NCBI GenBank assembly: GCA_025055215.1
Contig: JANWYO010000164.1
Span: forward strand, 1-57,973
Direction: 5' to 3'
DNA: 57,973 nucleotides
From: Gemmataceae bacterium
GTDB taxonomy: Bacteria > Planctomycetota > Planctomycetia > Gemmatales > Gemmataceae
The translations under genes and the position numbers were made by a program. Shown here piece after piece: positions 1 to 57,973 of the stretch (the first letter of the stretch is position 1; every line of letters begins with the position of its first letter). The notes under the pieces are model-generated. The model was not told where the DNA came from and ran no database searches. It worked only from the letters and a program-made list of their open reading frames with translations.

Positions 1-3000
1 ACGATGGCCTGGAAAGGTGTGTTGGCCGGGAAGTTGTTCGTGTTCGTCAGGCGGAGCGTCCCGGCGAAGACCAGGATGTCGTTGGGGTTCGGAGCGACGT
101 CGCCCACCCAGTTGACCGGGTTGGTCCAGAAGTCGTTGGTACCGCCGCCGTCCCAGGTGCGCCGCGGCGCATTGGCGATCAGGACGACATCGTTGCCGTC
201 GCCTCCGTTGTACTGCACCGTGAAGGTGAAGGTCGGCGAGCCGAAGGTGAAGTTGCTCGGATCGGGGACGTTGGCGAACGTGCCGACGACCGGGTCGGTG
301 CCATCGTTGTCGATCAGGGTGAAGGTCTGGCCGAAGGAGGTGGTGAACGCCAGGGTACCGATAAGGAGGGCACCGGTGAGGTCCACGCTGCCGGTGACGC
401 GGAGCTGGTCGTACTGCGTGCCCAGCGTGGTGCCCGAGAGTCGGACCTGGAAGCTGGAGCCACTGGCGAAGGTGACGCTGCCGGTGTCGAGGATGCCCAG
501 GCCGTTGACTCCCGGATAGATGGTACCGCCGGACTGCGCGAACACCGGCCCGGCAATGGTGCCGGTGCCGGCCAGGACGGCGCCGCTGCCGACGGTGACG
601 GTGTTGCCCGGGCCGAGCAAACCGAGGACGCTCAAGGTGCCGGCGGCAACCGTGGTGGTCCCGGTCCAGCTATGGGTGCCTGTGAGGGTGAACGTGCTGG
701 TGCCGACCTTGACCAGGTGGCCGCTGCCGGTGATGGGGCCGCTGTAACTGGTCGAGCCAAGTCCACCCGTGGTGAGCGTGCCGCCGGCCAATGAGGTGAC
801 ACCGCCACCGGTCAAGGCACCGATGGTTTCGCTGTGACCGCCCACGTCGAAGGTCGCTCCGCCCGCCACCGACACCAACGTGCTGTCCGCCAACACGCCC
901 GAGGCCCCGAGCTGGAGGGTGCCGCCGCTGATGGTGGTGGTGCCGGTGTAGGTGTTGGCCCCGGTGAGGGTGAAAACGCCGCTGCCGGCTTTCGTCAGGC
1001 TCCCCGAACCACTGATGACGCCGCCGAAGATCGTTGAGCCGTTGTTGCCGCCCGTGGTCAGGGTACGGTTACCCAGGAGGACGTTGCCGTTGCCCGACAG
1101 CGAGCCGATGGTTTCGTTGGCGTGGGTTGTGTCGAGGGTGGCGCCGGCCGCGACATCGACGTTGCTGCCGTTGGGGATGGCGTTGCCGTTCTGCACGATG
1201 AGGGTGCCGACAGCGATGCTCACGGGTCCGGCAAAGGTGTTGGTGCCGGCCAGCGTCCAGTTGCCACTGGCGGTCTTGCTCAGCGATCCGGGACCGCTGA
1301 TCGAGCCGGTGATGGTGCCGACGCCGGCGCCGGTGAGGTTGAGGGCGCCGGCCACCGACACGTTGCCGGCGATGGTGAGCGTCGACCCGCTGTGGCTGAC
1401 CAGGCTGGTGCCCACCGTGTCGGTCAGCGTCACCGGCATGTTGAGGACATTGACCCCGGCGTGGCTGACGATGGCGCTGACGTTATCCAACAGCAGCACC
1501 GGGTTGCCATTCAGGGTGAAGCCACCGTTCAGGAAGATGATGGCCTGGAAGAAGTTCCCTGGCAGGATGGTCAGGTCGTTGACGTTGTTTTGCCGCAGGG
1601 TACCGGCAAAGACGATGACGTCGCCAGCCCCGGGGACACCGCTGGTCCAGTTGTCCGGATCGCTCCAGTTATTGGTCGTCAGGGAACCACCGTCCCAGGT
1701 ACGAGTAATGGTCAAGGCGGTGATGACCACGTCGTTGCCGTCGCCGCCAAAGTAGTCGATGGTGAAGGTGCGGCCGGCCATGGTGAACGTGGCGTTGTTG
1801 GGCAGGCCGGCGAACGTGCCGTTCACGGGATCGGAGCCGTCGTTGTTGATGAGAGTGAGCGTCAGGGCCCCCAACGGCAGCGCGCCGGTGCCAACCAGGT
1901 TGGCGTTGTTGAGGGTGATGGTGCCGATGACGTTGAGCTGGTCGTAGGTGGTTCCGGGGTGGGTGCCGAGAAGTTCCACGCGGAAGTTCGAGCCTGGGGA
2001 GAGCAAGACGTTGGCGGTGGTGAGCGTGCCAGGGCCGGTGTTGCCGGGGTTGATGCTGCCGCCGCTGTGCACGGTGGTCGGACCCAGCACCGGGCCGGTG
2101 CCGCCGAGCGTGCCGCCGTTGTGGACGGTGACGGCGCTGGAAGCGCCCAGCTGGCTGTTGACCTCCAACGTCCCATCGAAGATGTGTACCGGGCCGGTGA
2201 AGGCATTGGAGCCGGCCAGCGAGAAAATCCCCGAGCCGACCTTGGCGACGCCGTTGCTGCCGCCTTGCAGGATGCCGCCCAGGGTGAGCCGGCCGGCCTC
2301 CGAGCCGAGGGTCATCGTCCCTGGGAGGGCGGTAATGGTGCCGACGTAGCTGTTGGTGCCGCTGACGTTATGCAACACCCCGATGCCGTTGAGGCCGGCG
2401 CCCTGGATGGTGAGCGGCTCATTGACGACACTGACGTTGTTCTCAAATTGGAGCGAGGCGCCGCTGCTGACGAAGGTGCCAGCGGAGGTTGAGCCGAGCG
2501 CCATGTTGTGGGCGACGCTGATGGCCCCGTTGGCGATGGTCACGGTGCCGGTGTAGCTGTTGGTGCCTCCGAGGGCGATGACCCCAGCCCCCAGCTTCAG
2601 GATGTCCGAGGCGCCGGTGATGGTGCCGTTGAGGTAAAGCTTGCCGTCGGCTGCCCCAAGCCCCGTGCTGAAGCCATGAAGTTGAATGGGTCCGGCGAAG
2701 GTATTGAGGTTGTCGGCGTTCACCAAGGCCCCACCGCCGACGCCTCGGCCGAAGAGGTTCACGTGCTCCGCACCGATGTCGACGCCGCCGGCGATGGCCA
2801 GGGCGCCCCCGGGCAGCACCACCGTGCCCGAGGCCGCGCTGCCGTCGATGCCGAGGGCGAACGGGCTTTCGGCTCGAACCACTCCGCTGTTGACCGCAAG
2901 GGCCCCGACGTACGAGTTAAACCCTGCCAAGACCAGCGTTCCGGGACCGACTTTGCTCACGTCGGTGATGCCGTCGAGCGAGCCGGAGACGGTCAGGGTG

Positions 3001-6000
3001 CCGGCGGTGACGTTGATGGTCGTCGCCGCCGCCATGCTGATCTGCCCGTTCCAGGTGTTGCTGCCGCTGATGTTTTCCAGCGCTCCGGAGGCCGTGAAGT
3101 TGCTGAACTGGCCCCAGCCGGAAATTTGGAGCATGTTTTGGACGGTGATGCCGCCTTGCAGCTGGAGGCTGGCACCGGGTACGACGGTGGTGATGTTGCT
3201 CGGGTCACCCAGGGCGTTGCTCTTGGCCAGCTTCAGCGAGCCGCCAATCACCCAGGTGCCGTTGCCGGATAAGTAGGTATTGGCAGCGGTGCCACCCATG
3301 ACCATTGTTCCGGCACCGGCCTTGGTGATACCGGCACTGGCGCTCAGGATGACGGCGTTGACGACCAGGTCATCCACCGGTCCGCCATTGTTCACGGTGA
3401 AGAAACGGTCGAGGGCGCCGAGCATCAGCCGGCCGCTGATGACGGGGCTGGGTGAGAAGACCGTGGTGTTCGGCGACGGGTTCACCGTGACCTCGCCGCC
3501 CAAGGTGATCGTGCCGGTACCCGTCCGGACGACGGCGCTGCTGATGGTGCCGATCCCCAGCCCGAGGCCGCCGATGACGTCGGAAGCGCTGTACGTCTCG
3601 AGGTCGAAGAGGCCGGAGCTGTTGACCGTCACCAGCAGGACATCGGCGATCTGATTCGGCGCCCGGAGTATTACCTGGTCGGCCATGCTGCCGCCGAGGC
3701 CGTCGCCGATCACCAGCTGGGTGGTGTGGCTGCCGCCGATGGCGTTGGCACCCGGGGCCTTCGACAGCAACAGGACGCCGGCTTGGACCGTAGTCGTGCC
3801 AGTGAAAGTGTTGGGCGTGGAGCCGGTCAGCAGGAGCGTCCCGCCACCCAAGCCTCCGGGCGACGCCGGCGCCAGCATGGTAAAACTGCCGGCGCCAGAG
3901 ATTTGCCCGGAGATGATCAAATCGATCGGCGCCGGGCTGTCCACGATGGCAAACGACCGGACCGCGCCCAGCAGGAGGTCGCCGGAGATCACCGCCGGCG
4001 GGGAACCGGCATGGGCCGTGGTCGTCATGTCCAGCGTGACGCTGTTGTTGAGCGTCAGGATGCCGCCGTTGCCATTGTTGGTGACCAGGGAGCTGCTGCT
4101 TTGTCCGATGCGCAGGCTGAGGACGTTGATCGTGTCGTTGTACACATCGTAGTCCAAAACCCCCGTGCTATTGACGGTGACAATGGCGGCATCGGCAATC
4201 TGGTTATTGCGGAAGAACTCCACTTCCGCAGGCAGGAGCAGGGTGTCGTCACCAATGATCAGGTTGCCCGGGATCGCGTTGGCAACGTCTTTGGTCAGTG
4301 CAAGAGTACCAGCGAGCACGGTGGTGGTGCCCACATAGGTGTTGGCTGAGATTCCTTGGAAGTTCAAGATGCCCGAGCCGACCTTGGTAAGGTTGCCCGT
4401 GCCGGTGATGGCGGCATTGATGTTGATCATGCCGGGATTGGGCATGTCGGCGCCGATGGTGACATTGCCCACCAGCGTGACGGTGCCGCTGAGGGTGTGG
4501 TTGCCGGTGAGTCCCCGGATGGCGCCGGTGCCGTTGATCCCCGCGCCGCTGACGGTCACCGGCTCGGGCAGGTTGAGATTTCCCTGAATTTGAAGGGCGG
4601 CCCCCGTCAGGATGACCGTGGGGGCCGTGCTCGTGCCCAAGGAGTTTGCCTGGGTCGCGGTCAGGGTGCCGCGACCGATGGTGATGGTGCCGGTCAGGTT
4701 CGTGTTGGCCCCAGCCAGCGTCAGATTGCCAAGCTCCTGTTTGAGCAGGTAGCCGCTGGTGACCATGGAACTGACCGTAAGATTGCCCCCCTCCTCAACC
4801 GAGACAAACGACTCCGACGTGCCGGAAGCGGGGAGGTTGAGGTTCTGGACCGAGAGTGTGTTGCTGCCGGCGCTGTTGAGGAGCGCTCCGCTGGCGATCG
4901 TCAGGGTTTGTCCAAAGCCGGCGATGTTCACGCCGGTGCCAGCCAGGAGCAGGCCGTTGATCGTCTGCGTCGAGGCGGTGGCACTGGCGCTCAGGCGGAC
5001 ATTGTGGGTCGGCCCGGCGCCGGTCAGCGTGGTGATGTACGACGAGTCGGACGGCCCCAAGGCACGGATGCCGTGGGTGCCATCGAGGGTGGCGAACTCG
5101 AGGCCGGTGCTGCCGACCACCGAGGCGAAGGGGAAGATCTGGTTGTTAAGGAGGGCAGCTGGCGAATTGATGAAGCGGATGCGGTTGCCCGGCCCAAGGC
5201 CGAGGTCACCGCCTTGGCCGATGAAGGCCACGCCCGCCTGCGCGTTGCGGACCAGGCCGCGAAGGACCAAGTCGGCGTTGGCCCCTGTGCCCTTCCGCGA
5301 CAGTATCCGGGCTGCGTTGCTGAGGGTGACAGTGCCCACCGTTTCCGACGAATTGACACTGTCGTTGCCCAGGAAATTCAACGAGCCACCGTTGAGGAGG
5401 ATCGGCGCGGTGTCGGGGAGGCGGTTGCCGTTGAAGGCCGCTGTGTTGTCGAGCGTCAGCTGGGCAGCCTGGCCAACGGTGATGGACGAAGGATTGTCCA
5501 AGCGTCCGTTGGCACCGGCCAGGCCGAGGCTGCCGGCGGTCACGGTCCAGGAACTGGTGCCGAAGGCGACGTCGGTCAGGACGAGGGCGCCTGGCCCATC
5601 CTTGGTGACGGGTGGATTGCTGGTGGTGTTGATGGTGCCGCCCAGGGTGAGGGTGCCGCTCTCGACGGCCAGGGCGATGGTAGCGGTGCCGAGAAGGTTG
5701 ATCGGTCCCGCGAAGGTATTGGCGCCGCCGATATTGCGGATGGCACCGGTGCCGCTGATGCCACTGCCATTCACCAAGAGGGTTTCCGAGAGCGAGTAGT
5801 TGATGTTGCCGTCGAACTGCAAGGCGGCACCGGCAGCGATGAAAACGCCGTTGCCGGGCGCTCCGAAGGCGCTCGGGTTTCGAGCGGTGACCACTCCCTG
5901 GTTCAAGGTGAGGGTGCCGCTGAAGTTGCTGGTGCCGGTGCCGGCCAAGACCATGTTGCCGGTACCCCACTTGATAATGCCGCCCGACCCGCTGATCGGG

Positions 6001-9000
6001 CCGTTGATCACCAGATCATCGACCGGAGCGCCATCGTTGACGGTGAACAAGCGATCCGCCCCGCCGAGCGACAGGTTGCCCGTGACGGTGACGGCCGGCG
6101 AGCGCGGCACGGTGCCGGCAGCGACGAAGACGGCGAAAGCACCGCCCAAGGTGATGAGCCCCGTGCCGGTGGTGATGTTGGCGCTGTAGGAGGGGCCGAG
6201 GAAAGTATTTACCGCTCCGACGACGTCGTTGAAGTTGTTGAGATCAAGGAGGCCCGAGGTATTGATGGTGATGACAACCCCATCGGCGATCTGATTGTTG
6301 GCCAGGAGGCGCACCACGTCGGCGTTGCCGCCGCCGAAGGTGTCGCCGATGACGAGCGCTCCGGCGATGGCGTTGACGCCGGCAGCCTTGTTCAGCAGCA
6401 GCGTGCCCTCATTGATGGTCGTGGCCCCGGTGTGCAGGTTTGGGTTCAGGCCGGAGAAGATCAGCGTGCCGGTGCCGATCTTGAGGATGCCGTTGGCGTT
6501 ACTGGCCGTGGCCCCGCTCAGGTCCAGCGTGGCACCGCCCTCGACACTGATCCAGACTGGGTTGGTGTTCAACGTGATGGTGCCAGCAAAAGAATTGCTG
6601 CCCGCCATTCCGACCAGGGCACCTATGCTGTTCAGGCCGGTGCCGGAGACGGTCAGCGGCTCGGTGGTGACGTTGACGCCCCCGGCGATGGCCAGAGTGG
6701 CCCCGCTGACGACCGTGGTCGCGCCACCCGTGCCGCCAAGCGCGAGATCGTTCTGAGCAACCAGAATGCCCTCGCCCACCGACGTAGCCCCGGTGAAGGT
6801 GTTCGTTCCGCTCAGGATCAAGGTGCCGGTGCCGAGCTTCGTCAGGCCGCCCGAGCCGCTGATGATGCCGCTCAGCGTCAGGTCTTGCCCGAAAAGGGGC
6901 ACATTGACCATGGAGGTCGAAGCGAGGCTGATCGGGCCGGTCAGTGTGCTGCTGCCGCCCAGCAGCTGCACGGCACCGGCGGTCCCGGCGACGCCGGTGC
7001 CGTTGAGGGTGATCGGCTCGGGAGCGAGGACTAGTCCAGGAGCAACTTGTAACGTCGCCCAGGGGCTGACGATCGTAGCGCCGGCAGTGCTTCCCAAGGC
7101 ATGGGCGCTCTGCACGAGGAGGAAGCCACCTTCGATGCGAGTGGTGCCGGTGTAGGTGCTGCTGCCGCTGAGGGTGAGGGTGCCCAGGCCGCTCTTCGTC
7201 AGGGCGTTGGCATTGGTGCTGACCACGGAGCTGGAGATGGTCAGGAGGGAATTGGAATCGACCTGAACGATCCCCTCGCTGCCGCCCAGATGCAGGGTGG
7301 CGAGGGAGACGGTGTTGTTGCGGCCACTGGCGACCAGCTGGCCGCTGGCGAGCGTCAGGCTGCCGGTGCCGCTGAGGGTGACGCCCTCGCCGACGATCAC
7401 CAGTGAGTTGACGACCTTAGAGCCGTTGAACACTTCGCTGGCGGTCAGGCGGACGTTGTCGGTGGGGCCGGCGGCGGCCAAACTGCCGACGTAGTTGGTG
7501 ACGGGGCGGATACTGGTGCCGGCGCCATTGTGCGTGGCCAAGTCGGCGCCATTGACGCTGGCGAAGGGGAGGATGCCACCGCTCAGCGCCGGGGCATTGG
7601 TGAAGACCACTTGATTGGTGGGGGTGCCGATGTTGGTCGTGCCGGCCTGGAAATCGACAGTTCCATTGCCCACCGAGCGGACCAGGCCGGAGCTGACGAG
7701 CTGCACCGTGCCTGCGTTGAGGCCGCTGACCGATTGGATGACCGATGCTCCCGTGCCCAGGACGATGGTACCGATGGTTTCCGCCGACAGCGCCCCCGGC
7801 GCCCCCAGGTACGAGAGGGTACCGCCCAAAAGCGTGATGGTGCCGGCGTCGCGGAGGCGGTTGGGATTGTTGAGGGTGGTGTTGTCGAGCAGCAGGGTAG
7901 CGCCGGCATTGACGGTATAGGCCGACGAATTGGCGATCTGACCATTGCCGCTGAGGATCAGCTGCGTGTTGACGCCGAGCGTTGTGGCCCCGGCGTAAGA
8001 GTTAGAACCCGTCAGGTGCAAGGTCCCGGCGTTGACCGCGACCGGGCCGGAGAAGGTGTTGGTACCGGTGGCCAGGAGCGTGCCAGAGCCGAACTTGGAA
8101 AGGCCAGCCTGGAAAAACGTTGGCCCGTTGACCATTCGGCTGGTGATGAGCAGATCGACAGCATTGCCGCTGTCGGCGACGACGAAATCGCGGGAGGCAT
8201 TAGACGCTGCGCTGGAAGGCAACAGGCCCAAGTCACCGCCGGAGATGCGGGCGGCGGGAGAGCCGTAAGTGGTCGAACCGCTCAACGTCACGCCGACCCC
8301 GCTCCCCAGGATGAGGGTGCCGCTGCCGAGGTCGACGGCGGCACTGAAACCCAGCCCGACCACCAGCCCCAGGCCGCCGATCTCGTCTTTGGCGTTGGCC
8401 AGGTCGAGGTAGCCGGCGCTGTTTATCGTCACGTTAATTCCATTGGCGATCTGGTCCGGGGCATTGAGCCGTACCACGTCCGAACCAGGGGCGCCGGCGT
8501 TGTCACCCACGGTGAGGGCCGCGGGAATGGCGGTAACCCCAGCCACCTTGTTTAAGATCAACGTTCCCTCGTTGACGGTCGTTGGGCCGTGGGTGTTGGG
8601 ATCGACACCGGAGAAGCGCATGGTGCCGCGACCGACTTGCGTCACGGCCAAGGCGCTGGTGTTGCTCTGCAACGCCCCGTTGATGTCGAGGCTGATTCCT
8701 GGAGTAACGCTCGGGTCGAACGGGGCAATGGTAAACGTCCGGGCGGCGCCCCCGAGAGAGAAGTTGCCGGTGATGACCGCGGTAGTGGCCGCCAGCGGCA
8801 GGGCGTTGACGAACAGGTTGCCGTTCAACGTCAACGTGCCGGTGCCGGTGTTGATGAGGGCGCTTTCGGTCGGCCCGAGGAGCAGCGTCAGGGCGCCGAC
8901 CAGGTCCGTAACGCCGCCGGGTGCCAAGTCGAGCAAGCCACTGGAGCCAACCGTAATCAAGGCGGTGTCGAGGATCTGGTTGCTGTTGACCAACCGGACG

Positions 9001-12000
9001 ATGTCCGCACCGCTGCCGCCGACGTTGTCGCCGACGATGAGCGGGCCGCTGATGGCATTGCCGGCCGTCTTGGCCAGGATCAGGGAACCCTCGGCGACCA
9101 CGGTGGTGCCGCTGTGGGTATTGGCGGCCGAGCCGGCGTACACCAGGGCACCGGTGCCGGTCTTCACCAGGGCCGGGGTGCCGCCGATGATGCCGCTGAC
9201 GGTGAGGGTGCCGACCGCGACGCGAACGATGCTGTCGGCAGCCAGGGTCAGATTGCCCGGGATGCCATTGGAGCCACCGAGGTTTTGCAGGGCGCCGGTG
9301 TCGTTCGGACCACGGCCGGCAATGGTCAGCGGCTCGGCCACCAGGCTGACGGTGCCGACGGCCAAGGCCCCCCCCGGAAACACGATGGTCCCGGTGGTGG
9401 TTGACCCAAGGGCCGTTGCATTTTCCACGTGAAGGATGCCGCGGGTGGCCAGGATGACGCCGGCTTGGCCGCTGTTGTCAGCGGCCAGGACCACGGTGCC
9501 GTCGCCGCCCTTGCGAATACTGCCGCCCCCAATCGGGCTGTTGATCGTCAACTTGGTCCCTCCGTGGGCCGAGATGAACGATTCCGACCCATCGGTCGAG
9601 GCATAGGTGATGGTGGCCGTGCCCGGAGTCAGAGCACTGGCGAAAAGGAGCGGGCTTTGATTGGCCGAGCCGAGCGCCCCCTGGAACGTCACGGTGTAGG
9701 GTCCGCCGGCTGAGCCGGTGACGGCGACGTTGCCCGCGCCGATGGTCGTCAGGGCTTCGAGGGCGGACTGGACGGCGGCGGCGGTGGCGTTGAACGCCAG
9801 CGCGCCGGTGGTGGCGCCATTGAAGCCGATTTGGAACGTGCCGCCGGTGGCCCCCGAAAGCGTGATCGTCCCCACTTCGTTGAAGTTGGGGAGGCTGAGT
9901 GTCATGGTGCCGATGGTGTTGTCGCCGCCGGTGTTCAGGATAGCGCCACTCGTCACGGTCAGCGTGTGCGTGCCGCTGATGTCGATGCCGTTGCCGCTCA
10001 AGAGGAGGCCGTTAATGGTGGTGGCGGTAGTGAGGGCATGGCTGGCGGAGACTTTGACGTTCTGGGTCGGCAGGGCGGTGGCGAGGTTGTTGGAGAAGAA
10101 CGGGCCGCTGGTCAAGGGGGCGATGCCATTGGCGCCGTACGTGGCGAATTCCAGGCCGGTCGCGTCGGTGGTGACGGTGGCGTAGGGAAGGATGCCATTA
10201 GTCAGGGTCGGCGCGGTGCCAAAGACGATCTGGTTGGTGGCGGAGCCGAGGTCGGCATTGACGCCGACGAAGCTGACGTTGCCGTTGAATCGGGCCAGGG
10301 CGGGGCTGGTGAAGCCGGTGCCGGGGCCGAGGTTGATCGACTGGATGATCGACGTGCCGGAGATGAGGGTGATGGTGCCGACGGTCTCGCTGGTGGAAGC
10401 GGCGGTATTGCCGATGGTCATCAACGTGCCGCCGCTGAGGTTGATGGGGGCGCTGTCGCCGATGCGGTTGGCACTGTTCGTGCTGACGTTATCAAGCACG
10501 AGGGCCGCGCCGGCGGCGATGTTGAAACCGGCCGAGCCGAGGGCGGAGCCGAAGCCGGTGAAGGTAAGGGTGCCGGCGTTGATGTTCGTGAGGCCGGTGT
10601 AGCTGTTGACGCCGTTCAGCTGCAAGGTGCCGGTGCCGGCCTTGGTCAGGGCGAGGTTGGTGGTAGCGATCGGCCCGAAAGTGGTCAGGCCGGCGTTGTT
10701 GATGGTGAAGGTGGGGGCTGCAGTACCGAAGGTCATGGTGCCGGCGAAGGTTAGGTCGAAGGTACCAGCGGTGTTGAAGCCGGTGGCGGCCAGCACTTGG
10801 CCGGTGATGGTCCGGTTGCCGCCGTCGGCGATGAGCGTACCGACGCCGGAGACCCCCAAGTTGCCGGGGATGGCGCTGTTGCTGCCGATGAGGAGGGTTC
10901 CCGCCCCCAACGTGGTGACGCCGGTGTAGGAGTTGTTCCCCGACAGCCGCATGCCGCCGGCCCCGGCCTTGGTGAAGGCGCCCGTGCCGACAATGTTCGC
11001 CGAGATGTCCAGGTCGATCAGATTACCGGCATCGTTGACGGTAAAGGTTCGCGCCGCCCCGCCCAGCGACATCGCCCCGCTGATCGACGCTGGCATGGTG
11101 TGGGTCGTCGTCTGGACGTTGGCGTCAAGGTTGACCGTGATGTTGCCGTTGAGGGTCAACGTTCCGGTGCCCGTGGCCAGGCTCGCCGACGACTGGGTGC
11201 CCAGGTTCATGTTGATGGCCCCGACGACGTTGCTGAAGCCGAAGAAATCAAGGAAACCAGAGCTGTTGATGGTGATGGTGACGAAGTTCGCGATTTGGTC
11301 ATTGGCCAGGAGGCGGACGACGTCGGCTTGGTAGCCGCCGTAACCGTCGCCGATGATCAGTGTGCTGGGGATCGCGATCGTGGGGAAGGTCTGGTCCTTC
11401 ATCAGGAGCAGGGTTCCCTGATTGATCGTCGTGGTTCCGGTATAGGTGTTGGAACCCATGCCGGAAAAGATCAGGGTGCCTGTGCCAAACTTGGTGATAC
11501 CGCCCGCCCCGGTGATGACGCCGGAAATCTCCACGTCGCCAGCCCCTGTGACCAGAGGGGTGATGGCCACCGGCGTGAGGCTGCCACCGCCCGTCTCGAT
11601 ACGCCCCGCCAGGATGAGCGTCGTGCCGGGGACCGTGGAGGCGAAGGTGGTGGTGAAGCCGGAAGGCGGCGACAGGAAAAGGTTCAGGTTGATGATGTTG
11701 GTGCCGGTCGGGTTGGTGGCGATGATGCCGCCGACTCCGAGCACGATGGCATTGCCGCTAATGTCGTAGCCGGAGCCGGAGACGGTGATGGAATTGACCA
11801 TCAGGCCGGCGAGGTTGTTGATGTTCACCAGGTTGGTGGTGACGCTGGGGAACACGAGGTCGGCGCTACCGGTCGGCAACAGACCGCCGGCCCAGTTGCC
11901 CGGGTCGGACCATAAATTGGTCGTTCCCTGCCCGGTCCAGACGTGGACGGCGGGTGCCAGCCGATCCTCCAGCCGTTCGATCTCAGGCCGCCATCGACGC

Positions 12001-12083
12001 CCCGCCGGCGACTTGGCGCTTCGCTTCCGCTTGACGGACCACGACAGATTGAAGAGCTTCCGCAGCCATCTCGACGTGAACAT
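1..12083 (-). CDS. Giant LEPR-XLL / autotransporter-associated beta-strand repeat protein (3' end outside window)
   Basis: The minus strand is open from an ATG at 12083 to the left edge, giving at least 4,027 residues. Passages read near 7150, 5920 and 960 share one frame. The N-terminus has no clear signal peptide but carries RRWRPEIERLEDRLAPA, the planctomycete LEPR-XLL-type motif. It is followed by VWTGQGTTNLWSDPGNW, an opener seen again as TWDGG...W..P.NW near 1700 and 170. The bulk is beta-strand repeats of the type SLTKAGSGVFTLTGANTYTG. Blocks close with LINNDGSDPVNGTFAGLP and then YFGGDGNDVVI (about 1870-1750) or TVQYNGGDGNDVVL (about 320-190). The protein is probably an extracellular, adhesin-like, repetitive beta-solenoid; no catalytic domain was recognised. 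Its C-terminal anchor or export signal lies outside the window. The family call is firm; the biological role is unknown. Confidence 0.9.
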   Translation of the reverse strand, partial: MFTSRWLRKLFNLSWSVKRKRSAKSPAGRRWRPEIERLEDRLAPAVHVWTGQGTTNLWSDPGNWAGGLLPTGSADLVFPSVTTNLVNINNLAGLMVNSITVSGSGYDISGNAIVLGVGGIIATNPTGTNIINLNLFLSPPSGFTTTFASTVPGTTLILAGRIETGGGSLTPVAITPLVTGAGDVEISGVITGAGGITKFGTGTLIFSGMGSNTYTGTTTINQGTLLLMKDQTFPTIAIPSTLIIGDGYGGYQADVVRLLANDQIANFVTITINSSGFLDFFGFSNVVGAINMNLGTQSSASLATGTGTLTLNGNITVNLDANVQTTTHTMPASISGAMSLGGAARTFTVNDAGNLIDLDISANIVGTGAFTKAGAGGMRLSGNNSYTGVTTLGAGTLLIGSNSAIPGNLGVSGVGTLIADGGNRTITGQVLAATGFNTAGTFDLTFAGTMTFGTAAPTFTINNAGLTTFGPIATTNLALTKAGTGTLQLNGVNSYTGLTNINAGTLTFTGFGSALGSAGFNIAAGAALVLDNVSTNSANRIGDSAPINLSGGTLMTIGNTAASTSETVGTITLISGTSIIQSINLGPGTGFTSPALARFNGNVSFVGVNADLGSATNQIVFGTAPTLTNGILPYATVTTDATGLEFATYGANGIAPLTSGPFFSNNLATALPTQNVKVSASHALTTATTINGLLLSGNGIDISGTHTLTVTSGAILNTGGDNTIGTMTLSLPNFNEVGTITLSGATGGTFQIGFNGATTGALAFNATAAAVQSALEALTTIGAGNVAVTGSAGGPYTVTFQGALGSANQSPLLFASALTPGTATITYASTDGSESFISAHGGTKLTINSPIGGGSIRKGGDGTVVLAADNSGQAGVILATRGILHVENATALGSTTTGTIVFPGGALAVGTVSLVAEPLTIAGRGPNDTGALQNLGGSNGIPGNLTLAADSIVRVAVGTLTVSGIIGGTPALVKTGTGALVYAGSAANTHSGTTVVAEGSLILAKTAGNAISGPLIVGDNVGGSGADIVRLVNSNQILDTALITVGSSGLLDLAPGGVTDLVGALTLLLGPTESALINTGTGTLTLNGNLFVNALPLAATTAVITGNFSLGGAARTFTIAPFDPSVTPGISLDINGALQSNTSALAVTQVGRGTMRFSGVDPNTHGPTTVNEGTLILNKVAGVTAIPAALTVGDNAGAPGSDVVRLNAPDQIANGINVTINSAGYLDLANAKDEIGGLGLVVGLGFSAAVDLGSGTLILGSGVGVTLSGSTTYGSPAARISGGDLGLLPSSAASNASRDFVVADSGNAVDLLITSRMVNGPTFFQAGLSKFGSGTLLATGTNTFSGPVAVNAGTLHLTGSNSYAGATTLGVNTQLILSGNGQIANSSAYTVNAGATLLLDNTTLNNPNRLRDAGTITLLGGTLSYLGAPGALSAETIGTIVLGTGASVIQSVSGLNAGTVQLVSSGLVRSVGNGTVDFQAGTTNIGTPTNQVVFTNAPALSGGILPFASVNGADLATHNGAGTSIRPVTNYVGSLAAAGPTDNVRLTASEVFNGSKVVNSLVIVGEGVTLSGTGSLTLASGQLVASGRNNTVSLATLHLGGSEGIVQVDSNSLLTISSSVVSTNANALTKSGLGTLTLSGSSTYTGTTRIEGGFLLVQSAHALGSTAGATIVSPWATLQVAPGLVLAPEPITLNGTGVAGTAGAVQLLGGSSTLTGPISLASTSMVNVPLFGQDLTLSGIISGSGGLTKLGTGTLILSGTNTFTGATSVGEGILVAQNDLALGGTGGATTVVSGATLAIAGGVNVTTEPLTVSGTGLNSIGALVGMAGSNSFAGTITLNTNPVWISVEGGATLDLSGATASNANGILKIGTGTLIFSGLNPNLHTGATTINEGTLLLNKAAGVNAIAGALVIGDTFGGGNADVVRLLANNQIADGVVITINTSGLLDLNNFNDVVGAVNTFLGPSYSANITTGTGLITLGGAFAVFVAAGTVPRSPAVTVTGNLSLGGADRLFTVNDGAPVDDLVINGPISGSGGIIKWGTGNMVLAGTGTSNFSGTLTLNQGVVTARNPSAFGAPGNGVFIAAGAALQFDGNINYSLSETLLVNGSGISGTGAIRNIGGANTFAGPINLLGTATIALAVESGTLTLGGTINTTSNPPVTKDGPGALVLTDVAFGTSSWTVTAGSLGLAGANGRLDNPSSITVGQAAQLTLDNTAAFNGNRLPDTAPILLNGGSLNFLGNDSVNSSETVGTVTLSNAARILSRKGTGANADLVLRGLVRNAQAGVAFIGQGGDLGLGPGNRIRFINSPAALLNNQIFPFASVVGSTGLEFATLDGTHGIRALGPSDSSYITTLTGAGPTHNVRLSASATASTQTINGLLLAGTGVNIAGFGQTLTIASGALLNSAGSNTLSVQNLNLPASGTSESFVSVEEGGNLTVSSMVTSGYLLKQELGNLTLAGANTNLTGTITIGRGTLTATQANSLGTSTAPTVILTGAALQIQGNLNLPEPVTVSGAGINGTGAIRGLTGNHTLSGTVTLVGNVTIGADMPNPGMININAAITGTGNLTKVGSGILNFQGISANTYVGTTTVLAGTLALTKDVANAIPGNLIIGDDTLLLPAEVEFFRNNQIADAAIVTVNSTGVLDYDVYNDTINVLSLRIGQSSSSLVTNNGNGGILTLNNSVTLDMTTTAHAGSPPAVISGDLLLGAVRSFAIVDSPAPIDLIISGQISGAGSFTMLAPASPGGLGGGTLLLTGSTPNTFTGTTTVQAGVLLLSKAPGANAIGGSHTTQLVIGDGLGGSMADQVILRAPNQIADVLLVTVNSSGLFDLETYSASDVIGGLGLGIGTISSAVVRTGTGTITLGGEVTVNPSPNTTVFSPSPVISGRLMLGALDRFFTVNNGGPVDDLVVNAVILSASAGITKAGAGTMVMGGTAANTYLSGNGTWVIGGSLKLAKSNALGDPSNITTVVPGASLQLQGGITVQNMLQISGWGQFSNFTASGALENISGSNTWNGQISMAAATTINVTAGTLTVSGSLDGITDVSKVGPGTLVLAGFNSYVGALAVNSGVVRAESPFALGIDGSAASGTVVLPGGALAIAGGVDIGAEHVNLFGRGVGGGALVNADNLNTFAGPIQLHGFSTGLGAADGKLYLNGTITGASDILKLGAGVIALGGTNSYTGTVTIANGAISVAHNMALGSTSAGTFVSSGASLQFENNVSVVNEPLTIQGAGLNGIGVLHNVSGTNSYVGTITALPGTMTLGSEAGRLTLGGILQGGSNGVAKVGSGIFSLAGSNAFTGPVHIFDGTLEVNSQLGASSAVTVHNGGTLGGTGPVLGPTTVHSGGSINPGNTGPGTLTTANVLLSPGSNFRVELLGTHPGTTYDQLNVIGTITLNNANLVGTGALPLGALTLTLINNDGSDPVNGTFAGLPNNATFTMAGRTFTIDYFGGDGNDVVITALTITRTWDGGSLTTNNWSDPDNWTSGVPGAGDVIVFAGTLRQNNVNDLTILPGNFFQAIIFLNGGFTLNGNPVLLLDNVSAIVSHAGVNVLNMPVTLTDTVGTSLVSHSGSTLTIAGNVSVAGALNLTGAGVGTITGSISGPGSLSKTASGNWTLAGTNTFAGPVSIAVGTLIVQNGNAIPNGSNVDVAAGATLDTTHANETIGSLSGNGNVLLGNRTLTTGGNNGSTIFGGVISGSGSLTKAGSGVFTLTGANTYTGTTTISGGTLQLGASGVLADSTLVSVAGGATFDVGGHSETIGALTGGGVTSLAGGTLTTGGLGSTSYSGPITGSGHLVKVGTSTFTLTGTHSWTGTTTVAAGTLSVLGLLGPGNTVTVGSGAVLAGTGTIAGPVFAQSGGTIYPGVNGLGILDTGSVTFASGSSFQVRLSGTTLGTQYDQLRVTGSVDLTGALLIGTLAFTTSFGQTFTLIDNDGTDPVVGTFANVPDPSNFTFGSPTFTFTVQYNGGDGNDVVLIANAPRRTWDGGGTNDFWTNPVNWVGDVAPNPNDILVFAGTLRLTNTNNFPANTPFQAI
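9600..9910 (-). other. Nested domain inside the giant protein's repeat array
   Basis: Read on the minus strand in the frame of the giant gene, this stretch departs from the glycine/threonine beta-strand repeat. It reads as TGGTFQIGFNGATTGALAF, then AAAVQSALEALTTIGAGNV and GGPYTVTFQGALG. This pattern (F.L.FNG.TT..IAYNATA..VQAALEALSTIG.GNV.V.G..GGPYTVTF.G.L) recurs in other large planctomycete and bacterial surface proteins, from memory of such proteins. Only one copy was noticed here, so it looks inserted between beta-strand repeats rather than part of their amplification. Confidence 0.6.
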
Positions 12084-12641
12084 GAGTCGTTGTTCCTGAA
12101 GGCCCCACAGTCTTGCGATGAGACAGTCAGTCTTTGCCCCTCGTCGGGCGGGGTCGCTGCGGGGACGTCATCCCCAGAGTCGCTTGGCAACGGTGCGGGG
12201 TGAACGGGTTCGAAAAGCGAGCCATGGCTCGGGCCAAGCCGGTTGCCGGCCTCCCCCGGAAACCTGGCTGCCTCGATACGAGTCAAATTCGGACACCCCT
12301 GGTCTCTGTTCCGACAGTCTCGTGAAGCCCGGTGCGGGGAGAAACCCGTGGGCGCCGCCCGCTTGGATATTCCGAACAAAGCGTGCGGCCGGACTTGAGA
12401 GAACTGCTGATGTTAAATAGTGAGGCTTTTGCGCGAAGAAAGCAAGTAAAATCCGGCAGCGATGCGGCTTTCTTCTCCAGTTTGGCAGGATCGTTTCCGA
12501 GCGTCTGCCACAGTGTGCAGGGCGTGCAGAGCAGACACGCCCGGCGCGACCGGTCCCAAGCGGGCGCAGGGCTTGGTCCTTCAGGCCGGGTCGCGGTATG
12601 CTGGCAACGGTTCAACCCGTTGTGCCGGAGGTGATGGCCAC
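12084..12641. other. Divergent intergenic region between the giant surface gene and aroB
   Basis: This 558-bp stretch separates two divergently transcribed genes and must hold both promoters. No convincing pair of -35 and -10 boxes was found on either strand. An AT-richer patch around 12395-12425 (TTGAGA, then TTAAATA 13-14 bp later) has too short a spacer. No gene was recognised; short frames open here have no family signature. Confidence 0.5.
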
Positions 12642-13736
12642 GTGCCCGTCGAAACCGTCGCGGTCCGCTTGCAGGAGCGGAGTTACGAGATCGTCGTGAC
12701 CACCGGCGATGCGGCCGGTTTCGGGCTATTTGCGCGCCAGCGGCTTCGGGGCCGGCACGCCTTCGTGGTGACCGACGAAAATGCCGCGCCCCACGCCCGA
12801 CAGGCGGCGGCCTCGCTCGAGGCCGCCGGCTTTCAAACCCGCCTCGTGGTCCTACCCCCAGGCGAGGCGCAGAAGTCCCTTGCCACGGCCGCACAGTTGT
12901 ACGACCACCTGGTGGACGCTCGCGCCGACCGCACCACCACCATTGTTGCCGTCGGCGGCGGCGTCATCGGCGACTTAGCCGGCTTCGTCGCCGCGACCTT
13001 CAACCGCGGCCTACCCCTCCTCATGGTTCCCACCACGCTGCTCGCCATGGTGGACAGCTCCGTCGGCGGTAAGGTCGGCGTCAACCACCCAAGAGCGAAA
13101 AACCTCATCGGCGCGTTTCACCAACCCGTCGGCGTCTGGATCGATACCGCGGCGCTCGACACACTTCCCGGCCGGGAGTACCGCAGCGGCCTCGCTGAAG
13201 TCGTCAAATACGGCATCATCCTCGACGCGGAATTTTTCAACTTTCTCGAAAAAAACACGGAGGCCCTTCTGGCCCGCGACCCGGTGATTGTCCGTCGGGT
13301 GATTGCGCGGTGTTGCCGCTTGAAGGCCGATGTCGTGGAACAGGACGAACGCGAGGAAACCGGGCTTCGGGCGGTGTTGAACTATGGCCACACGTTCGCC
13401 CACGCCTTCGAGACAGCCGCCGGCTATGGGAGTTGGCTTCATGGCGAGGCGGTGGCGGCCGGCATGGTTTGCGCCAGCCGCTTGGCGGAGCGGCGTGGCC
13501 TGATTGCCGCCGAGGTCACTCGGCGGCAACTCGAACTACTGCAAGCCCTTCAGCTGCCGACGACCATCCCACCGTGGCCCATCGATGCGCTGCTGGAGAC
13601 GATGCGGAGCGACAAGAAAGCCCTGTTCGGCCGGCTGCGCTTCGTCTTGCCCCGCCGCCTTGGCGAAGTCGCCCTGTTCGACGACGTGTCGGAAGACGAC
13701 GTTCGGGCGGTGCTTGGCGCAGCAACCAGTCCTTGA
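12642..13736 (+). CDS. aroB: 3-dehydroquinate synthase
   Basis: AroB converts DAHP to 3-dehydroquinate, the second step of the cytoplasmic shikimate pathway, using NAD and a divalent metal. The 364 residues show the family landmarks in order: GGGVIGDLAGFVAA for NAD binding, PTTLLAMVDSSVGGKVGVN, KNLIGAFHQP, GLAEVVKYG, the metal-binding NYGHTFAHAFE and HGEAVAAGM. The frame stays open up to an ATG at 12462, but the extra 60 residues are unlike any AroB. A GTG at 12642 with GGAGG at 12627-12631 gives the usual family length, so it was chosen. The gene stands alone, convergent with the DUF1501 gene downstream. It is not next to other aro genes in this window. Confidence 0.95.
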   Translation: MPVETVAVRLQERSYEIVVTTGDAAGFGLFARQRLRGRHAFVVTDENAAPHARQAAASLEAAGFQTRLVVLPPGEAQKSLATAAQLYDHLVDARADRTTTIVAVGGGVIGDLAGFVAATFNRGLPLLMVPTTLLAMVDSSVGGKVGVNHPRAKNLIGAFHQPVGVWIDTAALDTLPGREYRSGLAEVVKYGIILDAEFFNFLEKNTEALLARDPVIVRRVIARCCRLKADVVEQDEREETGLRAVLNYGHTFAHAFETAAGYGSWLHGEAVAAGMVCASRLAERRGLIAAEVTRRQLELLQALQLPTTIPPWPIDALLETMRSDKKALFGRLRFVLPRRLGEVALFDDVSEDDVRAVLGAATSP

Positions 13737-13907
13737 GAGCGCGAGGGTTGTTGGTCGCTTCGTACGGGTTGGCGCCGGCGAGGGCGTTCGCGGGGGCTCT
13801 GCGGGCGCAAACCGACAAGTCGAGCACCAGGGAACCGGTGCGGGTGCTATCAGCGCAAACCGAGTCCAAGGCACCGGCGTGAGATCAACAATCGTCCGGC
13901 CAACGAC

Positions 13908-15140
13908 TCACGCCTTGAAAATCTCGACCGGCCGGAACTCTTCGCCCAAGACCTCCTTGCTGGAGACCCCCAGCCAGCGGTCAAGTACCGCGGCGTACAC
14001 CTGCCGAAAGTCGATCTTGTACTTGAGGTTGCCCAAGCGAGTGTCTTCGGTGAGGCTCGGCTGCTCGCCGACGATGCCTGCCTTGAGGCAGCTCCCGACC
14101 AGTAGCATCGGCGCGGCGGCGCCATGGTCGGTGCCACGGCTGCCATTTTCGTACGGCCTGCGGCCAAACTCCGAAAACGTCATCATCAGGAGCCGATCCT
14201 TGTAGCCCCGGGCCGCCAAGTCTTTGTAGAACGCCGTCATGGCATCGGACAATTGCTGGAGCAGGGCTGCGTGGGTCGGCAGCTGATTGGCGTGGGTGTC
14301 GAAGCCGTCGATCGACACGTAAAAGATGCGCGCCCCCAACTCGGCCGTGATGAGCTGGGCGGCCAGCTTCAACCGATTGGCCAAGCCGGTCTGCGGATAG
14401 GGCACTTTGGGCTGGTAGTTGCGGCCGATCTCGCGGAGCCGGCGGCTGCTGTCGTAAGTGTTGACGGCCGTCCGGCGTACGAAATCCAGCAGGCCGGGGC
14501 TCCCCCCGGTCGGCTGGGCGACTCCCTCGATGACGGCGCGCTGGTTCTTCTGGTCGGGGCCGCTGGCGGCACTCGTTTTGAGCTGGAAGTCTTCCAGCGA
14601 GGTGATCGACGGCACCCGCACGGGGGCGCCAGTCAACGCCAGCGGCGCGAACTCGTTGTTCGTCGCCAAGTGAAAGGCCGGCGTACCCTTCATGCTCCGC
14701 AGCGCCTTGCCGATCCATCCCTCGGTGAGGTTGTCGGCCAGGCTGGCTGCCTGCCAGATGTCCATCGACCGGAAATGCGACTGGTTCGGGTTCGGATACC
14801 CCACCCCCTGGACGATGCACAGGGCCCGGTCTTCCAACAGGCTCGCCAAGCCTCCCATCGACGGATGCAGGCCGAACCGGTCGTCGATCTTTTTCAGCTG
14901 CGCTGTCGGCAGCTTCAACGTCGGCCGAAGCTTTGCATAGTCCGGGTCGGTGTACGGAACCACGGTATTCAGGCCGTCATTGCCGCCCGTCAGCTGCACC
15001 ACGACCAGAATGGTGTCCTTGGCACCCGGCTGGTCGGCCGGCGGCGCTGCCGCGGCCGTCCGGCTCAGGAACGTCGGCACCGTCAAGCCACAGGCTACCA
15101 ATGAAGTCGACTTGAGAAAATCGCGTCGGGAAAATGCCAT
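13908..15140 (-). CDS. DUF1501 family protein with Tat-type signal
   Basis: The 410-residue product begins with a Tat-like leader (SRRDFLK followed by a hydrophobic stretch and an Ala-rich cleavage region), so export in folded form is likely. The body has VVVQLTGGNDGLNTVVPY near the N-terminus, GYPNPNQSHFRSMDIWQ, and FDTHANQ and TFSEFGRRPYENGSRGTDHGAAAPMLLVG in the second half. These are the usual DUF1501 signatures, resembling alkaline-phosphatase-fold sulfatase-like proteins. Start choice is supported by GAGGAG 7 bases upstream. The gene lies 98 bp after the DUF1800 gene on the same strand, the standard planctomycete pairing. The biochemical function of the pair is not established. Confidence 0.92.
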   Translation of the reverse strand: MAFSRRDFLKSTSLVACGLTVPTFLSRTAAAAPPADQPGAKDTILVVVQLTGGNDGLNTVVPYTDPDYAKLRPTLKLPTAQLKKIDDRFGLHPSMGGLASLLEDRALCIVQGVGYPNPNQSHFRSMDIWQAASLADNLTEGWIGKALRSMKGTPAFHLATNNEFAPLALTGAPVRVPSITSLEDFQLKTSAASGPDQKNQRAVIEGVAQPTGGSPGLLDFVRRTAVNTYDSSRRLREIGRNYQPKVPYPQTGLANRLKLAAQLITAELGARIFYVSIDGFDTHANQLPTHAALLQQLSDAMTAFYKDLAARGYKDRLLMMTFSEFGRRPYENGSRGTDHGAAAPMLLVGSCLKAGIVGEQPSLTEDTRLGNLKYKIDFRQVYAAVLDRWLGVSSKEVLGEEFRPVEIFKA

Positions 15141-15238
15141 GAGTCGCTCCTCGAATCAGGGGTTGTCAACGGCTCGGCCACTCCTGGGGCTGCCGGATCG
15201 CCTCGGACTCCCTGCCAGGTTCCCGCGAGGGCGGTCGG

Positions 15239-16636
15239 CTAACTCAGCTGGTATTCGGGCAGGGTCAGCACCAGATGGCACAGGCTGCGTACCCGCTGGT
15301 CGGCGGCATCCTGCTCGGTCCAATAGACCGGCACCCGCTGACGACGGGCATCCCGGGCATATTCCAGCAGGCGCTCGCGCGACTCGGCTGGTGCGTCACC
15401 TTGCAGGAACAGAACCAGGAAGAAATCGACGATTTCCTCGTCACTACGCTTGTTGTATTTACGAACCAAAGCCGCGGGATCGGTGCGCCGCCCGAACCGA
15501 GGGTCTTCGGTCGAGGTCATCGCCAAGGTGAGGTTCTGGCGGAACAAGAGCGTCTGGCCATTCAGCCACGCCGGGCCGCCGTCCCACCCTTTGACCGACG
15601 GCGGATAGAACACATTCTGCCCCAGGCCCTCCAAAGCCACCGCGAGGGCCGTGGTCCCCACCCGGCCCTCCAGGGCATGGATGGTGCCCAAGGCGAAATC
15701 GACCGGCGGCTTGATCCGCGCCCGATAGGCCTGCGGCGAGAAGAAGAGGTTCGACCGCAGTATCGTCTTCACCAAGGCGCCGATGTCGAAGTCGCTCTTG
15801 GCGAATTGCGTCGCCAACGGCTCCAGCAGCTCGCGCGTCGGCTCCATCGTCTCGCTGATGAGAAAGCGGAACAGCTTGCCGACGATGAAATAGGGACAGG
15901 AGGGCTGTTCGAGGCAGATCCGCACGATGTCGTCAGCTCCCCACTTCCCCGTTTGCCCCAGCACCGTCTTTTCGCCGTCGTCGTGCTCTTTCGGGTTGAA
16001 CCGGGCTTTGCCCTCGACGATCTCCCAGCCCGTGAACGCCCGGGCGGCCTCGCGGATGTCTTTCTCGGTGTAGTTCCCGATCCCGAGGCTGAACAACTCC
16101 ATCAACTCCCGGGCGTAGTTTTCGTTCGGCTTCCCCTTTTTGCTGGTGTTGGTATCCAGCCAGACCATCATCGCCGGGTCTTTCGACATTTCCAGCAACA
16201 TCGACCGGAAGCTGCCCAGACCGTGGCGACGCATCAGCTCATACTGGCCCAGCATGTACCGGGCGTTGTTGACTTTGGCGTTGCTGGTGGCGAAGTGGTT
16301 GTGCCAGAAGAGCGTCATCTTCTCCAGCAACGGGTGCGGCGAATAGAGCATCCGATAGAGCCACCACGCCCGCAGCTGCGAACCGTTGTTGGCGTCGGCC
16401 AAGCTATGCGCCAGCGGAGCCATTAGCCGATCGAATTCCTCCTGCCCGGGGCCACCCCGCAACAGGGCATCGATCGTCTTGTCCGGGCCATCGCGCAAGG
16501 CGTCATGGAGTTCGGGCCAGCTGGCGCCAAACGCCGCTCGACGGTAGAGATGCCCGACTTTGCGTAAGTCCCACGGCTCCTGCTGGGTTGGCCGATACGG
16601 CTGCCACGCCCAACGCGGATCGATCTCGGTTGCCAT
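15239..16636 (-). CDS. DUF1800 family protein
   Basis: The 465-residue product shows DUF1800 hallmarks: HLYRRAAFGAS near the N-terminus, LEKMTLFWHNHFATSNAKV, NENYARELMELFSLGIGNYTEKDIREAARAFTGW in the middle, and PPSVKGWDGGPAWLN near residue 350. It has no evident signal peptide, unlike its DUF1501 partner. A purine-rich GGGAAGGGAG precedes the ATG at 16636. It is transcribed ahead of the DUF1501 gene with only 98 bp between them, so the two are probably co-transcribed and function together at the cell envelope. The precise role is unknown. Confidence 0.92.
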   Translation of the reverse strand: MATEIDPRWAWQPYRPTQQEPWDLRKVGHLYRRAAFGASWPELHDALRDGPDKTIDALLRGGPGQEEFDRLMAPLAHSLADANNGSQLRAWWLYRMLYSPHPLLEKMTLFWHNHFATSNAKVNNARYMLGQYELMRRHGLGSFRSMLLEMSKDPAMMVWLDTNTSKKGKPNENYARELMELFSLGIGNYTEKDIREAARAFTGWEIVEGKARFNPKEHDDGEKTVLGQTGKWGADDIVRICLEQPSCPYFIVGKLFRFLISETMEPTRELLEPLATQFAKSDFDIGALVKTILRSNLFFSPQAYRARIKPPVDFALGTIHALEGRVGTTALAVALEGLGQNVFYPPSVKGWDGGPAWLNGQTLLFRQNLTLAMTSTEDPRFGRRTDPAALVRKYNKRSDEEIVDFFLVLFLQGDAPAESRERLLEYARDARRQRVPVYWTEQDAADQRVRSLCHLVLTLPEYQLS

Positions 16637-16731
16637 CGTCGTCGGTCTCCCTTCCCAACGGGGGCCTGCGGAACCATCGCTGACCGGCGCAATTCCTTGG
16701 CGGCCAGCTCCTGAGGCCTCGCCGGGCTGTG

Positions 16732-18474
16732 CTACTTCGATACGTGCAGCTGCACGTCGTAGACGAAGTCGTTTTGGCCGTAGCGAACTTCGGTGAGTAA
16801 GTAACCCAGCTTCTGAACGATTTCGATGAAGAGTTTGACTTGTTCCTGAGCCTCGCCGGGGGCAAGCGCCTGGCTGAGAATCGTTTGGGCCAGCAGCTGG
16901 TCTTCAACGGACTTGAGGAAATCGACCGCTCCGTCGGCGAAGACGCAAGTGCGAACCGTGGTGCGGTCGTCGAGTTTCTGCGCCAACAGCGACTCCCTCC
17001 GAAGCTGCCGGACCAGTTCCTGTCCCAGCTCGATGGTCGAGCTGATCAGGAATTGGTCGCCGACCCGGGCGAAGCATGGGCTGAAGTTGAATCGCAGGCC
17101 GTTGGGATCGTTGGCGAGCACCTTATCTTCGAGGAAGCGGTAGCCGACCAGCTTCACCTCCCCCAGTTGCTCCTCGACCAATTTCAGCTGCCCAGACAAG
17201 CCGCCCAGCAAGGCGGCACTCCGCAGGATAGTGTCCATCGACCGACTGAACTCATCCGGCTGGCGCATGCTGATGACGAACCCGAAAGCGGGCAGGCGTT
17301 GGGCTGGCTTTCGGTTGTAGCCGGTGTCCACCTGGTGCGCGACGACAAACCGCTGTTGTGGGCCGGCTTGGGTGAGGAGTTTGCTGATGGAATTGCCCAA
17401 GAGGAATCGGCCAGAGTTCTTGTTGAATTCCTCAAAGTCTTTGGCTTGTTTTTCGGTGAAGAGCTTGGTCCGCTGCTCCCACAGCTGGCCCAGGTCGAGG
17501 TAGTAACTGGTGCTGTAAAGGGCGCCTTTGGGCTTCAAAGGCATTCGGGCCGCCACTTGCCCGGGTGGCGGCACATGGAGCGTGAGCGCCTCGTGCAAAC
17601 CATCGCGGCCCCGCGGCATGGCCAGCAGCAAGCGCAGGCGATCGCCCTGGTCGTGCTCATCGTGGAACAATCCCGCCGCTACCCACGGCGACCGCTTAGC
17701 GACGTCGAGCCAGCCCCCCAACAACACGGTCGTCAGGGCCAGGTTCCGCGGCAGCTCAAAGACCTCTTTGGCGTTCGGCGCCTGGCGCGCGACGTCGAGG
17801 TTGAACCATAGCCAGACGAGCGGCTCATTGCGAGCCTTATCCACCAGTAGTTGCTTGGCCTCCGACATGCCTCGGACCCCAGCGAAACTCCGATTGGTGT
17901 CCAGGCCCGAGTTGATGGCCGCCTTCAGCCCTTCCTCCGAGTTGGCGATCAAAAGGATCGATCCCATGACCGCCAAACGAACCTCGGGGCCGATCTCGAT
18001 GGTCTCCACACCCCGATACGAGCGTCGCTGGGTGGTCAGCTTTATCTCCTGGCGGGCCAGTTCCTGCTCCACGACCTCGAGGGCCAGCCGCACAAACTTT
18101 TGCATCAAAGCTTGGTCCCGACCTTCGACCACCAGGACGGCATGATTCTTGCTACCGAACTTGACGCCGAGCGTGAACCCGCGGAGCTGGTCCAGAAGTC
18201 TCGGCCAAGGAGCTTGCAGCTCCTTCTCCAGGTAAGCCACTAACTGGAGAAACCGCCGAGCGTTTGTCGAGTCCGCCAACTCCTGGATCGCCTGGAGTTT
18301 GTTCAGCGCCACCACCGGCTCCAGGCGAAGAAACGTCTCCACCAAACGCTTTGGCTCGTGGACGAAAAGAACCAGATGAGCCTGATCCGGAAAGTACGGT
18401 TCAGCCCGAGCGGCCAACGGAACCGCGGCCCAAAGCGAACAACATGCGAAGGCGACCAAGTAGCGCTGGCGCAT
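16732..18474 (-). CDS. Secreted DUF3352-like hypothetical protein
   Basis: This 580-residue protein opens with a clear Sec signal peptide (MRQRYLVAFACCSLWAAV then an Ala-rich cleavage site ending ARA-EP). The mature part is a long soluble domain with repeated hydrophobic beta/alpha segments: GFTLGVKFGSKNHAVLVVEGRD, GVETIEIGPEVRLAVMGSILLIANSEEGLKAAI, and DQFLISSTIELGQELVRQL near the C-terminus. This layout resembles DUF3352-type planctomycete proteins, in which self-inspection phrases such as ILLIANS precede a helix. No catalytic motif was seen. It lies 95 bp upstream of the DUF1800 gene on the same strand and could be its operon leader. The family assignment is tentative; the secretion call is strong. 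Confidence 0.7.
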   Translation of the reverse strand: MRQRYLVAFACCSLWAAVPLAARAEPYFPDQAHLVLFVHEPKRLVETFLRLEPVVALNKLQAIQELADSTNARRFLQLVAYLEKELQAPWPRLLDQLRGFTLGVKFGSKNHAVLVVEGRDQALMQKFVRLALEVVEQELARQEIKLTTQRRSYRGVETIEIGPEVRLAVMGSILLIANSEEGLKAAINSGLDTNRSFAGVRGMSEAKQLLVDKARNEPLVWLWFNLDVARQAPNAKEVFELPRNLALTTVLLGGWLDVAKRSPWVAAGLFHDEHDQGDRLRLLLAMPRGRDGLHEALTLHVPPPGQVAARMPLKPKGALYSTSYYLDLGQLWEQRTKLFTEKQAKDFEEFNKNSGRFLLGNSISKLLTQAGPQQRFVVAHQVDTGYNRKPAQRLPAFGFVISMRQPDEFSRSMDTILRSAALLGGLSGQLKLVEEQLGEVKLVGYRFLEDKVLANDPNGLRFNFSPCFARVGDQFLISSTIELGQELVRQLRRESLLAQKLDDRTTVRTCVFADGAVDFLKSVEDQLLAQTILSQALAPGEAQEQVKLFIEIVQKLGYLLTEVRYGQNDFVYDVQLHVSK

Positions 18475-18587
18475 GGGAACGTCTCCGAGGAAGCGGCGGA
18501 CAACGATCGTAAGTTAGCTGTCACCTCTAGGTTTACCCGATTGGCCGCGGTCGTGTTTCAAAAAAAACCGCCCGCCGATCCGTTGTT

Positions 18588-18593
18588 TATAAT
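18588..18593 (+). promoter_or_regulatory. Candidate -10 box (TATAAT)
   Basis: A perfect TATAAT sits 102 bp upstream of the ATG at 18696, in the 221-bp divergent gap between the DUF3352-like gene and the membrane-protein gene. No good TTGACA lies 16-18 bp upstream; that position reads AAACCG in an A-rich tract. It is offered as a weak candidate only. Confidence 0.3.
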
Positions 18594-18695
18594 GTCAAAG
18601 AGCCAACGGCCAAACGCCGCCCGCCCTCGGGAGGGCCCGACGTTGAGCGCCTGCCGGTGGCCAGCGGAGCTGACCACCCGGGAGAAAAGCACCGT

Positions 18696-20510
18696 ATGAA
18701 CCTCCTTCCGCGTACGTTCCCATCGCCCCGGCAGCTACTCAGTCCCAACGGCTGGTTCAGCGGCTGTGTCTTGGCGGCCCTGGTCGCGTTGGAGCTGCTG
18801 GGACGCCAAGGCGGGACAGACGTGCACGACGCCCTGGTCGCGGGGGCGCTGGCGGTGGTCATGCTGTTGACGGTGGCTCGGCACCGCTCCGAGCGACTCT
18901 TCTGGGTGGATCGCCTGATCGCCCTCGGTCAGGCACTGCGCCATCGTCTGCGCGGCTTAGCGTTCGAGCTTGGCGTCGATCTGCGTGGCACCCCGCCCGT
19001 GCCCCCCGGCTACCCTCGCGTCGTGAAGTCGCTGACCCTGTTCCTGGTCGGCTGGACCGCACTCCTGTGCCTGACTGCTCCCGCTCTTCCCGGGAGCTTT
19101 CGCCAGACCGCAGCTTCCATCTGCTACCTCGGCTACGTCCTGGTTCTCGTGGGATTGTGGCTTGCTCTCCTCGCGGGAATTCTGATCTCCGCCTTCATCC
19201 TCGTCGCCTTGATCCACGATAACTTCGTCGGCAGTTACCTCGGTCAGGGACAGCGGTCCCGTCGGACGGAGGCCCTGACCGTGGCGGTGTACTTCGCCAG
19301 CCTCGGCTTGGCCAGCTTGGTTCTTCCGGGCTGGGTGCCGCTGGTCTGGTGTTTGGCGGCATTGGCAGTCAACTTCGCCACCATTGTCTTGCCGTCGAAT
19401 TCGGACGTGCAGTTCCTTTGGAAACCCAAGAATGCCAGGGTGATCCGCTCCATTCCCTGGGGCCGATGGGTGGCGTGCGAGTTCACTCTGGTGACACTTT
19501 TGGTCATCAACCTCACCTTGAGTTCGTGCGGTAGTCTCGTGATCACCGGCGAGCCGGCGACCACGATGCCGTTGACAAACCTTCTGGGGATCTTCCTGGC
19601 GTGGCTGGCACCCGGAGCCCTGACGGGCTTGGTGTGGCAAATGGTGCGGAGTCGGCTGCGCGACCCGGCGCGGCGTTGCCCCACGACCTTGCACGTTTCC
19701 GGCCTGTTGCTATCAACGCATCGACAAATGCTCCAGCGGCTGCTGCACGAACGGGGCTGTCGGGTCCGCTTCGCCCCCAAGCCGCCTCACCCCGATGACG
19801 TGGCCGTTATCATCAAAAAAGATGGGCCCGCCACGGCTTCCGACGAGGTTCGCTGGCCGTTGGCGGTTTCCCTCGGTGACTTAGCGACCCGGCCCATCTT
19901 GGAGCGCCTGGCGCGCCGCGACGAAATCCAACGGCGGCGCAAGCTGGTCGCCGGCTTCCGCCTTCTCCTCAAGCGGGCCTTGCGCCGCAAGTATCGCAAC
20001 GGCAGTGGATTCTGGATTGCTCCACACTACTGGTTCATTTCCGGCCTCACCCGCGACACGCCCGAGGAGATGCTCGACCTCCACGAAGGAACCATCCTGA
20101 CGGGAACCATCGGCCCGCATTACCAACGGGTCCTCTCGCCAGGGGCGCGCCACTACGCTTACCAGTTGTTCCGCGCCCTGCAAGTCGATCTCATTTTCCT
20201 GGAAGACGGCGTGGGCTTCCGCCGGTTCACTCGCGTGCTGCGCATGCTCTTCGAGCTGTACGACATCTACGGCGGCCGCCGGCGAGCGGACGAAATCCAC
20301 TTCCACGGGATCCCGGGAGTACGGGTGCTCATCCATGAGTTTCAGCTGACCGAGCCGTTTAAGTCAGACATCTACCCGGAGCCGAACTACGAGAACCTGG
20401 GACGGGCCCGCATCCTGCACATCTTCCGCGACCGGGGTGAACAGCCGGAGCGATTGGAAGTGCCTTACGACCTCACGTTCACGCCCGCGCCGAGCCTCGT
20501 CTTCAAATAA
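18696..20510 (+). CDS. Uncharacterised polytopic membrane protein with large cytosolic C-terminus
   Basis: Product of 604 residues. The first ~330 residues contain about eight hydrophobic segments, for example GWFSGCVLAALVALELL, LTLFLVGWTALLCLTA, YVLVLVGLWLALLAGILISA, WVPLVWCLAALAVNFATIVL and LLGIFLAWLAPGALTGLVW. The last ~270 residues are soluble and basic, with FWIAPHYWFISGLTRD and a repeated-tyrosine region ending in DLTFTPAPSLVFK. No family was recognised. The ATG at 18696 was preferred over one 39 bp upstream because GGAG lies 11 bases before it and the added residues look non-coding. The gene is convergent with the Ser/Thr kinase gene downstream. It might be a sensor or transporter-like planctomycete protein; nothing in the sequence decides this. 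Confidence 0.75.
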   Translation: MNLLPRTFPSPRQLLSPNGWFSGCVLAALVALELLGRQGGTDVHDALVAGALAVVMLLTVARHRSERLFWVDRLIALGQALRHRLRGLAFELGVDLRGTPPVPPGYPRVVKSLTLFLVGWTALLCLTAPALPGSFRQTAASICYLGYVLVLVGLWLALLAGILISAFILVALIHDNFVGSYLGQGQRSRRTEALTVAVYFASLGLASLVLPGWVPLVWCLAALAVNFATIVLPSNSDVQFLWKPKNARVIRSIPWGRWVACEFTLVTLLVINLTLSSCGSLVITGEPATTMPLTNLLGIFLAWLAPGALTGLVWQMVRSRLRDPARRCPTTLHVSGLLLSTHRQMLQRLLHERGCRVRFAPKPPHPDDVAVIIKKDGPATASDEVRWPLAVSLGDLATRPILERLARRDEIQRRRKLVAGFRLLLKRALRRKYRNGSGFWIAPHYWFISGLTRDTPEEMLDLHEGTILTGTIGPHYQRVLSPGARHYAYQLFRALQVDLIFLEDGVGFRRFTRVLRMLFELYDIYGGRRRADEIHFHGIPGVRVLIHEFQLTEPFKSDIYPEPNYENLGRARILHIFRDRGEQPERLEVPYDLTFTPAPSLVFK

Positions 20511-20645
20511 CCGCCACGCCGGCGGATGATCGCCACGCCCGACTGCGCAAGGGAGTTGCGACAGACAGTGTTGGCGTCAACGGCCAATCTCGTGGGGGAT
20601 CGCCGGCTCGTACCTTGCAGTCGGGGCGGAGGGTGTCACCAAGGG

Positions 20646-22094
20646 TCACCCCGAGGCCTGACCCATCAGGTAGGCCCGTAACTCACAAAAAACCTGTTCG
20701 CAACGGTCGCGCCAGAACTGGTTCTTCAGGTGGGCAGGTTTGAGCGGCCGCATGGACACGGTGATGTGCAAGCGGTTGCCGCGCGCGGCATCGATTTGCT
20801 GCAAGCGAAGTTCCATGTCGATGATTTTCGCTTTGCGGCGCGGATCGAGCCAAGACGAGTTCTTGTGGCCGAGGCGGACCCGGATCAGACCGGGGAGGCT
20901 TTCGAGGACTTCGCCGCCGAGGTCCTGGACGAAGCCGCGGAGCTTGAAGACGGCGATTTTCTCCGGCATCCAGGCTTCCATCTGGTTGACGATGGCGTTG
21001 GCGTCGGTGACTGGTTCGGGGCCCGGCGGCGGTGCCTCTGCCGGAGCGGGCGGCGCCGCCGGCGCCGCCCGCTCGGGTCCGGGCCGGTAGCGTGAGGCTG
21101 ACAGCGGCAAGGCTTCTTCTTTCCGAGCCAGCTCCTCCGCCAACGCAGCCTCATAGCGCTCCGCCAGGTCGCGGGCGCTTTGTGGCCGCTGGTCGGGATG
21201 TTTGGCCAACAACGACATGACGACCGCCTCCACCGCCGGAGGCACCCAGTCACCGGCGCCGACGGCGGCGAACGGCGGCGGGGGCTCCGTGGCGTGCGCC
21301 AGCATAATGTCCATCGTCGAGGGGCGGTCGAAGGGCAACTGGCCGGTGAGCAACTCGTACAGCATCACACCCACGCTGTACAAGTCGCCGCGATGATCCA
21401 CTGGGTCACCCCGGACCTGCTCCGGGCAGATGTATGCCGGCGTGCCGACGGCGAAGTCGAGGGCGGTTTCCGGCATCATGCGATCGAGGCTGTAGCGCGG
21501 CTGGTCCAGGAGCTTGGCCAAGCCGAAGTCCATGACCTTGACCTTCTCGTAGGGCGTGTCGGGATCGACCACCATGACGTTGGTGGGTTTCAGGTCACGG
21601 TGGATGATGCCCTCGGAATGGGCGGCCTGCAACGCCTCGCACAGCTGGTTGAGAAGTCGGCCGACCCGCACCGGGCTGAGACGGCGATTACGGATTCGTA
21701 ATTCTTCCAGCGTGACCCCGCGGATGTACTCCATGACGATGCATGGTCCGTCCGGATCGTTGAGCGAAGCATCGTACAGGGCCACCACGTAAGGATGCTG
21801 GAAGCGCGCCATGATGCGCGTTTCCCGCTCGAAGCGGTCACGAAACCGCGGGTCGGCGGCGATGTGCTCGTGCATCACCTTAACGACCACTTGCCGGCCC
21901 AGGTCGGGCTGCCAGGCAAGATACACCTTGCCCATGCCTCCCTCCCCGAGCAAGCGCTTGGCTTCGTAACGGCCCAGGAAGACTCGGCCCAGCATGGAAC
22001 GGCTCTCGGCGGAAGCGATGACGCGCTGCCGGGTCCCTCCCGCCCGGATCGCGCCGACGTTGGCACGTCCAGTGTAATTGACGGGCGCGGTCAT
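20646..22094 (-). CDS. Cytoplasmic Ser/Thr protein kinase with conserved C-terminal domain
   Basis: Hanks-type kinase of 482 residues. The P-loop is GEGGMGKV (50-57), the ATP lysine is in VVVKV (72), the catalytic loop is HRDLKPTN (165-172), the Mg loop is DFG (189-191), and the activation-segment end is GTPAYICPEQ (217-226). All key residues are present, so it should be active. After a Pro/Ala-rich linker comes a ~120-residue C-terminal domain (NAIVNQMEAWMPEKIAVFKLRGFVQDLGG...). No transmembrane segment is visible, unusual for planctomycete kinases, which are often membrane-anchored. The frame is open back to 22319 but that would overlap the peptidase gene. The ATG at 22094 leaves a 44-bp gap, although no strong ribosome-binding site is seen. 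Substrates are unknown. Confidence 0.9.
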   Translation of the reverse strand: MTAPVNYTGRANVGAIRAGGTRQRVIASAESRSMLGRVFLGRYEAKRLLGEGGMGKVYLAWQPDLGRQVVVKVMHEHIAADPRFRDRFERETRIMARFQHPYVVALYDASLNDPDGPCIVMEYIRGVTLEELRIRNRRLSPVRVGRLLNQLCEALQAAHSEGIIHRDLKPTNVMVVDPDTPYEKVKVMDFGLAKLLDQPRYSLDRMMPETALDFAVGTPAYICPEQVRGDPVDHRGDLYSVGVMLYELLTGQLPFDRPSTMDIMLAHATEPPPPFAAVGAGDWVPPAVEAVVMSLLAKHPDQRPQSARDLAERYEAALAEELARKEEALPLSASRYRPGPERAAPAAPPAPAEAPPPGPEPVTDANAIVNQMEAWMPEKIAVFKLRGFVQDLGGEVLESLPGLIRVRLGHKNSSWLDPRRKAKIIDMELRLQQIDAARGNRLHITVSMRPLKPAHLKNQFWRDRCEQVFCELRAYLMGQASG

Positions 22095-22138
22095 TGACAA
22101 GGGTGTGACTGACCCCGGGCGTGAATCGTCGCAGCCCT

Positions 22139-23314
22139 CTAGTAGACAGTCGCCAACAACCACCGGGACGTCCAGACCAGCCAGTGACGTTCCTCGGTGG
22201 TCACTTGACCCCGGGCCAGGATAGCGGCCAGTTTGTCTTCGACTTCCCGCAGCTGCTGCCGCTGCCGGGCCGTGATCGGGTACCGATCGGGCCGGGCCAG
22301 CGTTCGGGCGATCAGGCAATGGACCGTCCGCACCTCCTCGAGGTCTGGGGACGGCGCTTCGGATCGCCAGACGGGAACGTCAGCGTCGTTGGCCAATCGC
22401 TCGGTCAGGTCGAAGATCCAGAGGCTGATGCGGCGAAGCTTGTCGTAGTCGAGGCGGTCGGGGAGGTCGGTGGGGCGGTGATAGTCGGGATGTTGGCCCG
22501 TGCTGAAGAATAAAAACGGCACCCGTCGATCGCGGAACGGACCGTAATCGCTGCGCGTGCCCACCAGGTCAGCCCCGAGCCGGCCCACACTCAGGCCCTC
22601 CGGCGCGGGCGTCCGCTCCAGAAGGCGACGGAGTTGCGGCGCCGTCTCACTCCCCAGGACAAAGACGTACTCATCCATGACGTTCGCCATGGATCGACCG
22701 AGCATGTCAGCCGTCAGGAATGCCCGCAGTTTTCGGAAATCCCTGGGCGGGTGGGTCGCAAAGTGGGTGGAGCCTTGCAGGCCGGCTTCCTCGAGGTCGA
22801 AGGAGACGAACATCACGCTGCGGCGCGGCGCCTCCCGCCGGACGGCAAAACGTTCGGCAACTTCCAGGAGCATGGCCACTGCCGAGGCGTTGTCGTCGGC
22901 ACCGGGGAAGAGTTGGCCCCGATCGCGGCCCAAGTGGTCGTGATGGGCGCTCAAAATGATCCATTCTTGGCGCAAGACCGGGTCGCGGCCCGGCAGCACG
23001 GCGGCGACGTTTCGGCCGACGAATCCCCGGCGTTGGCTGTCGCCGTCCACCAGCCACGGGATGGGCTGGTAGAAACCGTCAGCGAAGCCCGGCTGAAGCC
23101 GCACACGCTCAAAAGCGGCCGTCACGTATTGCCCGGCCCGGGCGGCGCCCGGGCCGCGCCGTCCCAGAAATTCCTCGGATGCCAGCCGGTAGACGTGGGC
23201 CTTGAGTTCCTCCACCCGAATGTCCTCGGACACCTCGGCCTCGGCGCCGTTGAGGGCCACCGGCTCGGCCGTCAGCGTCAGCGCCAACCACGCCCCTGTC
23301 AGAAGGCTCGCCAT
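22139..23314 (-). CDS. Secreted M28-family zinc aminopeptidase
   Basis: The 391-residue protein starts with a hydrophobic leader (MASLLTGAWLALTLTAEP), suggesting export. The di-zinc site of M28 peptidases is intact: SAHHDHLG (His124, Asp126), GADDNASAVA (bridging Asp141), DLEEAGLQGS (catalytic Glu175 and ligand Glu176), TADMLGR (Asp203) and HPDYHRPTD (His279). By family knowledge it should remove N-terminal residues from peptides outside the cytoplasm. It lies directly upstream of the kinase gene (44 bp), so the two may be co-transcribed. A perfect 18-bp palindrome sits 18 bp upstream of its start codon. Exact substrate preference cannot be read from the sequence. Confidence 0.9.
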   Translation of the reverse strand: MASLLTGAWLALTLTAEPVALNGAEAEVSEDIRVEELKAHVYRLASEEFLGRRGPGAARAGQYVTAAFERVRLQPGFADGFYQPIPWLVDGDSQRRGFVGRNVAAVLPGRDPVLRQEWIILSAHHDHLGRDRGQLFPGADDNASAVAMLLEVAERFAVRREAPRRSVMFVSFDLEEAGLQGSTHFATHPPRDFRKLRAFLTADMLGRSMANVMDEYVFVLGSETAPQLRRLLERTPAPEGLSVGRLGADLVGTRSDYGPFRDRRVPFLFFSTGQHPDYHRPTDLPDRLDYDKLRRISLWIFDLTERLANDADVPVWRSEAPSPDLEEVRTVHCLIARTLARPDRYPITARQRQQLREVEDKLAAILARGQVTTEERHWLVWTSRWLLATVY

Positions 23315-23332
23315 TACCGCCCCCTTTCGTGA

Positions 23333-23350
23333 AATGTCACCGGTGACATT
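23333..23350. promoter_or_regulatory. 18-bp perfect palindrome, candidate operator
   Basis: AATGTCACCGGTGACATT is its own reverse complement over all 18 bases. It lies 18 bp upstream of the M28 peptidase ATG (23314, minus strand), where a dimeric repressor could block transcription or translation. The TGTCA...TGACA half-sites resemble binding sites of several dimeric regulators, but no regulator gene is adjacent. Confidence 0.45.
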
Positions 23351-23540
23351 GCCGATGATGCCATCTTAGCCCGGGCTCAGGAGAGGGGTGTACTCGGAGT
23401 GAGCGGGATGGTGGGAGAGCGCCCGGTGGGGCGGAGGGTGGTGTCACGTTCGCACGGCGCGGGGCGAGGGCAAAACAATTAGTCTAGCGCATCCGGGCGC
23501 AAAGCGACCAGTCTGGTCCGGTGGGGCGTGACCTCATTAT

Positions 23541-23567
23541 CGGCGTCGCCCCCACGGGGCGACGCCG
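23541..23567 (+). promoter_or_regulatory. 12-bp hairpin in the gcvT 5' region
   Basis: CGGCGTCGCCCC and GGGGCGACGCCG form a perfect 12-bp stem around a CAC loop, 83 bp upstream of the gcvT start. No T-tract follows, so it is not a standard intrinsic terminator. If it lies in the leader RNA it could affect translation or stability of the gcv transcript. Confidence 0.4.
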
Positions 23568-23649
23568 GGCGCTTGGACGGGGCACTAGAGACCTATACGA
23601 TATCCGGCAAGGAAGCCCTCAGAAAACCCCGCGCTCCGCGGCAAACCTC

Positions 23650-24726
23650 ATGGCGTTGCGCACCCCTCTTTATGACTGGCACACGGCCCATCACGGCAGA
23701 ATGGTGGAGTTTGCCGGGTGGCTGATGCCGCTGCAATACAGTCGGATCACCGACGAACACCAGGCGGTTCGCACCGCAGCCGGGGTCTTCGACATCAGCC
23801 ACATGGGCCGAATCTGGATCGCCGGTCCGGAGGCGTTGGACCTGGTACAGCTGGTCTACACCAACAACGCGGCGACGCTGCGGGATGGCCAGGTGCGTTA
23901 CGGGTTGGTGTGCAACGTCGAAGGTGGCATCCGCGATGACGTGTTGGTCTATCGCTTCGGTGAGCGTTATTTGATGGTGGTCAATGCCGCCAACCGCGAA
24001 AAGATCCTGGGGTGGTTGATCCAGCACGGCAGCGGTCGGCCAGTGGAGATCTCGGACCAAACCGGGCCCACCGCGATGTTGGCCGTCCAAGGTCCGTGCG
24101 CCGTGGAGCGGTGCCAGGGGCTGACGACGGTCGATGCGGCAGGGTTGCGCTATTATCATGCCGCCGTCGGCGAGTACCGCGGCAAACCGTGCCTGGTGAG
24201 CCGCACGGGCTACACCGGCGAAGATGGCCTGGAACTGATCGTGGACGCCGCTTTAGCCACGCAGGTCTGGGAAGAGGTGCTCGCGCGCGGCGCTCAACCG
24301 TGCGGCTTGGGGGCACGAGACACCTTACGGCTGGAGGCGGCCCTGCCGTTGTACGGACACGAGTTGAGTGAAGAGATCGACCCCTTTCAAGCCGGGCTGG
24401 GATGGGCGGTGAAGTTCGACAAGGGGGACTTTATCGGCCGGGATGCCTTGCTGCGCCGGCGGGACGACGAGCGTCGGCGGCGCGTCGGTCTGGTACTCGA
24501 GGGCAAGCGGATCGCGCGGGACGGCGCCAGCGTGTGGCGCGACGGGCGGGAGATCGGCACCGTCACCAGCGGTACCTTCGCTCCGACGGTGCAGCGGGCG
24601 ATTGCCCTGGCGTACGTCGAACCCGCCGGGACGGCGGTCGGGACGGAGGTTGAGGTGGACGTTCGCGGCCAGCGGGAGCGGGCCAAGGTGGTGGCGCTGC
24701 CGTTTTACCGGCGCGCCCGAAGCTGA
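23650..24726 (+). CDS. gcvT: Glycine cleavage system T protein (aminomethyltransferase)
   Basis: GcvT moves the aminomethyl carbon from lipoylated GcvH to tetrahydrofolate and releases ammonia. The 358-residue protein has TPLYDWHTAHHGRMVEFAGWLMPLQY at the N-terminus, VFDISHMGRIWI, the folate-binding SRTGYTGEDGLEL, and the C-terminal GLGARDTLRLEAALPLYGHEL and EIGTVTSGTFAPTVQRAIALAYV. All are typical of the family. Although the frame is open from 23521, the ATG at 23650 gives the normal GcvT N-terminus. It is the first gene of a five-gene plus-strand operon and ends 12 bp before gcvH. Confidence 0.97.
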   Translation: MALRTPLYDWHTAHHGRMVEFAGWLMPLQYSRITDEHQAVRTAAGVFDISHMGRIWIAGPEALDLVQLVYTNNAATLRDGQVRYGLVCNVEGGIRDDVLVYRFGERYLMVVNAANREKILGWLIQHGSGRPVEISDQTGPTAMLAVQGPCAVERCQGLTTVDAAGLRYYHAAVGEYRGKPCLVSRTGYTGEDGLELIVDAALATQVWEEVLARGAQPCGLGARDTLRLEAALPLYGHELSEEIDPFQAGLGWAVKFDKGDFIGRDALLRRRDDERRRRVGLVLEGKRIARDGASVWRDGREIGTVTSGTFAPTVQRAIALAYVEPAGTAVGTEVEVDVRGQRERAKVVALPFYRRARS

Positions 24727-24738
24727 CGGGAGCAGTGC

Positions 24739-25125
24739 ATGGATCCGAAGAGCTTGCGGTACGCATCGACGCACGAATGGGCCCGCCTGGAGGGCGACAT
24801 CTGTACCATTGGTATCACCCCGTTCGCCGTCGAGCAGCTGACCGACGTGATTTACATCGAACTTCCCGATGTCGGTGATCACGTCTTTGCCGGCGACAGT
24901 TTCGGCGAGATCGAATCGGTCAAAGCGGTCAGCGACCTCTTCTCGCCGGTCAATGGAGAGGTCATCGAAGTCAACGACAAACTGGTCGACGACCCGAGCC
25001 GCATCACCGCCGATCCGCTGGGCAAAGGTTGGCTCATCAAGGTGAAGACCGAGCCGGGCACCACGCTCGATCACCTGCTGACGTGGGAACAGTACGAAAA
25101 GCAGATCGCGTCGCAGGGGCATTGA
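24739..25125 (+). CDS. gcvH: Glycine cleavage system H protein (lipoyl carrier)
   Basis: GcvH shuttles the methylamine intermediate between the P, T and L proteins on a lipoyl arm. The 128-residue sequence matches normal length, with THEWARLEGD, GITPFAVEQLTDVIYIELP and the lipoylation site GEIESVKAVSD, in which Lys62 is the modified residue. It follows gcvT by 12 bp. The lipoylation enzyme is probably encoded four genes downstream in the same operon. No GcvL (dihydrolipoyl dehydrogenase) gene is present here; that subunit is usually shared and encoded elsewhere. Confidence 0.97.
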   Translation: MDPKSLRYASTHEWARLEGDICTIGITPFAVEQLTDVIYIELPDVGDHVFAGDSFGEIESVKAVSDLFSPVNGEVIEVNDKLVDDPSRITADPLGKGWLIKVKTEPGTTLDHLLTWEQYEKQIASQGH

Positions 25126-25133
25126 CGCCGCCC

Positions 25134-25157
25134 GGGCCGCGCCACCAGGCGCGGCCC
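25134..25157 (+). promoter_or_regulatory. Intercistronic hairpin between gcvH and gcvPA
   Basis: A 10-bp perfect GC stem with an ACCA loop fills the 49-bp gap between gcvH and gcvPA, ending 3 bases before the GGAGGA ribosome-binding site of gcvPA. It has no T-tract. It may act as an RNA-processing or stability element that sets different expression of gcvTH and gcvP. Confidence 0.4.
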
Positions 25158-25174
25158 GCCGGAGGAAAAGCCGC

Positions 25175-26533
25175 GTGTCCTACATCCCCAACACTCCGAA
25201 CGACCAACAGGCCATGCTGGCGACGATCGGGGTACGCTCGCTGACCGAACTCTTCGACGTCATACCACCCGCCATCCGCCTGGAGCGGCCGTTGGCGCTG
25301 CCCCCGGCCTTGACGGAAATCGAATTGACACGCCTCGCCCAGCAATTGGCGGGGCGGAATCGTTCGACTGCCGACACCGTCTGCTTTCTGGGCGGCGGCA
25401 GCTACGACCATTTTGTGCCGGCCGTGGTCGATGCCGTGGCCGGGCGCAGTGAGTTTTACACCGCCTACACCCCATACCAGGCCGAGGCGAGCCAGGGGAG
25501 CCTCCAGGCATTTTTTGAGTTCCAGACGCTGATTGCCCAGCTGACGGGGATGGACGTGGCGAATGCCAGCCTGTACGAGGGAGGCTCGGCGGTGGCCGAG
25601 GCCGTCCTCATGGCCAGCGGCCTGGAGCCGCGGCGGCATCACGTCTTGCTGGCTGATAGCGTCCATCCCGACTATCGGCAAACCCTGGCCACCTACACCG
25701 CCAATCTCGACCTCCACGTGCAGACGTTGCCCACGCCGGCCGGCTTCCTCGACCCCGCCGACCTGAAGCACGCTCTCCGGGACGATACTTTGTGCGTCGT
25801 CGTGCAGCATCCGAACTTTTTCGGCTGCCTGGAGGAAGTGGAGGCCCTGGCCGCAATTTCCCATGCGTGCGGCGCCCTGTTCATCGTGAGCTATGATCCG
25901 ATCAGCCTGGGTTTGCTGAAACGCCCCGGGGACTACGGCGCCGACATCGCCGTGGCCGAGGGGCAGGCCCTCGGCATCCCGTTGACCTACGGCGGACCTT
26001 ATCTCGGGTTGCTGGCGTGCCGGGGAGAATTCGTCCGCCGGATGCCGGGGCGCCTCGTGGGCCAAACGGTCGATCGCAACGGCCGGCGCTGCTGGGTGCT
26101 GACCCTTCAGACACGCGAGCAACACATCCGCCGGGAAAAAGCCACGAGCAACATCTGCACTAACCAGGGGTTGATGGCCCTGAGGGCGGCCGTCTACCTG
26201 GCCGCCCTCGGTCCGCAGGGATTGCGGGAAACCGCCGAAGCGTGTGCCCGCAAGGCCCACTACACCGCCGACCAGCTCACGCGCCTGCCCGGCGTCAGCC
26301 TGCAATTTGACCGGCCATTCTTCAAGGAGTTCACGGTCCGCCTTCCGGTGGGAGCACTGGAGCGAGGGCTGCTCGATCGCCTCCGGGACGACGGGTTCCA
26401 CGCCGGACTGCCGCTCGGACGATGGTATTCCTGGTTGGCCGACTGCATGAGCTTGGCCGTCACCGAAAAGCGGACCCGGGCGGAAATCGATGCCTTGGCC
26501 TCCGCCCTGGGTCGGGCCCTGACGGCCAAGTGA
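25175..26533 (+). CDS. gcvPA: Glycine dehydrogenase (decarboxylating) subunit 1
   Basis: This is the N-terminal half of the two-subunit P protein. With GcvPB it decarboxylates glycine and passes the aminomethyl group to GcvH. The 452 residues start from GTG (SYIPNTPNDQQAMLATIG), 8 bases after a strong GGAGGA. Typical landmarks are FLGGGSYDHFVPAVVDAV, EFYTAYTPYQAEASQGSLQAFFEFQTLI, MDVANASLYEGGSAVAEA and NICTNQGLMALRAAVYL. Length and order match the split-P type found in Firmicutes, Thermotoga and planctomycetes, rather than the single ~950-residue chain of proteobacteria. It is followed 100 bp later by gcvPB. Confidence 0.97.
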   Translation: MSYIPNTPNDQQAMLATIGVRSLTELFDVIPPAIRLERPLALPPALTEIELTRLAQQLAGRNRSTADTVCFLGGGSYDHFVPAVVDAVAGRSEFYTAYTPYQAEASQGSLQAFFEFQTLIAQLTGMDVANASLYEGGSAVAEAVLMASGLEPRRHHVLLADSVHPDYRQTLATYTANLDLHVQTLPTPAGFLDPADLKHALRDDTLCVVVQHPNFFGCLEEVEALAAISHACGALFIVSYDPISLGLLKRPGDYGADIAVAEGQALGIPLTYGGPYLGLLACRGEFVRRMPGRLVGQTVDRNGRRCWVLTLQTREQHIRREKATSNICTNQGLMALRAAVYLAALGPQGLRETAEACARKAHYTADQLTRLPGVSLQFDRPFFKEFTVRLPVGALERGLLDRLRDDGFHAGLPLGRWYSWLADCMSLAVTEKRTRAEIDALASALGRALTAK

Positions 26534-26633
26534 CGCCGGCGGAGTGGGTTCGGTACCAGCGCAGGTGAGGACGTTGCCACCGGCCGCGGCGCGCGTCGAC
26601 CGACTTGCCGCGAAATCGGATCCAGGGCCGAGT

Positions 26634-28088
26634 ATGAGCCAACCGCAAGCGACGGAACTTTTGTTTGAGTTGAGCCGCCCGGGCCGGCGAGCGCACCTGG
26701 TGCCGGCCTGCGACGTGCCGGACAGACCGCTAAGCGAGTTGCTTCCCGCCGGGGCCCTAGCCGAAAAACCCCCGCCCTTGCCCGAAGTGGCGGAAATCGA
26801 CCTGATCCGCCATTTCGTCAACCTCTCCACTCGCAACATGGCCGTGGACACGAACTTCTACCCCCTCGGTTCGTGTACCATGAAGTACAACCCTAAGCGG
26901 CACGAGCGCATCGCCGCCCTGTCCGGCTTGGCGGACGTGCACCCGTTGCAGGCAGACGAGTCGTGCCAGGGCTTGCTGGCGATCCTCTTTGAATTGCAAA
27001 CGATGCTTGCGGAGATCGCCGGGCTGCCTGCCGTCTCCCTTCAGCCGGCGGCCGGCGCGCAAGGTGAGCTAACGTCGCTGCTGGTCGCCCATGCGTATTT
27101 CCGGCACCGGGGCGAGCACCAGCGCAGCCGCGTCCTCATCCCCGACAGCGCCCACGGCACCAATCCGGCGAGCGCGGCCCTGGCCGGGTTCGAGGCGGTG
27201 AGCATCAAGAGCAACCTTCGAGGCCTCGTCGACCTGGACGATCTGCGGGCCAAATTGGACGAGCGGACCGCGGTGTTCATGATTACCAACCCGAACACAC
27301 TCGGCCTGTTCGACGACCAGATCGGCACCATCACCGAGCTGGTGCACCAGCACGGCGGCCTGGTCTACCTCGACGGGGCCAACATGAACGCCATCCTGGG
27401 GATCACGCGGCCGGGAGACTTTGGGGCGGACATGATGCACTACAACGTGCACAAGACGTTCACTGGGCCGCACGGCGCCGGCGGCCCGGGAGCCGGGCCG
27501 ATCGCGGTGCGGGACACCCTGGCCCCGTTTTTGCCCACGCCGATCGTGGCCCGGCAGGGGGAGCGGTACTATCTCGATTTCGATCAACCGCTGTCGATCG
27601 GTCGCGTGCGGAGCTTCTTCGGCAACGTCGGGATCCTGATCCGGGGCTGGTGTTACATTCGCACCCTGGGGGCCGACGGCTTGCGGCGCGTGAGCGAGAA
27701 CGCCGTGCTGAACGCCAATTACCTGCTGGCCCGGCTGAAGGGAGCCTACGAGGTTCCCTATGGTGAGCGCTGCATGCATGAGTTTGTGGCCAGTGCCCGG
27801 GTGCTGCGTCGGGAGCGAAAGGTCAGCGCCATGGACATTGCCAAGCGGCTCCTGGATTTCGGCTTCCACGCCCCAACGGTTTATTTCCCGCTGGTGGTGC
27901 CGGAAGCCCTGATGATCGAACCGACGGAAACCGAGAGCAAGGAGACGCTCGACGCCTTTGCGGACACCTTGCTGCGGGTTCGGAATGAGGAGGCGGCGGT
28001 GTTGCAGACGGCGCCGCACACACTCGACATCAGCCGACCCGACGAGGTTAAGGCCGCCAAGGAGCCGATCCTGCGATGGAAGCCATGA
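26634..28088 (+). CDS. gcvPB: Glycine dehydrogenase (decarboxylating) subunit 2
   Basis: The C-terminal, PLP-binding half of the split P protein, 484 residues. It shows FYPLGSCTMKYNPK, PDSAHGTNPASAALAGFE, MITNPNTLGLFD and the PLP-lysine segment MHYNVHKTFTGPHGAGGPGAGPI, in which Lys274 should form the Schiff base. The frame opens at 26544, but the ATG at 26634 (MSQPQATELLFELSRPGRRAHLVPA) matches the family N-terminus. The end overlaps the start of the octanoyltransferase gene by 13 bp, implying translational coupling. Confidence 0.97.
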   Translation: MSQPQATELLFELSRPGRRAHLVPACDVPDRPLSELLPAGALAEKPPPLPEVAEIDLIRHFVNLSTRNMAVDTNFYPLGSCTMKYNPKRHERIAALSGLADVHPLQADESCQGLLAILFELQTMLAEIAGLPAVSLQPAAGAQGELTSLLVAHAYFRHRGEHQRSRVLIPDSAHGTNPASAALAGFEAVSIKSNLRGLVDLDDLRAKLDERTAVFMITNPNTLGLFDDQIGTITELVHQHGGLVYLDGANMNAILGITRPGDFGADMMHYNVHKTFTGPHGAGGPGAGPIAVRDTLAPFLPTPIVARQGERYYLDFDQPLSIGRVRSFFGNVGILIRGWCYIRTLGADGLRRVSENAVLNANYLLARLKGAYEVPYGERCMHEFVASARVLRRERKVSAMDIAKRLLDFGFHAPTVYFPLVVPEALMIEPTETESKETLDAFADTLLRVRNEEAAVLQTAPHTLDISRPDEVKAAKEPILRWKP

Positions 28089-28819
28089 ATTGCCGACTCC
28101 TCCCCTGGGAGGTGGGAGACGGCGCGGCCAACATGGCGGCGGACGAGGTGTTGCTGGAGACGGCGTGTGTGGGACGGGCGGGGCTGCGATTTTATGCGTG
28201 GAGTCAGCCGACCCTGAGCTTGGGTTACTTTCAGCCGGCGGCGTTGGGTCAAGGGGGCGAGCCCTGGGCCAGGCTGCCGCGGGTACGACGGCCGTCCGGC
28301 GGGGGGGCGCTGATCCATCACGTCGAGTTAACCTACGCCTTGGCGTTGCCGGCCGGACCGCGCTGGCAGCCGGTCGGGAATTCCTGGCTGGTTCGGATGC
28401 ACGGCCTGATTGCCGCCGCCCTGCGGGAGTTTGGCGTATTGACGCAGCTGTGGGCCGGCGGGTCGCTCGGCCAGCCGGCGGACGCGCCACTCTGTTTCCA
28501 GCGACTCACACGCGGTGATCTCCTTTTAGACGCCGCCAAGATCGTCGGCAGCGCGCAGCGGCGGCGCCGCGGGGCGCTCCTCCAGCACGGCGCCATCCTC
28601 TTGGCCGCCAGCCCGCACGCCCCCGAACTTGCGGGCATTTTCGAGCAGACGGGGCGCCGGATCGCGTGCCGCGAATTGGCCGAGGCCATCCGTTCAACCT
28701 TCGTTCAGGCGACCAATTGGACCCTTCACGAGGACGACTGGCACGCGGACGAGCGGCGGCTGATCGGCGAGCTGGCGACGGGGAAGTATCAGCAACCGAC
28801 TTGGAACCTCAAGCGCTAA
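28076..28819 (+). CDS. LipM-like octanoyltransferase / lipoate-protein ligase family
   Basis: The 247-residue protein has the BPL/LplA/LipB fold motifs: RRPSGGGALIHH (71-82) for acyl binding and the segment CFQRLTRGDLLLDAAKIVGSAQRRRRGALLQHGAILL (140 onwards). The latter matches the Bacillus LipM pattern, including Cys140 as the expected acyl-thioester nucleophile and Lys155. LipM moves octanoate from acyl carrier protein to GcvH, the first step of lipoyl assembly. Its position as the last gene of the gcv operon, overlapping gcvPB, fits that substrate. AAGGAG 11 bases upstream supports the ATG at 28076 over the one at 28085. A true lipoate ligase or an inactive paralogue is less likely given the intact Cys and Lys. 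Confidence 0.85.
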   Translation: MEAMNCRLLPWEVGDGAANMAADEVLLETACVGRAGLRFYAWSQPTLSLGYFQPAALGQGGEPWARLPRVRRPSGGGALIHHVELTYALALPAGPRWQPVGNSWLVRMHGLIAAALREFGVLTQLWAGGSLGQPADAPLCFQRLTRGDLLLDAAKIVGSAQRRRRGALLQHGAILLAASPHAPELAGIFEQTGRRIACRELAEAIRSTFVQATNWTLHEDDWHADERRLIGELATGKYQQPTWNLKR

Positions 28820-28905
28820 AAGACGCGCCGGGTCCCGTGGCGGGGGTCCGGCCACGAAACCCGGCGGTGAGATTGGCCAAGGTCGATCGGCGAAAAGCGG
28901 ATCGA

Positions 28906-29427
28906 TCAGAACTTTTCCGGCTCGATCACGATACTGCCATTCGGATTAATGACCGGAGCGGCCTCAATAGCCGCAGGGGCCTTGGCGTCAGTGTTTTCAC
29001 CTTGGGGCAGCTTCTTCGGTTCCTCCTTGGGCGGAGCAATGGGTTCCGCCTTGGGCATCGGCTGGGGGGCGGGGGCCAACCCGTGGCTGGTGCCAGGCGC
29101 GCACGGGGAGGTCACGACGCAGCAGTCGCAGCAGGGGTCACACTTGCGGCAACGGGCGAAAAGCCGTTGCAACAGCCCCGGCTGGCAGCAGATCTGGTCG
29201 CAGCAGGTCACGGGCGGGCAGGGAACGCAGCAGGGGTCACACTTGCGGCAACGGGCGAAAAGCCGTTGCAACAGCCCCGGCTGGCAGCCGCAGTCGCCGG
29301 CGGGGCAGCAGACGCAGGTTGCGGCACACGCATCGGCGCTTTTGGCCAGTGGCACCGCCGCGGGAACCGGGTCCGCGCCGCAGCACCACGCCGTTGTCAG
29401 GAGCAGACACACAGTGTTCACGGTCAT
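28906..29427 (-). CDS. Secreted Cys-rich protein with internal 33-residue duplication
   Basis: The 173-residue product starts at an ATG preceded by a strong GGAGG and has a signal-like leader (MTVNTVCLLLTTAWCCGADPVPAA). About 25 Cys residues are packed into the first ~110 positions. The segment CQPGLLQRLFARCRKCDPCC occurs twice, 33 residues apart, flanked by CxCC and CCDCC groups. The tail is Pro/Lys/Glu-rich and Cys-free (KAEPIAPPKEEPKKLPQ...), ending INPNGSIVIEPEKF. Cys clustering suggests metal binding or disulfide cross-linking outside the cytoplasm. A second protein of the same design is encoded at 31234-31680. No named family was recognised. Confidence 0.75.
   Translation of the reverse strand: MTVNTVCLLLTTAWCCGADPVPAAVPLAKSADACAATCVCCPAGDCGCQPGLLQRLFARCRKCDPCCVPCPPVTCCDQICCQPGLLQRLFARCRKCDPCCDCCVVTSPCAPGTSHGLAPAPQPMPKAEPIAPPKEEPKKLPQGENTDAKAPAAIEAAPVINPNGSIVIEPEKF
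29128..29189. repeat. 62-bp perfect direct repeat, copy 1
   Basis: Identical over 62 bases to 29227-29288 (copy 2), offset 99 bp, in frame within the Cys-rich gene. Synonymous positions are identical too, pointing to recent duplication or ongoing gene conversion. Confidence 0.95.
29227..29288. repeat. 62-bp perfect direct repeat, copy 2
   Basis: Second copy of the 62-bp unit at 29128-29189. It encodes the upstream (N-terminal) CQPGLLQRLFARCRKCDPCC segment of the Cys-rich protein. Confidence 0.95.
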
Positions 29428-29641
29428 GTCCTCCGTTGAAATCCGAACGGCCGGGTCTCGTCGGGTCCGCGCAGCAATCCCCTCACCGTGCCGTCGGTAA
29501 ACCATTCAGGCAGCGGTCAGCCCGCCAGCTTGGCTGGGTCCGCGGGCCAGGCTGCCTGCCTCAAGTAAGACTCGGTTGCTTCCCCGGACGCGCTTGAACG
29601 CTCTCCCAAGACACTGGCCCAAGCGGTCTGGCACACGGGCG

Positions 29642-31102
29642 TCAGGAGACGGTCCACTTTCCCAGATTGCCCAGCAACGGCGGTCGGCCGTGCGACAGGG
29701 CCGCCTGCCGCTGGCGTCCAACGGCGAGCAGCAGCCAACTGGCAATCGCTAAGGCCGCAATCAACCAATAACCCGGTACCAGCCGGGCGCGCCAGGGACC
29801 TGCGGGATACATGATGACCACGAGAACGACTCCCCACAGGCTGAGCAGTGTCAGGTCGGACTCGGCCCACGGGTGCCGTTTCAGAAACAGGGCCAGGGCG
29901 AAGAATCCTGGCGCCAGGAGAGGGACGAACCAGCGGATGGAGCAGCACGCGCCGGAATAGTTGGACGAGGCCACGGCATAAAGCAACCAGTTTCCCACGC
30001 ACCAACCCAGGGCCACGAGAAGTTCCGGCCGGTATCGGCCCTTGTATCGCCGCAGCCCCACGACCGCCGGGATCAGTAACAGCAGCGGCAAGTTGTGGAT
30101 CAGAAAGCCCCGCTTTCCGACTAACAGCGCCAGAGAGTACTTCACCAGATCGAGCAGCGAGTCGTGGGCCCAACGCCCCGTCATGCTGTGGGCGGTGAAG
30201 GGGCTTCCAGGCCAATTCAGGTACTCGGGCTGAGCGTTGGCCGGCCCCAGCGTGCCGCCGATCCAGGCATTGACGGCGTGGTGAAACCCCACCCATGAAA
30301 AGGCGCTGACGGCAAAGGCCGTCAGCGGCCACCAGCGGCGACAGCGAGACACCACCACGGGCACGGCACACAGCAACAACACGGGCCCGGCCCCCAGATC
30401 AATCGCGTAGGCCAAACCCAGCCAACACCCCAGTCGGATCAGCCGAAGCGTGGAACTGTGACCCAGGGCATACTCCTTCGCGAGGCGCACCAGGTCCAGC
30501 ATGGCCGCCGCCCCCACCCCCAACAGGAGGACGTGGTTATTGACATGCCGGGCATAAACCGGCGCCACCGTAGCCAAAGCGAAACTCGCCGTCAGAAGGA
30601 GCCGCCTCCGCGAAGGCAGGCGCAACTCCTGGCCCAGTGCAGCGATCGACCAGACCGCCCACGCGAAGGCCAGGCCGGACGAGCACACCGTCATCCACCA
30701 GCAAAACGGCCGCGGTTGTTCCTGGGCCTTGAGTCCCAGAACGGTTTGCCACACTTGGTAGCACCCCGCCATGAGCAACGCGGGCACCGGCGATTTGTCA
30801 GAGTACCAATGGCCGTCGATCCACAATTTGTCGGCCGTGCCATGGGCCGTCAGCAATCGGTCATCCGGGTGGTAAGGGTTGGGACGCGGATCAGAGGCAT
30901 CGGAGCGGAGGAAGATCGATCGGTCGATGGCCAAGCTATGATGGTCGATCAACGACTCGACGGCAGCCAGGCGGCTGCCGTCGTTCCAACCGCCGGCGAA
31001 GTCACGGCTACCGACGAGGACCAAAGTGAGAACACCAGCGGCGAGGATGCCGGCGACGCCGTGGCGGAACCCGATCTGGCGAACGAGACTCCCGGTGACC
31101 AT
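29642..31102 (-). CDS. Polytopic membrane protein, possibly GT-C glycosyltransferase-like
   Basis: The 486-residue protein has about ten hydrophobic segments (GVAGILAAGVLTLVLVGS, GLAFAWAVWSIAALG, VLLLCAVPVVV, PLLLLIPAVVGL, FFALALFL, YWLIAALAIASWLLLAVG). An extracytoplasmic loop after the first helix reads LIDHHSLAIDRSIF...YHPDD...WIDGHWYSDKSPVPALL. The YSDK.P motif and the acidic loop resemble planctomycete GT39/mannosyltransferase-like membrane proteins, but this is weak evidence. The frame continues upstream to 31705, yet that stretch only shadows the Cys-rich gene. The ATG at 31102 with GGAAGGA just upstream was chosen. It lies between the two Cys-rich genes on the same strand. Confidence 0.75.
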   Translation of the reverse strand: MVTGSLVRQIGFRHGVAGILAAGVLTLVLVGSRDFAGGWNDGSRLAAVESLIDHHSLAIDRSIFLRSDASDPRPNPYHPDDRLLTAHGTADKLWIDGHWYSDKSPVPALLMAGCYQVWQTVLGLKAQEQPRPFCWWMTVCSSGLAFAWAVWSIAALGQELRLPSRRRLLLTASFALATVAPVYARHVNNHVLLLGVGAAAMLDLVRLAKEYALGHSSTLRLIRLGCWLGLAYAIDLGAGPVLLLCAVPVVVSRCRRWWPLTAFAVSAFSWVGFHHAVNAWIGGTLGPANAQPEYLNWPGSPFTAHSMTGRWAHDSLLDLVKYSLALLVGKRGFLIHNLPLLLLIPAVVGLRRYKGRYRPELLVALGWCVGNWLLYAVASSNYSGACCSIRWFVPLLAPGFFALALFLKRHPWAESDLTLLSLWGVVLVVIMYPAGPWRARLVPGYWLIAALAIASWLLLAVGRQRQAALSHGRPPLLGNLGKWTVS

Positions 31103-31233
31103 GAGTCCTTCCCGCAACGCCAACCAGGGTGGAAAAAACTCCTCGCCGGGGGTGCCAGGCGAGGAGTCCCCCCACCCTGGGGCGTACACTGGAGATGGCA
31201 ACCGACCCAGAGGGCCGGGGCCACCGGGAGCGA

Positions 31234-31680
31234 TTAGTGGCAGCCGCAGCTGGTGACGCAGGTGTTGCAGCAGCGGGGCGCGCCACAGGCATTGAAGAAA
31301 GCCTGGAGCCGTTCCCGCAGCGTCGGCCGGCAGCAGCAACCACAGCTGCAATCGCAGCTCGGCTGGCACGTCTGCACGCAGCAGGTCGGCTGGCACGTCT
31401 GGACGCAGCAAGGCGTGCAGGACGTGTGGCAGCAGCTGCTGGTGTTGCAGCAACGGGGGGCGCCGCAGGCGTTCATGAACGCCTGGAGCCGTTCCCGCAG
31501 CGTCGGCCGGCAGCAACAACCGCTGTCGCAACAGCTGGCGCCGCAGCTTGCGCCACAGCTTGAGCCCGTGGCCACCACCGGAGCGGCGGCCGGGGCCGGG
31601 GCCGGGGCCGTTGCCGGAGCAGGAATCGGCTCCGCACCCGCCAGCCAAGCCGTGGACATCAGCAAGAAAGCAGCATTCAC
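31234..31680 (-). CDS. Secreted Cys-rich protein with internal duplication (paralogous design)
   Basis: The 148-residue product starts at GTG 31680, seven bases after GGAGG. It has a leader (MNAAFLLMSTAWLAGAEP), a Pro/Ala linker, then about 31 Cys in ~110 residues. The unit GCCCRPTLRERLQAFMNACGAPRCCNT appears twice (second copy with FFNAC), separated by a short tandem CCVQTCQPT/CCVQTCQPS. The layout (signal, Cys block, short amphipathic L..RL.A helix, Cys block) parallels the protein at 28906-29427 without close identity. It may be a matrix or metal-binding protein; function unknown. Confidence 0.75.
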   Translation of the reverse strand: MNAAFLLMSTAWLAGAEPIPAPATAPAPAPAAAPVVATGSSCGASCGASCCDSGCCCRPTLRERLQAFMNACGAPRCCNTSSCCHTSCTPCCVQTCQPTCCVQTCQPSCDCSCGCCCRPTLRERLQAFFNACGAPRCCNTCVTSCGCH

Positions 31681-32027
31681 GATCTAACCTCCGTAAGAGA
31701 TTCACGTCGGCTCAAGGGCCGCGGCCAAACAACCGTCGGCTTCCCCACGGTGGGTCGCCCGTCAGTTGGTGCCGTGCTGCGAATCAACCCGAACGCCGTG
31801 ACTTACCTCAAGCACCGTCGTGTGATTCGCTGCTGTTTGGAATCGGCATCCCCAGACCCGGCCTTTAAGCGCTTTTTCCGGGACGCCTCCGCTGCCCCGC
31901 CGACCGCGCTCCGGGCAAAGCGCGAACTTGAAAGATTTCGCCCAACTCCACCAGTCGCCGTGGCGGGCTCCCTCGCACCGCAGGTATAATGCTCCGCCAA
32001 CGGAACGATGACCGGGAAGGAGTCCTC
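31681..32027. other. Divergent gap between Cys-rich gene and recJ
   Basis: This 347-bp stretch has no recognisable gene. It contains the TATAAT box just upstream of recJ (listed separately) and should also hold the promoter of the minus-strand Cys-rich gene, for which no box was identified. Confidence 0.5.
31985..31990 (+). promoter_or_regulatory. Candidate -10 box for the recJ operon
   Basis: A perfect TATAAT ends 37 bp before the recJ GTG. Its last two bases overlap an in-frame ATG at 31989. If this is the -10 element, transcription starts near 31997 and that ATG cannot be the start codon, which supports GTG 32028. The -35 region (around 31962) is GC-rich and unconvincing. Confidence 0.4.
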
Positions 32028-33851
32028 GTGGCAACCCCTCGCAAGCGCTGGCTCCTCTTCACCCACGAGCGGATGGCCGTCGAACGACTGGCGGCCCAGA
32101 TGCGCACCTCTCCAGTGGTTGCCCAACTTCTCCTCAACCGCGGCCTGAGTGAGCCCACCGCCGCTCGCCGCTTCCTGGAAGCGCCGCTCACCGGTCTCCA
32201 TCCCCCGGCCCTTCTCCCGGGTGTCTCCGAGGCCGCCCGCCGCCTGCTGGCGGCGGTGCGGCAAGGCCGCCGCATCGTCGTCTACGGCGACTACGACGTC
32301 GATGGCATCACCGGCACCGCCATCCTCTACAAAGCTCTCCACCTCCTGGGCGGCCAAGTCGATTTCTACCTCCCGAACCGGCTGGAGGAGGGATACGGCC
32401 TGAACATCGACGCCTTGCGGCGGATCGCCGTCGCCGGCGCCCGGACGGTCGTCACCGTCGATTGCGGCATCACGAGCGTCGCCGAGGCGGACGAGGCGCG
32501 CCGCCTGGGATTGGAACTCATCATCACCGACCATCACGAGCCGCGGGAGGAGTTGCCGCCCGCCGACGTCCTCGTCCACCCATGCCTGCCGGGGAGCGGC
32601 TATCCGTTCGGTGAGTTATCGGGGTCCGGCGTGGCCCTGAAAGTGGCCTGGGCCTTGTGCCAGGAGGCGTGCGGCGCCGCGAAAGTCACCCCCCGCCTCC
32701 GCAATTTCCTCCTCGAGGCCGTTACCCTGGCAGCCCTCGGTCTGGTGGCCGACGTCGTCCCGCTGTACGACGAAAACCGCATCCTCGTCCGCCACGGCTT
32801 GCAACGGCTTTGGCCGGCCCCTTCCTTGGGCTTGCACGCGCTCATCCAAGAGGCCGGGCTGGCCAACCTGCCAACCATCCGCGCCGAAGACGTCGGCTTC
32901 AAGCTGGCCCCCCGCCTCAATGCCGCCGGTCGGCTCGGGTGTGCTCGCCTGGTTGTCGAACTCCTGACCACCGCCTCGGCCCAGCGTGCCGCCGACCTGG
33001 CTCGCTTCCTCGAAGGTCAAAACCAGCAACGCCAACAGCTCGAACGACGCATCTTCGCGGAAATCCGCCAGCAACTTGGCGATGACCTTGATGGCCGCCC
33101 CGCCCTGGTCCTGGCCGACGAACGCTGGCACCCCGGAATCATTGGCATCGTCGCGGGCCGACTCGTCGAACTCTACGGTCGCCCCGTGCTGTTGATCGCC
33201 CTGGCCCCCGACCGCGACGGCTTGGGCCGAATCGCCCGGGGCTCCGGGCGCTCGATTGCAGGCTTTCCCCTGCACGAAGCGCTGGCGACATGCCGCCACC
33301 ACCTGTTGAGTTTCGGCGGCCATGCCGCGGCGGCCGGCTTCAGCCTCCGGGCGGAAGCCGTCGATGCCTTCCGGGAGCGTTTCTGCGCCGTGGCCGCCGA
33401 GTACTTCCCCGACGGCCCGCCCACGCCCCCCCTCGTCCTGGACGCCGAAATCCCCCTCAGCGCCCTGACCCCCGGTCTGCTCCGCGACCTCGACCGCCTG
33501 GAGCCGTTTGGCCCGGCCAATCGCCGACCGGTGTTTCTCGCGGGTGGGCTTCGGGTTGTGGGCTCGCCCCGCTGCTTGGGTCCGGGAGAACGGCACCTGA
33601 GCTTTCGCGTCCAGCAAGGCGGCACCTCCCTGCGGGCCATCGCCTTCGGCATGGCCGACCGGCTTGAGGAACTCCTGTCGGCCCAAGGCCAGGTCTGCCT
33701 CGCCTTCCGGCCGCGCCTCAACGAGTGGCAGGGAATTCGCACAATCGAGCTGGAAGTGGTCGATTTCCAAGCCGGTCCCCGGGTCCGGCTGGCGACCGCC
33801 GCGCCCCCGGCTGCGATGCCGCCCGCGGCGGCGGGCGGCCGTGTCTTATGA
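32028..33851 (+). CDS. recJ: Single-stranded-DNA-specific exonuclease RecJ
   Basis: RecJ degrades single-stranded DNA 5' to 3' in recombination and mismatch repair. The 607-residue protein shows the DHH-family motifs GDYDVDGITGTAIL, VTVDCGIT, ITDHHEPREELPPADVLVHP and SGSGVALKVAWAL, followed by the DHHA1 part with LVLADERWHPGIIGIVAGRL and SFGGHAAAAGFSL, and a C-terminal OB-like domain. The GTG at 32028 follows AAGGAG by five bases; an in-frame ATG 39 bp upstream overlaps a likely -10 box. Its stop codon overlaps the next ATG (ATGA), so downstream genes are probably translationally coupled. Confidence 0.95.
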   Translation: MATPRKRWLLFTHERMAVERLAAQMRTSPVVAQLLLNRGLSEPTAARRFLEAPLTGLHPPALLPGVSEAARRLLAAVRQGRRIVVYGDYDVDGITGTAILYKALHLLGGQVDFYLPNRLEEGYGLNIDALRRIAVAGARTVVTVDCGITSVAEADEARRLGLELIITDHHEPREELPPADVLVHPCLPGSGYPFGELSGSGVALKVAWALCQEACGAAKVTPRLRNFLLEAVTLAALGLVADVVPLYDENRILVRHGLQRLWPAPSLGLHALIQEAGLANLPTIRAEDVGFKLAPRLNAAGRLGCARLVVELLTTASAQRAADLARFLEGQNQQRQQLERRIFAEIRQQLGDDLDGRPALVLADERWHPGIIGIVAGRLVELYGRPVLLIALAPDRDGLGRIARGSGRSIAGFPLHEALATCRHHLLSFGGHAAAAGFSLRAEAVDAFRERFCAVAAEYFPDGPPTPPLVLDAEIPLSALTPGLLRDLDRLEPFGPANRRPVFLAGGLRVVGSPRCLGPGERHLSFRVQQGGTSLRAIAFGMADRLEELLSAQGQVCLAFRPRLNEWQGIRTIELEVVDFQAGPRVRLATAAPPAAMPPAAAGGRVL

Positions 33852-34867
33852 CGGCAAACCTACCCCCTGAGGTTCCCCAGACCCCAGACCCACGGTCCGG
33901 CCTTCGCCAGGCCGCCACGGGCGCGTGGCGAAAGACGCTACCCGTGGTCGTCAGTGCGGTCTTACTGGCCTGGGTCTTTACAAGGGTGCCGCCCCAGGAA
34001 CTTGCCTCGGCATTGCACGCCGTGCCCGGCCCGTGGCTGTTGGCCTGCACCGCCGGCCTGGTCCTGACCTTGTACTTCTGGGACGCCGTCTGCCTTCGCT
34101 GGTTATTTTCGCAGCCGAACACGCTCCTGCCACTCAGGCCGGTGTTGTTCGCGCGGGGCTTATCGTACCTTGCGGGCGCTATCAACTACGAGATTGGACA
34201 AGGCTTGCTCGCTTGGCGACTGGCAGAGGTGCGCCACATCCCGGTGTTGGCGGCCTTAGGACGCTGTTTCCTTCTCGGGCTGCACGACTTGGCTGTCCTG
34301 CTCGCCTTCGGTCTGCTGGGTGCGCTTACCAGCAAACACGCGCAGGCCGGTTCGCTCCGCTGGGTCTGCGGGGGCGCTCTCGGAGTGCTGATTGGCCTGG
34401 GGCTGTTGGCAAGGCTTGCTCCCACGGCTTGGCCGCAGCATCGGCAACCTCCCCGCTGGTGGGCGTGCCTAAACTGGTGGGGCGTGGGTCGGTCTCTCCG
34501 GTTGTGCTTGCTGCGCGGGGGATATTACCTGATCATCCTGCTTTACGCCCTGGTAAGCCTGCCACTTTGCGGCGTTTGCGTAGATTATAGAGTAGTCTTC
34601 AGTGTCATCCCGCTCGTCATGGTCGCGGACGGTCTGCCCATTAGCGTTTCTGGTCTGGGCACGCGGGAAACGGCGCTGTTGTGGCTGTTGCCGGACGTGC
34701 CGGCGAACCGCCTGGTGGCGTTCAGCCTCCTGTGGTCCGTGGGCCTGATGGTCGGCCGCGCCACCCTCGGCTTGGTGCATCTGTGGCTGGGGTACTTGCT
34801 GAGGGGGCGACTGCACGCCAACAATCGAACGAGCAACGGGCGGGGAGGAGCGAAGCACGGACCATGA
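33848..34867 (+). CDS. LPG-synthase-type (UPF0104) integral membrane protein
   Basis: The 339-residue protein has about seven to eight hydrophobic segments and the C-terminal family signature ADGLPISVSGLGTRETALLWLL, characteristic of the lysylphosphatidylglycerol synthase transmembrane family (PF03706). It lacks the soluble aminoacyltransferase domain of full MprF, so it resembles the stand-alone members, some of which act as flippases or lipid-linked-product transporters. Its ATG overlaps the recJ stop (ATGA) and its own TGA overlaps the next ATG. In context it could move the product of the downstream enzymes across the membrane, but that is inference. Confidence 0.85.
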   Translation: MTANLPPEVPQTPDPRSGLRQAATGAWRKTLPVVVSAVLLAWVFTRVPPQELASALHAVPGPWLLACTAGLVLTLYFWDAVCLRWLFSQPNTLLPLRPVLFARGLSYLAGAINYEIGQGLLAWRLAEVRHIPVLAALGRCFLLGLHDLAVLLAFGLLGALTSKHAQAGSLRWVCGGALGVLIGLGLLARLAPTAWPQHRQPPRWWACLNWWGVGRSLRLCLLRGGYYLIILLYALVSLPLCGVCVDYRVVFSVIPLVMVADGLPISVSGLGTRETALLWLLPDVPANRLVAFSLLWSVGLMVGRATLGLVHLWLGYLLRGRLHANNRTSNGRGGAKHGP

Positions 34868-35877
34868 CGACCTTGGTCACAGGGGCAACGGGTTTTGTCG
34901 GTAGTCATGTCGTCGAGGAGTTGCTCGGCCTTGGCGAGCCGGTCCGTGCCCTGGTCCGTGATCCGAACAAGGCAGATCGGTGGCGCCAACGCGGGGTCGA
35001 GGTGGTCGTCGCCGACGTCACCGATCCGCAGGGCCTGCGGGCGGCCGTCCGCGACGTCGGGGTGATTCACCACTGCGCTGCCGCCGTCGGCCATTACACC
35101 AAACAGCAGTTCTATGCCGTCAACTTGGAAGGGTTCCGCAACCTCCTAGAGGCCGTTCGCCACGCCGGTCAGCCCCGGGTGGTCTTCCTCAGCTCGATCA
35201 ACGTACTGGGGACCCGCAACCTGGACCCGGCCACGGAAGAAACCCCCTGTCGTCGATCGAACGATCCGGCGGCTGACGTCAAGATCGAGGCCGAGCAACT
35301 CGCCTTGGAATACAGCCAGCGTCACGGCCTGGATCTGGTCATTCTGCGGCCCGGTTTTATCTACGGCCCCGGCGATCAGCGGAACCTGCCCAAGCTGGTG
35401 GAGGCGATTCGCCGAGGAACGTTCCGGTACATCGGCAGTCGGAACCATGTGGTGCCGATCGTTCACGTCAGCGACGTGGTGCAGGCGATGGTCCGGGCCG
35501 CCCGTGTGGCGGCGGCCCGGGGCCGAATTTACAACATCACCGACGGCTCAAGGACCACGATTGGGGAACTGGCCGATCACATCGCGGGCTTGCTCGGATG
35601 CCCTCCGCCACGGAAAACGATCGGCTACGCCCTCCCCTTTGCTGCCTGTGTCATGTTTGAGGTGTTGACCCGCCTGAAGCTGTATCGCGGCGTTTCGCCG
35701 ATCCAACGCCCCGCCCTCCGGTTCCTCGGCACCTCCCGGTATGTGGACATTCGCCGGGCCAGGACAGACCTGGGCTACACCCCGCTCGTCGGCTATCGGG
35801 AAGGAATCGCGGCCACGCTGCGCTGGCTCGAGGAGCAAGACCATGGCCGAACCGCTGTCGCCTCCCCGGTCGTGTGA
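34864..35877 (+). CDS. NAD-dependent epimerase/dehydratase-like SDR lacking the catalytic Tyr
   Basis: An extended short-chain dehydrogenase of 337 residues. The Rossmann motif TGATGFVGSH (6-15), VVADVTDP, and FLSSINVLG (Ser110/111 region) are normal, as is GRIYNITDGS. The active-site motif is altered. Where the family has YxxxK, the sequence reads PAADVKIEAE, with Ala136 in the Tyr position and Lys140 kept. Family relatives are expected to read PYADVK here. Loss of Tyr should abolish ordinary hydride chemistry, so the protein may bind NAD(P) for structure, regulation or an unusual reaction. Starts with ATGA overlap to the preceding gene; overlaps the next gene by 35 bp. Confidence 0.88.
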   Translation: MTTLVTGATGFVGSHVVEELLGLGEPVRALVRDPNKADRWRQRGVEVVVADVTDPQGLRAAVRDVGVIHHCAAAVGHYTKQQFYAVNLEGFRNLLEAVRHAGQPRVVFLSSINVLGTRNLDPATEETPCRRSNDPAADVKIEAEQLALEYSQRHGLDLVILRPGFIYGPGDQRNLPKLVEAIRRGTFRYIGSRNHVVPIVHVSDVVQAMVRAARVAAARGRIYNITDGSRTTIGELADHIAGLLGCPPPRKTIGYALPFAACVMFEVLTRLKLYRGVSPIQRPALRFLGTSRYVDIRRARTDLGYTPLVGYREGIAATLRWLEEQDHGRTAVASPVV

Positions 35878-36931
35878 CCGTCATCTCACCGAGCGCGTCG
35901 TCGAGGTGGTACGGCGGCACTGGAATGCCCCGCGCAAGGTGGAGCGCTACTCCCGACCTCCCAAGGAAAAGGTCGAGGAACTGGCCCGCGCTGCCTTGGA
36001 CACGATGCTGACACGCCAGTACCGCGTCGGCCCCCTGCCCCCGCCGGAGGTTTACGACCAACTCCTCCTGAAGGTCCGCAAGAAAGTCCGCAAGGGCCGA
36101 CCCATCCGCATCGTCCTCGGCTACGGGCCAATGAAAAATCAAAACGCCGTCCCTTACAGCCGCGCCGATTGGGCTGAGTTCTTCGCCCTGTGCCATCTGG
36201 TCAACTGGCACAACAAGGTGCAGGCGGTTTATCCTCCGGGGCTGGAAATCCGCATCATTTTCGACGATTCGACCATCCGCATGGCCAATCGCGGCGATCC
36301 GAAGCTGATGCGGTCGTACATGAACTCCGTGGCCGAGATGATTCAGGCCCTCGGCTTCGGTTCCATCTTCCTGCGAACCTTCCGCCAGTCCACGCTCGCC
36401 TGGGGAATGTACCTCGGGCTTTGGCAATTCGCCGATTGGATGGTACGGCGCTGGGAACGGGACCCGGCGAACAAGGCCCAACTGGAAAAGATGAACGAAT
36501 ACGCGCGGCGCAATGTGGTGGTGCCCCCGGGCCTGAGCGCCGAGGAACGCGAGAAATACATCCTCGAGGCCAGCCATCGCTATCGCGTATACTGGGAGGC
36601 TTTGCAGTGGAGTCTCTTCACCAAGGGAAACTTCCGCATCATCGCCATGTACCTCGACGGCTCTCAGCACCACATCCGCGAAACCTGTGCTCTCCACCTG
36701 ACTACCCTCGACAAGGGTCAAATCACCCAACCGTGGCAGGGGCAGGGGTGCCTGATGGATAACGGCCACGGCAAGTTGGAGCCTTTTGTCCTCACCGCCG
36801 GACGCCAGGCGTGCCATCGCCTGCAAACCGTCACGGGACTCAACCTGGTGCCCTTGCCCGGATTTGACAGCATTCAGATCGCCACGCGAATCCCGAGCGA
36901 GGGTCCGCCCCGCTCGCCAGGGCCGGAGTGA
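35843..36931 (+). CDS. Uncharacterised protein with resemblance to PvcA/DIT1 isocyanide synthases
   Basis: Product of 362 residues, soluble, no signal. Residues ~88-175 read IRIVLGYGPMKNQN (Lys98, Asn101), then RADWAEFFALCHL (Asp109, Glu112), QAVYPPGLEIRIIFDDS (Tyr130-Gly133, Asp141/142) and RSYMNSVAEMIQALG. The order and spacing match my memory of the isonitrile synthase core: FP.KS.N, D.AE..AL..L, IY.PGA...I.SDG and Y...L..M..LG. Near residue 320 TQPWQGQGCLMDNG could match the family PWHG...DG region. This is a pattern match by eye, not a search result. The ATG at 35843 has AGGAG 7 bases upstream and sits inside the end of the SDR gene, so coupling is tight. If right, it would make an isocyanide from an amino acid. 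Confidence 0.55.
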   Translation: MAEPLSPPRSCDRHLTERVVEVVRRHWNAPRKVERYSRPPKEKVEELARAALDTMLTRQYRVGPLPPPEVYDQLLLKVRKKVRKGRPIRIVLGYGPMKNQNAVPYSRADWAEFFALCHLVNWHNKVQAVYPPGLEIRIIFDDSTIRMANRGDPKLMRSYMNSVAEMIQALGFGSIFLRTFRQSTLAWGMYLGLWQFADWMVRRWERDPANKAQLEKMNEYARRNVVVPPGLSAEEREKYILEASHRYRVYWEALQWSLFTKGNFRIIAMYLDGSQHHIRETCALHLTTLDKGQITQPWQGQGCLMDNGHGKLEPFVLTAGRQACHRLQTVTGLNLVPLPGFDSIQIATRIPSEGPPRSPGPE

Positions 36932-37012
36932 AAGGTACGTTACAGCGGCACTCAAGAATCGGGAGCGCGTGCCGACGTTGCCGTCTTCCAGGGGCCGCTT
37001 CCCCGGACCATC

Positions 37013-38284
37013 ATGCGACGCCTGCGCATCCTGATGACTGAAGGTTCCAGCCTCTCTGCCCGGCAGACGCTCTACATGCTGGGCGCCGCACGCCACATCA
37101 TCGACGTCTGCGACCCGCACCCCTGGCGCTGTCTCGCCCGTTGGTCCCGGTTCGTGCGACGAGTCTACCGGTGCCCGCCCTTCGCCGACGATCCCGCCGG
37201 CTACCTTCGCTTCCTTCACGAGCGTCTGACCACCCACCGCTACGACGTCCTCTTGCCGGTCCACGATCAGGCGTACTTGCTGGCCCGCTGCCGCGAGCGA
37301 CTCGGTCGCCTCGCGGGCCTTGCCGTGCCTGAGTTTGCAGCGATCGTCCGGCTGCAAAGCAAGGCCGGCATGGTGCGGCTGTTCGACGAATTGGGATTGC
37401 CTCATCCGCCAACGCGGATCGTTCGGACAAGGTCCGAGGCGGAACAGGCAATCGAACTTCCCTGTTACCTCAAGCTGGCCCATGCCACTGCCGGAAGGGG
37501 TGTTTGGCGAGTCGGCAATCGGGCCGAGTTGGAGGCATGTCTGAGCCGGCTGGAGCGGAACGGCGTATTGGATGGTCGGACGGAACTCCTGGTGCAACAG
37601 CCGGCGGAGGGGACGCTGTCGGTGGTGCAATCGGTGTTTCACCAGGGGCGGTTATTGGCCGCGCATTGTTACCAGGCCCGCGCCCAAGGGGTTGGCGGGA
37701 GTGCCTGGGCGCGGGTCAGCGTCGATCATCCCGAAGTTCGGGAGCAGGTGGCGCGGCTTGGGAGGCACCTGCGGTGGCATGGGGCCTTGATGCTCGATTA
37801 CCTGTACGATCCTCACCGCGGCCCCAGCTACATCGACGCCAATCCGCGCCTCGGCGAAACGTTTAACGCCTTTGCCAGTGGCCTGAATCTGTGCGAGCTG
37901 CTGCTTCGCGTCTCGATGGGCGAGCCGGTCGAAGCGGCCCCGCCCTCGAAGCATGGTGTGCGGACTCACAGCCTGATGATGAGCCTGCTGGGCCATGTCC
38001 AGGCGGGGGGCCGACAAGGCCGCCTGCTGGCTGAAGCTTGCCAGGCCCTGATCCGATGGGGCCTGTACGCGGATAGCCAAGATGAATTGACGCGTCCCTG
38101 GGATGATTGGCCCAGCGCGATACCCGCGGGGGCGGTGGTCCTGGCTCTGCTCGCCGCCCCGCGCTGGGCGGGGCGGCGGCTGGTGGCCGACACCGTCGCC
38201 AGCTACGCGCTCACCGAAGCTGCCGCCCGAATCATCCAGCAGACGCCCTGCGAGGAACTCTTGGCCTTGGCTGCGCCTGGTTGA
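37013..38284 (+). CDS. ATP-grasp family ligase-like protein
   Basis: A 423-residue soluble protein with an ATP-grasp layout. An N-terminal pre-ATP domain (ILMTEGSSLSARQTLYMLG, YDVLLPVHDQAYLLA) leads to SKAGMVRLFDELGLPHPPT (~116-134), CYLKLAHATAGRGVWRV with Lys154, ELLVQQPAEGTLSVVQSV (191-208) and the metal-binding end PSYIDANPRLGETFN (271-285, Asn277). Related proteins join a carboxylate to an amine or alcohol via an acyl phosphate. The C-terminal ~130 residues are unassigned. It begins 81 bp after the isocyanide-synthase-like gene, same strand, and could ligate that product to an amino acid. No strong ribosome-binding site precedes the ATG. Confidence 0.8.
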   Translation: MRRLRILMTEGSSLSARQTLYMLGAARHIIDVCDPHPWRCLARWSRFVRRVYRCPPFADDPAGYLRFLHERLTTHRYDVLLPVHDQAYLLARCRERLGRLAGLAVPEFAAIVRLQSKAGMVRLFDELGLPHPPTRIVRTRSEAEQAIELPCYLKLAHATAGRGVWRVGNRAELEACLSRLERNGVLDGRTELLVQQPAEGTLSVVQSVFHQGRLLAAHCYQARAQGVGGSAWARVSVDHPEVREQVARLGRHLRWHGALMLDYLYDPHRGPSYIDANPRLGETFNAFASGLNLCELLLRVSMGEPVEAAPPSKHGVRTHSLMMSLLGHVQAGGRQGRLLAEACQALIRWGLYADSQDELTRPWDDWPSAIPAGAVVLALLAAPRWAGRRLVADTVASYALTEAAARIIQQTPCEELLALAAPG

Positions 38285-38304
38285 CCGGAAGCTGTCCCGG
38301 CCCC

Positions 38305-39789
38305 TCAGAGGACTGGAGACAAGAGACGGCAGGCATTCTCGATAAGCTGGCCGGAAAATGGCCGGTGGGCGTAGACCTCCCGGTCAAGCTGGATGGAGAC
38401 CTCCAAGTCGCGGCGAAATGCCTCCTCCAGTTCGGCGACGACCGCCGGAGAATAAAAAAGGCAGTTGACCTCGAAATTGAGGTGCATGCTGCGGTTATCC
38501 AGGTTGGCCGTGCCGACGGTAGCCCAGTCGTCATCAACGAGCATGACTTTGGCGTGCATCATGCCCCGGGTGTACTGGTAGACCTTGATCCCGGCGTCCA
38601 TGACGTCGCCCCAATAAAATCGGGCGGCATAGTAGGGGATCCATTTGTCGGGGTGGAACAGGCCGAGGAAGCGGACATCGACGCCCAAGTAACCGGCCAG
38701 GCGCAGGGCGTTCAGGAGACCAGCGTCGGGCACGAAGTAAGGTGAGGCGATCCACAGGCGCTTCTTGGCCCGGAGGATCGCGGCGAAGAAGACCTCGCGG
38801 ATCGACTTGAGTGCCTGGTCAGGGCCGGACTGGATGACCTGCACGGCGCAATCCCCCGCGGCGCTCAGGGTCGGGAAATAACGCCCCCCCTGCACCTGCT
38901 CCTGGGCAGCGAAATCCCAATCCTCGACAAAGATTCGCTGCAAGCAGGCCACGGCTGGCCCTTCGATTTTCAGGTGGGTGTCGCGCCAGTAGCCGTAATA
39001 CGGCACCAATCCCAGGTATTCGTCGCCGATGTTCAAGCCCCCGGTAAAGGCGACGCGACCATCGACGACCAGGATTTTCCGATGGTTGCGGAGGTTGACC
39101 TGGATGCGGCGGCGCAGGGGATTCAGCGGCAGAAAGGCAGCACATCGACCGCCGGCCTTGACCAATGGCTCCAGCGCCGCCCGACTCAGCCTTCGCGATC
39201 CCATCGCGTCGTACAGCAGCCGAACCTCTACCCCCGCCCGCGCCTTGCGCGCCAGGGTGTCGAGGAAGCGACGGCCCGTGCCATCGGGCTGCACGATGAA
39301 GTATTCCAGATGGATGTGGTCCCGGGCCGATTCGATGGCCTCCAGTTTGGCATCAAACGCCGGCTTGCTGTCGTGATAAAACTCGATCCGATTACCCGAA
39401 CTGATCGGGAAGGCGTCGAAGCGCCGGGCCAGGCCAGCGAAGTCTGCCCATGCTGGCTTCAGTTCGTCGGCCGTTTCTGCCAAAGCCAGCGCACTCCGAC
39501 GATGACCCGGGTAACGTTGTCGGAAGGTCACCACATGGCGTTGCTTACGCGTCAATGGCCGGTGCACCGTCTGATACCCCAGGAGGAGAAACAACAACGG
39601 CCCCAGGAACGGAATCGGTGACACCAGAATGATCACCAGGCACCACGCCGTGGCCGACATCGAGTCGCGCTTGATCGTCAGCACCCAGAGCAGCGTCAGG
39701 ACGGTTGACACGGTCGCCAGGATGGCGACCGCTCCGGTGATTTCCTGAAGGAGTTCCCTTAACTCGGACCCGGACCACATGGCGGGCAT
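38305..39789 (-). CDS. Phospholipase D / cardiolipin synthase-like protein
   Basis: The product (494 residues from 39789, 491 from 39780) begins with two transmembrane helices (AVAILATVSTVLTLLWVLTI; WCLVIILVSPIPFLGPLLFLLLGY). It then has two phospholipase-D domains with intact HKD motifs: NHRKILVVDGRVAFTGGLN and MHAKVMLVDDDWATVGTANLDNRS. This is the organisation of bacterial cardiolipin synthases, which join two phosphatidylglycerols. The frame extends to 39894, but that extension looks non-coding. Neither candidate ATG has a good ribosome-binding site. It ends 20 bp from the ATP-grasp gene, tail to tail. A phosphatidylserine decarboxylase lies later in the window but not in the same unit. 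Confidence 0.9.
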   Translation of the reverse strand: MPAMWSGSELRELLQEITGAVAILATVSTVLTLLWVLTIKRDSMSATAWCLVIILVSPIPFLGPLLFLLLGYQTVHRPLTRKQRHVVTFRQRYPGHRRSALALAETADELKPAWADFAGLARRFDAFPISSGNRIEFYHDSKPAFDAKLEAIESARDHIHLEYFIVQPDGTGRRFLDTLARKARAGVEVRLLYDAMGSRRLSRAALEPLVKAGGRCAAFLPLNPLRRRIQVNLRNHRKILVVDGRVAFTGGLNIGDEYLGLVPYYGYWRDTHLKIEGPAVACLQRIFVEDWDFAAQEQVQGGRYFPTLSAAGDCAVQVIQSGPDQALKSIREVFFAAILRAKKRLWIASPYFVPDAGLLNALRLAGYLGVDVRFLGLFHPDKWIPYYAARFYWGDVMDAGIKVYQYTRGMMHAKVMLVDDDWATVGTANLDNRSMHLNFEVNCLFYSPAVVAELEEAFRRDLEVSIQLDREVYAHRPFSGQLIENACRLLSPVL

Positions 39790-39880
39790 TGCCTGAGAGG
39801 ATGGGGCCTCCGTGTCATGGTGGCAGGCGCGGAAGTCGCGGACAAGGGTGTTTGCCGCCAGGCAGCGGGAAGATCGGCCA

Positions 39881-39906
39881 GCGGGCGGGGCCATCGCCCC
39901 GCCCGC
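39881..39906. terminator. GC hairpin between glycosyltransferase and cardiolipin synthase-like genes
   Basis: An 11-bp perfect stem with a CATC loop lies about 95 bp after the stop of the GT4 gene (minus strand) and before the PLD gene. There is no T-tract after it, so it would be at best a Rho-type or partial terminator separating the export cluster from the lipid gene. Confidence 0.35.
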
Positions 39907-39999
39907 CGTCAGGCCGCGGCACGCGACGAGTGATCGGAACGGCGTCCGTCACGCGGCATGAGCGGCAGGTCGCGCTCTTGGGGACGGCGCTCTTTCGCA

Positions 40000-41208
40000 T
40001 CAGCCCGCTCGGCGCCAAGCCGGACCCTGCGACGCGCCGGTCAACAAACGGTACACCTGGAGGGTGTCGGCAGCGCATTGCTCCCAGGTAAAGGACCGCA
40101 CCGCCTCAACCGCCCCGCGGCGGAGCGACCACCACCAGTCGTCATCCTGCACCACCCGCAGCAAGGCGTGCCGCCAACCGTCGGTGTCTTCAGGGTCGAT
40201 CAGGTGAGCTTGACGGCCGACCGTCTCGGCCACGGCGGCGGCCGTCGACGCCAGCACCGCCCCGCCGCAAGCCAGCATCTCCACCGGTGGCAGCCCGAAC
40301 CCCTCGTAGTACGATGGATAGACTAACGCCCGGGCACCGTTGTAAACCGCCGGCACATCGTCGTCCGCCACATATCCCAGATACGTCACGCCGCGGTGCC
40401 GGGCCTCGGTGTGCAGGTACTCAGCAATGTCCGCCGTCCTCCAGCCCCAGCTGCCAATCAGGACCAACGGCCAACGCCGACGCACCGCCTCCGGCAGACC
40501 GCAGTACGCCTGCATCAGGCGGAGGACGTTTTTTCGCGGCTCAATCGTCCCCAGATAAAGAAGGTACTGCTCCGGCAACCCCAACCGGCGGAGTACCGGC
40601 CGCACTTCCGCCTCCGAGAGCGGCTTCAAACCTGGACGCACGCCCATGTAGGTCCGCGTCACCTTGTCAGGGGGGACGTTCAGCGTGCGGATGATCTCCT
40701 GCCGGCCGGCTTCCGAAATCGCCAGGAAATGACAACTCTGAGACAAGGCTCGCGCAAACTCCCGCTCGAACCGACGAACCCGGTCCGCAGGGTGCCATTC
40801 GGGGTGAAGCAGGACCGACAAGTCATGAAGCGTGGTGACCGTGGGAAGGTCCGAGGGAAACGGGATGAAGTTCGGCTCATGATAAAGGTCAAAGGAGCGA
40901 CTTTGATAATAGCGCTTACAGTGTCTCGCCACATAGTTGTCAAATCGCCAGCGCAAGTGGTCGAATGCCCGACAACGCATTTGAGCCCATAAGGATGGCC
41001 GAGTTTCTGCGGCAGCCGGCTCGGTCCTTGGAACATACCGCCGCACCCGCGCGCTCCAGGCCCGCGCCTGCACTACCCAACCGGCAGGGAACGCGTCGAT
41101 GGTGTCGCCATGCGCCTGTTGTCGGAGACAACGCAGCAACTGCGATGTGTAGTGCCCGATCCCCGTTCGCTGGCCGACGGCCGACAAGCGGTTGATGACG
41201 ACCCGCAT
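40000..41208 (-). CDS. GT4-type glycosyltransferase
   Basis: The 402-residue protein has a two-Rossmann GT-B layout: N-terminal MRVVINRLSAVGQRTGIGHYTSQLLRCL, FDLYHEPNFIPF and TVTTLHDLSVLLHPEWHP. The C-terminal half has YLLYLGTIEPRKNVLRLMQAY, VTYLGYVADDDVPAVYNGARALVYPSYYEGFGLPPVEMLACG with the EX7E motif (EGFGLPPVE), then DPEDTDGWRHALLRVV. This is classic CAZy GT4. It probably adds a sugar from a nucleotide donor to a lipid-linked glycan at the cytoplasmic face. It is the last of three glycosyltransferases in the export cluster, 30 bp after the preceding gene. Confidence 0.93.
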   Translation of the reverse strand: MRVVINRLSAVGQRTGIGHYTSQLLRCLRQQAHGDTIDAFPAGWVVQARAWSARVRRYVPRTEPAAAETRPSLWAQMRCRAFDHLRWRFDNYVARHCKRYYQSRSFDLYHEPNFIPFPSDLPTVTTLHDLSVLLHPEWHPADRVRRFEREFARALSQSCHFLAISEAGRQEIIRTLNVPPDKVTRTYMGVRPGLKPLSEAEVRPVLRRLGLPEQYLLYLGTIEPRKNVLRLMQAYCGLPEAVRRRWPLVLIGSWGWRTADIAEYLHTEARHRGVTYLGYVADDDVPAVYNGARALVYPSYYEGFGLPPVEMLACGGAVLASTAAAVAETVGRQAHLIDPEDTDGWRHALLRVVQDDDWWWSLRRGAVEAVRSFTWEQCAADTLQVYRLLTGASQGPAWRRAG

Positions 41209-41238
41209 CCCTGCTCCTCCGTGGCGTCATGGTCATCC

Positions 41239-43317
41239 TCACGCCGCCTGCCGGCGGGCAGGCGGGGCGTGAGGTTCGGCCAGGCGCTCGGCCATCCGCC
41301 GGCCCACGGTGGCGGGAGCCAACTGCTGCCGAAGCTGCGCTTGCGCTCGGGCGCCCAGAGCGAGCGCTTCGGCCCGGTGACCCTCCACCCACCGCATGAG
41401 CGCCGCCGCATGCTCCACCGACGGCTCCGCCCACACCGCTCCCTGCGGATAAATCGGCAACGTCTGCGCGATCGGCACCCGCCGATAGTCCACCAGCAGG
41501 CTGTTGTCCGAGTTCATGAAATCCAGATTGCCTGAATAGTTGGTGGCAATGACCGGCTTGCCCAGAAGCATGGCCTCCGCCATCGTCAACCCGAACCCCT
41601 CCGCCCGGTGAAGTGACACATAGCAGTCACACACCTGCATCAGGGCATAGGTTTCCAGGCGGCTCAACGTCTGGTCGAGCAACACGACCCCCGGCACGCG
41701 CTCGGCGGCGGCGCGAAGACGCTGCGTGGAGCCAGGGTCTACTTCGCCGCGGTGATACTTGATGACCAGGCCGACGTCCGGCCGGCCAGCAAAGGCGCGT
41801 TCGAAGGCCTGAATGATGGCCAGCGGGTTCTTCCGCTCCAGAATGCTGGCCATGTCGAAAACAAACAGAAACAGAAACTTGTCGTCCGGCAGAGCGAAAT
41901 GCGACCGCGGGAGCACCGGGAAGGACGGAACTTCAACGGGGATTCCCATCGCCCTCACCGGGACGTCCACGGCGGCACGAATCGCCCGGGCACTGAACTC
42001 CGACAGGGTCCAGATTTCGTCGAGATATCGCGCGTTGGAGACCCACGCGGGCGGGAGTGTCTCCAGCTCCCACGCCCAGAAACCGATGCGATAGACGTTC
42101 GGCCGCTCCGGCCATCCGCACAGCTCATAGTAAGTCGGCGCCGGGCGATCGGGGCCTGTCAGGATGATCGTGGTATCGAAAAGTTCCAGCCCGAGGTAAT
42201 CAGCCCGGTTTGGCAAATCGTGCATCGGCAGGGCCGGGACATCGCGACAGGAGGTACGCACCTGTTGCGTCGCCAAGGCCCGCACGGTGGCGCAGGCGGC
42301 TTGTTGCAGGCCGGAAGTGTACCGAAAATGCCCCAGGACATTGACACCCAACTGACACAACTTGCCAGACCGCCATTCGTCGCGGAGCTGATCGCGCCAA
42401 GGTTTCGGTATCGGCACCGGGCTGTGTTGGTCCAGCCACTCCAGCAGCCGCGCTGTGTCCTTGGGATCGCGGAAGGCCTTGGGCGCCACCTGCCGCAGTT
42501 CGGGCCGGCCGTGGTAGAAAAGCCGCAGTTCGTCCCCCGGCGACCCGAAAGCCGGAAAGACCACACGCTCCAGCCAGTCTTGGCGCAGCCCGTAGTGCCG
42601 GCGAATCCAGCGGAGGAGTTCCTGTTGCCCAAAAATTGTCAATCCGTAGGGACACGCCCGCTGCCATTCCGGCCGGCGGAGAAATGTGGCGACAATCCCC
42701 TGCGCCGGATCCTCCGCCGACTCCTGGAGGAACCAGGCAATTTCTTCTTCACGAATGCGGTGCTCGGCTCGACCGGTTTGCAGCAACCACTGGAGGAAGG
42801 GGAGCCGTCCCGCTGGTGTCAGCGCCAACGGGTACAGGTTGCGGACACAAGGGAGATGCTCGTAGGCTTGCACCACTCGATCGGCCAAGCCCCGGCGAAA
42901 CGCCTCCTGGATGTGGTGGACCGCTCGCTCATCCAAGCCAAGTTCTTGACGCCCGTCGTTGGTCAGCCAGCGGGCGTAGGGACCGGTCGGCCCTTGGCGC
43001 ACGGCCTCGGGAAACCGCCGGCGTAAGGAGGCATCGCGCCGGAGCAGCCCGACGATCAGTCGGGCTGCTCCCCAGAGGTCTGCCGAGGCATCGGCTGGTG
43101 TCCAATCGCAAAACCGTGGCGCCAGCTGGCGCGTGTGCTGGCGCAGCGTCGCCTCATTGTGGATGTCGAGGACCGGCCCGATCACGGGCGGTGTCGCCGG
43201 AGTGCGCCACCGTTGAAGAAGACGCTTTGCCCAGCGCAGGAGATGCCGACGACGACTTCCCCGCGGGGCAAGCTGCTCCACGGCACCGCGAGCCCAGGTT
43301 TGCACCTCCGTCAGCAT
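41239..43317 (-). CDS. GT4-type glycosyltransferase with long N-terminal extension
   Basis: 692 residues. The last ~350 form a GT4 domain: GFWAWELETLPPAWVSNARYLDEIWTLSEFSARAI, FLFLFVFDMASILERKNPLAIIQAF, VVLLDQTLSRLETYALMQVCDCYVSLHRAEGFGLTMAEAMLLGKPVIATNYSGNLDF (EX7E in EGFGLTMAE). The first ~340 residues are Arg/Leu-rich and apparently helical (LDIHNEATLRQHTRQLAPRFCDW; ELLRWIRRHYGLRQDWLERVVFP) with no recognised family; they might bind a lipid carrier or partner. An ATG at 43383 is also in frame, but GGAG 8 bases upstream of 43317 favours the shorter form. Confidence 0.88.
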   Translation of the reverse strand: MLTEVQTWARGAVEQLAPRGSRRRHLLRWAKRLLQRWRTPATPPVIGPVLDIHNEATLRQHTRQLAPRFCDWTPADASADLWGAARLIVGLLRRDASLRRRFPEAVRQGPTGPYARWLTNDGRQELGLDERAVHHIQEAFRRGLADRVVQAYEHLPCVRNLYPLALTPAGRLPFLQWLLQTGRAEHRIREEEIAWFLQESAEDPAQGIVATFLRRPEWQRACPYGLTIFGQQELLRWIRRHYGLRQDWLERVVFPAFGSPGDELRLFYHGRPELRQVAPKAFRDPKDTARLLEWLDQHSPVPIPKPWRDQLRDEWRSGKLCQLGVNVLGHFRYTSGLQQAACATVRALATQQVRTSCRDVPALPMHDLPNRADYLGLELFDTTIILTGPDRPAPTYYELCGWPERPNVYRIGFWAWELETLPPAWVSNARYLDEIWTLSEFSARAIRAAVDVPVRAMGIPVEVPSFPVLPRSHFALPDDKFLFLFVFDMASILERKNPLAIIQAFERAFAGRPDVGLVIKYHRGEVDPGSTQRLRAAAERVPGVVLLDQTLSRLETYALMQVCDCYVSLHRAEGFGLTMAEAMLLGKPVIATNYSGNLDFMNSDNSLLVDYRRVPIAQTLPIYPQGAVWAEPSVEHAAALMRWVEGHRAEALALGARAQAQLRQQLAPATVGRRMAERLAEPHAPPARRQAA

Positions 43318-43478
43318 GGGCGCGCTCCGCCTCTTAGGGGTTGGCGTCCAAGGGTTGATGCGAGCCGCCTCGCTCTGCACCATCCCTCCCGATTGGGACG
43401 CCAGCTTTTACCAACCGGTTTCATGGTTGCCAGACCTGGGCCAAATTTTTAACAGAGACATCCTCAAGGCCGACCTTT

Positions 43479-45515
43479 TCAGCATCGGAAGCGAAAGTTG
43501 TAGTCGTTGATGTCGAGATTGGGGCTGTAATAGGGATCACCCGCCTCCAAGGCGTCCTTCCACCGCGATACGAACAGACTTCCTTCCGAATGCAGACGGG
43601 CTTGTTTAATCGGGTCCTCTTGGTCGATCCCACGAGTTGTCGATTCATAGTGATATAATTCCGCATGGGGCGTCCAGACAATGCGATAGCCCCGTTGCCG
43701 TATCTTCATGCACAGGTCGATATCGTTATAGGTAATCATGAAGCGCTCATCGAAGCGGCCGGCTTCCTCAAAAACCGATTTTCGCATCATCAGGCACGCC
43801 CCGGTGCAGCCGGCCACATTCTGCGTCGTCACCAGCCTGGAAAAATACCCATAGGAATTCCGGGGAAAACCCAGATGCCAATGCCCGGCCGAGCCTGCAA
43901 AACCTAGCAGGATGCCACCGTGTTGGACCGTGTCGTTCGGAAAATACAGTTTGGCCCCCACGGCCCCCACCTCTGGCTGTTGCGCATGCTCCAACATGCG
44001 TTCCAGCCAGTCATGGTTAATGACCTCCACATCGTTGTTAAGAAACAGCAACACTTCACCGGCGGCATGCGCTGCCGCCCAATTATTGACGGCCGAATAG
44101 TTAAACGGCGGCTTCCAAATCAGGATCCGATACCGCGGGTCGGTCCGCAGTTGGGCATAAAGCTCAAACACTTCGGGTTCAGAGCTATGATTCTCGATGA
44201 TGATAATCTCATAGTGCCGATAAGAGGAGCGTTCGATGGAATGAAGACAACGATACAGTACGTCCGCGTGGTTGTGGTTCGGAATGATGATTGAAATCAA
44301 GGGTTGATGGATGATGTCATAAGACACCTGATAAAGGCCCAAGTGGGCACCGTGGCGGACGCTCCCGGACAGTCCCAGCCGTTTCAGATGCTCCACCAAA
44401 GCCTGGCGACCCGCCTCGTAGGCAAACATCTTGGCCGCCGGATCGTGCGCGACGGATTCGGGATGTGCCCGCCAATGGTAGAGGACCTTGGGAATGTGGA
44501 CGATCGCGCGGGCCTGTTCCGTGGCTCGCAGGACCAGATCGTAATCCTGGGCACCGTCATATTCCGATCGCAAACCGCCGAGTTCACACACCAGCCGACG
44601 ACGGACCACGAGCAGATGGCAGATGTAGTTGTAACTGCGGAGAAAATCAGGCGACCAATCGGGTTTGAAGTGCGGGGTGAAGCGCATCCGGCCGCTGTGG
44701 TCAATCTTGTCTTCGTCGGAATAAATCACGTCAGCAGTCGGCTCGCGCTCAATGGCTTGCGCAACTTCGTACAGGGCGAAGGGAGCGAGGATGTCGTCAT
44801 GGTCAAGAAAGGCCACAAAGTCGCCGGTGGCCAACGCCAGGGCGGCGTTGCTATTACCGGAAATGCCCAGGTTCTGGTCGAGAAAGCGAACCTTGATGCG
44901 GCGATCGCCCCGGGCCCAACGTCGCAGCATGGGCTTGATCCAGGAAGCTTGGCTACCCCCGTCGGCCAGGCACAACTCCCAGTGGGGATAGGTCTGCGCC
45001 TGGACCGAGCGAACCATGTCACGCAGGAAGCGGGCAGGGGTGTTGTAGATCGGCACGACGATGCTGATCCGCGGCCCCTGGGCTGTCGCCGCTGCTCGGC
45101 GTTGCCGCCGCAAGTCCCAGGCGTTGGGTTCGTTCTTGGCGATCCAGACGGCGTAGTCGCCCGAGGCAGCTGGTCCCACCGTTCGTGTCAGCCATGCCTT
45201 GAGCCGGCACCAGGTGCGCAATCCCCAATGGGCAGCCGCTCGCGCAAGAAACCAGCGGCGGCTCCGCGGTGGGAGAAGGTAGTTACGAATGGCGTAGTAG
45301 CGGAGCAGGAGTTTCCAGCCATGAGAATCCAGGATCGCCCGCAAGAGCTGGCTTTGCTGAGCGTGGATCTCCCGATGACGCTCCAGTTCCTGTTCGAGCA
45401 TGTTGATGCGGAGACGCTGATACAGTTCCAGGTCCAGCTTGGGTCCGGATGGGACCGTGTCCGGTCGCCATTGGTCCCTGGACTCCGCGCTACAGGCTAC
45501 CGCATTGCTCATCAT
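43479..45515 (-). CDS. Two-domain GT2-type glycosyltransferase
   Basis: The 678-residue protein has two GT-A domains. The first starts ISIVVPIYNTPARFLRDMVRSVQAQTYPHWEL and has GDFVAFLDHDDILAPFALYEV, where the acidic group binds the donor metal. The second starts ISIIIPNHNHADVLYRCLHSIERSSYRHYEIIIIENHSSE, with GEVLLFLNNDVEVINHDWLERML and DERFMITYNDIDLCMKIRQRGYRIVWTPHAELYHYES. A helical N-terminal 140 residues precede them. Such tandem GT2 proteins build O-antigen or capsule-like repeats. The gene follows the ABC ATPase by 49 bp in the same direction. Confidence 0.93.
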   Translation of the reverse strand: MMSNAVACSAESRDQWRPDTVPSGPKLDLELYQRLRINMLEQELERHREIHAQQSQLLRAILDSHGWKLLLRYYAIRNYLLPPRSRRWFLARAAAHWGLRTWCRLKAWLTRTVGPAASGDYAVWIAKNEPNAWDLRRQRRAAATAQGPRISIVVPIYNTPARFLRDMVRSVQAQTYPHWELCLADGGSQASWIKPMLRRWARGDRRIKVRFLDQNLGISGNSNAALALATGDFVAFLDHDDILAPFALYEVAQAIEREPTADVIYSDEDKIDHSGRMRFTPHFKPDWSPDFLRSYNYICHLLVVRRRLVCELGGLRSEYDGAQDYDLVLRATEQARAIVHIPKVLYHWRAHPESVAHDPAAKMFAYEAGRQALVEHLKRLGLSGSVRHGAHLGLYQVSYDIIHQPLISIIIPNHNHADVLYRCLHSIERSSYRHYEIIIIENHSSEPEVFELYAQLRTDPRYRILIWKPPFNYSAVNNWAAAHAAGEVLLFLNNDVEVINHDWLERMLEHAQQPEVGAVGAKLYFPNDTVQHGGILLGFAGSAGHWHLGFPRNSYGYFSRLVTTQNVAGCTGACLMMRKSVFEEAGRFDERFMITYNDIDLCMKIRQRGYRIVWTPHAELYHYESTTRGIDQEDPIKQARLHSEGSLFVSRWKDALEAGDPYYSPNLDINDYNFRFRC

Positions 45516-45564
45516 CGGTTATCCCTCGCGCTCCCCTACCCGGCTCAGTCAGCATGGCGGCTCC

Positions 45565-47169
45565 CTAAGCCGCACGCCCCACCAAGGTCGCCGTCGGTAA
45601 CACGTCGGCGGCCGTCCGGACGATGGCTGGCAATCGCTGAACACGGCTGACGTGCACGGCATCGGCGATGACGGCCCCGGAAGCATCGTTGGTCAAAACG
45701 ACCCGCAACATACCGGACTGGATTGGCCAGCGGCCCAAGTGGCGGAAGGCGACTCCCCCGATGAATTTGTCCGTGGCTGCTACTCGTTGATTGATTCGAA
45801 TGGTGGCCCGATGTTGCGGCCCGTCCCAAAGATGAAACGGGGCATCGGCTGCGGCGTCTTCTTGGGGGACCCAGCTGGCGTACACGTCGTACTCACCTGG
45901 CTCCAATCCGACAAACTCCCAACGCGCCCGGTGGGCGCCATCGCCCGCCGGCGCCACGCGAACGCTCCCGCCGAAAGCGTCTCGCACCAGACGCGCCAGC
46001 CAAGCGTCGCCTTCCTGCTGGTAGCCCGCGTGGCCGTCGTCCACGACCAGCGGTTGCGGACGGTCTAAGGGCACGACGCGCACCGAGGCGGCCGCGACGT
46101 CACGGGTCGCGCGATTGGAAAGCTCGACCTGAAGGGAGCCGCTGTCAATGCGGTAAGTTCCCAGGCTTTGATAGGCAACGCCGTCAATCACATTTCCCAC
46201 GGGCGGCACTTGTTGGTTGACCCGGACCGTGGCCACTGGTTGATTTCCATCGAAGACCTGATAGGGGGCATCGACCGCCTGATCAAAGCGGGCCGGCCAC
46301 GCCGCCTGGACTTCGTAGAAACCGGGCGGCAGGTGGGGCACGCTCCAGCGTACAGCCTGATACTCCCTCCCCGCCGGCAACCGACGGCAAGGCAGCGAGC
46401 CGGCCGCCGTGGCTCCGACGAGCCCGGCATTGCCTTGCACATGCGCCATGTAGGCCGCGATGACTTCCCCGGCAGGTCCGATTTGCCGCACTTGCCCGTG
46501 GTCCATCCAGAGTACCTTGTCGCACAGCTGCGCCATGGAAGGGAGATCATGACTGACCAGGATGACCAGCTCGGCCTTGCCGATCATTTCCCGCATCCGG
46601 GCGCGGGCTTTCTGCTGGAAAGCCAGGTCGCCGACACTCAACACCTCATCAATGAGGAGGATTTCCGGCTCAATGGCCGTGGCGATGGAAAAGGCCAGCC
46701 GGACCAACATGCCGGCGGAATAGTAGCGCACCGGCATGTCGAGGAAGTGCCCCAGCTCGGAGAAAGCGCCGATCGATTCCATTTTGGCGCGAATGGTGCG
46801 CGGCGTTTCGCCTTGAAGGTAGCCGCGGTAGGCGATGTTCTCCCACCCGCTCGCCTCCGGCTCGAATCCCAGGGCGATGTCGAAGAGGGAACTGATGCGC
46901 CCTTGAACGGAGCGTCGGCCACTCGTCGGCGGATAGATCCCGGCGAGCAGTTTCAGCAGGGTGCTCTTGCCCGCCCCGTTGTGGCCCAAGATGCCGAGCC
47001 GGTCGCCCGCATCCACTCGCAGGGTGACATTTTTCAGTGCCTCCACCTGCACATACGGGTTAACCGAACGGCGGAACATCCGACGGACGACGTATTCCTT
47101 CAGCGTCACCCGCCCGAGCTGGCGAACGTGGAACGTGAGGCTGACGTTATCCAACTCAATCCGTGCCAT
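45565..47169 (-). CDS. Wzt-like polysaccharide-export ATPase with tandem golvesin-like domains
   Basis: 534 residues. Residues 1-240 are an ABC ATPase of the O-antigen/teichoic acid export type: GHNGAGKS Walker A (62-69), YYSAGMLVRLAFS signature (149-161), EILLIDEVLSVGD Walker B (169-181), His207 in VSHD. Residues ~255-370 and ~373-510 are two related beta domains. The second begins LVVDDGHAGYQQEGDAW, continues GLEPGEYDVYASW, DAPFHLWDGPQHRATIRINQ, and ends VLTNDASGAVIADAVHVSRV, the golvesin C-terminal-domain pattern. The first has PPGFYEVQAAW, DAPYQVFDGNQPVATVRVNQ, VAYQSLGTYRIDSGSLQVELSN. In classical Wzt this place is a glycan-binding jelly roll; here golvesin-like domains probably take that role. 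Lies 57 bp after its permease. Confidence 0.9.
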   Translation of the reverse strand: MARIELDNVSLTFHVRQLGRVTLKEYVVRRMFRRSVNPYVQVEALKNVTLRVDAGDRLGILGHNGAGKSTLLKLLAGIYPPTSGRRSVQGRISSLFDIALGFEPEASGWENIAYRGYLQGETPRTIRAKMESIGAFSELGHFLDMPVRYYSAGMLVRLAFSIATAIEPEILLIDEVLSVGDLAFQQKARARMREMIGKAELVILVSHDLPSMAQLCDKVLWMDHGQVRQIGPAGEVIAAYMAHVQGNAGLVGATAAGSLPCRRLPAGREYQAVRWSVPHLPPGFYEVQAAWPARFDQAVDAPYQVFDGNQPVATVRVNQQVPPVGNVIDGVAYQSLGTYRIDSGSLQVELSNRATRDVAAASVRVVPLDRPQPLVVDDGHAGYQQEGDAWLARLVRDAFGGSVRVAPAGDGAHRARWEFVGLEPGEYDVYASWVPQEDAAADAPFHLWDGPQHRATIRINQRVAATDKFIGGVAFRHLGRWPIQSGMLRVVLTNDASGAVIADAVHVSRVQRLPAIVRTAADVLPTATLVGRAA

Positions 47170-47226
47170 CAGACGCAGCTCCCGTGGTCGGTTCTTGCGT
47201 TGACCGCCGTGCTCGAGACTGCCCCG

Positions 47227-48105
47227 CTACAGGCGGAAGATGAGTCGATTCTGGTAACGCGCCAGCACCAGGCTGGCGGCGCTGGCGGCCAGGGCCACGG
47301 TCAGCGCGCCGATGAGGCAGGTGCCGAGGGGTGGCGCCGCGCCGTGGAGGATCGGATCGCGGACCAAACGCACCAGATGGTAAACGGGATTCCACTGAAG
47401 AACCCAGGCGGTGCTGCGCAAGCGATCCTCGGGCCAGATGATCGGTGTGGCATAAAATACCAACTGAAAGCCCACCTCAATGAGGTGCTGTGTGTCCTGG
47501 AAATAACTGTTGGCAAAGCCTGCCAGCAGGGCCAGCGACCAAGCCAAAATCGCCAAGAGTAGGATCGCAGGAAGCAGATACAGCGCCGCCAGAGGATGGT
47601 CCACGAGACGGGCATGGGTCGAGGCGGCAGCGCCGACTTCTAGCACGGCCGATTCCTGTGCGGCCGCCGCGGGTCGGTTGTCCGCCGACGCACGGAATTT
47701 GGCCGCCACGCCCACCGCCAGGGCCACGGCGATCGCCAGCCCCAGGGCAATGAGGAAATGGAACGTCGCGCCTAATGCTGTCCGCAGCGGGTAAATCGCC
47801 AACGGCGCTGGGTATTGGCGGATGTACGTTTCCGCACGGTGAAAACACTGACAACCGTGCAACGTGACGGTGAGGATGTAATTCCAGCACGCCAGCCCGG
47901 CGATCAGATAGGGAGCGAAGTAGTAAAGGTCAATCTTCAGGAGATGATAAAAAACGGCGCAAAGAATCACGGTCATGGCCGCCGGCTGGAGCAGCGACCA
48001 ACCAACGCCCAGCACCGAACGCCGATAACGGGTCCGCAAATCCATCTGGACCAGCGACAGCCAAAAGTACCGGCACTGCCAGATGGCGGCCAGATAACTG
48101 ACCAT
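47227..48105 (-). CDS. Wzm-like ABC-2 polysaccharide-export permease
   Basis: The 292-residue protein has six hydrophobic segments and the ABC-2 export landmarks RTRYRRSVLGVGWSLLQPAAMTVILCAVF near the N-terminus and ATPIIWPEDRL..AWVLQWNPVYHLVRLVRDPIL near the C-terminus. A GGAGGAGG 8 bases upstream fixes the ATG at 48105; the longer open frame to 48399 is not supported. An Ala-rich hydrophilic insert (FRASADNRPAAAAQESAVLEVGAAAS) lies between the fourth and fifth segments. It is the first gene of the minus-strand export cluster and precedes the ATPase. Confidence 0.93.
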   Translation of the reverse strand: MVSYLAAIWQCRYFWLSLVQMDLRTRYRRSVLGVGWSLLQPAAMTVILCAVFYHLLKIDLYYFAPYLIAGLACWNYILTVTLHGCQCFHRAETYIRQYPAPLAIYPLRTALGATFHFLIALGLAIAVALAVGVAAKFRASADNRPAAAAQESAVLEVGAAASTHARLVDHPLAALYLLPAILLLAILAWSLALLAGFANSYFQDTQHLIEVGFQLVFYATPIIWPEDRLRSTAWVLQWNPVYHLVRLVRDPILHGAAPPLGTCLIGALTVALAASAASLVLARYQNRLIFRL

Positions 48106-48235
48106 GCCAGGGCCTCCTCCGTTCCCTCCCGCCCGTCTATGGGGCGGCGAGGGGAATCGATACCACGTCAGCCTCCAAAGATCAAGGCGAGGCAGTTGTC
48201 GCCGCCCGTCGTGTCGGACGGGCTTGAGCGCTCCA

Positions 48236-48262
48236 GGCGGCGGTTTTTTCACAACCGCCGCC
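48236..48262. promoter_or_regulatory. 10-bp GC hairpin upstream of the export permease
   Basis: GGCGGCGGTT and AACCGCCGCC form a perfect 10-bp stem with a TTTTCAC loop, 131 bp before the permease start. Read on the minus strand it lies in the possible leader of the export operon, without a following T-tract. It could act as a leader structure; function not established. Confidence 0.35.
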
Positions 48263-48559
48263 GATTCCTCGTTTCGCGCTCCCGATTGTTCGTTTCGTGC
48301 TCGCTTGCTCCGCAGCAAGCGTCTCGATTCCTGGCACCACCACGAACTGACAAGTTCCTGTTCCGTCCTCCTTCGCCGCCGCGCCGATTGAGCGTTCACT
48401 TCCTTGCCAGCGAGCGTCTCGCTTCCTCGCGTCAGCGCGATGAGATGAATCCTGCTCGACTCTAATGCTGGCTTTTGGCCAGCGGGGGCTTAAAGCCAGG
48501 CACTCTAGGCACCCCGGGCGCGTTGACACAAGGGACCGAAACGCCGGCAGGCGCAGAAA

Positions 48560-49030
48560 GTCTGTGAAAGATCGAAGGCTGCCCGCGTAAGGATGCCTGT
48601 GGAAGATTTCAGGCCGCCGACAGATCCAGAAACTTTGTCATCGATTAGAGGCTTCCGCCGTTGTGACGCCTGGGGGGACTTCCGAGCCGCGATGAGCCTG
48701 AGAAGTTGGCATCGATCAGGAACCCTCAGCGTTGTGGGGCTTTGGGAACTGGCGCGACACGAATCGGTGCGGAAAGTTCGTCATCGATCGAGAACTTCCC
48801 GCGTAATGAGGTTCGGGAAACTTCCCAGGCTACGACCAAGCCACAGAGTTTGTCAGCGCTTGGGAACCGCCAGCGTTATCAGTCTCGGGCCGGCTTGCGA
48901 ACCAAGGCGAGTCTCGGAAGTTTGTCATCGATCGGGAACCGTCAGCGTTTCGACAACTGGGGGCAACGGACGAGACCCCCAACGGTCTGAAAAAAGTTGT
49001 CAGGGGACGGAGGTTGCCAGCGTAATGACC
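48560..49030. repeat. Degenerate 72-bp tandem repeat, six full copies and one partial
   Basis: Units start at 48560, 48633, 48705, 48776, 48848, 48920 and 48996; spacings are 73, 72, 71, 72, 72 and 76 bp. The best-conserved part begins GTTTGTCATCGATCGGGAAC and runs to CAGCGTTATGA; the rest is more variable but still related (GGG..ACTTC.GAG...C.A). Divergence is spread over the whole unit, unlike CRISPR, where repeats are near-identical and spacers unrelated. Confidence 0.85.
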
Positions 49031-49138
49031 CGTGTGTGGACGAACCTATTCGGAGCAAAGTGGGACTTCGTTGAGGTGAGACCGATGACCACGTGCAACG
49101 CCTTGCGGACGAACGTTTCCTCGGAACGGAAGGTGACC

Positions 49139-50269
49139 ATGAAGCGCATCCGTCTTGTCACGCTCGTCGCGTCGATTGCCATTGTTTGGGGACTTCAGAC
49201 GGCAACCGCCCTGGCCGAGACCCCAATGCCCGAACCGGGCGCGCCCTTGGAGGAGATCACCGATCCGTCGCTTTTGCCCGATTCGCGCCGCGACGAGTGG
49301 CTCCGGGCCACGCCCGAGGAGCGGGCACTCATTGCTCAGGAAATCGGCGAAGAGGGAGCGCGCCGGTTCGCACAAGCGAAAAACTGGCGGCCGATCTTCG
49401 ACGGCAAAGGGTGCAGCTATCCCCACGGGCTCGACCAGGTTTACGAGGCGGCCGATGGCACGATCCATGTCATTGAGGCGAAGGGAGGCGCAGGACGGCT
49501 GGGCCACGGTTACGGACATCCGCAGGGTAGCCCTGAATGGGCCGTGGAGGCGGCAAAACGAACTCTGGAAAGCAGCAAGGCCTGCCCCAAACAAAAACAG
49601 GCTGCTCGCGCCGTGTTGGAAGCCGCTGCCAAGGGCAAAATGGAAGTCCACGTGGTGCAGACAACCCACACCTTGGGCAAGCCGACGGCCATTCTGCGGC
49701 AGCGTACAAGCAAAGTCACGCGAGCAGCTCGCAAGATGGCCCGAGCTTTTCTTGATGCGCTCGCCAAGTCGGCAGCCAACTCGGCGGATGATGTCGCACG
49801 AGGAGTAGCGAAATCGGCGGTCAGTCAGACAAACGGCGCCACGGGGAACCTGCTCAAGAACGCGGCCAAGTTTGGCGCCGTGGCAGGGGCGGCGGCAGAA
49901 CTGGGGATGCGCGGTTACGAGGTCTACGAGACGGAGCGGCGCTACGCCGCTGGGGAAATCTCACAGCAGGAACGAGAAGTGTCCCACGCCAAGAACGCTG
50001 CTGGGGTCGCGGGAGGCTTGGCGGGCGCCTGGGCGGGCTTTGAAGTCGGTGCCATGGGGGGCGGCGCACTCGGTTCCTGCGTGGCACCCGGTCCCGGGAC
50101 AGTGATCGGCGGCGTGGTGGGCGGTGCCGTAGGTGGGGTGGCGGGGTACTTCGGCGGAGAGGCAGCCGCCCAGGCCGCTGCGGAGTGGACCGTCAACAAA
50201 ATCCATGCCACGGGGGAGACCATCGGCGGGGCCATCAGCCGGGCCTGGTCCTGGTTAACCGACTGGTAA
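49139..50269 (+). CDS. Secreted PD-(D/E)XK nuclease-like protein with glycine zipper
   Basis: 376 residues. A Sec leader (MKRIRLVTLVASIAIVWGLQTATALA-E) is followed by a nuclease-like core: FDGKGCSYPHGLDQVYEAADGTIHVIEAKGG has Asp99, Glu113 and Lys115 in the D-Xn-ExK order of restriction-endonuclease folds, then GHGYGHPQGSPEWAVEAAKRTL and MEVHVVQTTHTLGKP. The pattern resembles polymorphic-toxin nuclease domains. After a helical linker comes a Gly-rich stretch, AGVAGGLAGAWAGFEVGAMGGGALG...VIGGVVGGAVGGVAGYFGGE (289-341), of the glycine-zipper type that can span or perforate membranes. GGAAGGTGACC precedes the ATG; the frame open upstream to 48593 lies in the repeat. No immunity gene is obvious. 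Nuclease activity is inferred, not shown. Confidence 0.7.
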   Translation: MKRIRLVTLVASIAIVWGLQTATALAETPMPEPGAPLEEITDPSLLPDSRRDEWLRATPEERALIAQEIGEEGARRFAQAKNWRPIFDGKGCSYPHGLDQVYEAADGTIHVIEAKGGAGRLGHGYGHPQGSPEWAVEAAKRTLESSKACPKQKQAARAVLEAAAKGKMEVHVVQTTHTLGKPTAILRQRTSKVTRAARKMARAFLDALAKSAANSADDVARGVAKSAVSQTNGATGNLLKNAAKFGAVAGAAAELGMRGYEVYETERRYAAGEISQQEREVSHAKNAAGVAGGLAGAWAGFEVGAMGGGALGSCVAPGPGTVIGGVVGGAVGGVAGYFGGEAAAQAAAEWTVNKIHATGETIGGAISRAWSWLTDW

Positions 50270-50438
50270 CGTGGCGGACGCGACGAGGGAGCCGGTCTGC
50301 CGCGCCGCCGCGGCAGGCCGGCCTGGCGGTTTTCGTGCGGGTTTTGGACGGGCCGAAAAATAAGAGTGATCCACAAACGAAGATACTAGTGATACGACCT
50401 CAGAGAGCGAGACGGTCACCCAGGATCTCCTTCGAGTC

Positions 50439-51911
50439 ATGACTCAACATCCAACCGCCATGGTGGTCTTGGCCAGTGAACAACTTTGGCCAAACATCCA
50501 CGGCCTGGTTCATTGGTCGAGTCATCTCCAACATTTGTGCATTTATCACACCACCGATGAGCGCTCCTACAAACCCGCTCAGCAGCTGGCCCTGCTCTGC
50601 CGGGCGATGTATGGCTCCCGGGTACAGGTGCATGTGCCGCCCGTGCCTGGGGGAATGCAACCGCTCGAAGTACACACCCAGATCCAGTGCTGGCGGCACC
50701 AACTGCCAGGTCAGCGCTGGCTCTTGAACGCGACCGGCGGGACCAAGCTGATGACCGCCGGGGTGCTGCGCTGCGTCGGCGAGCCAGATTGCCAGGTCGT
50801 CTACCGGGAGATCGCGGATCGTTGGTACGAACTGCACCGCGCCGACAATGGGCGCGACATTGTCACAAGCCCCATCGACGTGCCGGTGACGGCCACAGAC
50901 CGGATCCCGGTAAGCAGCCTGCTCTGCGCCCTGTGGAATGGCGCCGATCACCGCGTTGAATTCGGATCAAAACCTAATCGGCTGCCTGTCTTGGAGCTGA
51001 CACAGGCCTGGATCAAGCATCAGGGCAACTGGAGCATGGCGTTTTCCGATTGCGGGCTTCCCAACAATGAAGGCGTGGGTTTCCTTTTCGAGCGTTTCAT
51101 AGCTGCCGTCCTGCTCGAATTGGGCGTCAGCAACCTCGTGTGCAACGTGAAGCGCCTTGACAGCACGGGAACTCAAGTGCTCCAGGAAATCGACCTGGTG
51201 GCCAATTACAGTGGCCGGATTCGGATCGTGGATTGCAAACTGACGGACGGCCAAACAGGGAAAGCTAAAGTTCGTGGGGAGCCGATCACGTCCCAGATTC
51301 GCCAGGCAGCCCAAACCCGGCGTGAACTAGGTGCCGAACTACTCTTGCTGCGACCGAACTCGACCCTTAACGAGGCGGAGCGCAGCTTGGCACAGGCCTA
51401 CGGCCTTCAGGTTCTGGACCGTGACGACTGCAACAGCCTGTTCAGCGGCTTGCATCGTTTTCTGCGGGTTCAGGGTCCGCTGCCCGAAACTTTGCGGCAA
51501 GCGCAAGAGGCCCTGATTCAGGCAACGAAGGTTCCTGGGGCCAATCCGATGCAACCGCCGGCCGAGCAGAACAAAAAGCTTCGTAACGTCAGTGGGCAAT
51601 GGGCCGTCATCGATTTGGACGCGTACCGGCGAGACCTTAACCAAGACTGGGTAGCTTACCGGCTTAGTGACCTGGAAGTGGGCTTCAAGTGCGCCCGGCT
51701 GTCAGACATCTCCCGAGACCAGTGGCGCTGGTTGATCCAGGAGCAATTCCGATCATTTGGCCAAGTCAAGGACATAGCCCTAAGAAAGACTGGGTCGACC
51801 GGTCGGTTTATCCTCACGGTCCCAAACCATGCGAAGTTCTCCGCCCTGATTACTTACCTTGAGGCACGGTTACAAAAATCGCTATTGATCGTACAGCCTG
51901 TAACAAAATGA
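50439..51911 (+). CDS. Card1/Can2-like CARF-domain nuclease, orphan
   Basis: 490 residues. The N-terminal CARF domain has VVLASEQLWPNIHGL (9-23) and WLLNATGGTKLMTAGVL (94-110), matching the LVSEQ.IPN and NITGGTK.M motifs of Card1 that bind cyclic oligoadenylate. The C-terminal nuclease domain has GFLFERFIAAVLLELG (Glu218) and QEIDLVANYSGRIRIVDCKLTDG (Asp252, Asp265, Lys267), a PD-(D/E)XK site with DCK in place of the more common ECK. A C-terminal extension of ~110 residues (from ~380; AVIDLDAYRRDLNQDW...) is not part of Card1 as I recall it. In type III CRISPR immunity such proteins cut DNA and RNA when activated. No cas gene or CRISPR array lies within this window, so its signal source must be elsewhere or different. 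Confidence 0.85.
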   Translation: MTQHPTAMVVLASEQLWPNIHGLVHWSSHLQHLCIYHTTDERSYKPAQQLALLCRAMYGSRVQVHVPPVPGGMQPLEVHTQIQCWRHQLPGQRWLLNATGGTKLMTAGVLRCVGEPDCQVVYREIADRWYELHRADNGRDIVTSPIDVPVTATDRIPVSSLLCALWNGADHRVEFGSKPNRLPVLELTQAWIKHQGNWSMAFSDCGLPNNEGVGFLFERFIAAVLLELGVSNLVCNVKRLDSTGTQVLQEIDLVANYSGRIRIVDCKLTDGQTGKAKVRGEPITSQIRQAAQTRRELGAELLLLRPNSTLNEAERSLAQAYGLQVLDRDDCNSLFSGLHRFLRVQGPLPETLRQAQEALIQATKVPGANPMQPPAEQNKKLRNVSGQWAVIDLDAYRRDLNQDWVAYRLSDLEVGFKCARLSDISRDQWRWLIQEQFRSFGQVKDIALRKTGSTGRFILTVPNHAKFSALITYLEARLQKSLLIVQPVTK

Positions 51912-51926
51912 CTCTGTTCCAAGACT

Positions 51927-52756
51927 TTATCCCACAATATCTGCGGCCCGGAATGTCACCCAGGCAAAGGCAAAATGAAGGAAGGCCAGATAGTCCTCCT
52001 TTCTCTTCTCCCGGCGGATTAGCAGCCGGCTAAAAACGCTCGACCCGGAGTGCATCCGCTCCACCATGTAGTGCCGACTACGAGAGCCGGGGATGGTTGA
52101 CCCGTCTTTGCTTCCTTGACCGCCGGTCATGATATGGACTTTGTAGCCTGGGTCGCGGATCAGTTCCCAGGTGTCGAGATGATCGCAACCCTGTCCGCGC
52201 AAAAATGCTGCTTCTTGCAAGGCGTTGGTTCTGGTCGCTCCACGGGAATGCTCTGCAAAGCCTCCTCGACCAAGCGCTGGTCATGCGTGTTGGCACCGTT
52301 GACGGCGATCGCCAGCAGGACACCGGTGCCATCGGTAAGCAATGACCGCTTGGTTCCGCACTCGGCTCGATTGGTGGGATTGGGGACGGTCGTTCCCTCC
52401 GCCGAGCGGGGCTTTCGTCATGGTCCCGTCGGTAATCTGCCATTCCCACTCGATGCCCTTCAGTTCGTCTTCTTTGAGGGCTGCCTGCCAGGATCGGGCA
52501 AAGATTCCCACCCCATCCGATTGCTGGACGTAGCGATGCAGGTGCTTCCAGACCCGAACTCACGCGGGGACGATTTCCACTGGCAACCAATGCCCAACGC
52601 GTAGAAGATGCCATCGAGCACCGTTCGCCCAGACAGGGGCTTGCGTCCCGGATTCTTCTGCCGTTGGCGGACCGGCAACATCGGCTTGAGGCGTTGCCAA
52701 AGCCGACCGGGGATGCGCCACTGGTCGTCGATACGGGGACATTCCCTTGTCACCAT
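51927..52756 (-). pseudogene. Decayed IS5-type transposase (three frame changes)
   Basis: Pieces of one DDE transposase appear in order but in alternating frames: MVTRECPRIDDQWRIPGRLW...REFGSGSTC (52756 to ~52500), WQAALKEDELKGIEWEWQITDGTMTKAPLGG (to ~52400), SLLTDGTGVLLAIAVNGANTHDQRLVEEAL (to ~52190), and RGQGCDHLDTWEL...HYMVERMHSGSSVFSRLLIRREKRKEDYLAFLHFAFAWVTFRAA (to 51927). At least three frame shifts separate them; one lies near 52397, where one extra base breaks the frame. The final WVVER-type motif is altered to HYMVER. Clear terminal inverted repeats were not found. This is a dead IS remnant, 15 bp after the CARF nuclease gene. Confidence 0.88.
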
Positions 52757-53002
52757 GGCCGGACCTACCGGAACCGGGTCCAGCTCGATTACTGGGTCTC
52801 GCCTTTTTCGGGCAACATCACTCTGGGCTGAACTCTCAGTGCCATTGAGGCTTGCGACGGACAGCTGGTCGCCTGAGGGAGCAAAGTTTAGTTCGTCAAG
52901 GACCGACGAGCAAGACGGATTCGATAGTCAAACGCTTCTCAGGGACTTAAGATAGGCTCTACCAGCTACGCTGGCAGTGCCCGCGTTCTTGAGAATGATG
53001 TC

Positions 53003-54949
53003 ATGTCAGGGCTTAGCGTCGCGTCCCTGGTTCAGAGTTTGTGGCATGGCCGACTTCTCTCGGAAGCCCAGTACGCCGAGTTGGTCCAGAGAGTGCTGCC
53101 GCACTGCTCCAGGCCGCAGGAGCTGGTGCAGGAGCTGACCGGCCGGTGCTGGTTGACGCCCTGGCAAGGGGAGATGCTGCTGCATGGCCGACTGGCTGAG
53201 TTGATTGTGGGGCCCTACCGGCTTCTCGATCGGCTGGCCGAGGGGCCCGCCGGTCGAGTTTATTTGGCGGAACATCATCACATGCGGCACCGGGCAGCGG
53301 TGTTGGTGCTCTCAGAGGCGGCGGCGGGCACGCCGGAGGCTGTGGAACAGTTCTACGCTCAAGTCCGCGCGGCCGGGAGTGAGATCGACGAGCACGGCAT
53401 GGAAGCCTACGAAGCCGGACCCGTGGGAGCGTCTCACTATTTGGCGACGGAGTTTCACCCCAGTTTGGACTACCGGCCGCTGGTGGGGCAGGTTCCGCCG
53501 GACGTCAGCGGAACGGTCCGTCGGCTGATGGAGGTGCGGCGGCGGCCTGCGGCCGCCGCCGCAGACGGCACGGCGGCAGGCGCAGCGTCCGGTTGGTCTT
53601 ATGTGCAACAACGGCGGGCCCAGCGACGCCGCTGGCTGGTGGCGAACATCATCGGCGGTGTGCTGGTTGCTGCGGTCGCGGCCGGCGTGGTCTACATCCT
53701 CGGGAAGAGCGACTCCATCGCTGAGGTTCCAGCTTCCGACCGCGAGGCGGCCTTGGTGCCGAATCCAGCTGATGCCGCGTCGGGAGCTGCGGCGGAGTGG
53801 AAGCGGCTGGCCGCCCGGGCCGCAGATCCCGGCCAACCTCCGTTGGCGGTGAGGGAGGCGATCCTGGAGTTTCGGCGGCGGTATCCGGGGACGGAAGAGG
53901 CCTGGCAAGCGGTTGACGTGTTGCGGCGACTGCCGTCGCCTCTCGACAAGTGGACAGCAGCGACCATTCCCCAAGCGCTTCAGTGGCCGGACCAGCCGCC
54001 GGAGCTGGTAGCCGCCGTCGCTTTGGGCAGCGATCGCTCGGACGCTGCGGTGGGGTCGGTGGCCTTCGGTCTTGGCGATCGGCTATTGGCTGCGGCAGGG
54101 GCTGGCATCCCCGGACACGTGTGGATGGTTCCGCATTGGAAACCCATTGGGGAGGTGAGCAAAGGGCTAACGCCAACAAAACTCCTCAACTTCAGCCCAG
54201 ACAGCACACGACTGGCTTACGCCACCGATCAAATCATTCGCATTCGCCATGTAGGAGAAACTCTGGGTGAGCCTGTCAGCCTTCACCCTCCGCACCAACC
54301 GGGTACCGGGGCTTTAGCTTGGTCTCCCAACGGCCGTATCCTGGTCAGCGGTGGGTCCGATCGGTTGGTGCGGATTTGGGATGCGACTGACTTAAGGCCG
54401 CGGCTCCTGTGCGAATTTCAAGCTCATAATCGACCTGTGCACCAGGTGTCATTTTCTCCCGATGGGCGTCTGTTCGCCACCTCCAGCTCGGATAGCCGCA
54501 TTTGCCTGTGGAAATTGGACAGCCAGTGGCAGCCGCAGCGGATCGCCGTTCTCACAGAACCAAGAGCCATGACAACGTTGGCGGCGTTCTCGCCGGACAA
54601 TAGGACGATGGTATGCCGCTTTGGCTCCCGTCTCAGTCTGTGGGATTGGTCGCTGGAAGGGGCTCGCAAGCGACAGGACTTGCGCGATGTGCCGACTGGG
54701 CTGATTGGGCTTCAATTTTCTCCCGACGGCCGGTTGCTCGCCCTCCTTCATCCCGACCGGGGAGTATTTCTTGTTGAGGTGTCCAGCCGTTTGACGGTGC
54801 AGCAATGCCGGCCACCGGCGCCGGCACGCTGTGCCGCATTTTCGTCTGAGGGTCGTTATCTGGCGGTGGGGTGCGCAGTGAGCAATGGCCGGCCACCTGG
54901 GGTGTACGTCTTCCGCGTCGACGGGGGACGTCAGGCCGAGGCCCGGTGA
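53003..54949 (+). CDS. Membrane protein with degenerate kinase N-lobe and WD40 repeats
   Basis: 648 residues. Residues 1-66 match the N-terminal helical domain of planctomycete Ser/Thr kinases (LTPWQGEMLLHGRLAELIVGPYRLLDRLAEG). Residues 70-160 are a kinase N-lobe: LAEGPAGRVYLAE resembles the P-loop, but the ATP lysine is lost (RAAVLVLS, Leu101 at the Lys place), and the whole C-lobe (HRD, DFG) is missing. One transmembrane helix follows (WLVANIIGGVLVAAVAAGVVYILG, 211-234). The C-terminal half has WD40-type blades such as LAWSPNGRILVSGGSDRLVRIWDA, VSFSPDGRLFATSSSDSRICLWKL and LQFSPDGRLLALLHPDRGVFLVEV. It is likely an inactive kinase relic serving as a scaffold, facing across the membrane. Confidence 0.85.
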   Translation: MSGLSVASLVQSLWHGRLLSEAQYAELVQRVLPHCSRPQELVQELTGRCWLTPWQGEMLLHGRLAELIVGPYRLLDRLAEGPAGRVYLAEHHHMRHRAAVLVLSEAAAGTPEAVEQFYAQVRAAGSEIDEHGMEAYEAGPVGASHYLATEFHPSLDYRPLVGQVPPDVSGTVRRLMEVRRRPAAAAADGTAAGAASGWSYVQQRRAQRRRWLVANIIGGVLVAAVAAGVVYILGKSDSIAEVPASDREAALVPNPADAASGAAAEWKRLAARAADPGQPPLAVREAILEFRRRYPGTEEAWQAVDVLRRLPSPLDKWTAATIPQALQWPDQPPELVAAVALGSDRSDAAVGSVAFGLGDRLLAAAGAGIPGHVWMVPHWKPIGEVSKGLTPTKLLNFSPDSTRLAYATDQIIRIRHVGETLGEPVSLHPPHQPGTGALAWSPNGRILVSGGSDRLVRIWDATDLRPRLLCEFQAHNRPVHQVSFSPDGRLFATSSSDSRICLWKLDSQWQPQRIAVLTEPRAMTTLAAFSPDNRTMVCRFGSRLSLWDWSLEGARKRQDLRDVPTGLIGLQFSPDGRLLALLHPDRGVFLVEVSSRLTVQQCRPPAPARCAAFSSEGRYLAVGCAVSNGRPPGVYVFRVDGGRQAEAR

Positions 54950-55108
54950 TCAGGATCGCCGTTGACTGGCGGTCCATCGGCTGGCACACTGGCGCACGAA
55001 AGCGGCCAGCAGTGACGTATCTTCATCTGTCGCTCATGGATTCTACACACAACCCGCTAGAGTAGTGTGCAGTCGGCCGAAAGCGGGTTGCGTCGGCCCG
55101 GGCGGGTC

Positions 55109-56608
55109 ATGACGTACGACTGCGACATACTCGTCGTCGGCAGTGGGGCAGGTGGCGGGACATTTGCCGCGGCGTGTGCCCGCGCCGGCAAGGAAGTCCT
55201 GCTGCTGGAACGCGGTCGCCTGATGCTGGCCGATCCGCTTAATCATGACGAACAAGCCACGCTGCTCGACAAAATCCCCTATGACGATCGCCCCGTCGTC
55301 GTCAATGGTACGGTCCGGCGGTTGTACATCGGCGGCGTGGTCGGCGGCTCGACCGCCCTGTTTGGCGCCGCCCTCCTGCGCCCTAGCCGCGACGATTTCC
55401 ACCCGGGTCGGCATTATGGCCGGCGATTGCCTCGGTCTTTGTGGGACTGGCCCATCGACTACGACATCCTGGAACCGTATTACACCCAGGCCGAGCAGCT
55501 CTACGGCGTGAGTGGCTCGATGGATGACGAATTTGGCCCGTTGGCCAAGCCACGCCAGGGATTTCCGCGACAGCCGATGCCGTTGCACCCGATCAATCAA
55601 CGGCTGGCAGCCGCCAATCGGGCGCACGGCTTGCAGCCGTTCCGCCTCCCCTTGGCGATCGACCCGGCCCGGTGCCAGCTTTGCCCGGCTTGCCCGGGTT
55701 ATCTTTGCCCCCACCAGGCCCGACAGTCGTCGGGCCTGGTGGTTGAGCGGGTCATGGCTGACGGGCACCGGCTTCGCCTGCTGAGCTATTGGGAAGCGGA
55801 GCGCCTGGAACGTGGGCCGGCGGGGAAAGTCGTGGGCGTGCAGGCGCGGGACCGAGCCAGTGGCGCCTCCGCGACCTTCCGGGCGCGGCGCTACGTCCTG
55901 GCAGCGGGCGCCATCGGTTCGCCGGTCCTCCTCCTTCGCTCCGGGATCGAGGGCGAGCTGATTGGTCGGCACTACATGCCGCACCTGGCGCCGATTGTCG
56001 TGGGGCTGTTTTCCCGATCGATTGAAGCAGAGACAGCCTTTGTCAAACAGCTGGGTTTTTCCGACTATTATTTCGGGACACGGACTCGGCCGGAAAAGCT
56101 TGGGCTGATTCAGTCGTTGCCGGTTCCTGGCCCGAGGATGTTGGCCCAGGCGGCACCCCGATGGCTGCGTGCGGGACTGGTCGGTTACTTGCGGCCGCGT
56201 ATGCTGCCGTTGGCGGGGATTGTGGAAGACCTGCCGCAGCCGACCAACCGGGTGGACCTGGGGCCGGACGGTCAACCGCGGTTGCGGCACCGTTTTGCCC
56301 CCTATGATTGGGAGCGAGGCCGGCGCTTGACCCGGCTAATGGCGCGCATCCTGAGGCGCGCCGGGGCCCGTTGGTGCATCGGAAAGCCGTTTCCCTCAGA
56401 GGAACACGTGGCCCATCAGTGCGGTACGCTGCGCTTTGGTCGGCAGCCGGATCATGCCGTCCTCGATCCGGACTGTCGCCTTTTTGGGCATCCGAACGTC
56501 TTTGTGGTGGACGGTAGTTTCTTCCCGACCTCGTTGGGGGTGGGGCCGGCCCTGACGATCATGGCCAATGCGTTGCGGGTGGCCGACGTCGTGGTCCGGG
56601 AAGTGTGA
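55109..56608 (+). CDS. GMC-type FAD oxidoreductase
   Basis: 499 residues. The N-terminus has the FAD-binding DILVVGSGAGGGTFAAACARAGKEVLLLERG, then GGVVGGSTALFGAALLRPSRDDF, and the C-terminal VFVVDGSFFPTSLGVGPALTIMANALRVAD that completes FAD binding. A CxxCxxCxxxxC cluster (Cys189, 192, 195, 200) in the middle, as in related alcohol dehydrogenase-like GMC proteins, could hold an iron-sulfur or other metal centre. The ATG at 55109 is preferred to GTG 55067 because the Rossmann strand starts right after it. The gene is 16 bp upstream of psd. The substrate is unknown, probably an alcohol or sugar. Confidence 0.88.
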   Translation: MTYDCDILVVGSGAGGGTFAAACARAGKEVLLLERGRLMLADPLNHDEQATLLDKIPYDDRPVVVNGTVRRLYIGGVVGGSTALFGAALLRPSRDDFHPGRHYGRRLPRSLWDWPIDYDILEPYYTQAEQLYGVSGSMDDEFGPLAKPRQGFPRQPMPLHPINQRLAAANRAHGLQPFRLPLAIDPARCQLCPACPGYLCPHQARQSSGLVVERVMADGHRLRLLSYWEAERLERGPAGKVVGVQARDRASGASATFRARRYVLAAGAIGSPVLLLRSGIEGELIGRHYMPHLAPIVVGLFSRSIEAETAFVKQLGFSDYYFGTRTRPEKLGLIQSLPVPGPRMLAQAAPRWLRAGLVGYLRPRMLPLAGIVEDLPQPTNRVDLGPDGQPRLRHRFAPYDWERGRRLTRLMARILRRAGARWCIGKPFPSEEHVAHQCGTLRFGRQPDHAVLDPDCRLFGHPNVFVVDGSFFPTSLGVGPALTIMANALRVADVVVREV

Positions 56609-56624
56609 GGGAAAGGCGTCACCG

Positions 56625-57503
56625 ATGAAGCGGTCGCGCTGGGCCATTAAGCTCGAACAGTTCCGCCAGGCCAAACGGATCCACGGCGGTCTGCTGCTGC
56701 TGGCGGTCGCCCTCCTCGGAGTCAAGCTCTCCCGCGTGCCGATCCCGACGCGACGGCTTCGCTCCACCCTCTACCGTAAGGTCTTCATGAAAAAATACCC
56801 TGACCTCATCGAGAGCGAGGCCGACCGCCCGATCGAAGAATATGCCTCCCTGAATGCCCTGTTTACCCGAGGCATTCGACCGGAATGCCGGCCGATTGAC
56901 ACGCGGGCGCCCCATTTCCTCAGTCCATGCGACGGCACGGTGCAGGAAATCGGTCGACTGCACGGTGACAAGCTGCTGACATTGAAGGGAATCGAATACA
57001 CCCTGGAATCGTTGTTGCCAGGGATCGACACGGCACCATTCGAGAACGGCCACGTGGCGGTAGTCTTCCTGTCGCCGGCCGACTGCCATCGTGTGTTCAG
57101 TCCGCAGGATGCGCAGGTTGAAGAGGCGGTGCATGTGCCGGGGTATCGGCTCCTGGTGCATCCGCCGCACCAGCGCGCCGATTATCCAGTGTACACGCTG
57201 AACGAGCGGCTGATCCTGCGGCTGAAGACGCCGCGTGGGGTGTGTCTCCTGGTGTTGGTGGCGGGCTGGGGCGTGGGAAACATCCGCCTGCCGTGGGACC
57301 GGACGTTTCGGCCGCGTTCCCGCCGCTTGGTGCGAAAAACGTGGTCGCCGGCCCCCGAGATGCGGCGGGGTGACTGGATTGCGACCTTTGAGTTAGGCTC
57401 GACGGTGGTGCTCTTGACGCAGCCGCAGGCGGGGGTCGTCCCTGCTGTGACGGCCAACCAACGCGTGAAGTATGGCCAGCCTTTGTTCACCTGCGGCGGC
57501 TGA
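56625..57503 (+). CDS. psd: Phosphatidylserine decarboxylase
   Basis: Psd makes phosphatidylethanolamine from phosphatidylserine at the membrane, using a pyruvoyl group formed by self-cleavage. The 292-residue precursor has an N-terminal hydrophobic anchor (GGLLLLAVALLGVKL), SPCDGTVQEIG (Asp103), SPADCHRVFSP (His155) and the cleavage motif FELGSTVVLL, where Ser259 becomes pyruvoyl. Start at 56625 gives a normal length and follows AGGGAAAGG. It is coupled to the GMC gene upstream, and the next gene may overlap its end. Confidence 0.95.
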   Translation: MKRSRWAIKLEQFRQAKRIHGGLLLLAVALLGVKLSRVPIPTRRLRSTLYRKVFMKKYPDLIESEADRPIEEYASLNALFTRGIRPECRPIDTRAPHFLSPCDGTVQEIGRLHGDKLLTLKGIEYTLESLLPGIDTAPFENGHVAVVFLSPADCHRVFSPQDAQVEEAVHVPGYRLLVHPPHQRADYPVYTLNERLILRLKTPRGVCLLVLVAGWGVGNIRLPWDRTFRPRSRRLVRKTWSPAPEMRRGDWIATFELGSTVVLLTQPQAGVVPAVTANQRVKYGQPLFTCGG

Positions 57504-57973
57504 GGCCCCGCCGGCGGGGCCGGTCGGCACCGACACCCTTTGCGTCGTCGGCTTCGGCGAGCCGGCCGCCGAGGATTACGCCGATCAAGTCCGAGAATCA
57601 GCCGGCCCTGCCCCCCGCCTGGAGCCTGCCGAACGAGCGGCGATGGCCACGGCCCTCGTGGTTTTCGTCGGGCCCCGCCTGAACGGGGAGCAGCGAGCGC
57701 GGTTAAGCCAACTCCTCGCCGCCGCTCGTCAGGGGAAGGCCAGCTTCGTCGGCCTGGTCAGCAGTTTTCAGGCCCATTTCCCGGGGCCAGCTGCTGCCCA
57801 GGAGCGGGAGATCCTCAACTCGCTCGACGCTGCGCCGGCCCGGGTGGTCGTGTTCCGACCGGGATTTCTCCTGAGCCGACGATCCGTGACCCAAGCGCGG
57901 TTGGGCCGCTGGGCGATTTGCTACCCGCTAGTTCCGCCGTGGGTGCGCAGCTGCCTGGTCGATGGCCGCGAAG
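57472..57973 (+). CDS. NAD-epimerase-like protein, N-terminal part only
   Basis: An open frame runs from an ATG at 57472, overlapping psd by 32 bp, to the right edge: 167 residues. From about residue 18 it reads TDTLCVVGFGEPAAEDYADQV, later FVGLVSSFQAHFPG and PARVVVFRPGFLLSRRS. The last two resemble the SSFQ/RPGHVLS motifs of NAD-dependent epimerase-like proteins that I recall next to lipid genes in planctomycetes. The start is uncertain because no clear ribosome-binding site is present and a GC palindrome lies near the psd stop (57504-57521). The function cannot be given from this fragment. Confidence 0.5.
   Translation, partial: MASLCSPAAAEAPPAGPVGTDTLCVVGFGEPAAEDYADQVRESAGPAPRLEPAERAAMATALVVFVGPRLNGEQRARLSQLLAAARQGKASFVGLVSSFQAHFPGPAAAQEREILNSLDAAPARVVVFRPGFLLSRRSVTQARLGRWAICYPLVPPWVRSCLVDGRE

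Follow-up and report, generated by a model that had tools for sequence, protein, structure and literature searches.

Few enzymes of the isonitrile type exist, and metal-binding and antimicrobial compounds are among their products. The closest known clusters belong to synthases of the PvcA/IsnA type (pvcABCD, isnAB, xan), enzymes that make an alpha-isocyano acid. Yeast Dit1, of the same Pfam family, works alongside a P450 in a fungal spore-wall pathway; one study reported that it does not act as an isocyanide synthase and that its product is most likely formyl tyrosine (PMC7345447), although a later preprint still classes it as one (PMC10153163).

The four-gene cluster described here resembles a small cluster of the isonitrile synthase (ICS) type, yet departs in several features from a PvcA/IsnA isonitrile synthase. 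Like the PvcA/IsnA clusters it is small, and its core protein scores above the cut-off of PF05141, is predicted to have their overall fold and keeps the core Lys, Asp, Glu, Asp, Tyr and Pro-Trp residues. In contrast to these systems, identity in the structural alignment is about 15%, three ICS motifs are changed, and no PvcB-like oxygenase was found, the partners being a short-chain dehydrogenase/reductase-fold (SDR) protein that lacks the catalytic Tyr, an ATP-grasp protein and an LPG_TM-like membrane protein. The original prediction knew of no described system with this gene set. A search of the available literature likewise found none, and it returned no relevant paper on isonitrile or isocyanide synthases in connection with planctomycetes or with ATP-grasp enzymes. 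We propose that the cluster is probably a rare operon for a specialized small-molecule pathway with an amine modification at its core, and we do not claim that its product is an isonitrile.

Organization of the Gene Cluster

The window, which is the entire stretch of 57,973 nt that was analyzed (Gemmataceae bacterium contig JANWYO010000164.1), contains four open reading frames packed on the plus strand within positions 33848-38284. These and the two flanking genes are:

31989..33851, plus strand, recJ exonuclease (Pfam DHH, DHHA1 and RecJ_OB)
33848..34867, plus strand, polytopic LPG_synthase_TM-like membrane protein (339 aa)
34864..35877, plus strand, extended SDR-fold protein (337 aa)
35843..36931, plus strand, DIT1/PvcA (isonitrile synthase, ICS)-like enzyme, the core of the cluster (362 aa)
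37013..38284, plus strand, ATP-grasp carboxylate ligase-like protein (423 aa)
38305..39894, minus strand, cardiolipin synthase (NCBIfam TIGR04265, 432.6 against a cut-off of 290)

The coordinates and junctions proposed earlier match the open reading frames exactly. The recJ stop and the LPG_TM start overlap in an ATGA (4 bp, 33848-33851), the LPG_TM and SDR genes overlap in a second ATGA (34864-34867), the SDR and ICS-like genes overlap by 35 bp, and the ICS-like and ATP-grasp genes are separated by an 81-bp gap. Despite its 4-bp overlap recJ is a housekeeping gene outside the conserved unit, and it did not appear among the open reading frames adjoining the unit in L075 or L077, the two related loci discussed below. 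The cardiolipin synthase gene, convergent with the ATP-grasp gene, probably also lies outside the unit; it was not seen at L075 or L077.

In G+C content and third-position G+C the four genes are unremarkable compared to the rest of the window. Within the cluster region a consensus promoter search found none, which is weak evidence, and an Rfam search gave no match; nor was there any match of the cluster to anti-phage or phage families that would suggest a role in defence. A perfect 9-bp hairpin consisting of G+C only (33818-33839), which may stem from Gly/Ala codons only, sits at the end of recJ and just ahead of the cluster's first gene.

Conservation of the Neighborhood

The neighborhood proved to be conserved in distant planctomycetes (L075 and L077), so that a lack of conservation in relatives, which had been named as grounds for rejecting the original prediction, was not what we found. 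In L075 the SDR (7789-8820), ICS-like (8817-9941) and ATP-grasp (9938-11209) genes have the same order and strand as in the window, all on the plus strand with ATGA overlaps, and are preceded by AsnB-like, MMPL and FemAB/GNAT-like genes upstream of the SDR gene. In L077 all four gene families are adjacent in a rearranged form: the ATP-grasp (1102-2532) and LPG_TM (2421-3542) genes are on the minus strand and, divergently on the plus strand, the SDR gene (3585-4568) is followed by two ICS-like copies that are 62% alike and by a second, ordinary SDR gene. Identities to the window proteins for L075 and L077, respectively, are 59 and 54% (ICS-like), 62 and 49% (SDR) and 57 and 41% (ATP-grasp), and the LPG_TM protein of L077 is 38% identical.

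In a fourth occurrence, G501/G466, the ICS-like gene stands by itself on its contig and the matching SDR gene is on another (C62 of G501, about 54-55% identity to the window SDR), where it adjoins a methyltransferase gene. No ATP-grasp or LPG_TM match was found in G501/G466 and the genes are split, indicating that the four-gene set is not obligatory. G466 had at first suggested a lack of conservation of the neighborhood, a reading that L075 and L077 overturned.

Distribution of the ICS-Like Gene

When 84,980 species genomes were scanned with a two-sequence alignment/pattern as the query, three ICS-like orthologs with 54-59% identity were identified: L075, L076 (genome G466, also G501) and L077. 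All three are from planctomycete metagenome-assembled genomes (MAGs), and the core gene is thus known from four genomes only, with contigs as the loci compared. Single-sequence scans with the ICS-like protein gave no match in genome, plasmid and viral collections, and neither did a scan of viral contigs with the two-sequence alignment. No match was present among 58 near relatives. Within the order the gene occurs in 2 of 102 genomes, the window genome and G466 (56% identity), and in the order to which L077 belongs a profile search matched one genome in 296, L077's own. Beyond the window's own protein, a search of 392 genomes of the phylum gave only weak matches, of which G333, where the site overlaps a methionine-aminopeptidase-like open reading frame, and the likewise weak G156 were set aside. 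The distribution is very rare and patchy, which fits a role in specialized metabolism.

More distant members of the superfamily were also encountered. The scan of 84,980 genomes also gave DIT1/PvcA-like proteins that carry the motif EADWAEFF, from MAGs of Patescibacteria, Neomarinimicrobiota and WWE3 (L078 196-1212; L079 5593-6594; L080 5224-6249), and no partner genes were recognized at these three loci. Among the weak matches of the phylum search was G101, a 12.3-Mb planctomycete genome whose isonitrile synthase looks genuine and is extended at the N terminus (L052 4790-8114); the synthase is followed by a TauD/PvcB-like oxygenase and then a UbiA-like prenyltransferase, in what looks like a canonical isonitrile cluster.

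The ICS-Like Protein

The window protein matches Pfam DIT1_PvcA (PF05141) with 34.2 bits against a gathering cut-off of 26.4, and its relatives score 33.1, 28.9, 26.6 and 34.6; the match of the window protein spans profile positions 1-103 of 273, the N-terminal third. The NCBIfam PvcA equivalog model (NF045653) gave 22.7 bits against a cut-off of 600. An AlphaFold2 model, made from an 8-sequence alignment and with a mean pLDDT of 74.5 and weak stretches at 268-295, matches PIsnA (9dh4; Z 17.8, 268 residues, 3.8 Å) and PvcA (3e59; Z 17.5), whereas the best fold match outside PvcA and PIsnA has a Z of 7.9. Matches to tyrosyl-tRNA synthetase and cyclodipeptide synthase folds (Z about 7-8) were discounted, as they may reflect an arrangement common to these folds. 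By score and fold the protein belongs to the DIT1_PvcA superfamily, with a predicted PvcA-type fold over its full length that, beyond the N-terminal third, is based on the modeled structure.

We compared five family members to nine known or annotated ICS-type sequences. Residues P96, K98, D109, E112, P132-G133, D141, Y159, W251 and P297-W298 are invariant across both groups. In contrast, the His of the PWH motif, invariant in ICS, is Gln299 in all five family members, RLSIHP is replaced by YLDGxQHH, and the CSDG[R/H/Y] motif is replaced (DD); the profile alignment of the C-terminal part is less certain, as the local alignment covers the N-terminal part only. The replacement residues (Q299, LDGxQHH and DD) are constant within the family. 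The cluster offers a way to ask which residues divide isonitrile formation from formylation in the PvcA fold. A partner of the PvcB type, an Fe/2-oxoglutarate oxygenase, was not detected by tblastn with two TauD-type queries in the window, L063, L075, L077 and L085, contigs rather than whole genomes being covered, and no carrier protein was noticed at the ICS-like loci. The earlier suggestion of a possible isonitrile-forming enzyme is not supported as far as isonitrile formation itself is concerned: the protein shares its fold and some core residues with PvcA, but the PWH His is replaced and no PvcB-type partner was found.

The SDR, Membrane and ATP-Grasp Proteins

The SDR protein scores strongly with PF01370 (145.7 bits). 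It shares its overall length, the nucleotide-binding motif TGxxGxxG (present as TGATGFVG) and the catalytic Lys (K140) with extended SDRs of the HpnA/OleD type but differs in the YxxxK motif, where A136 takes the place of the catalytic Tyr. The residues in this column are A, A, H and A, so that the Tyr is absent in the cluster SDRs of all four genomes, while 28 of the 29 other SDRs in the comparison have it. The Tyr-less SDR co-occurs with the ICS-like gene in each of the four genomes, including G501, where it is on a separate contig, and a profile of it found no further member at E<=1e-80 among the best five candidates from each of 384 phylum genomes.

The membrane protein resembles the transmembrane region (PF03706, LPG_synthase_TM) of the MprF/LPG synthase flippase domain, but has no synthase domain; the window copy is below the Pfam cut-off (25.3 against 33.4 bits), and the ortholog in L077 (2421-3542, minus strand) is above it with 35.3 bits. 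None of the remaining 101 genomes of its order gave a clear homolog. Going by family resemblance, the protein is a candidate flippase or exporter of the pathway product. The loci with this ATP-grasp and a Rossmann protein (the window, L075, L077, G232 and G325) hold an LPG_TM or an MMPL gene, which would fit an export role.

The ATP-grasp protein has near full-length similarity to PRK06849/PRK12767-like proteins, with which it shares the ATP-binding Lys, the hinge and the acidic metal motif. It scores 80.6 bits with NCBIfam NF005315 (PRK06849-like), under the cut-off of that model, and 15.5-15.9 bits with the Pfam ATP-grasp models, below all gathering cut-offs; its relative in G325 passes CPSase_L_D2 (22.6 against 19.8). 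The ATP-binding K154, the hinge LVQQPAEG and the metal motif DANPR are kept and aligned in the homologs. In contrast to the PRK06849/PRK12767-like proteins, the cluster protein represents a distinct subfamily, found in polyketide synthase (PKS) loci and in ICS-like clusters. Relatives are 57% (L075), 51% (G232), 41% (L077) and 38% (G325) identical, and another, about 41-44% identical to the window protein, is located in a PKS locus on the megaplasmid of Streptantibioticus cattleyicolor (L101 996-16221). In the planctomycete G325 (L099 1457-10607; L100 639-11065) the gene occurs with a type I PKS, an AMP-binding protein that bears a carrier domain, GH3, MMPL and PanE, and in G232 with MMPL, PanE and a desaturase. 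The ATP-grasp gene also occurs without the other cluster genes. The subfamily is rare and could be a handle for finding planctomycete pathways.

Two observations on these loci can be added. GH3 proteins are amide-forming enzymes best known from plants, and the presence of one in a bacterial PKS locus (G325) seems unusual. The ATP-grasp homolog of G003 (L049 6554-9323) lacks the segment that binds ATP, which in the window protein covers roughly residues 136-203.

Proposed Pathway and Alternative Explanations

A compact biosynthetic pathway is the likely function of the unit. The original prediction of a compact small-molecule pathway gains from the conserved neighborhood, the rare and patchy occurrence and the recurrence of the ATP-grasp subfamily in polyketide loci. 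We envisage that the ICS-like enzyme would bind an amino-acid-like substrate in its PvcA-type pocket and add to its amine a one-carbon unit, drawn, as PvcA does, from a sugar phosphate; the result would be an isonitrile or else an N-formyl group, as has been reported for yeast Dit1. With ATP, the ATP-grasp enzyme may then activate the carboxylate and join it to another amine. The Tyr-less SDR-fold protein may perform a non-canonical nucleotide-dependent step on the intermediate, and the LPG_TM-like protein might carry the product across the membrane; other loci have an MMPL transporter in its place.

For the core step, isonitrile formation and N-formylation are two chemical options of nearly equal standing. 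A true isonitrile synthase cluster, in which an alpha-isocyano acid is made and then turned into an isocyano amide by the ATP-grasp enzyme, would agree with the PvcA fold (Z 17.5-17.8), the core residues common to both groups and the compact unit with a ligase and a membrane protein. Gln299 in place of the PWH His in five out of five proteins, the replaced SIHP and CSDG[R/H/Y] motifs, the NF045653 score (22.7 against 600) and the lack of a detected Fe/2-oxoglutarate oxygenase nearby argue against it, and we regard it as possible though doubtful. The altered C-terminal motifs are in line with a Dit1-like enzyme that forms an N-formyl group or another one-carbon amine modification, the product being a formylated amino-acid amide or similar. 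Dit1, likened here by family and reported function and not by sequence alignment, is also in PF05141 and was reported as a non-isocyanide synthase (PMC7345447), but is kept as an ICS in the later preprint (PMC10153163); we regard a Dit1-like role of the cluster enzyme as possible but rather doubtful. It is also possible, although we put this forward tentatively, that the family is a new class of PvcA-fold enzymes with Gln for His, which performs another amine chemistry free of an oxygenase, together with the Tyr-less SDR and the ATP-grasp protein, and makes a planctomycete metabolite of a class so far unknown.

A role in envelope or lipid modification, with the LPG_TM-like flippase, the ATP-grasp protein and the nearby cardiolipin synthase decorating a membrane lipid, is suggested by the LPG_synthase_TM resemblance, by MMPL lipid-type transporters adjoining the ATP-grasp gene at other loci and by the cardiolipin synthase gene next to it in the window and, divergently, in G003 (L049). 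As that gene was not seen at L075 or L077, no aminoacyl-PG synthase domain is present and the extreme rarity speaks against a core envelope role, we consider this improbable. That unrelated genes came to lie behind recJ by chance could be argued from the generally high gene density and from ATP-grasp genes found on their own; it is contradicted by the adjacency that recurs, with identities of 38-62%, in L075 and L077, and is very improbable. The small, conserved four-gene cluster has different partners and an altered active site and comes from a phylum that has been little explored; it offers a compact and testable target for new chemistry.

Other Features of the Window

Two further open reading frames of the window stood out. 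The one at 31234-31680 (minus strand) is Cys-rich, with repeated CC motifs and without a Pfam match. The protein encoded at 50439-51911 has a Card1-type CARF match just under the Pfam cut-off (24.1 against 24.6), and is possibly CRISPR-associated or defence-related.

Follow-up and report, generated by a model that had tools for sequence, protein, structure and literature searches.

The window that we analysed, 57,973 bp in length, is one entire contig (C330) of a 347-contig draft planctomycete genome. At positions 50439–51911 of the plus strand it carries an intact open reading frame, starting with ATG and encoding a protein of 490 amino acids, which the reading frame itself, PADLOC, Foldseek and VIA-align comparisons and profile matches identify as a CARF plus PD-(D/E)XK nuclease, that is, a type III ancillary effector of the Can2/Card1 type. 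The PADLOC model CARF4--CARF_PDDEXK (PDLC01880) matched the protein with E = 3e-17. The Pfam model CARF_Card1 matched it with E = 3.9e-5, 0.5 bit below its cut-off; in a six-frame scan of the genome, the same model exceeded the cut-off at this gene.

Upstream of the nuclease, positions 48593–50269 (plus strand) encode a secreted-looking, toxin-like protein with a Gly/Ala-rich C-terminus, which had no PADLOC or Pfam match. A partial relative of this gene (L016:1-543; 47% over 103 aa, Gly/Ala-rich) was found in another planctomycete genome, G052, where it precedes the III-B locus. As the similarity consists of a short Gly/Ala-rich stretch, the idea that the toxin-like gene and the effector have a common origin was kept only as a lead. 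Directly downstream of the nuclease, at 51927–52756 on the minus strand, there is a remnant of an IS4/IS5-family transposase with broken frames (DUF4096, E = 1.5e-15 at 52460–52756), as the first-pass annotation of this DNA had noted. The remnant is consistent with a rearrangement, albeit no proof of one.

A structural model of the nuclease, obtained with AlphaFold2 from nine related sequences (mean pLDDT 85), showed both the CARF and the PD-(D/E)XK fold. Its best matches in the PDB were Card1, Can2, VC1899 and Cdn1 (Foldseek, E ~1e-13 to 1e-15; E = 2e-15 for Card1 6xl1), and VIA-align superposed the model on these four proteins with Z scores of 20–23 over ~280–310 residues. With sequence as the only input, a profile built from the nine relatives also retrieved Can2 and Card1 from the PDB (E ~1e-6 to 1e-7). 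The CARF domain comprises approximately residues 1–150 (50439–50888, plus strand; Pfam CARF_Card1 at 8–128). The PD-(D/E)XK domain comprises approximately residues 184–345 (50988–51473, plus strand), as delimited by the structural model, the VIA-align coverage up to residue 345 and a match of PDLC01968 at 214–321. The product of this gene is a genuine CARF nuclease of the Can2/Card1 group, belonging to a subfamily from planctomycetes that carries an extra domain, and the Card1/Can2 identity originally proposed from the sequence is thereby confirmed.

Three motifs can be recognized in the nuclease: VVLASEQLWPN, NATGGTKLM (containing K103) and QEIDLVANYSGRIRIVDCK (containing E250, D252, D265 and K267). 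For counting invariant positions we used an alignment, termed A3, of the nine relatives of the nuclease. Within the NATGGTK motif, the ligand-binding motif of the CARF domain (50727–50747, plus strand; located from the sequence and the A3 alignment), residues N97, T99, G100, G101 and K103 are invariant in A3. Upon alignment to Can2 (7bdv), K103 corresponds to Lys99 and Y122 to Tyr118, and the active-site stretch E250-x-D252 ... D265-x-K267 (51186–51239, plus strand; located from this and the A3 alignment) provides the equivalents of Can2 E276, D278, E291 and K293. S13 and T38, assigned by their position in the fold, correspond to Can2 Ser19 and Thr42. All eight of these residues (S13, T38, K103, Y122, E250, D252, D265 and K267) are invariant in the nine relatives.

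In Can2, residues Ser19, Thr42, Lys99 and Tyr118 are the conserved contacts for cyclic tetra-adenylate (cA4) that Can1 and Can2 have in common; the E276A/D278A double mutant is inactive (PMC7969007). Since none of the Can2-type contact residues varies among the nine relatives, the nuclease is likely to bind cA4. The opposite situation is found in VC1899 from Vibrio cholerae (1xmx, DUF1887), which has the same overall fold (Z 21.8) but lacks the cA4-contact residues that the planctomycete nuclease keeps, and which is not activated by cA4 (PMC7969007).

The other known proteins of this group are comparable to the planctomycete nuclease to different extents. The Can2 enzymes from Sulfobacillus thermosulfidooxidans (7bdv) and Thermoanaerobacter brockii (8q3z) share with it the CARF plus PD-(D/E)XK architecture of a type III ancillary effector, the Ser/Thr/Lys/Tyr cA4 contacts and the E-x-D...(D/E)-x-K active site. 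However, identity over the aligned structure is just ~12–17%, the planctomycete protein has an extra C-terminal domain of ~90 residues, and no cas operon was found beside its gene in this genome. Card1 (6wxw/6xl1) shows the same two-domain fold (Z 21.8; profile match to 6wxw with E = 8.5e-7), but its deposited sequence, 382 residues long, is devoid of a matching C-terminal domain. The top VIA-align match was Cdn1 (9u49, cA4-bound), also a CARF nuclease (Z 22.8 over 312 residues), in which the C-terminal domain of the planctomycete nuclease is again unmatched. Published work presents Cdn1 as a ribonuclease that binds cAn ligands broadly (PMC12825302).

The C-terminal extension follows a low-confidence linker (residues 370–390, pLDDT under 50; 51546–51608, plus strand) and spans approximately residues 393–485 (51615–51893, plus strand). 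When modelled alone, it folded as a helix followed by a beta-beta-alpha-beta-beta-alpha arrangement (pLDDT 89.8, pTM 0.80). The VIA alignments with the solved Card1 and Can2 structures stop at about residue 345 of the nuclease model, and the domain, unmatched in those structures, is common to the planctomycete subfamily, whose full-length members all measure 480–525 aa. The earlier suggestion that the C-terminal region lies beyond the family core is thus borne out, the region being a separately folding unit found throughout the subfamily. A profile of the domain, run against 59 genomes, found it only as part of this nuclease; it also recovered the copy of genome G007, which had been left out of the profile (E = 4.8e-5), and did not match the decayed copy of genome G026 described below.

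Searches of Pfam and the PDB with the C-terminal domain gave no significant match. The best fold matches were weak and ferredoxin-like or RRM-like (Foldseek E = 0.026, VIA Z 7.2). For RRM in particular we obtained a profile E of 0.45 and a Foldseek E of 0.03, with VIA Z scores of 5–7 to mixed ferredoxin-like folds, none of which is significant; as the profile and Foldseek matches fell below significance, we do not use the RRM label. From the model, the extension is predicted to be a small ferredoxin/RRM-like alpha-beta domain, and we would guess that it serves to hold a nucleic-acid substrate or a partner protein, or to bring either into position. A bolder proposal, which we consider rather unlikely, is that this substrate- or partner-binding module would confer on the planctomycete subfamily a targeted action (e.g., RNA-directed, or docked to Cmr or to the ribosome) instead of indiscriminate cleavage, and that the effector would serve more than one type III locus in trans.

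Searches for cas10, RAMP genes and cas1 gave no match on contig C330, and a periodic-repeat scan of the contig found no CRISPR array, in agreement with what had been said of the 58-kb window. Since the window is a whole contig, however, the absence of cas genes in it says nothing about the genome. The genome carries two Cas10s with an intact GGDD cyclase motif, both on contigs other than C330. One belongs to a type III-B locus, with Cas10, Cmr3, Cmr4 and Cmr6 on contig C290 and Cmr1 on contig C50; Cmr5 was found by tblastn (58% identity). The ends of C290 and C50 overlap exactly over 141 bp, which links cmr1 with cas10-cmr3-cmr4-cmr5-cmr6, meaning that the two contigs hold one complete type III-B cmr operon.

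The III-B Cas10 starts directly at the Cmr2 N-terminal domain, with no HD nuclease domain ahead. Because a Cas10 of this kind needs cyclic oligoadenylate signalling for anything beyond Cmr4-type target-RNA cleavage, the III-B system would rely on such signalling. No effector gene was found beside the locus, either in the ~4.3 kb upstream of cmr1, where the adjacent position is occupied by an unrelated efflux-type gene, or downstream of cmr6, where only 0.65 kb is visible. We found no contig end overlap that would place a Cmr contig next to C330; if the cmr6 end of C290 met the right end of C330, the nuclease would be at least 6.7 kb away from the Cmr operon.

The second Cas10, on contig C136, is type III-D-like. 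Ahead of it lie genes for a sigma factor and a CalpL-type CARF/SAVED-Lon protease (PDLC01981, E = 8.5e-100), with two genes between them; one of these two matches the gene at the CalpT position in another planctomycete. Contig C82 encodes RAMP proteins along with a Csx1-like CARF protein, and cas1, cas2 and cas6 lie on contig C203. The search of this genome for cas10 and CRISPR arrays was therefore successful for the former (two GGDD copies) and negative for the latter on contigs C290, C50, C136, C82 and C203. CRISPR arrays often break assemblies.

As a side observation, the sigma factor, the two genes, the CalpL-type Lon protease and the GGDD Cas10d (L006:5614-11895 on C136, together with L028 on C82) give this planctomycete a Calp-type signalling set. 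Such a set was also seen at L030, beside a nuclease homologue and with no cas10 in view there.

Homologues of the nuclease were found in six of 58 other planctomycete genomes, and a phylum-wide draw yielded no further homologue. In G023, a member of the Gemmatales whose III-B Cas10 is 57% identical over 577 aa to that of the present genome (elsewhere at most 39% over comparable lengths), the nuclease orthologue lies directly upstream of cmr1-cas10-cmr3-cmr4-cmr5-cmr6. In G052, the nuclease comes directly after the Cmr genes. In G038, G048 and G007 it was outside any cas locus, within the stretches read, implying that linkage to cas genes is common but not universal. The presence of the nuclease was also associated with that of cas10, detected in five of the six other genomes with the nuclease versus 13 of the 52 without it (one-sided Fisher P = 0.009, kinship ignored). 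The nuclease copy of G026, the genome where cas10 was not detected, has lost S13, K103, Y122, D252 and K267 (L019:8834-10279, minus strand). Although this is a single case, the loss is as expected if the nuclease loses its purpose without Cas10, and the copy may represent a natural decay control.

An alignment scan of 84,980 species genomes returned 14 nuclease loci, some of them in the same genomes as the planctomycete set. Within the stretches read, ten of these loci were near type III genes, a Calp trio or an array: nine had type III genes or a Calp trio nearby, and in the tenth, L040, the nuclease is immediately followed by a long repeat array. The stretches read at L031, L035, L037 and L038 contained neither type III genes, nor a Calp trio, nor an array. 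Single-sequence scans of genome and viral contig collections gave no match, the alignment scan of viral contigs gave no nuclease locus, and tblastn with the nuclease likewise found nothing among phages and plasmids; these collections thus gave no indication that phages or plasmids carry it.

On these grounds we consider it very probable that the nuclease is a type III CRISPR-Cas ancillary effector of the Can2/Card1 group whose gene lies away from the locus producing its signal. According to this scheme, phage RNA would be recognised by a type III complex guided by crRNA, most likely the Cmr complex of the III-B locus on C50 and C290 and perhaps also that of the III-D-like locus on C136 and C82, and the Cas10 of the complex would then make cA4. 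A dimer of the nuclease would bind cA4 between its two CARF domains, dimerising or closing around the ligand, and the PD-(D/E)XK domains would be switched on, so that DNA and RNA would be nicked or degraded and the infection slowed. The role of cA4 as the ligand, the dimerisation, the nuclease activity and the choice of which Cas10 drives the enzyme are what we infer. The wiring of the nuclease to the III-B locus in particular is a guess, because the III-D-like locus has effectors of its own (CalpL and the Csx1-like CARF protein).

The first-pass annotation had called the nuclease an orphan, and had envisaged that it works either as a standalone nucleotide sensor or with a distant Cas10. The latter option is the one that our data favour, given the two Cas10s on other contigs and the linkage of relatives to type III loci. 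The terms orphan and standalone are not supported, because the genome has two GGDD Cas10s, in addition to a complete Cmr operon and cas1-cas2-cas6, and because ten of the 14 homologous loci, including the nearest relatives, adjoin type III genes or an array. A standalone nucleotide-sensing defence nuclease, as is imaginable for VC1899-like DUF1887 proteins, would respond to a ligand that does not come from a CRISPR Cas10. In favour of this reading, the 58-kb contig of the nuclease has no cas gene, and the relatives in G038, G048, G007 and L038 are also away from cas genes in the stretches read. Nevertheless, we judge this most unlikely: the cA4-contact residues are intact, unlike those of VC1899, two Cas10 cyclases are present in the genome, the closest relatives are located inside Cmr operons, and key residues are missing from the only copy whose genome yielded no cas10.

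It is also very unlikely, in our view, that the gene is a displaced, non-functional remnant of an IS-mediated rearrangement, left behind once the effector of the III-B locus had been lost. The reading frame is full-length, every catalytic and ligand residue is conserved, and the GGDD motif is present in both Cas10s, even though such an origin would agree with the IS4/5 remnant directly downstream of the nuclease and with the comparison to G023, whose orthologue is joined to cmr1, whereas here an unrelated efflux-type gene is found upstream of cmr1.

An effector acting at a distance from its type III locus would have a statistical precedent. According to Hoikkala et al., loci that lack an effector are 2.57 times more likely to reside in a genome with several type III loci, and these authors suggested that some loci of this kind may drive effectors encoded elsewhere (PMC11229360). 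The genome described here fits that pattern and gives a concrete case of their inference, namely a cyclase-positive type III locus, no adjacent effector seen, and a matching cA4-type effector elsewhere, while the sister genome G023 shows the linked, ancestral-looking arrangement. The case also shows how an ordinary type III effector can pass for an orphan when just one contig is read. The nuclease is in fact mostly an ordinary, known effector displaced from its CRISPR locus, the exception being the extra C-terminal domain, whose conservation provides a handle on how Can2-type nucleases may specialise.

Some of the homologous loci showed further features. At L033:4992-5915 and L036:9054-9998, the gene directly upstream of the nuclease encodes a CARF-like protein with a membrane anchor (TPGTK/TPGNK motif; in L033 also a weak match to Csa3_N), which could be a paired membrane effector. 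At L017:8270-12183, the nuclease lies between a sigma-factor-like gene and a gene for an APE2256-family CARF protein (PF09651, E = 1.6e-34); the stretch read there contained no cas10. In a Thermogutta MAG (L036:9920-11496 and 1670-3624), the nuclease and cas10 are each split in two ORFs, due to either a frameshift or an assembly error.
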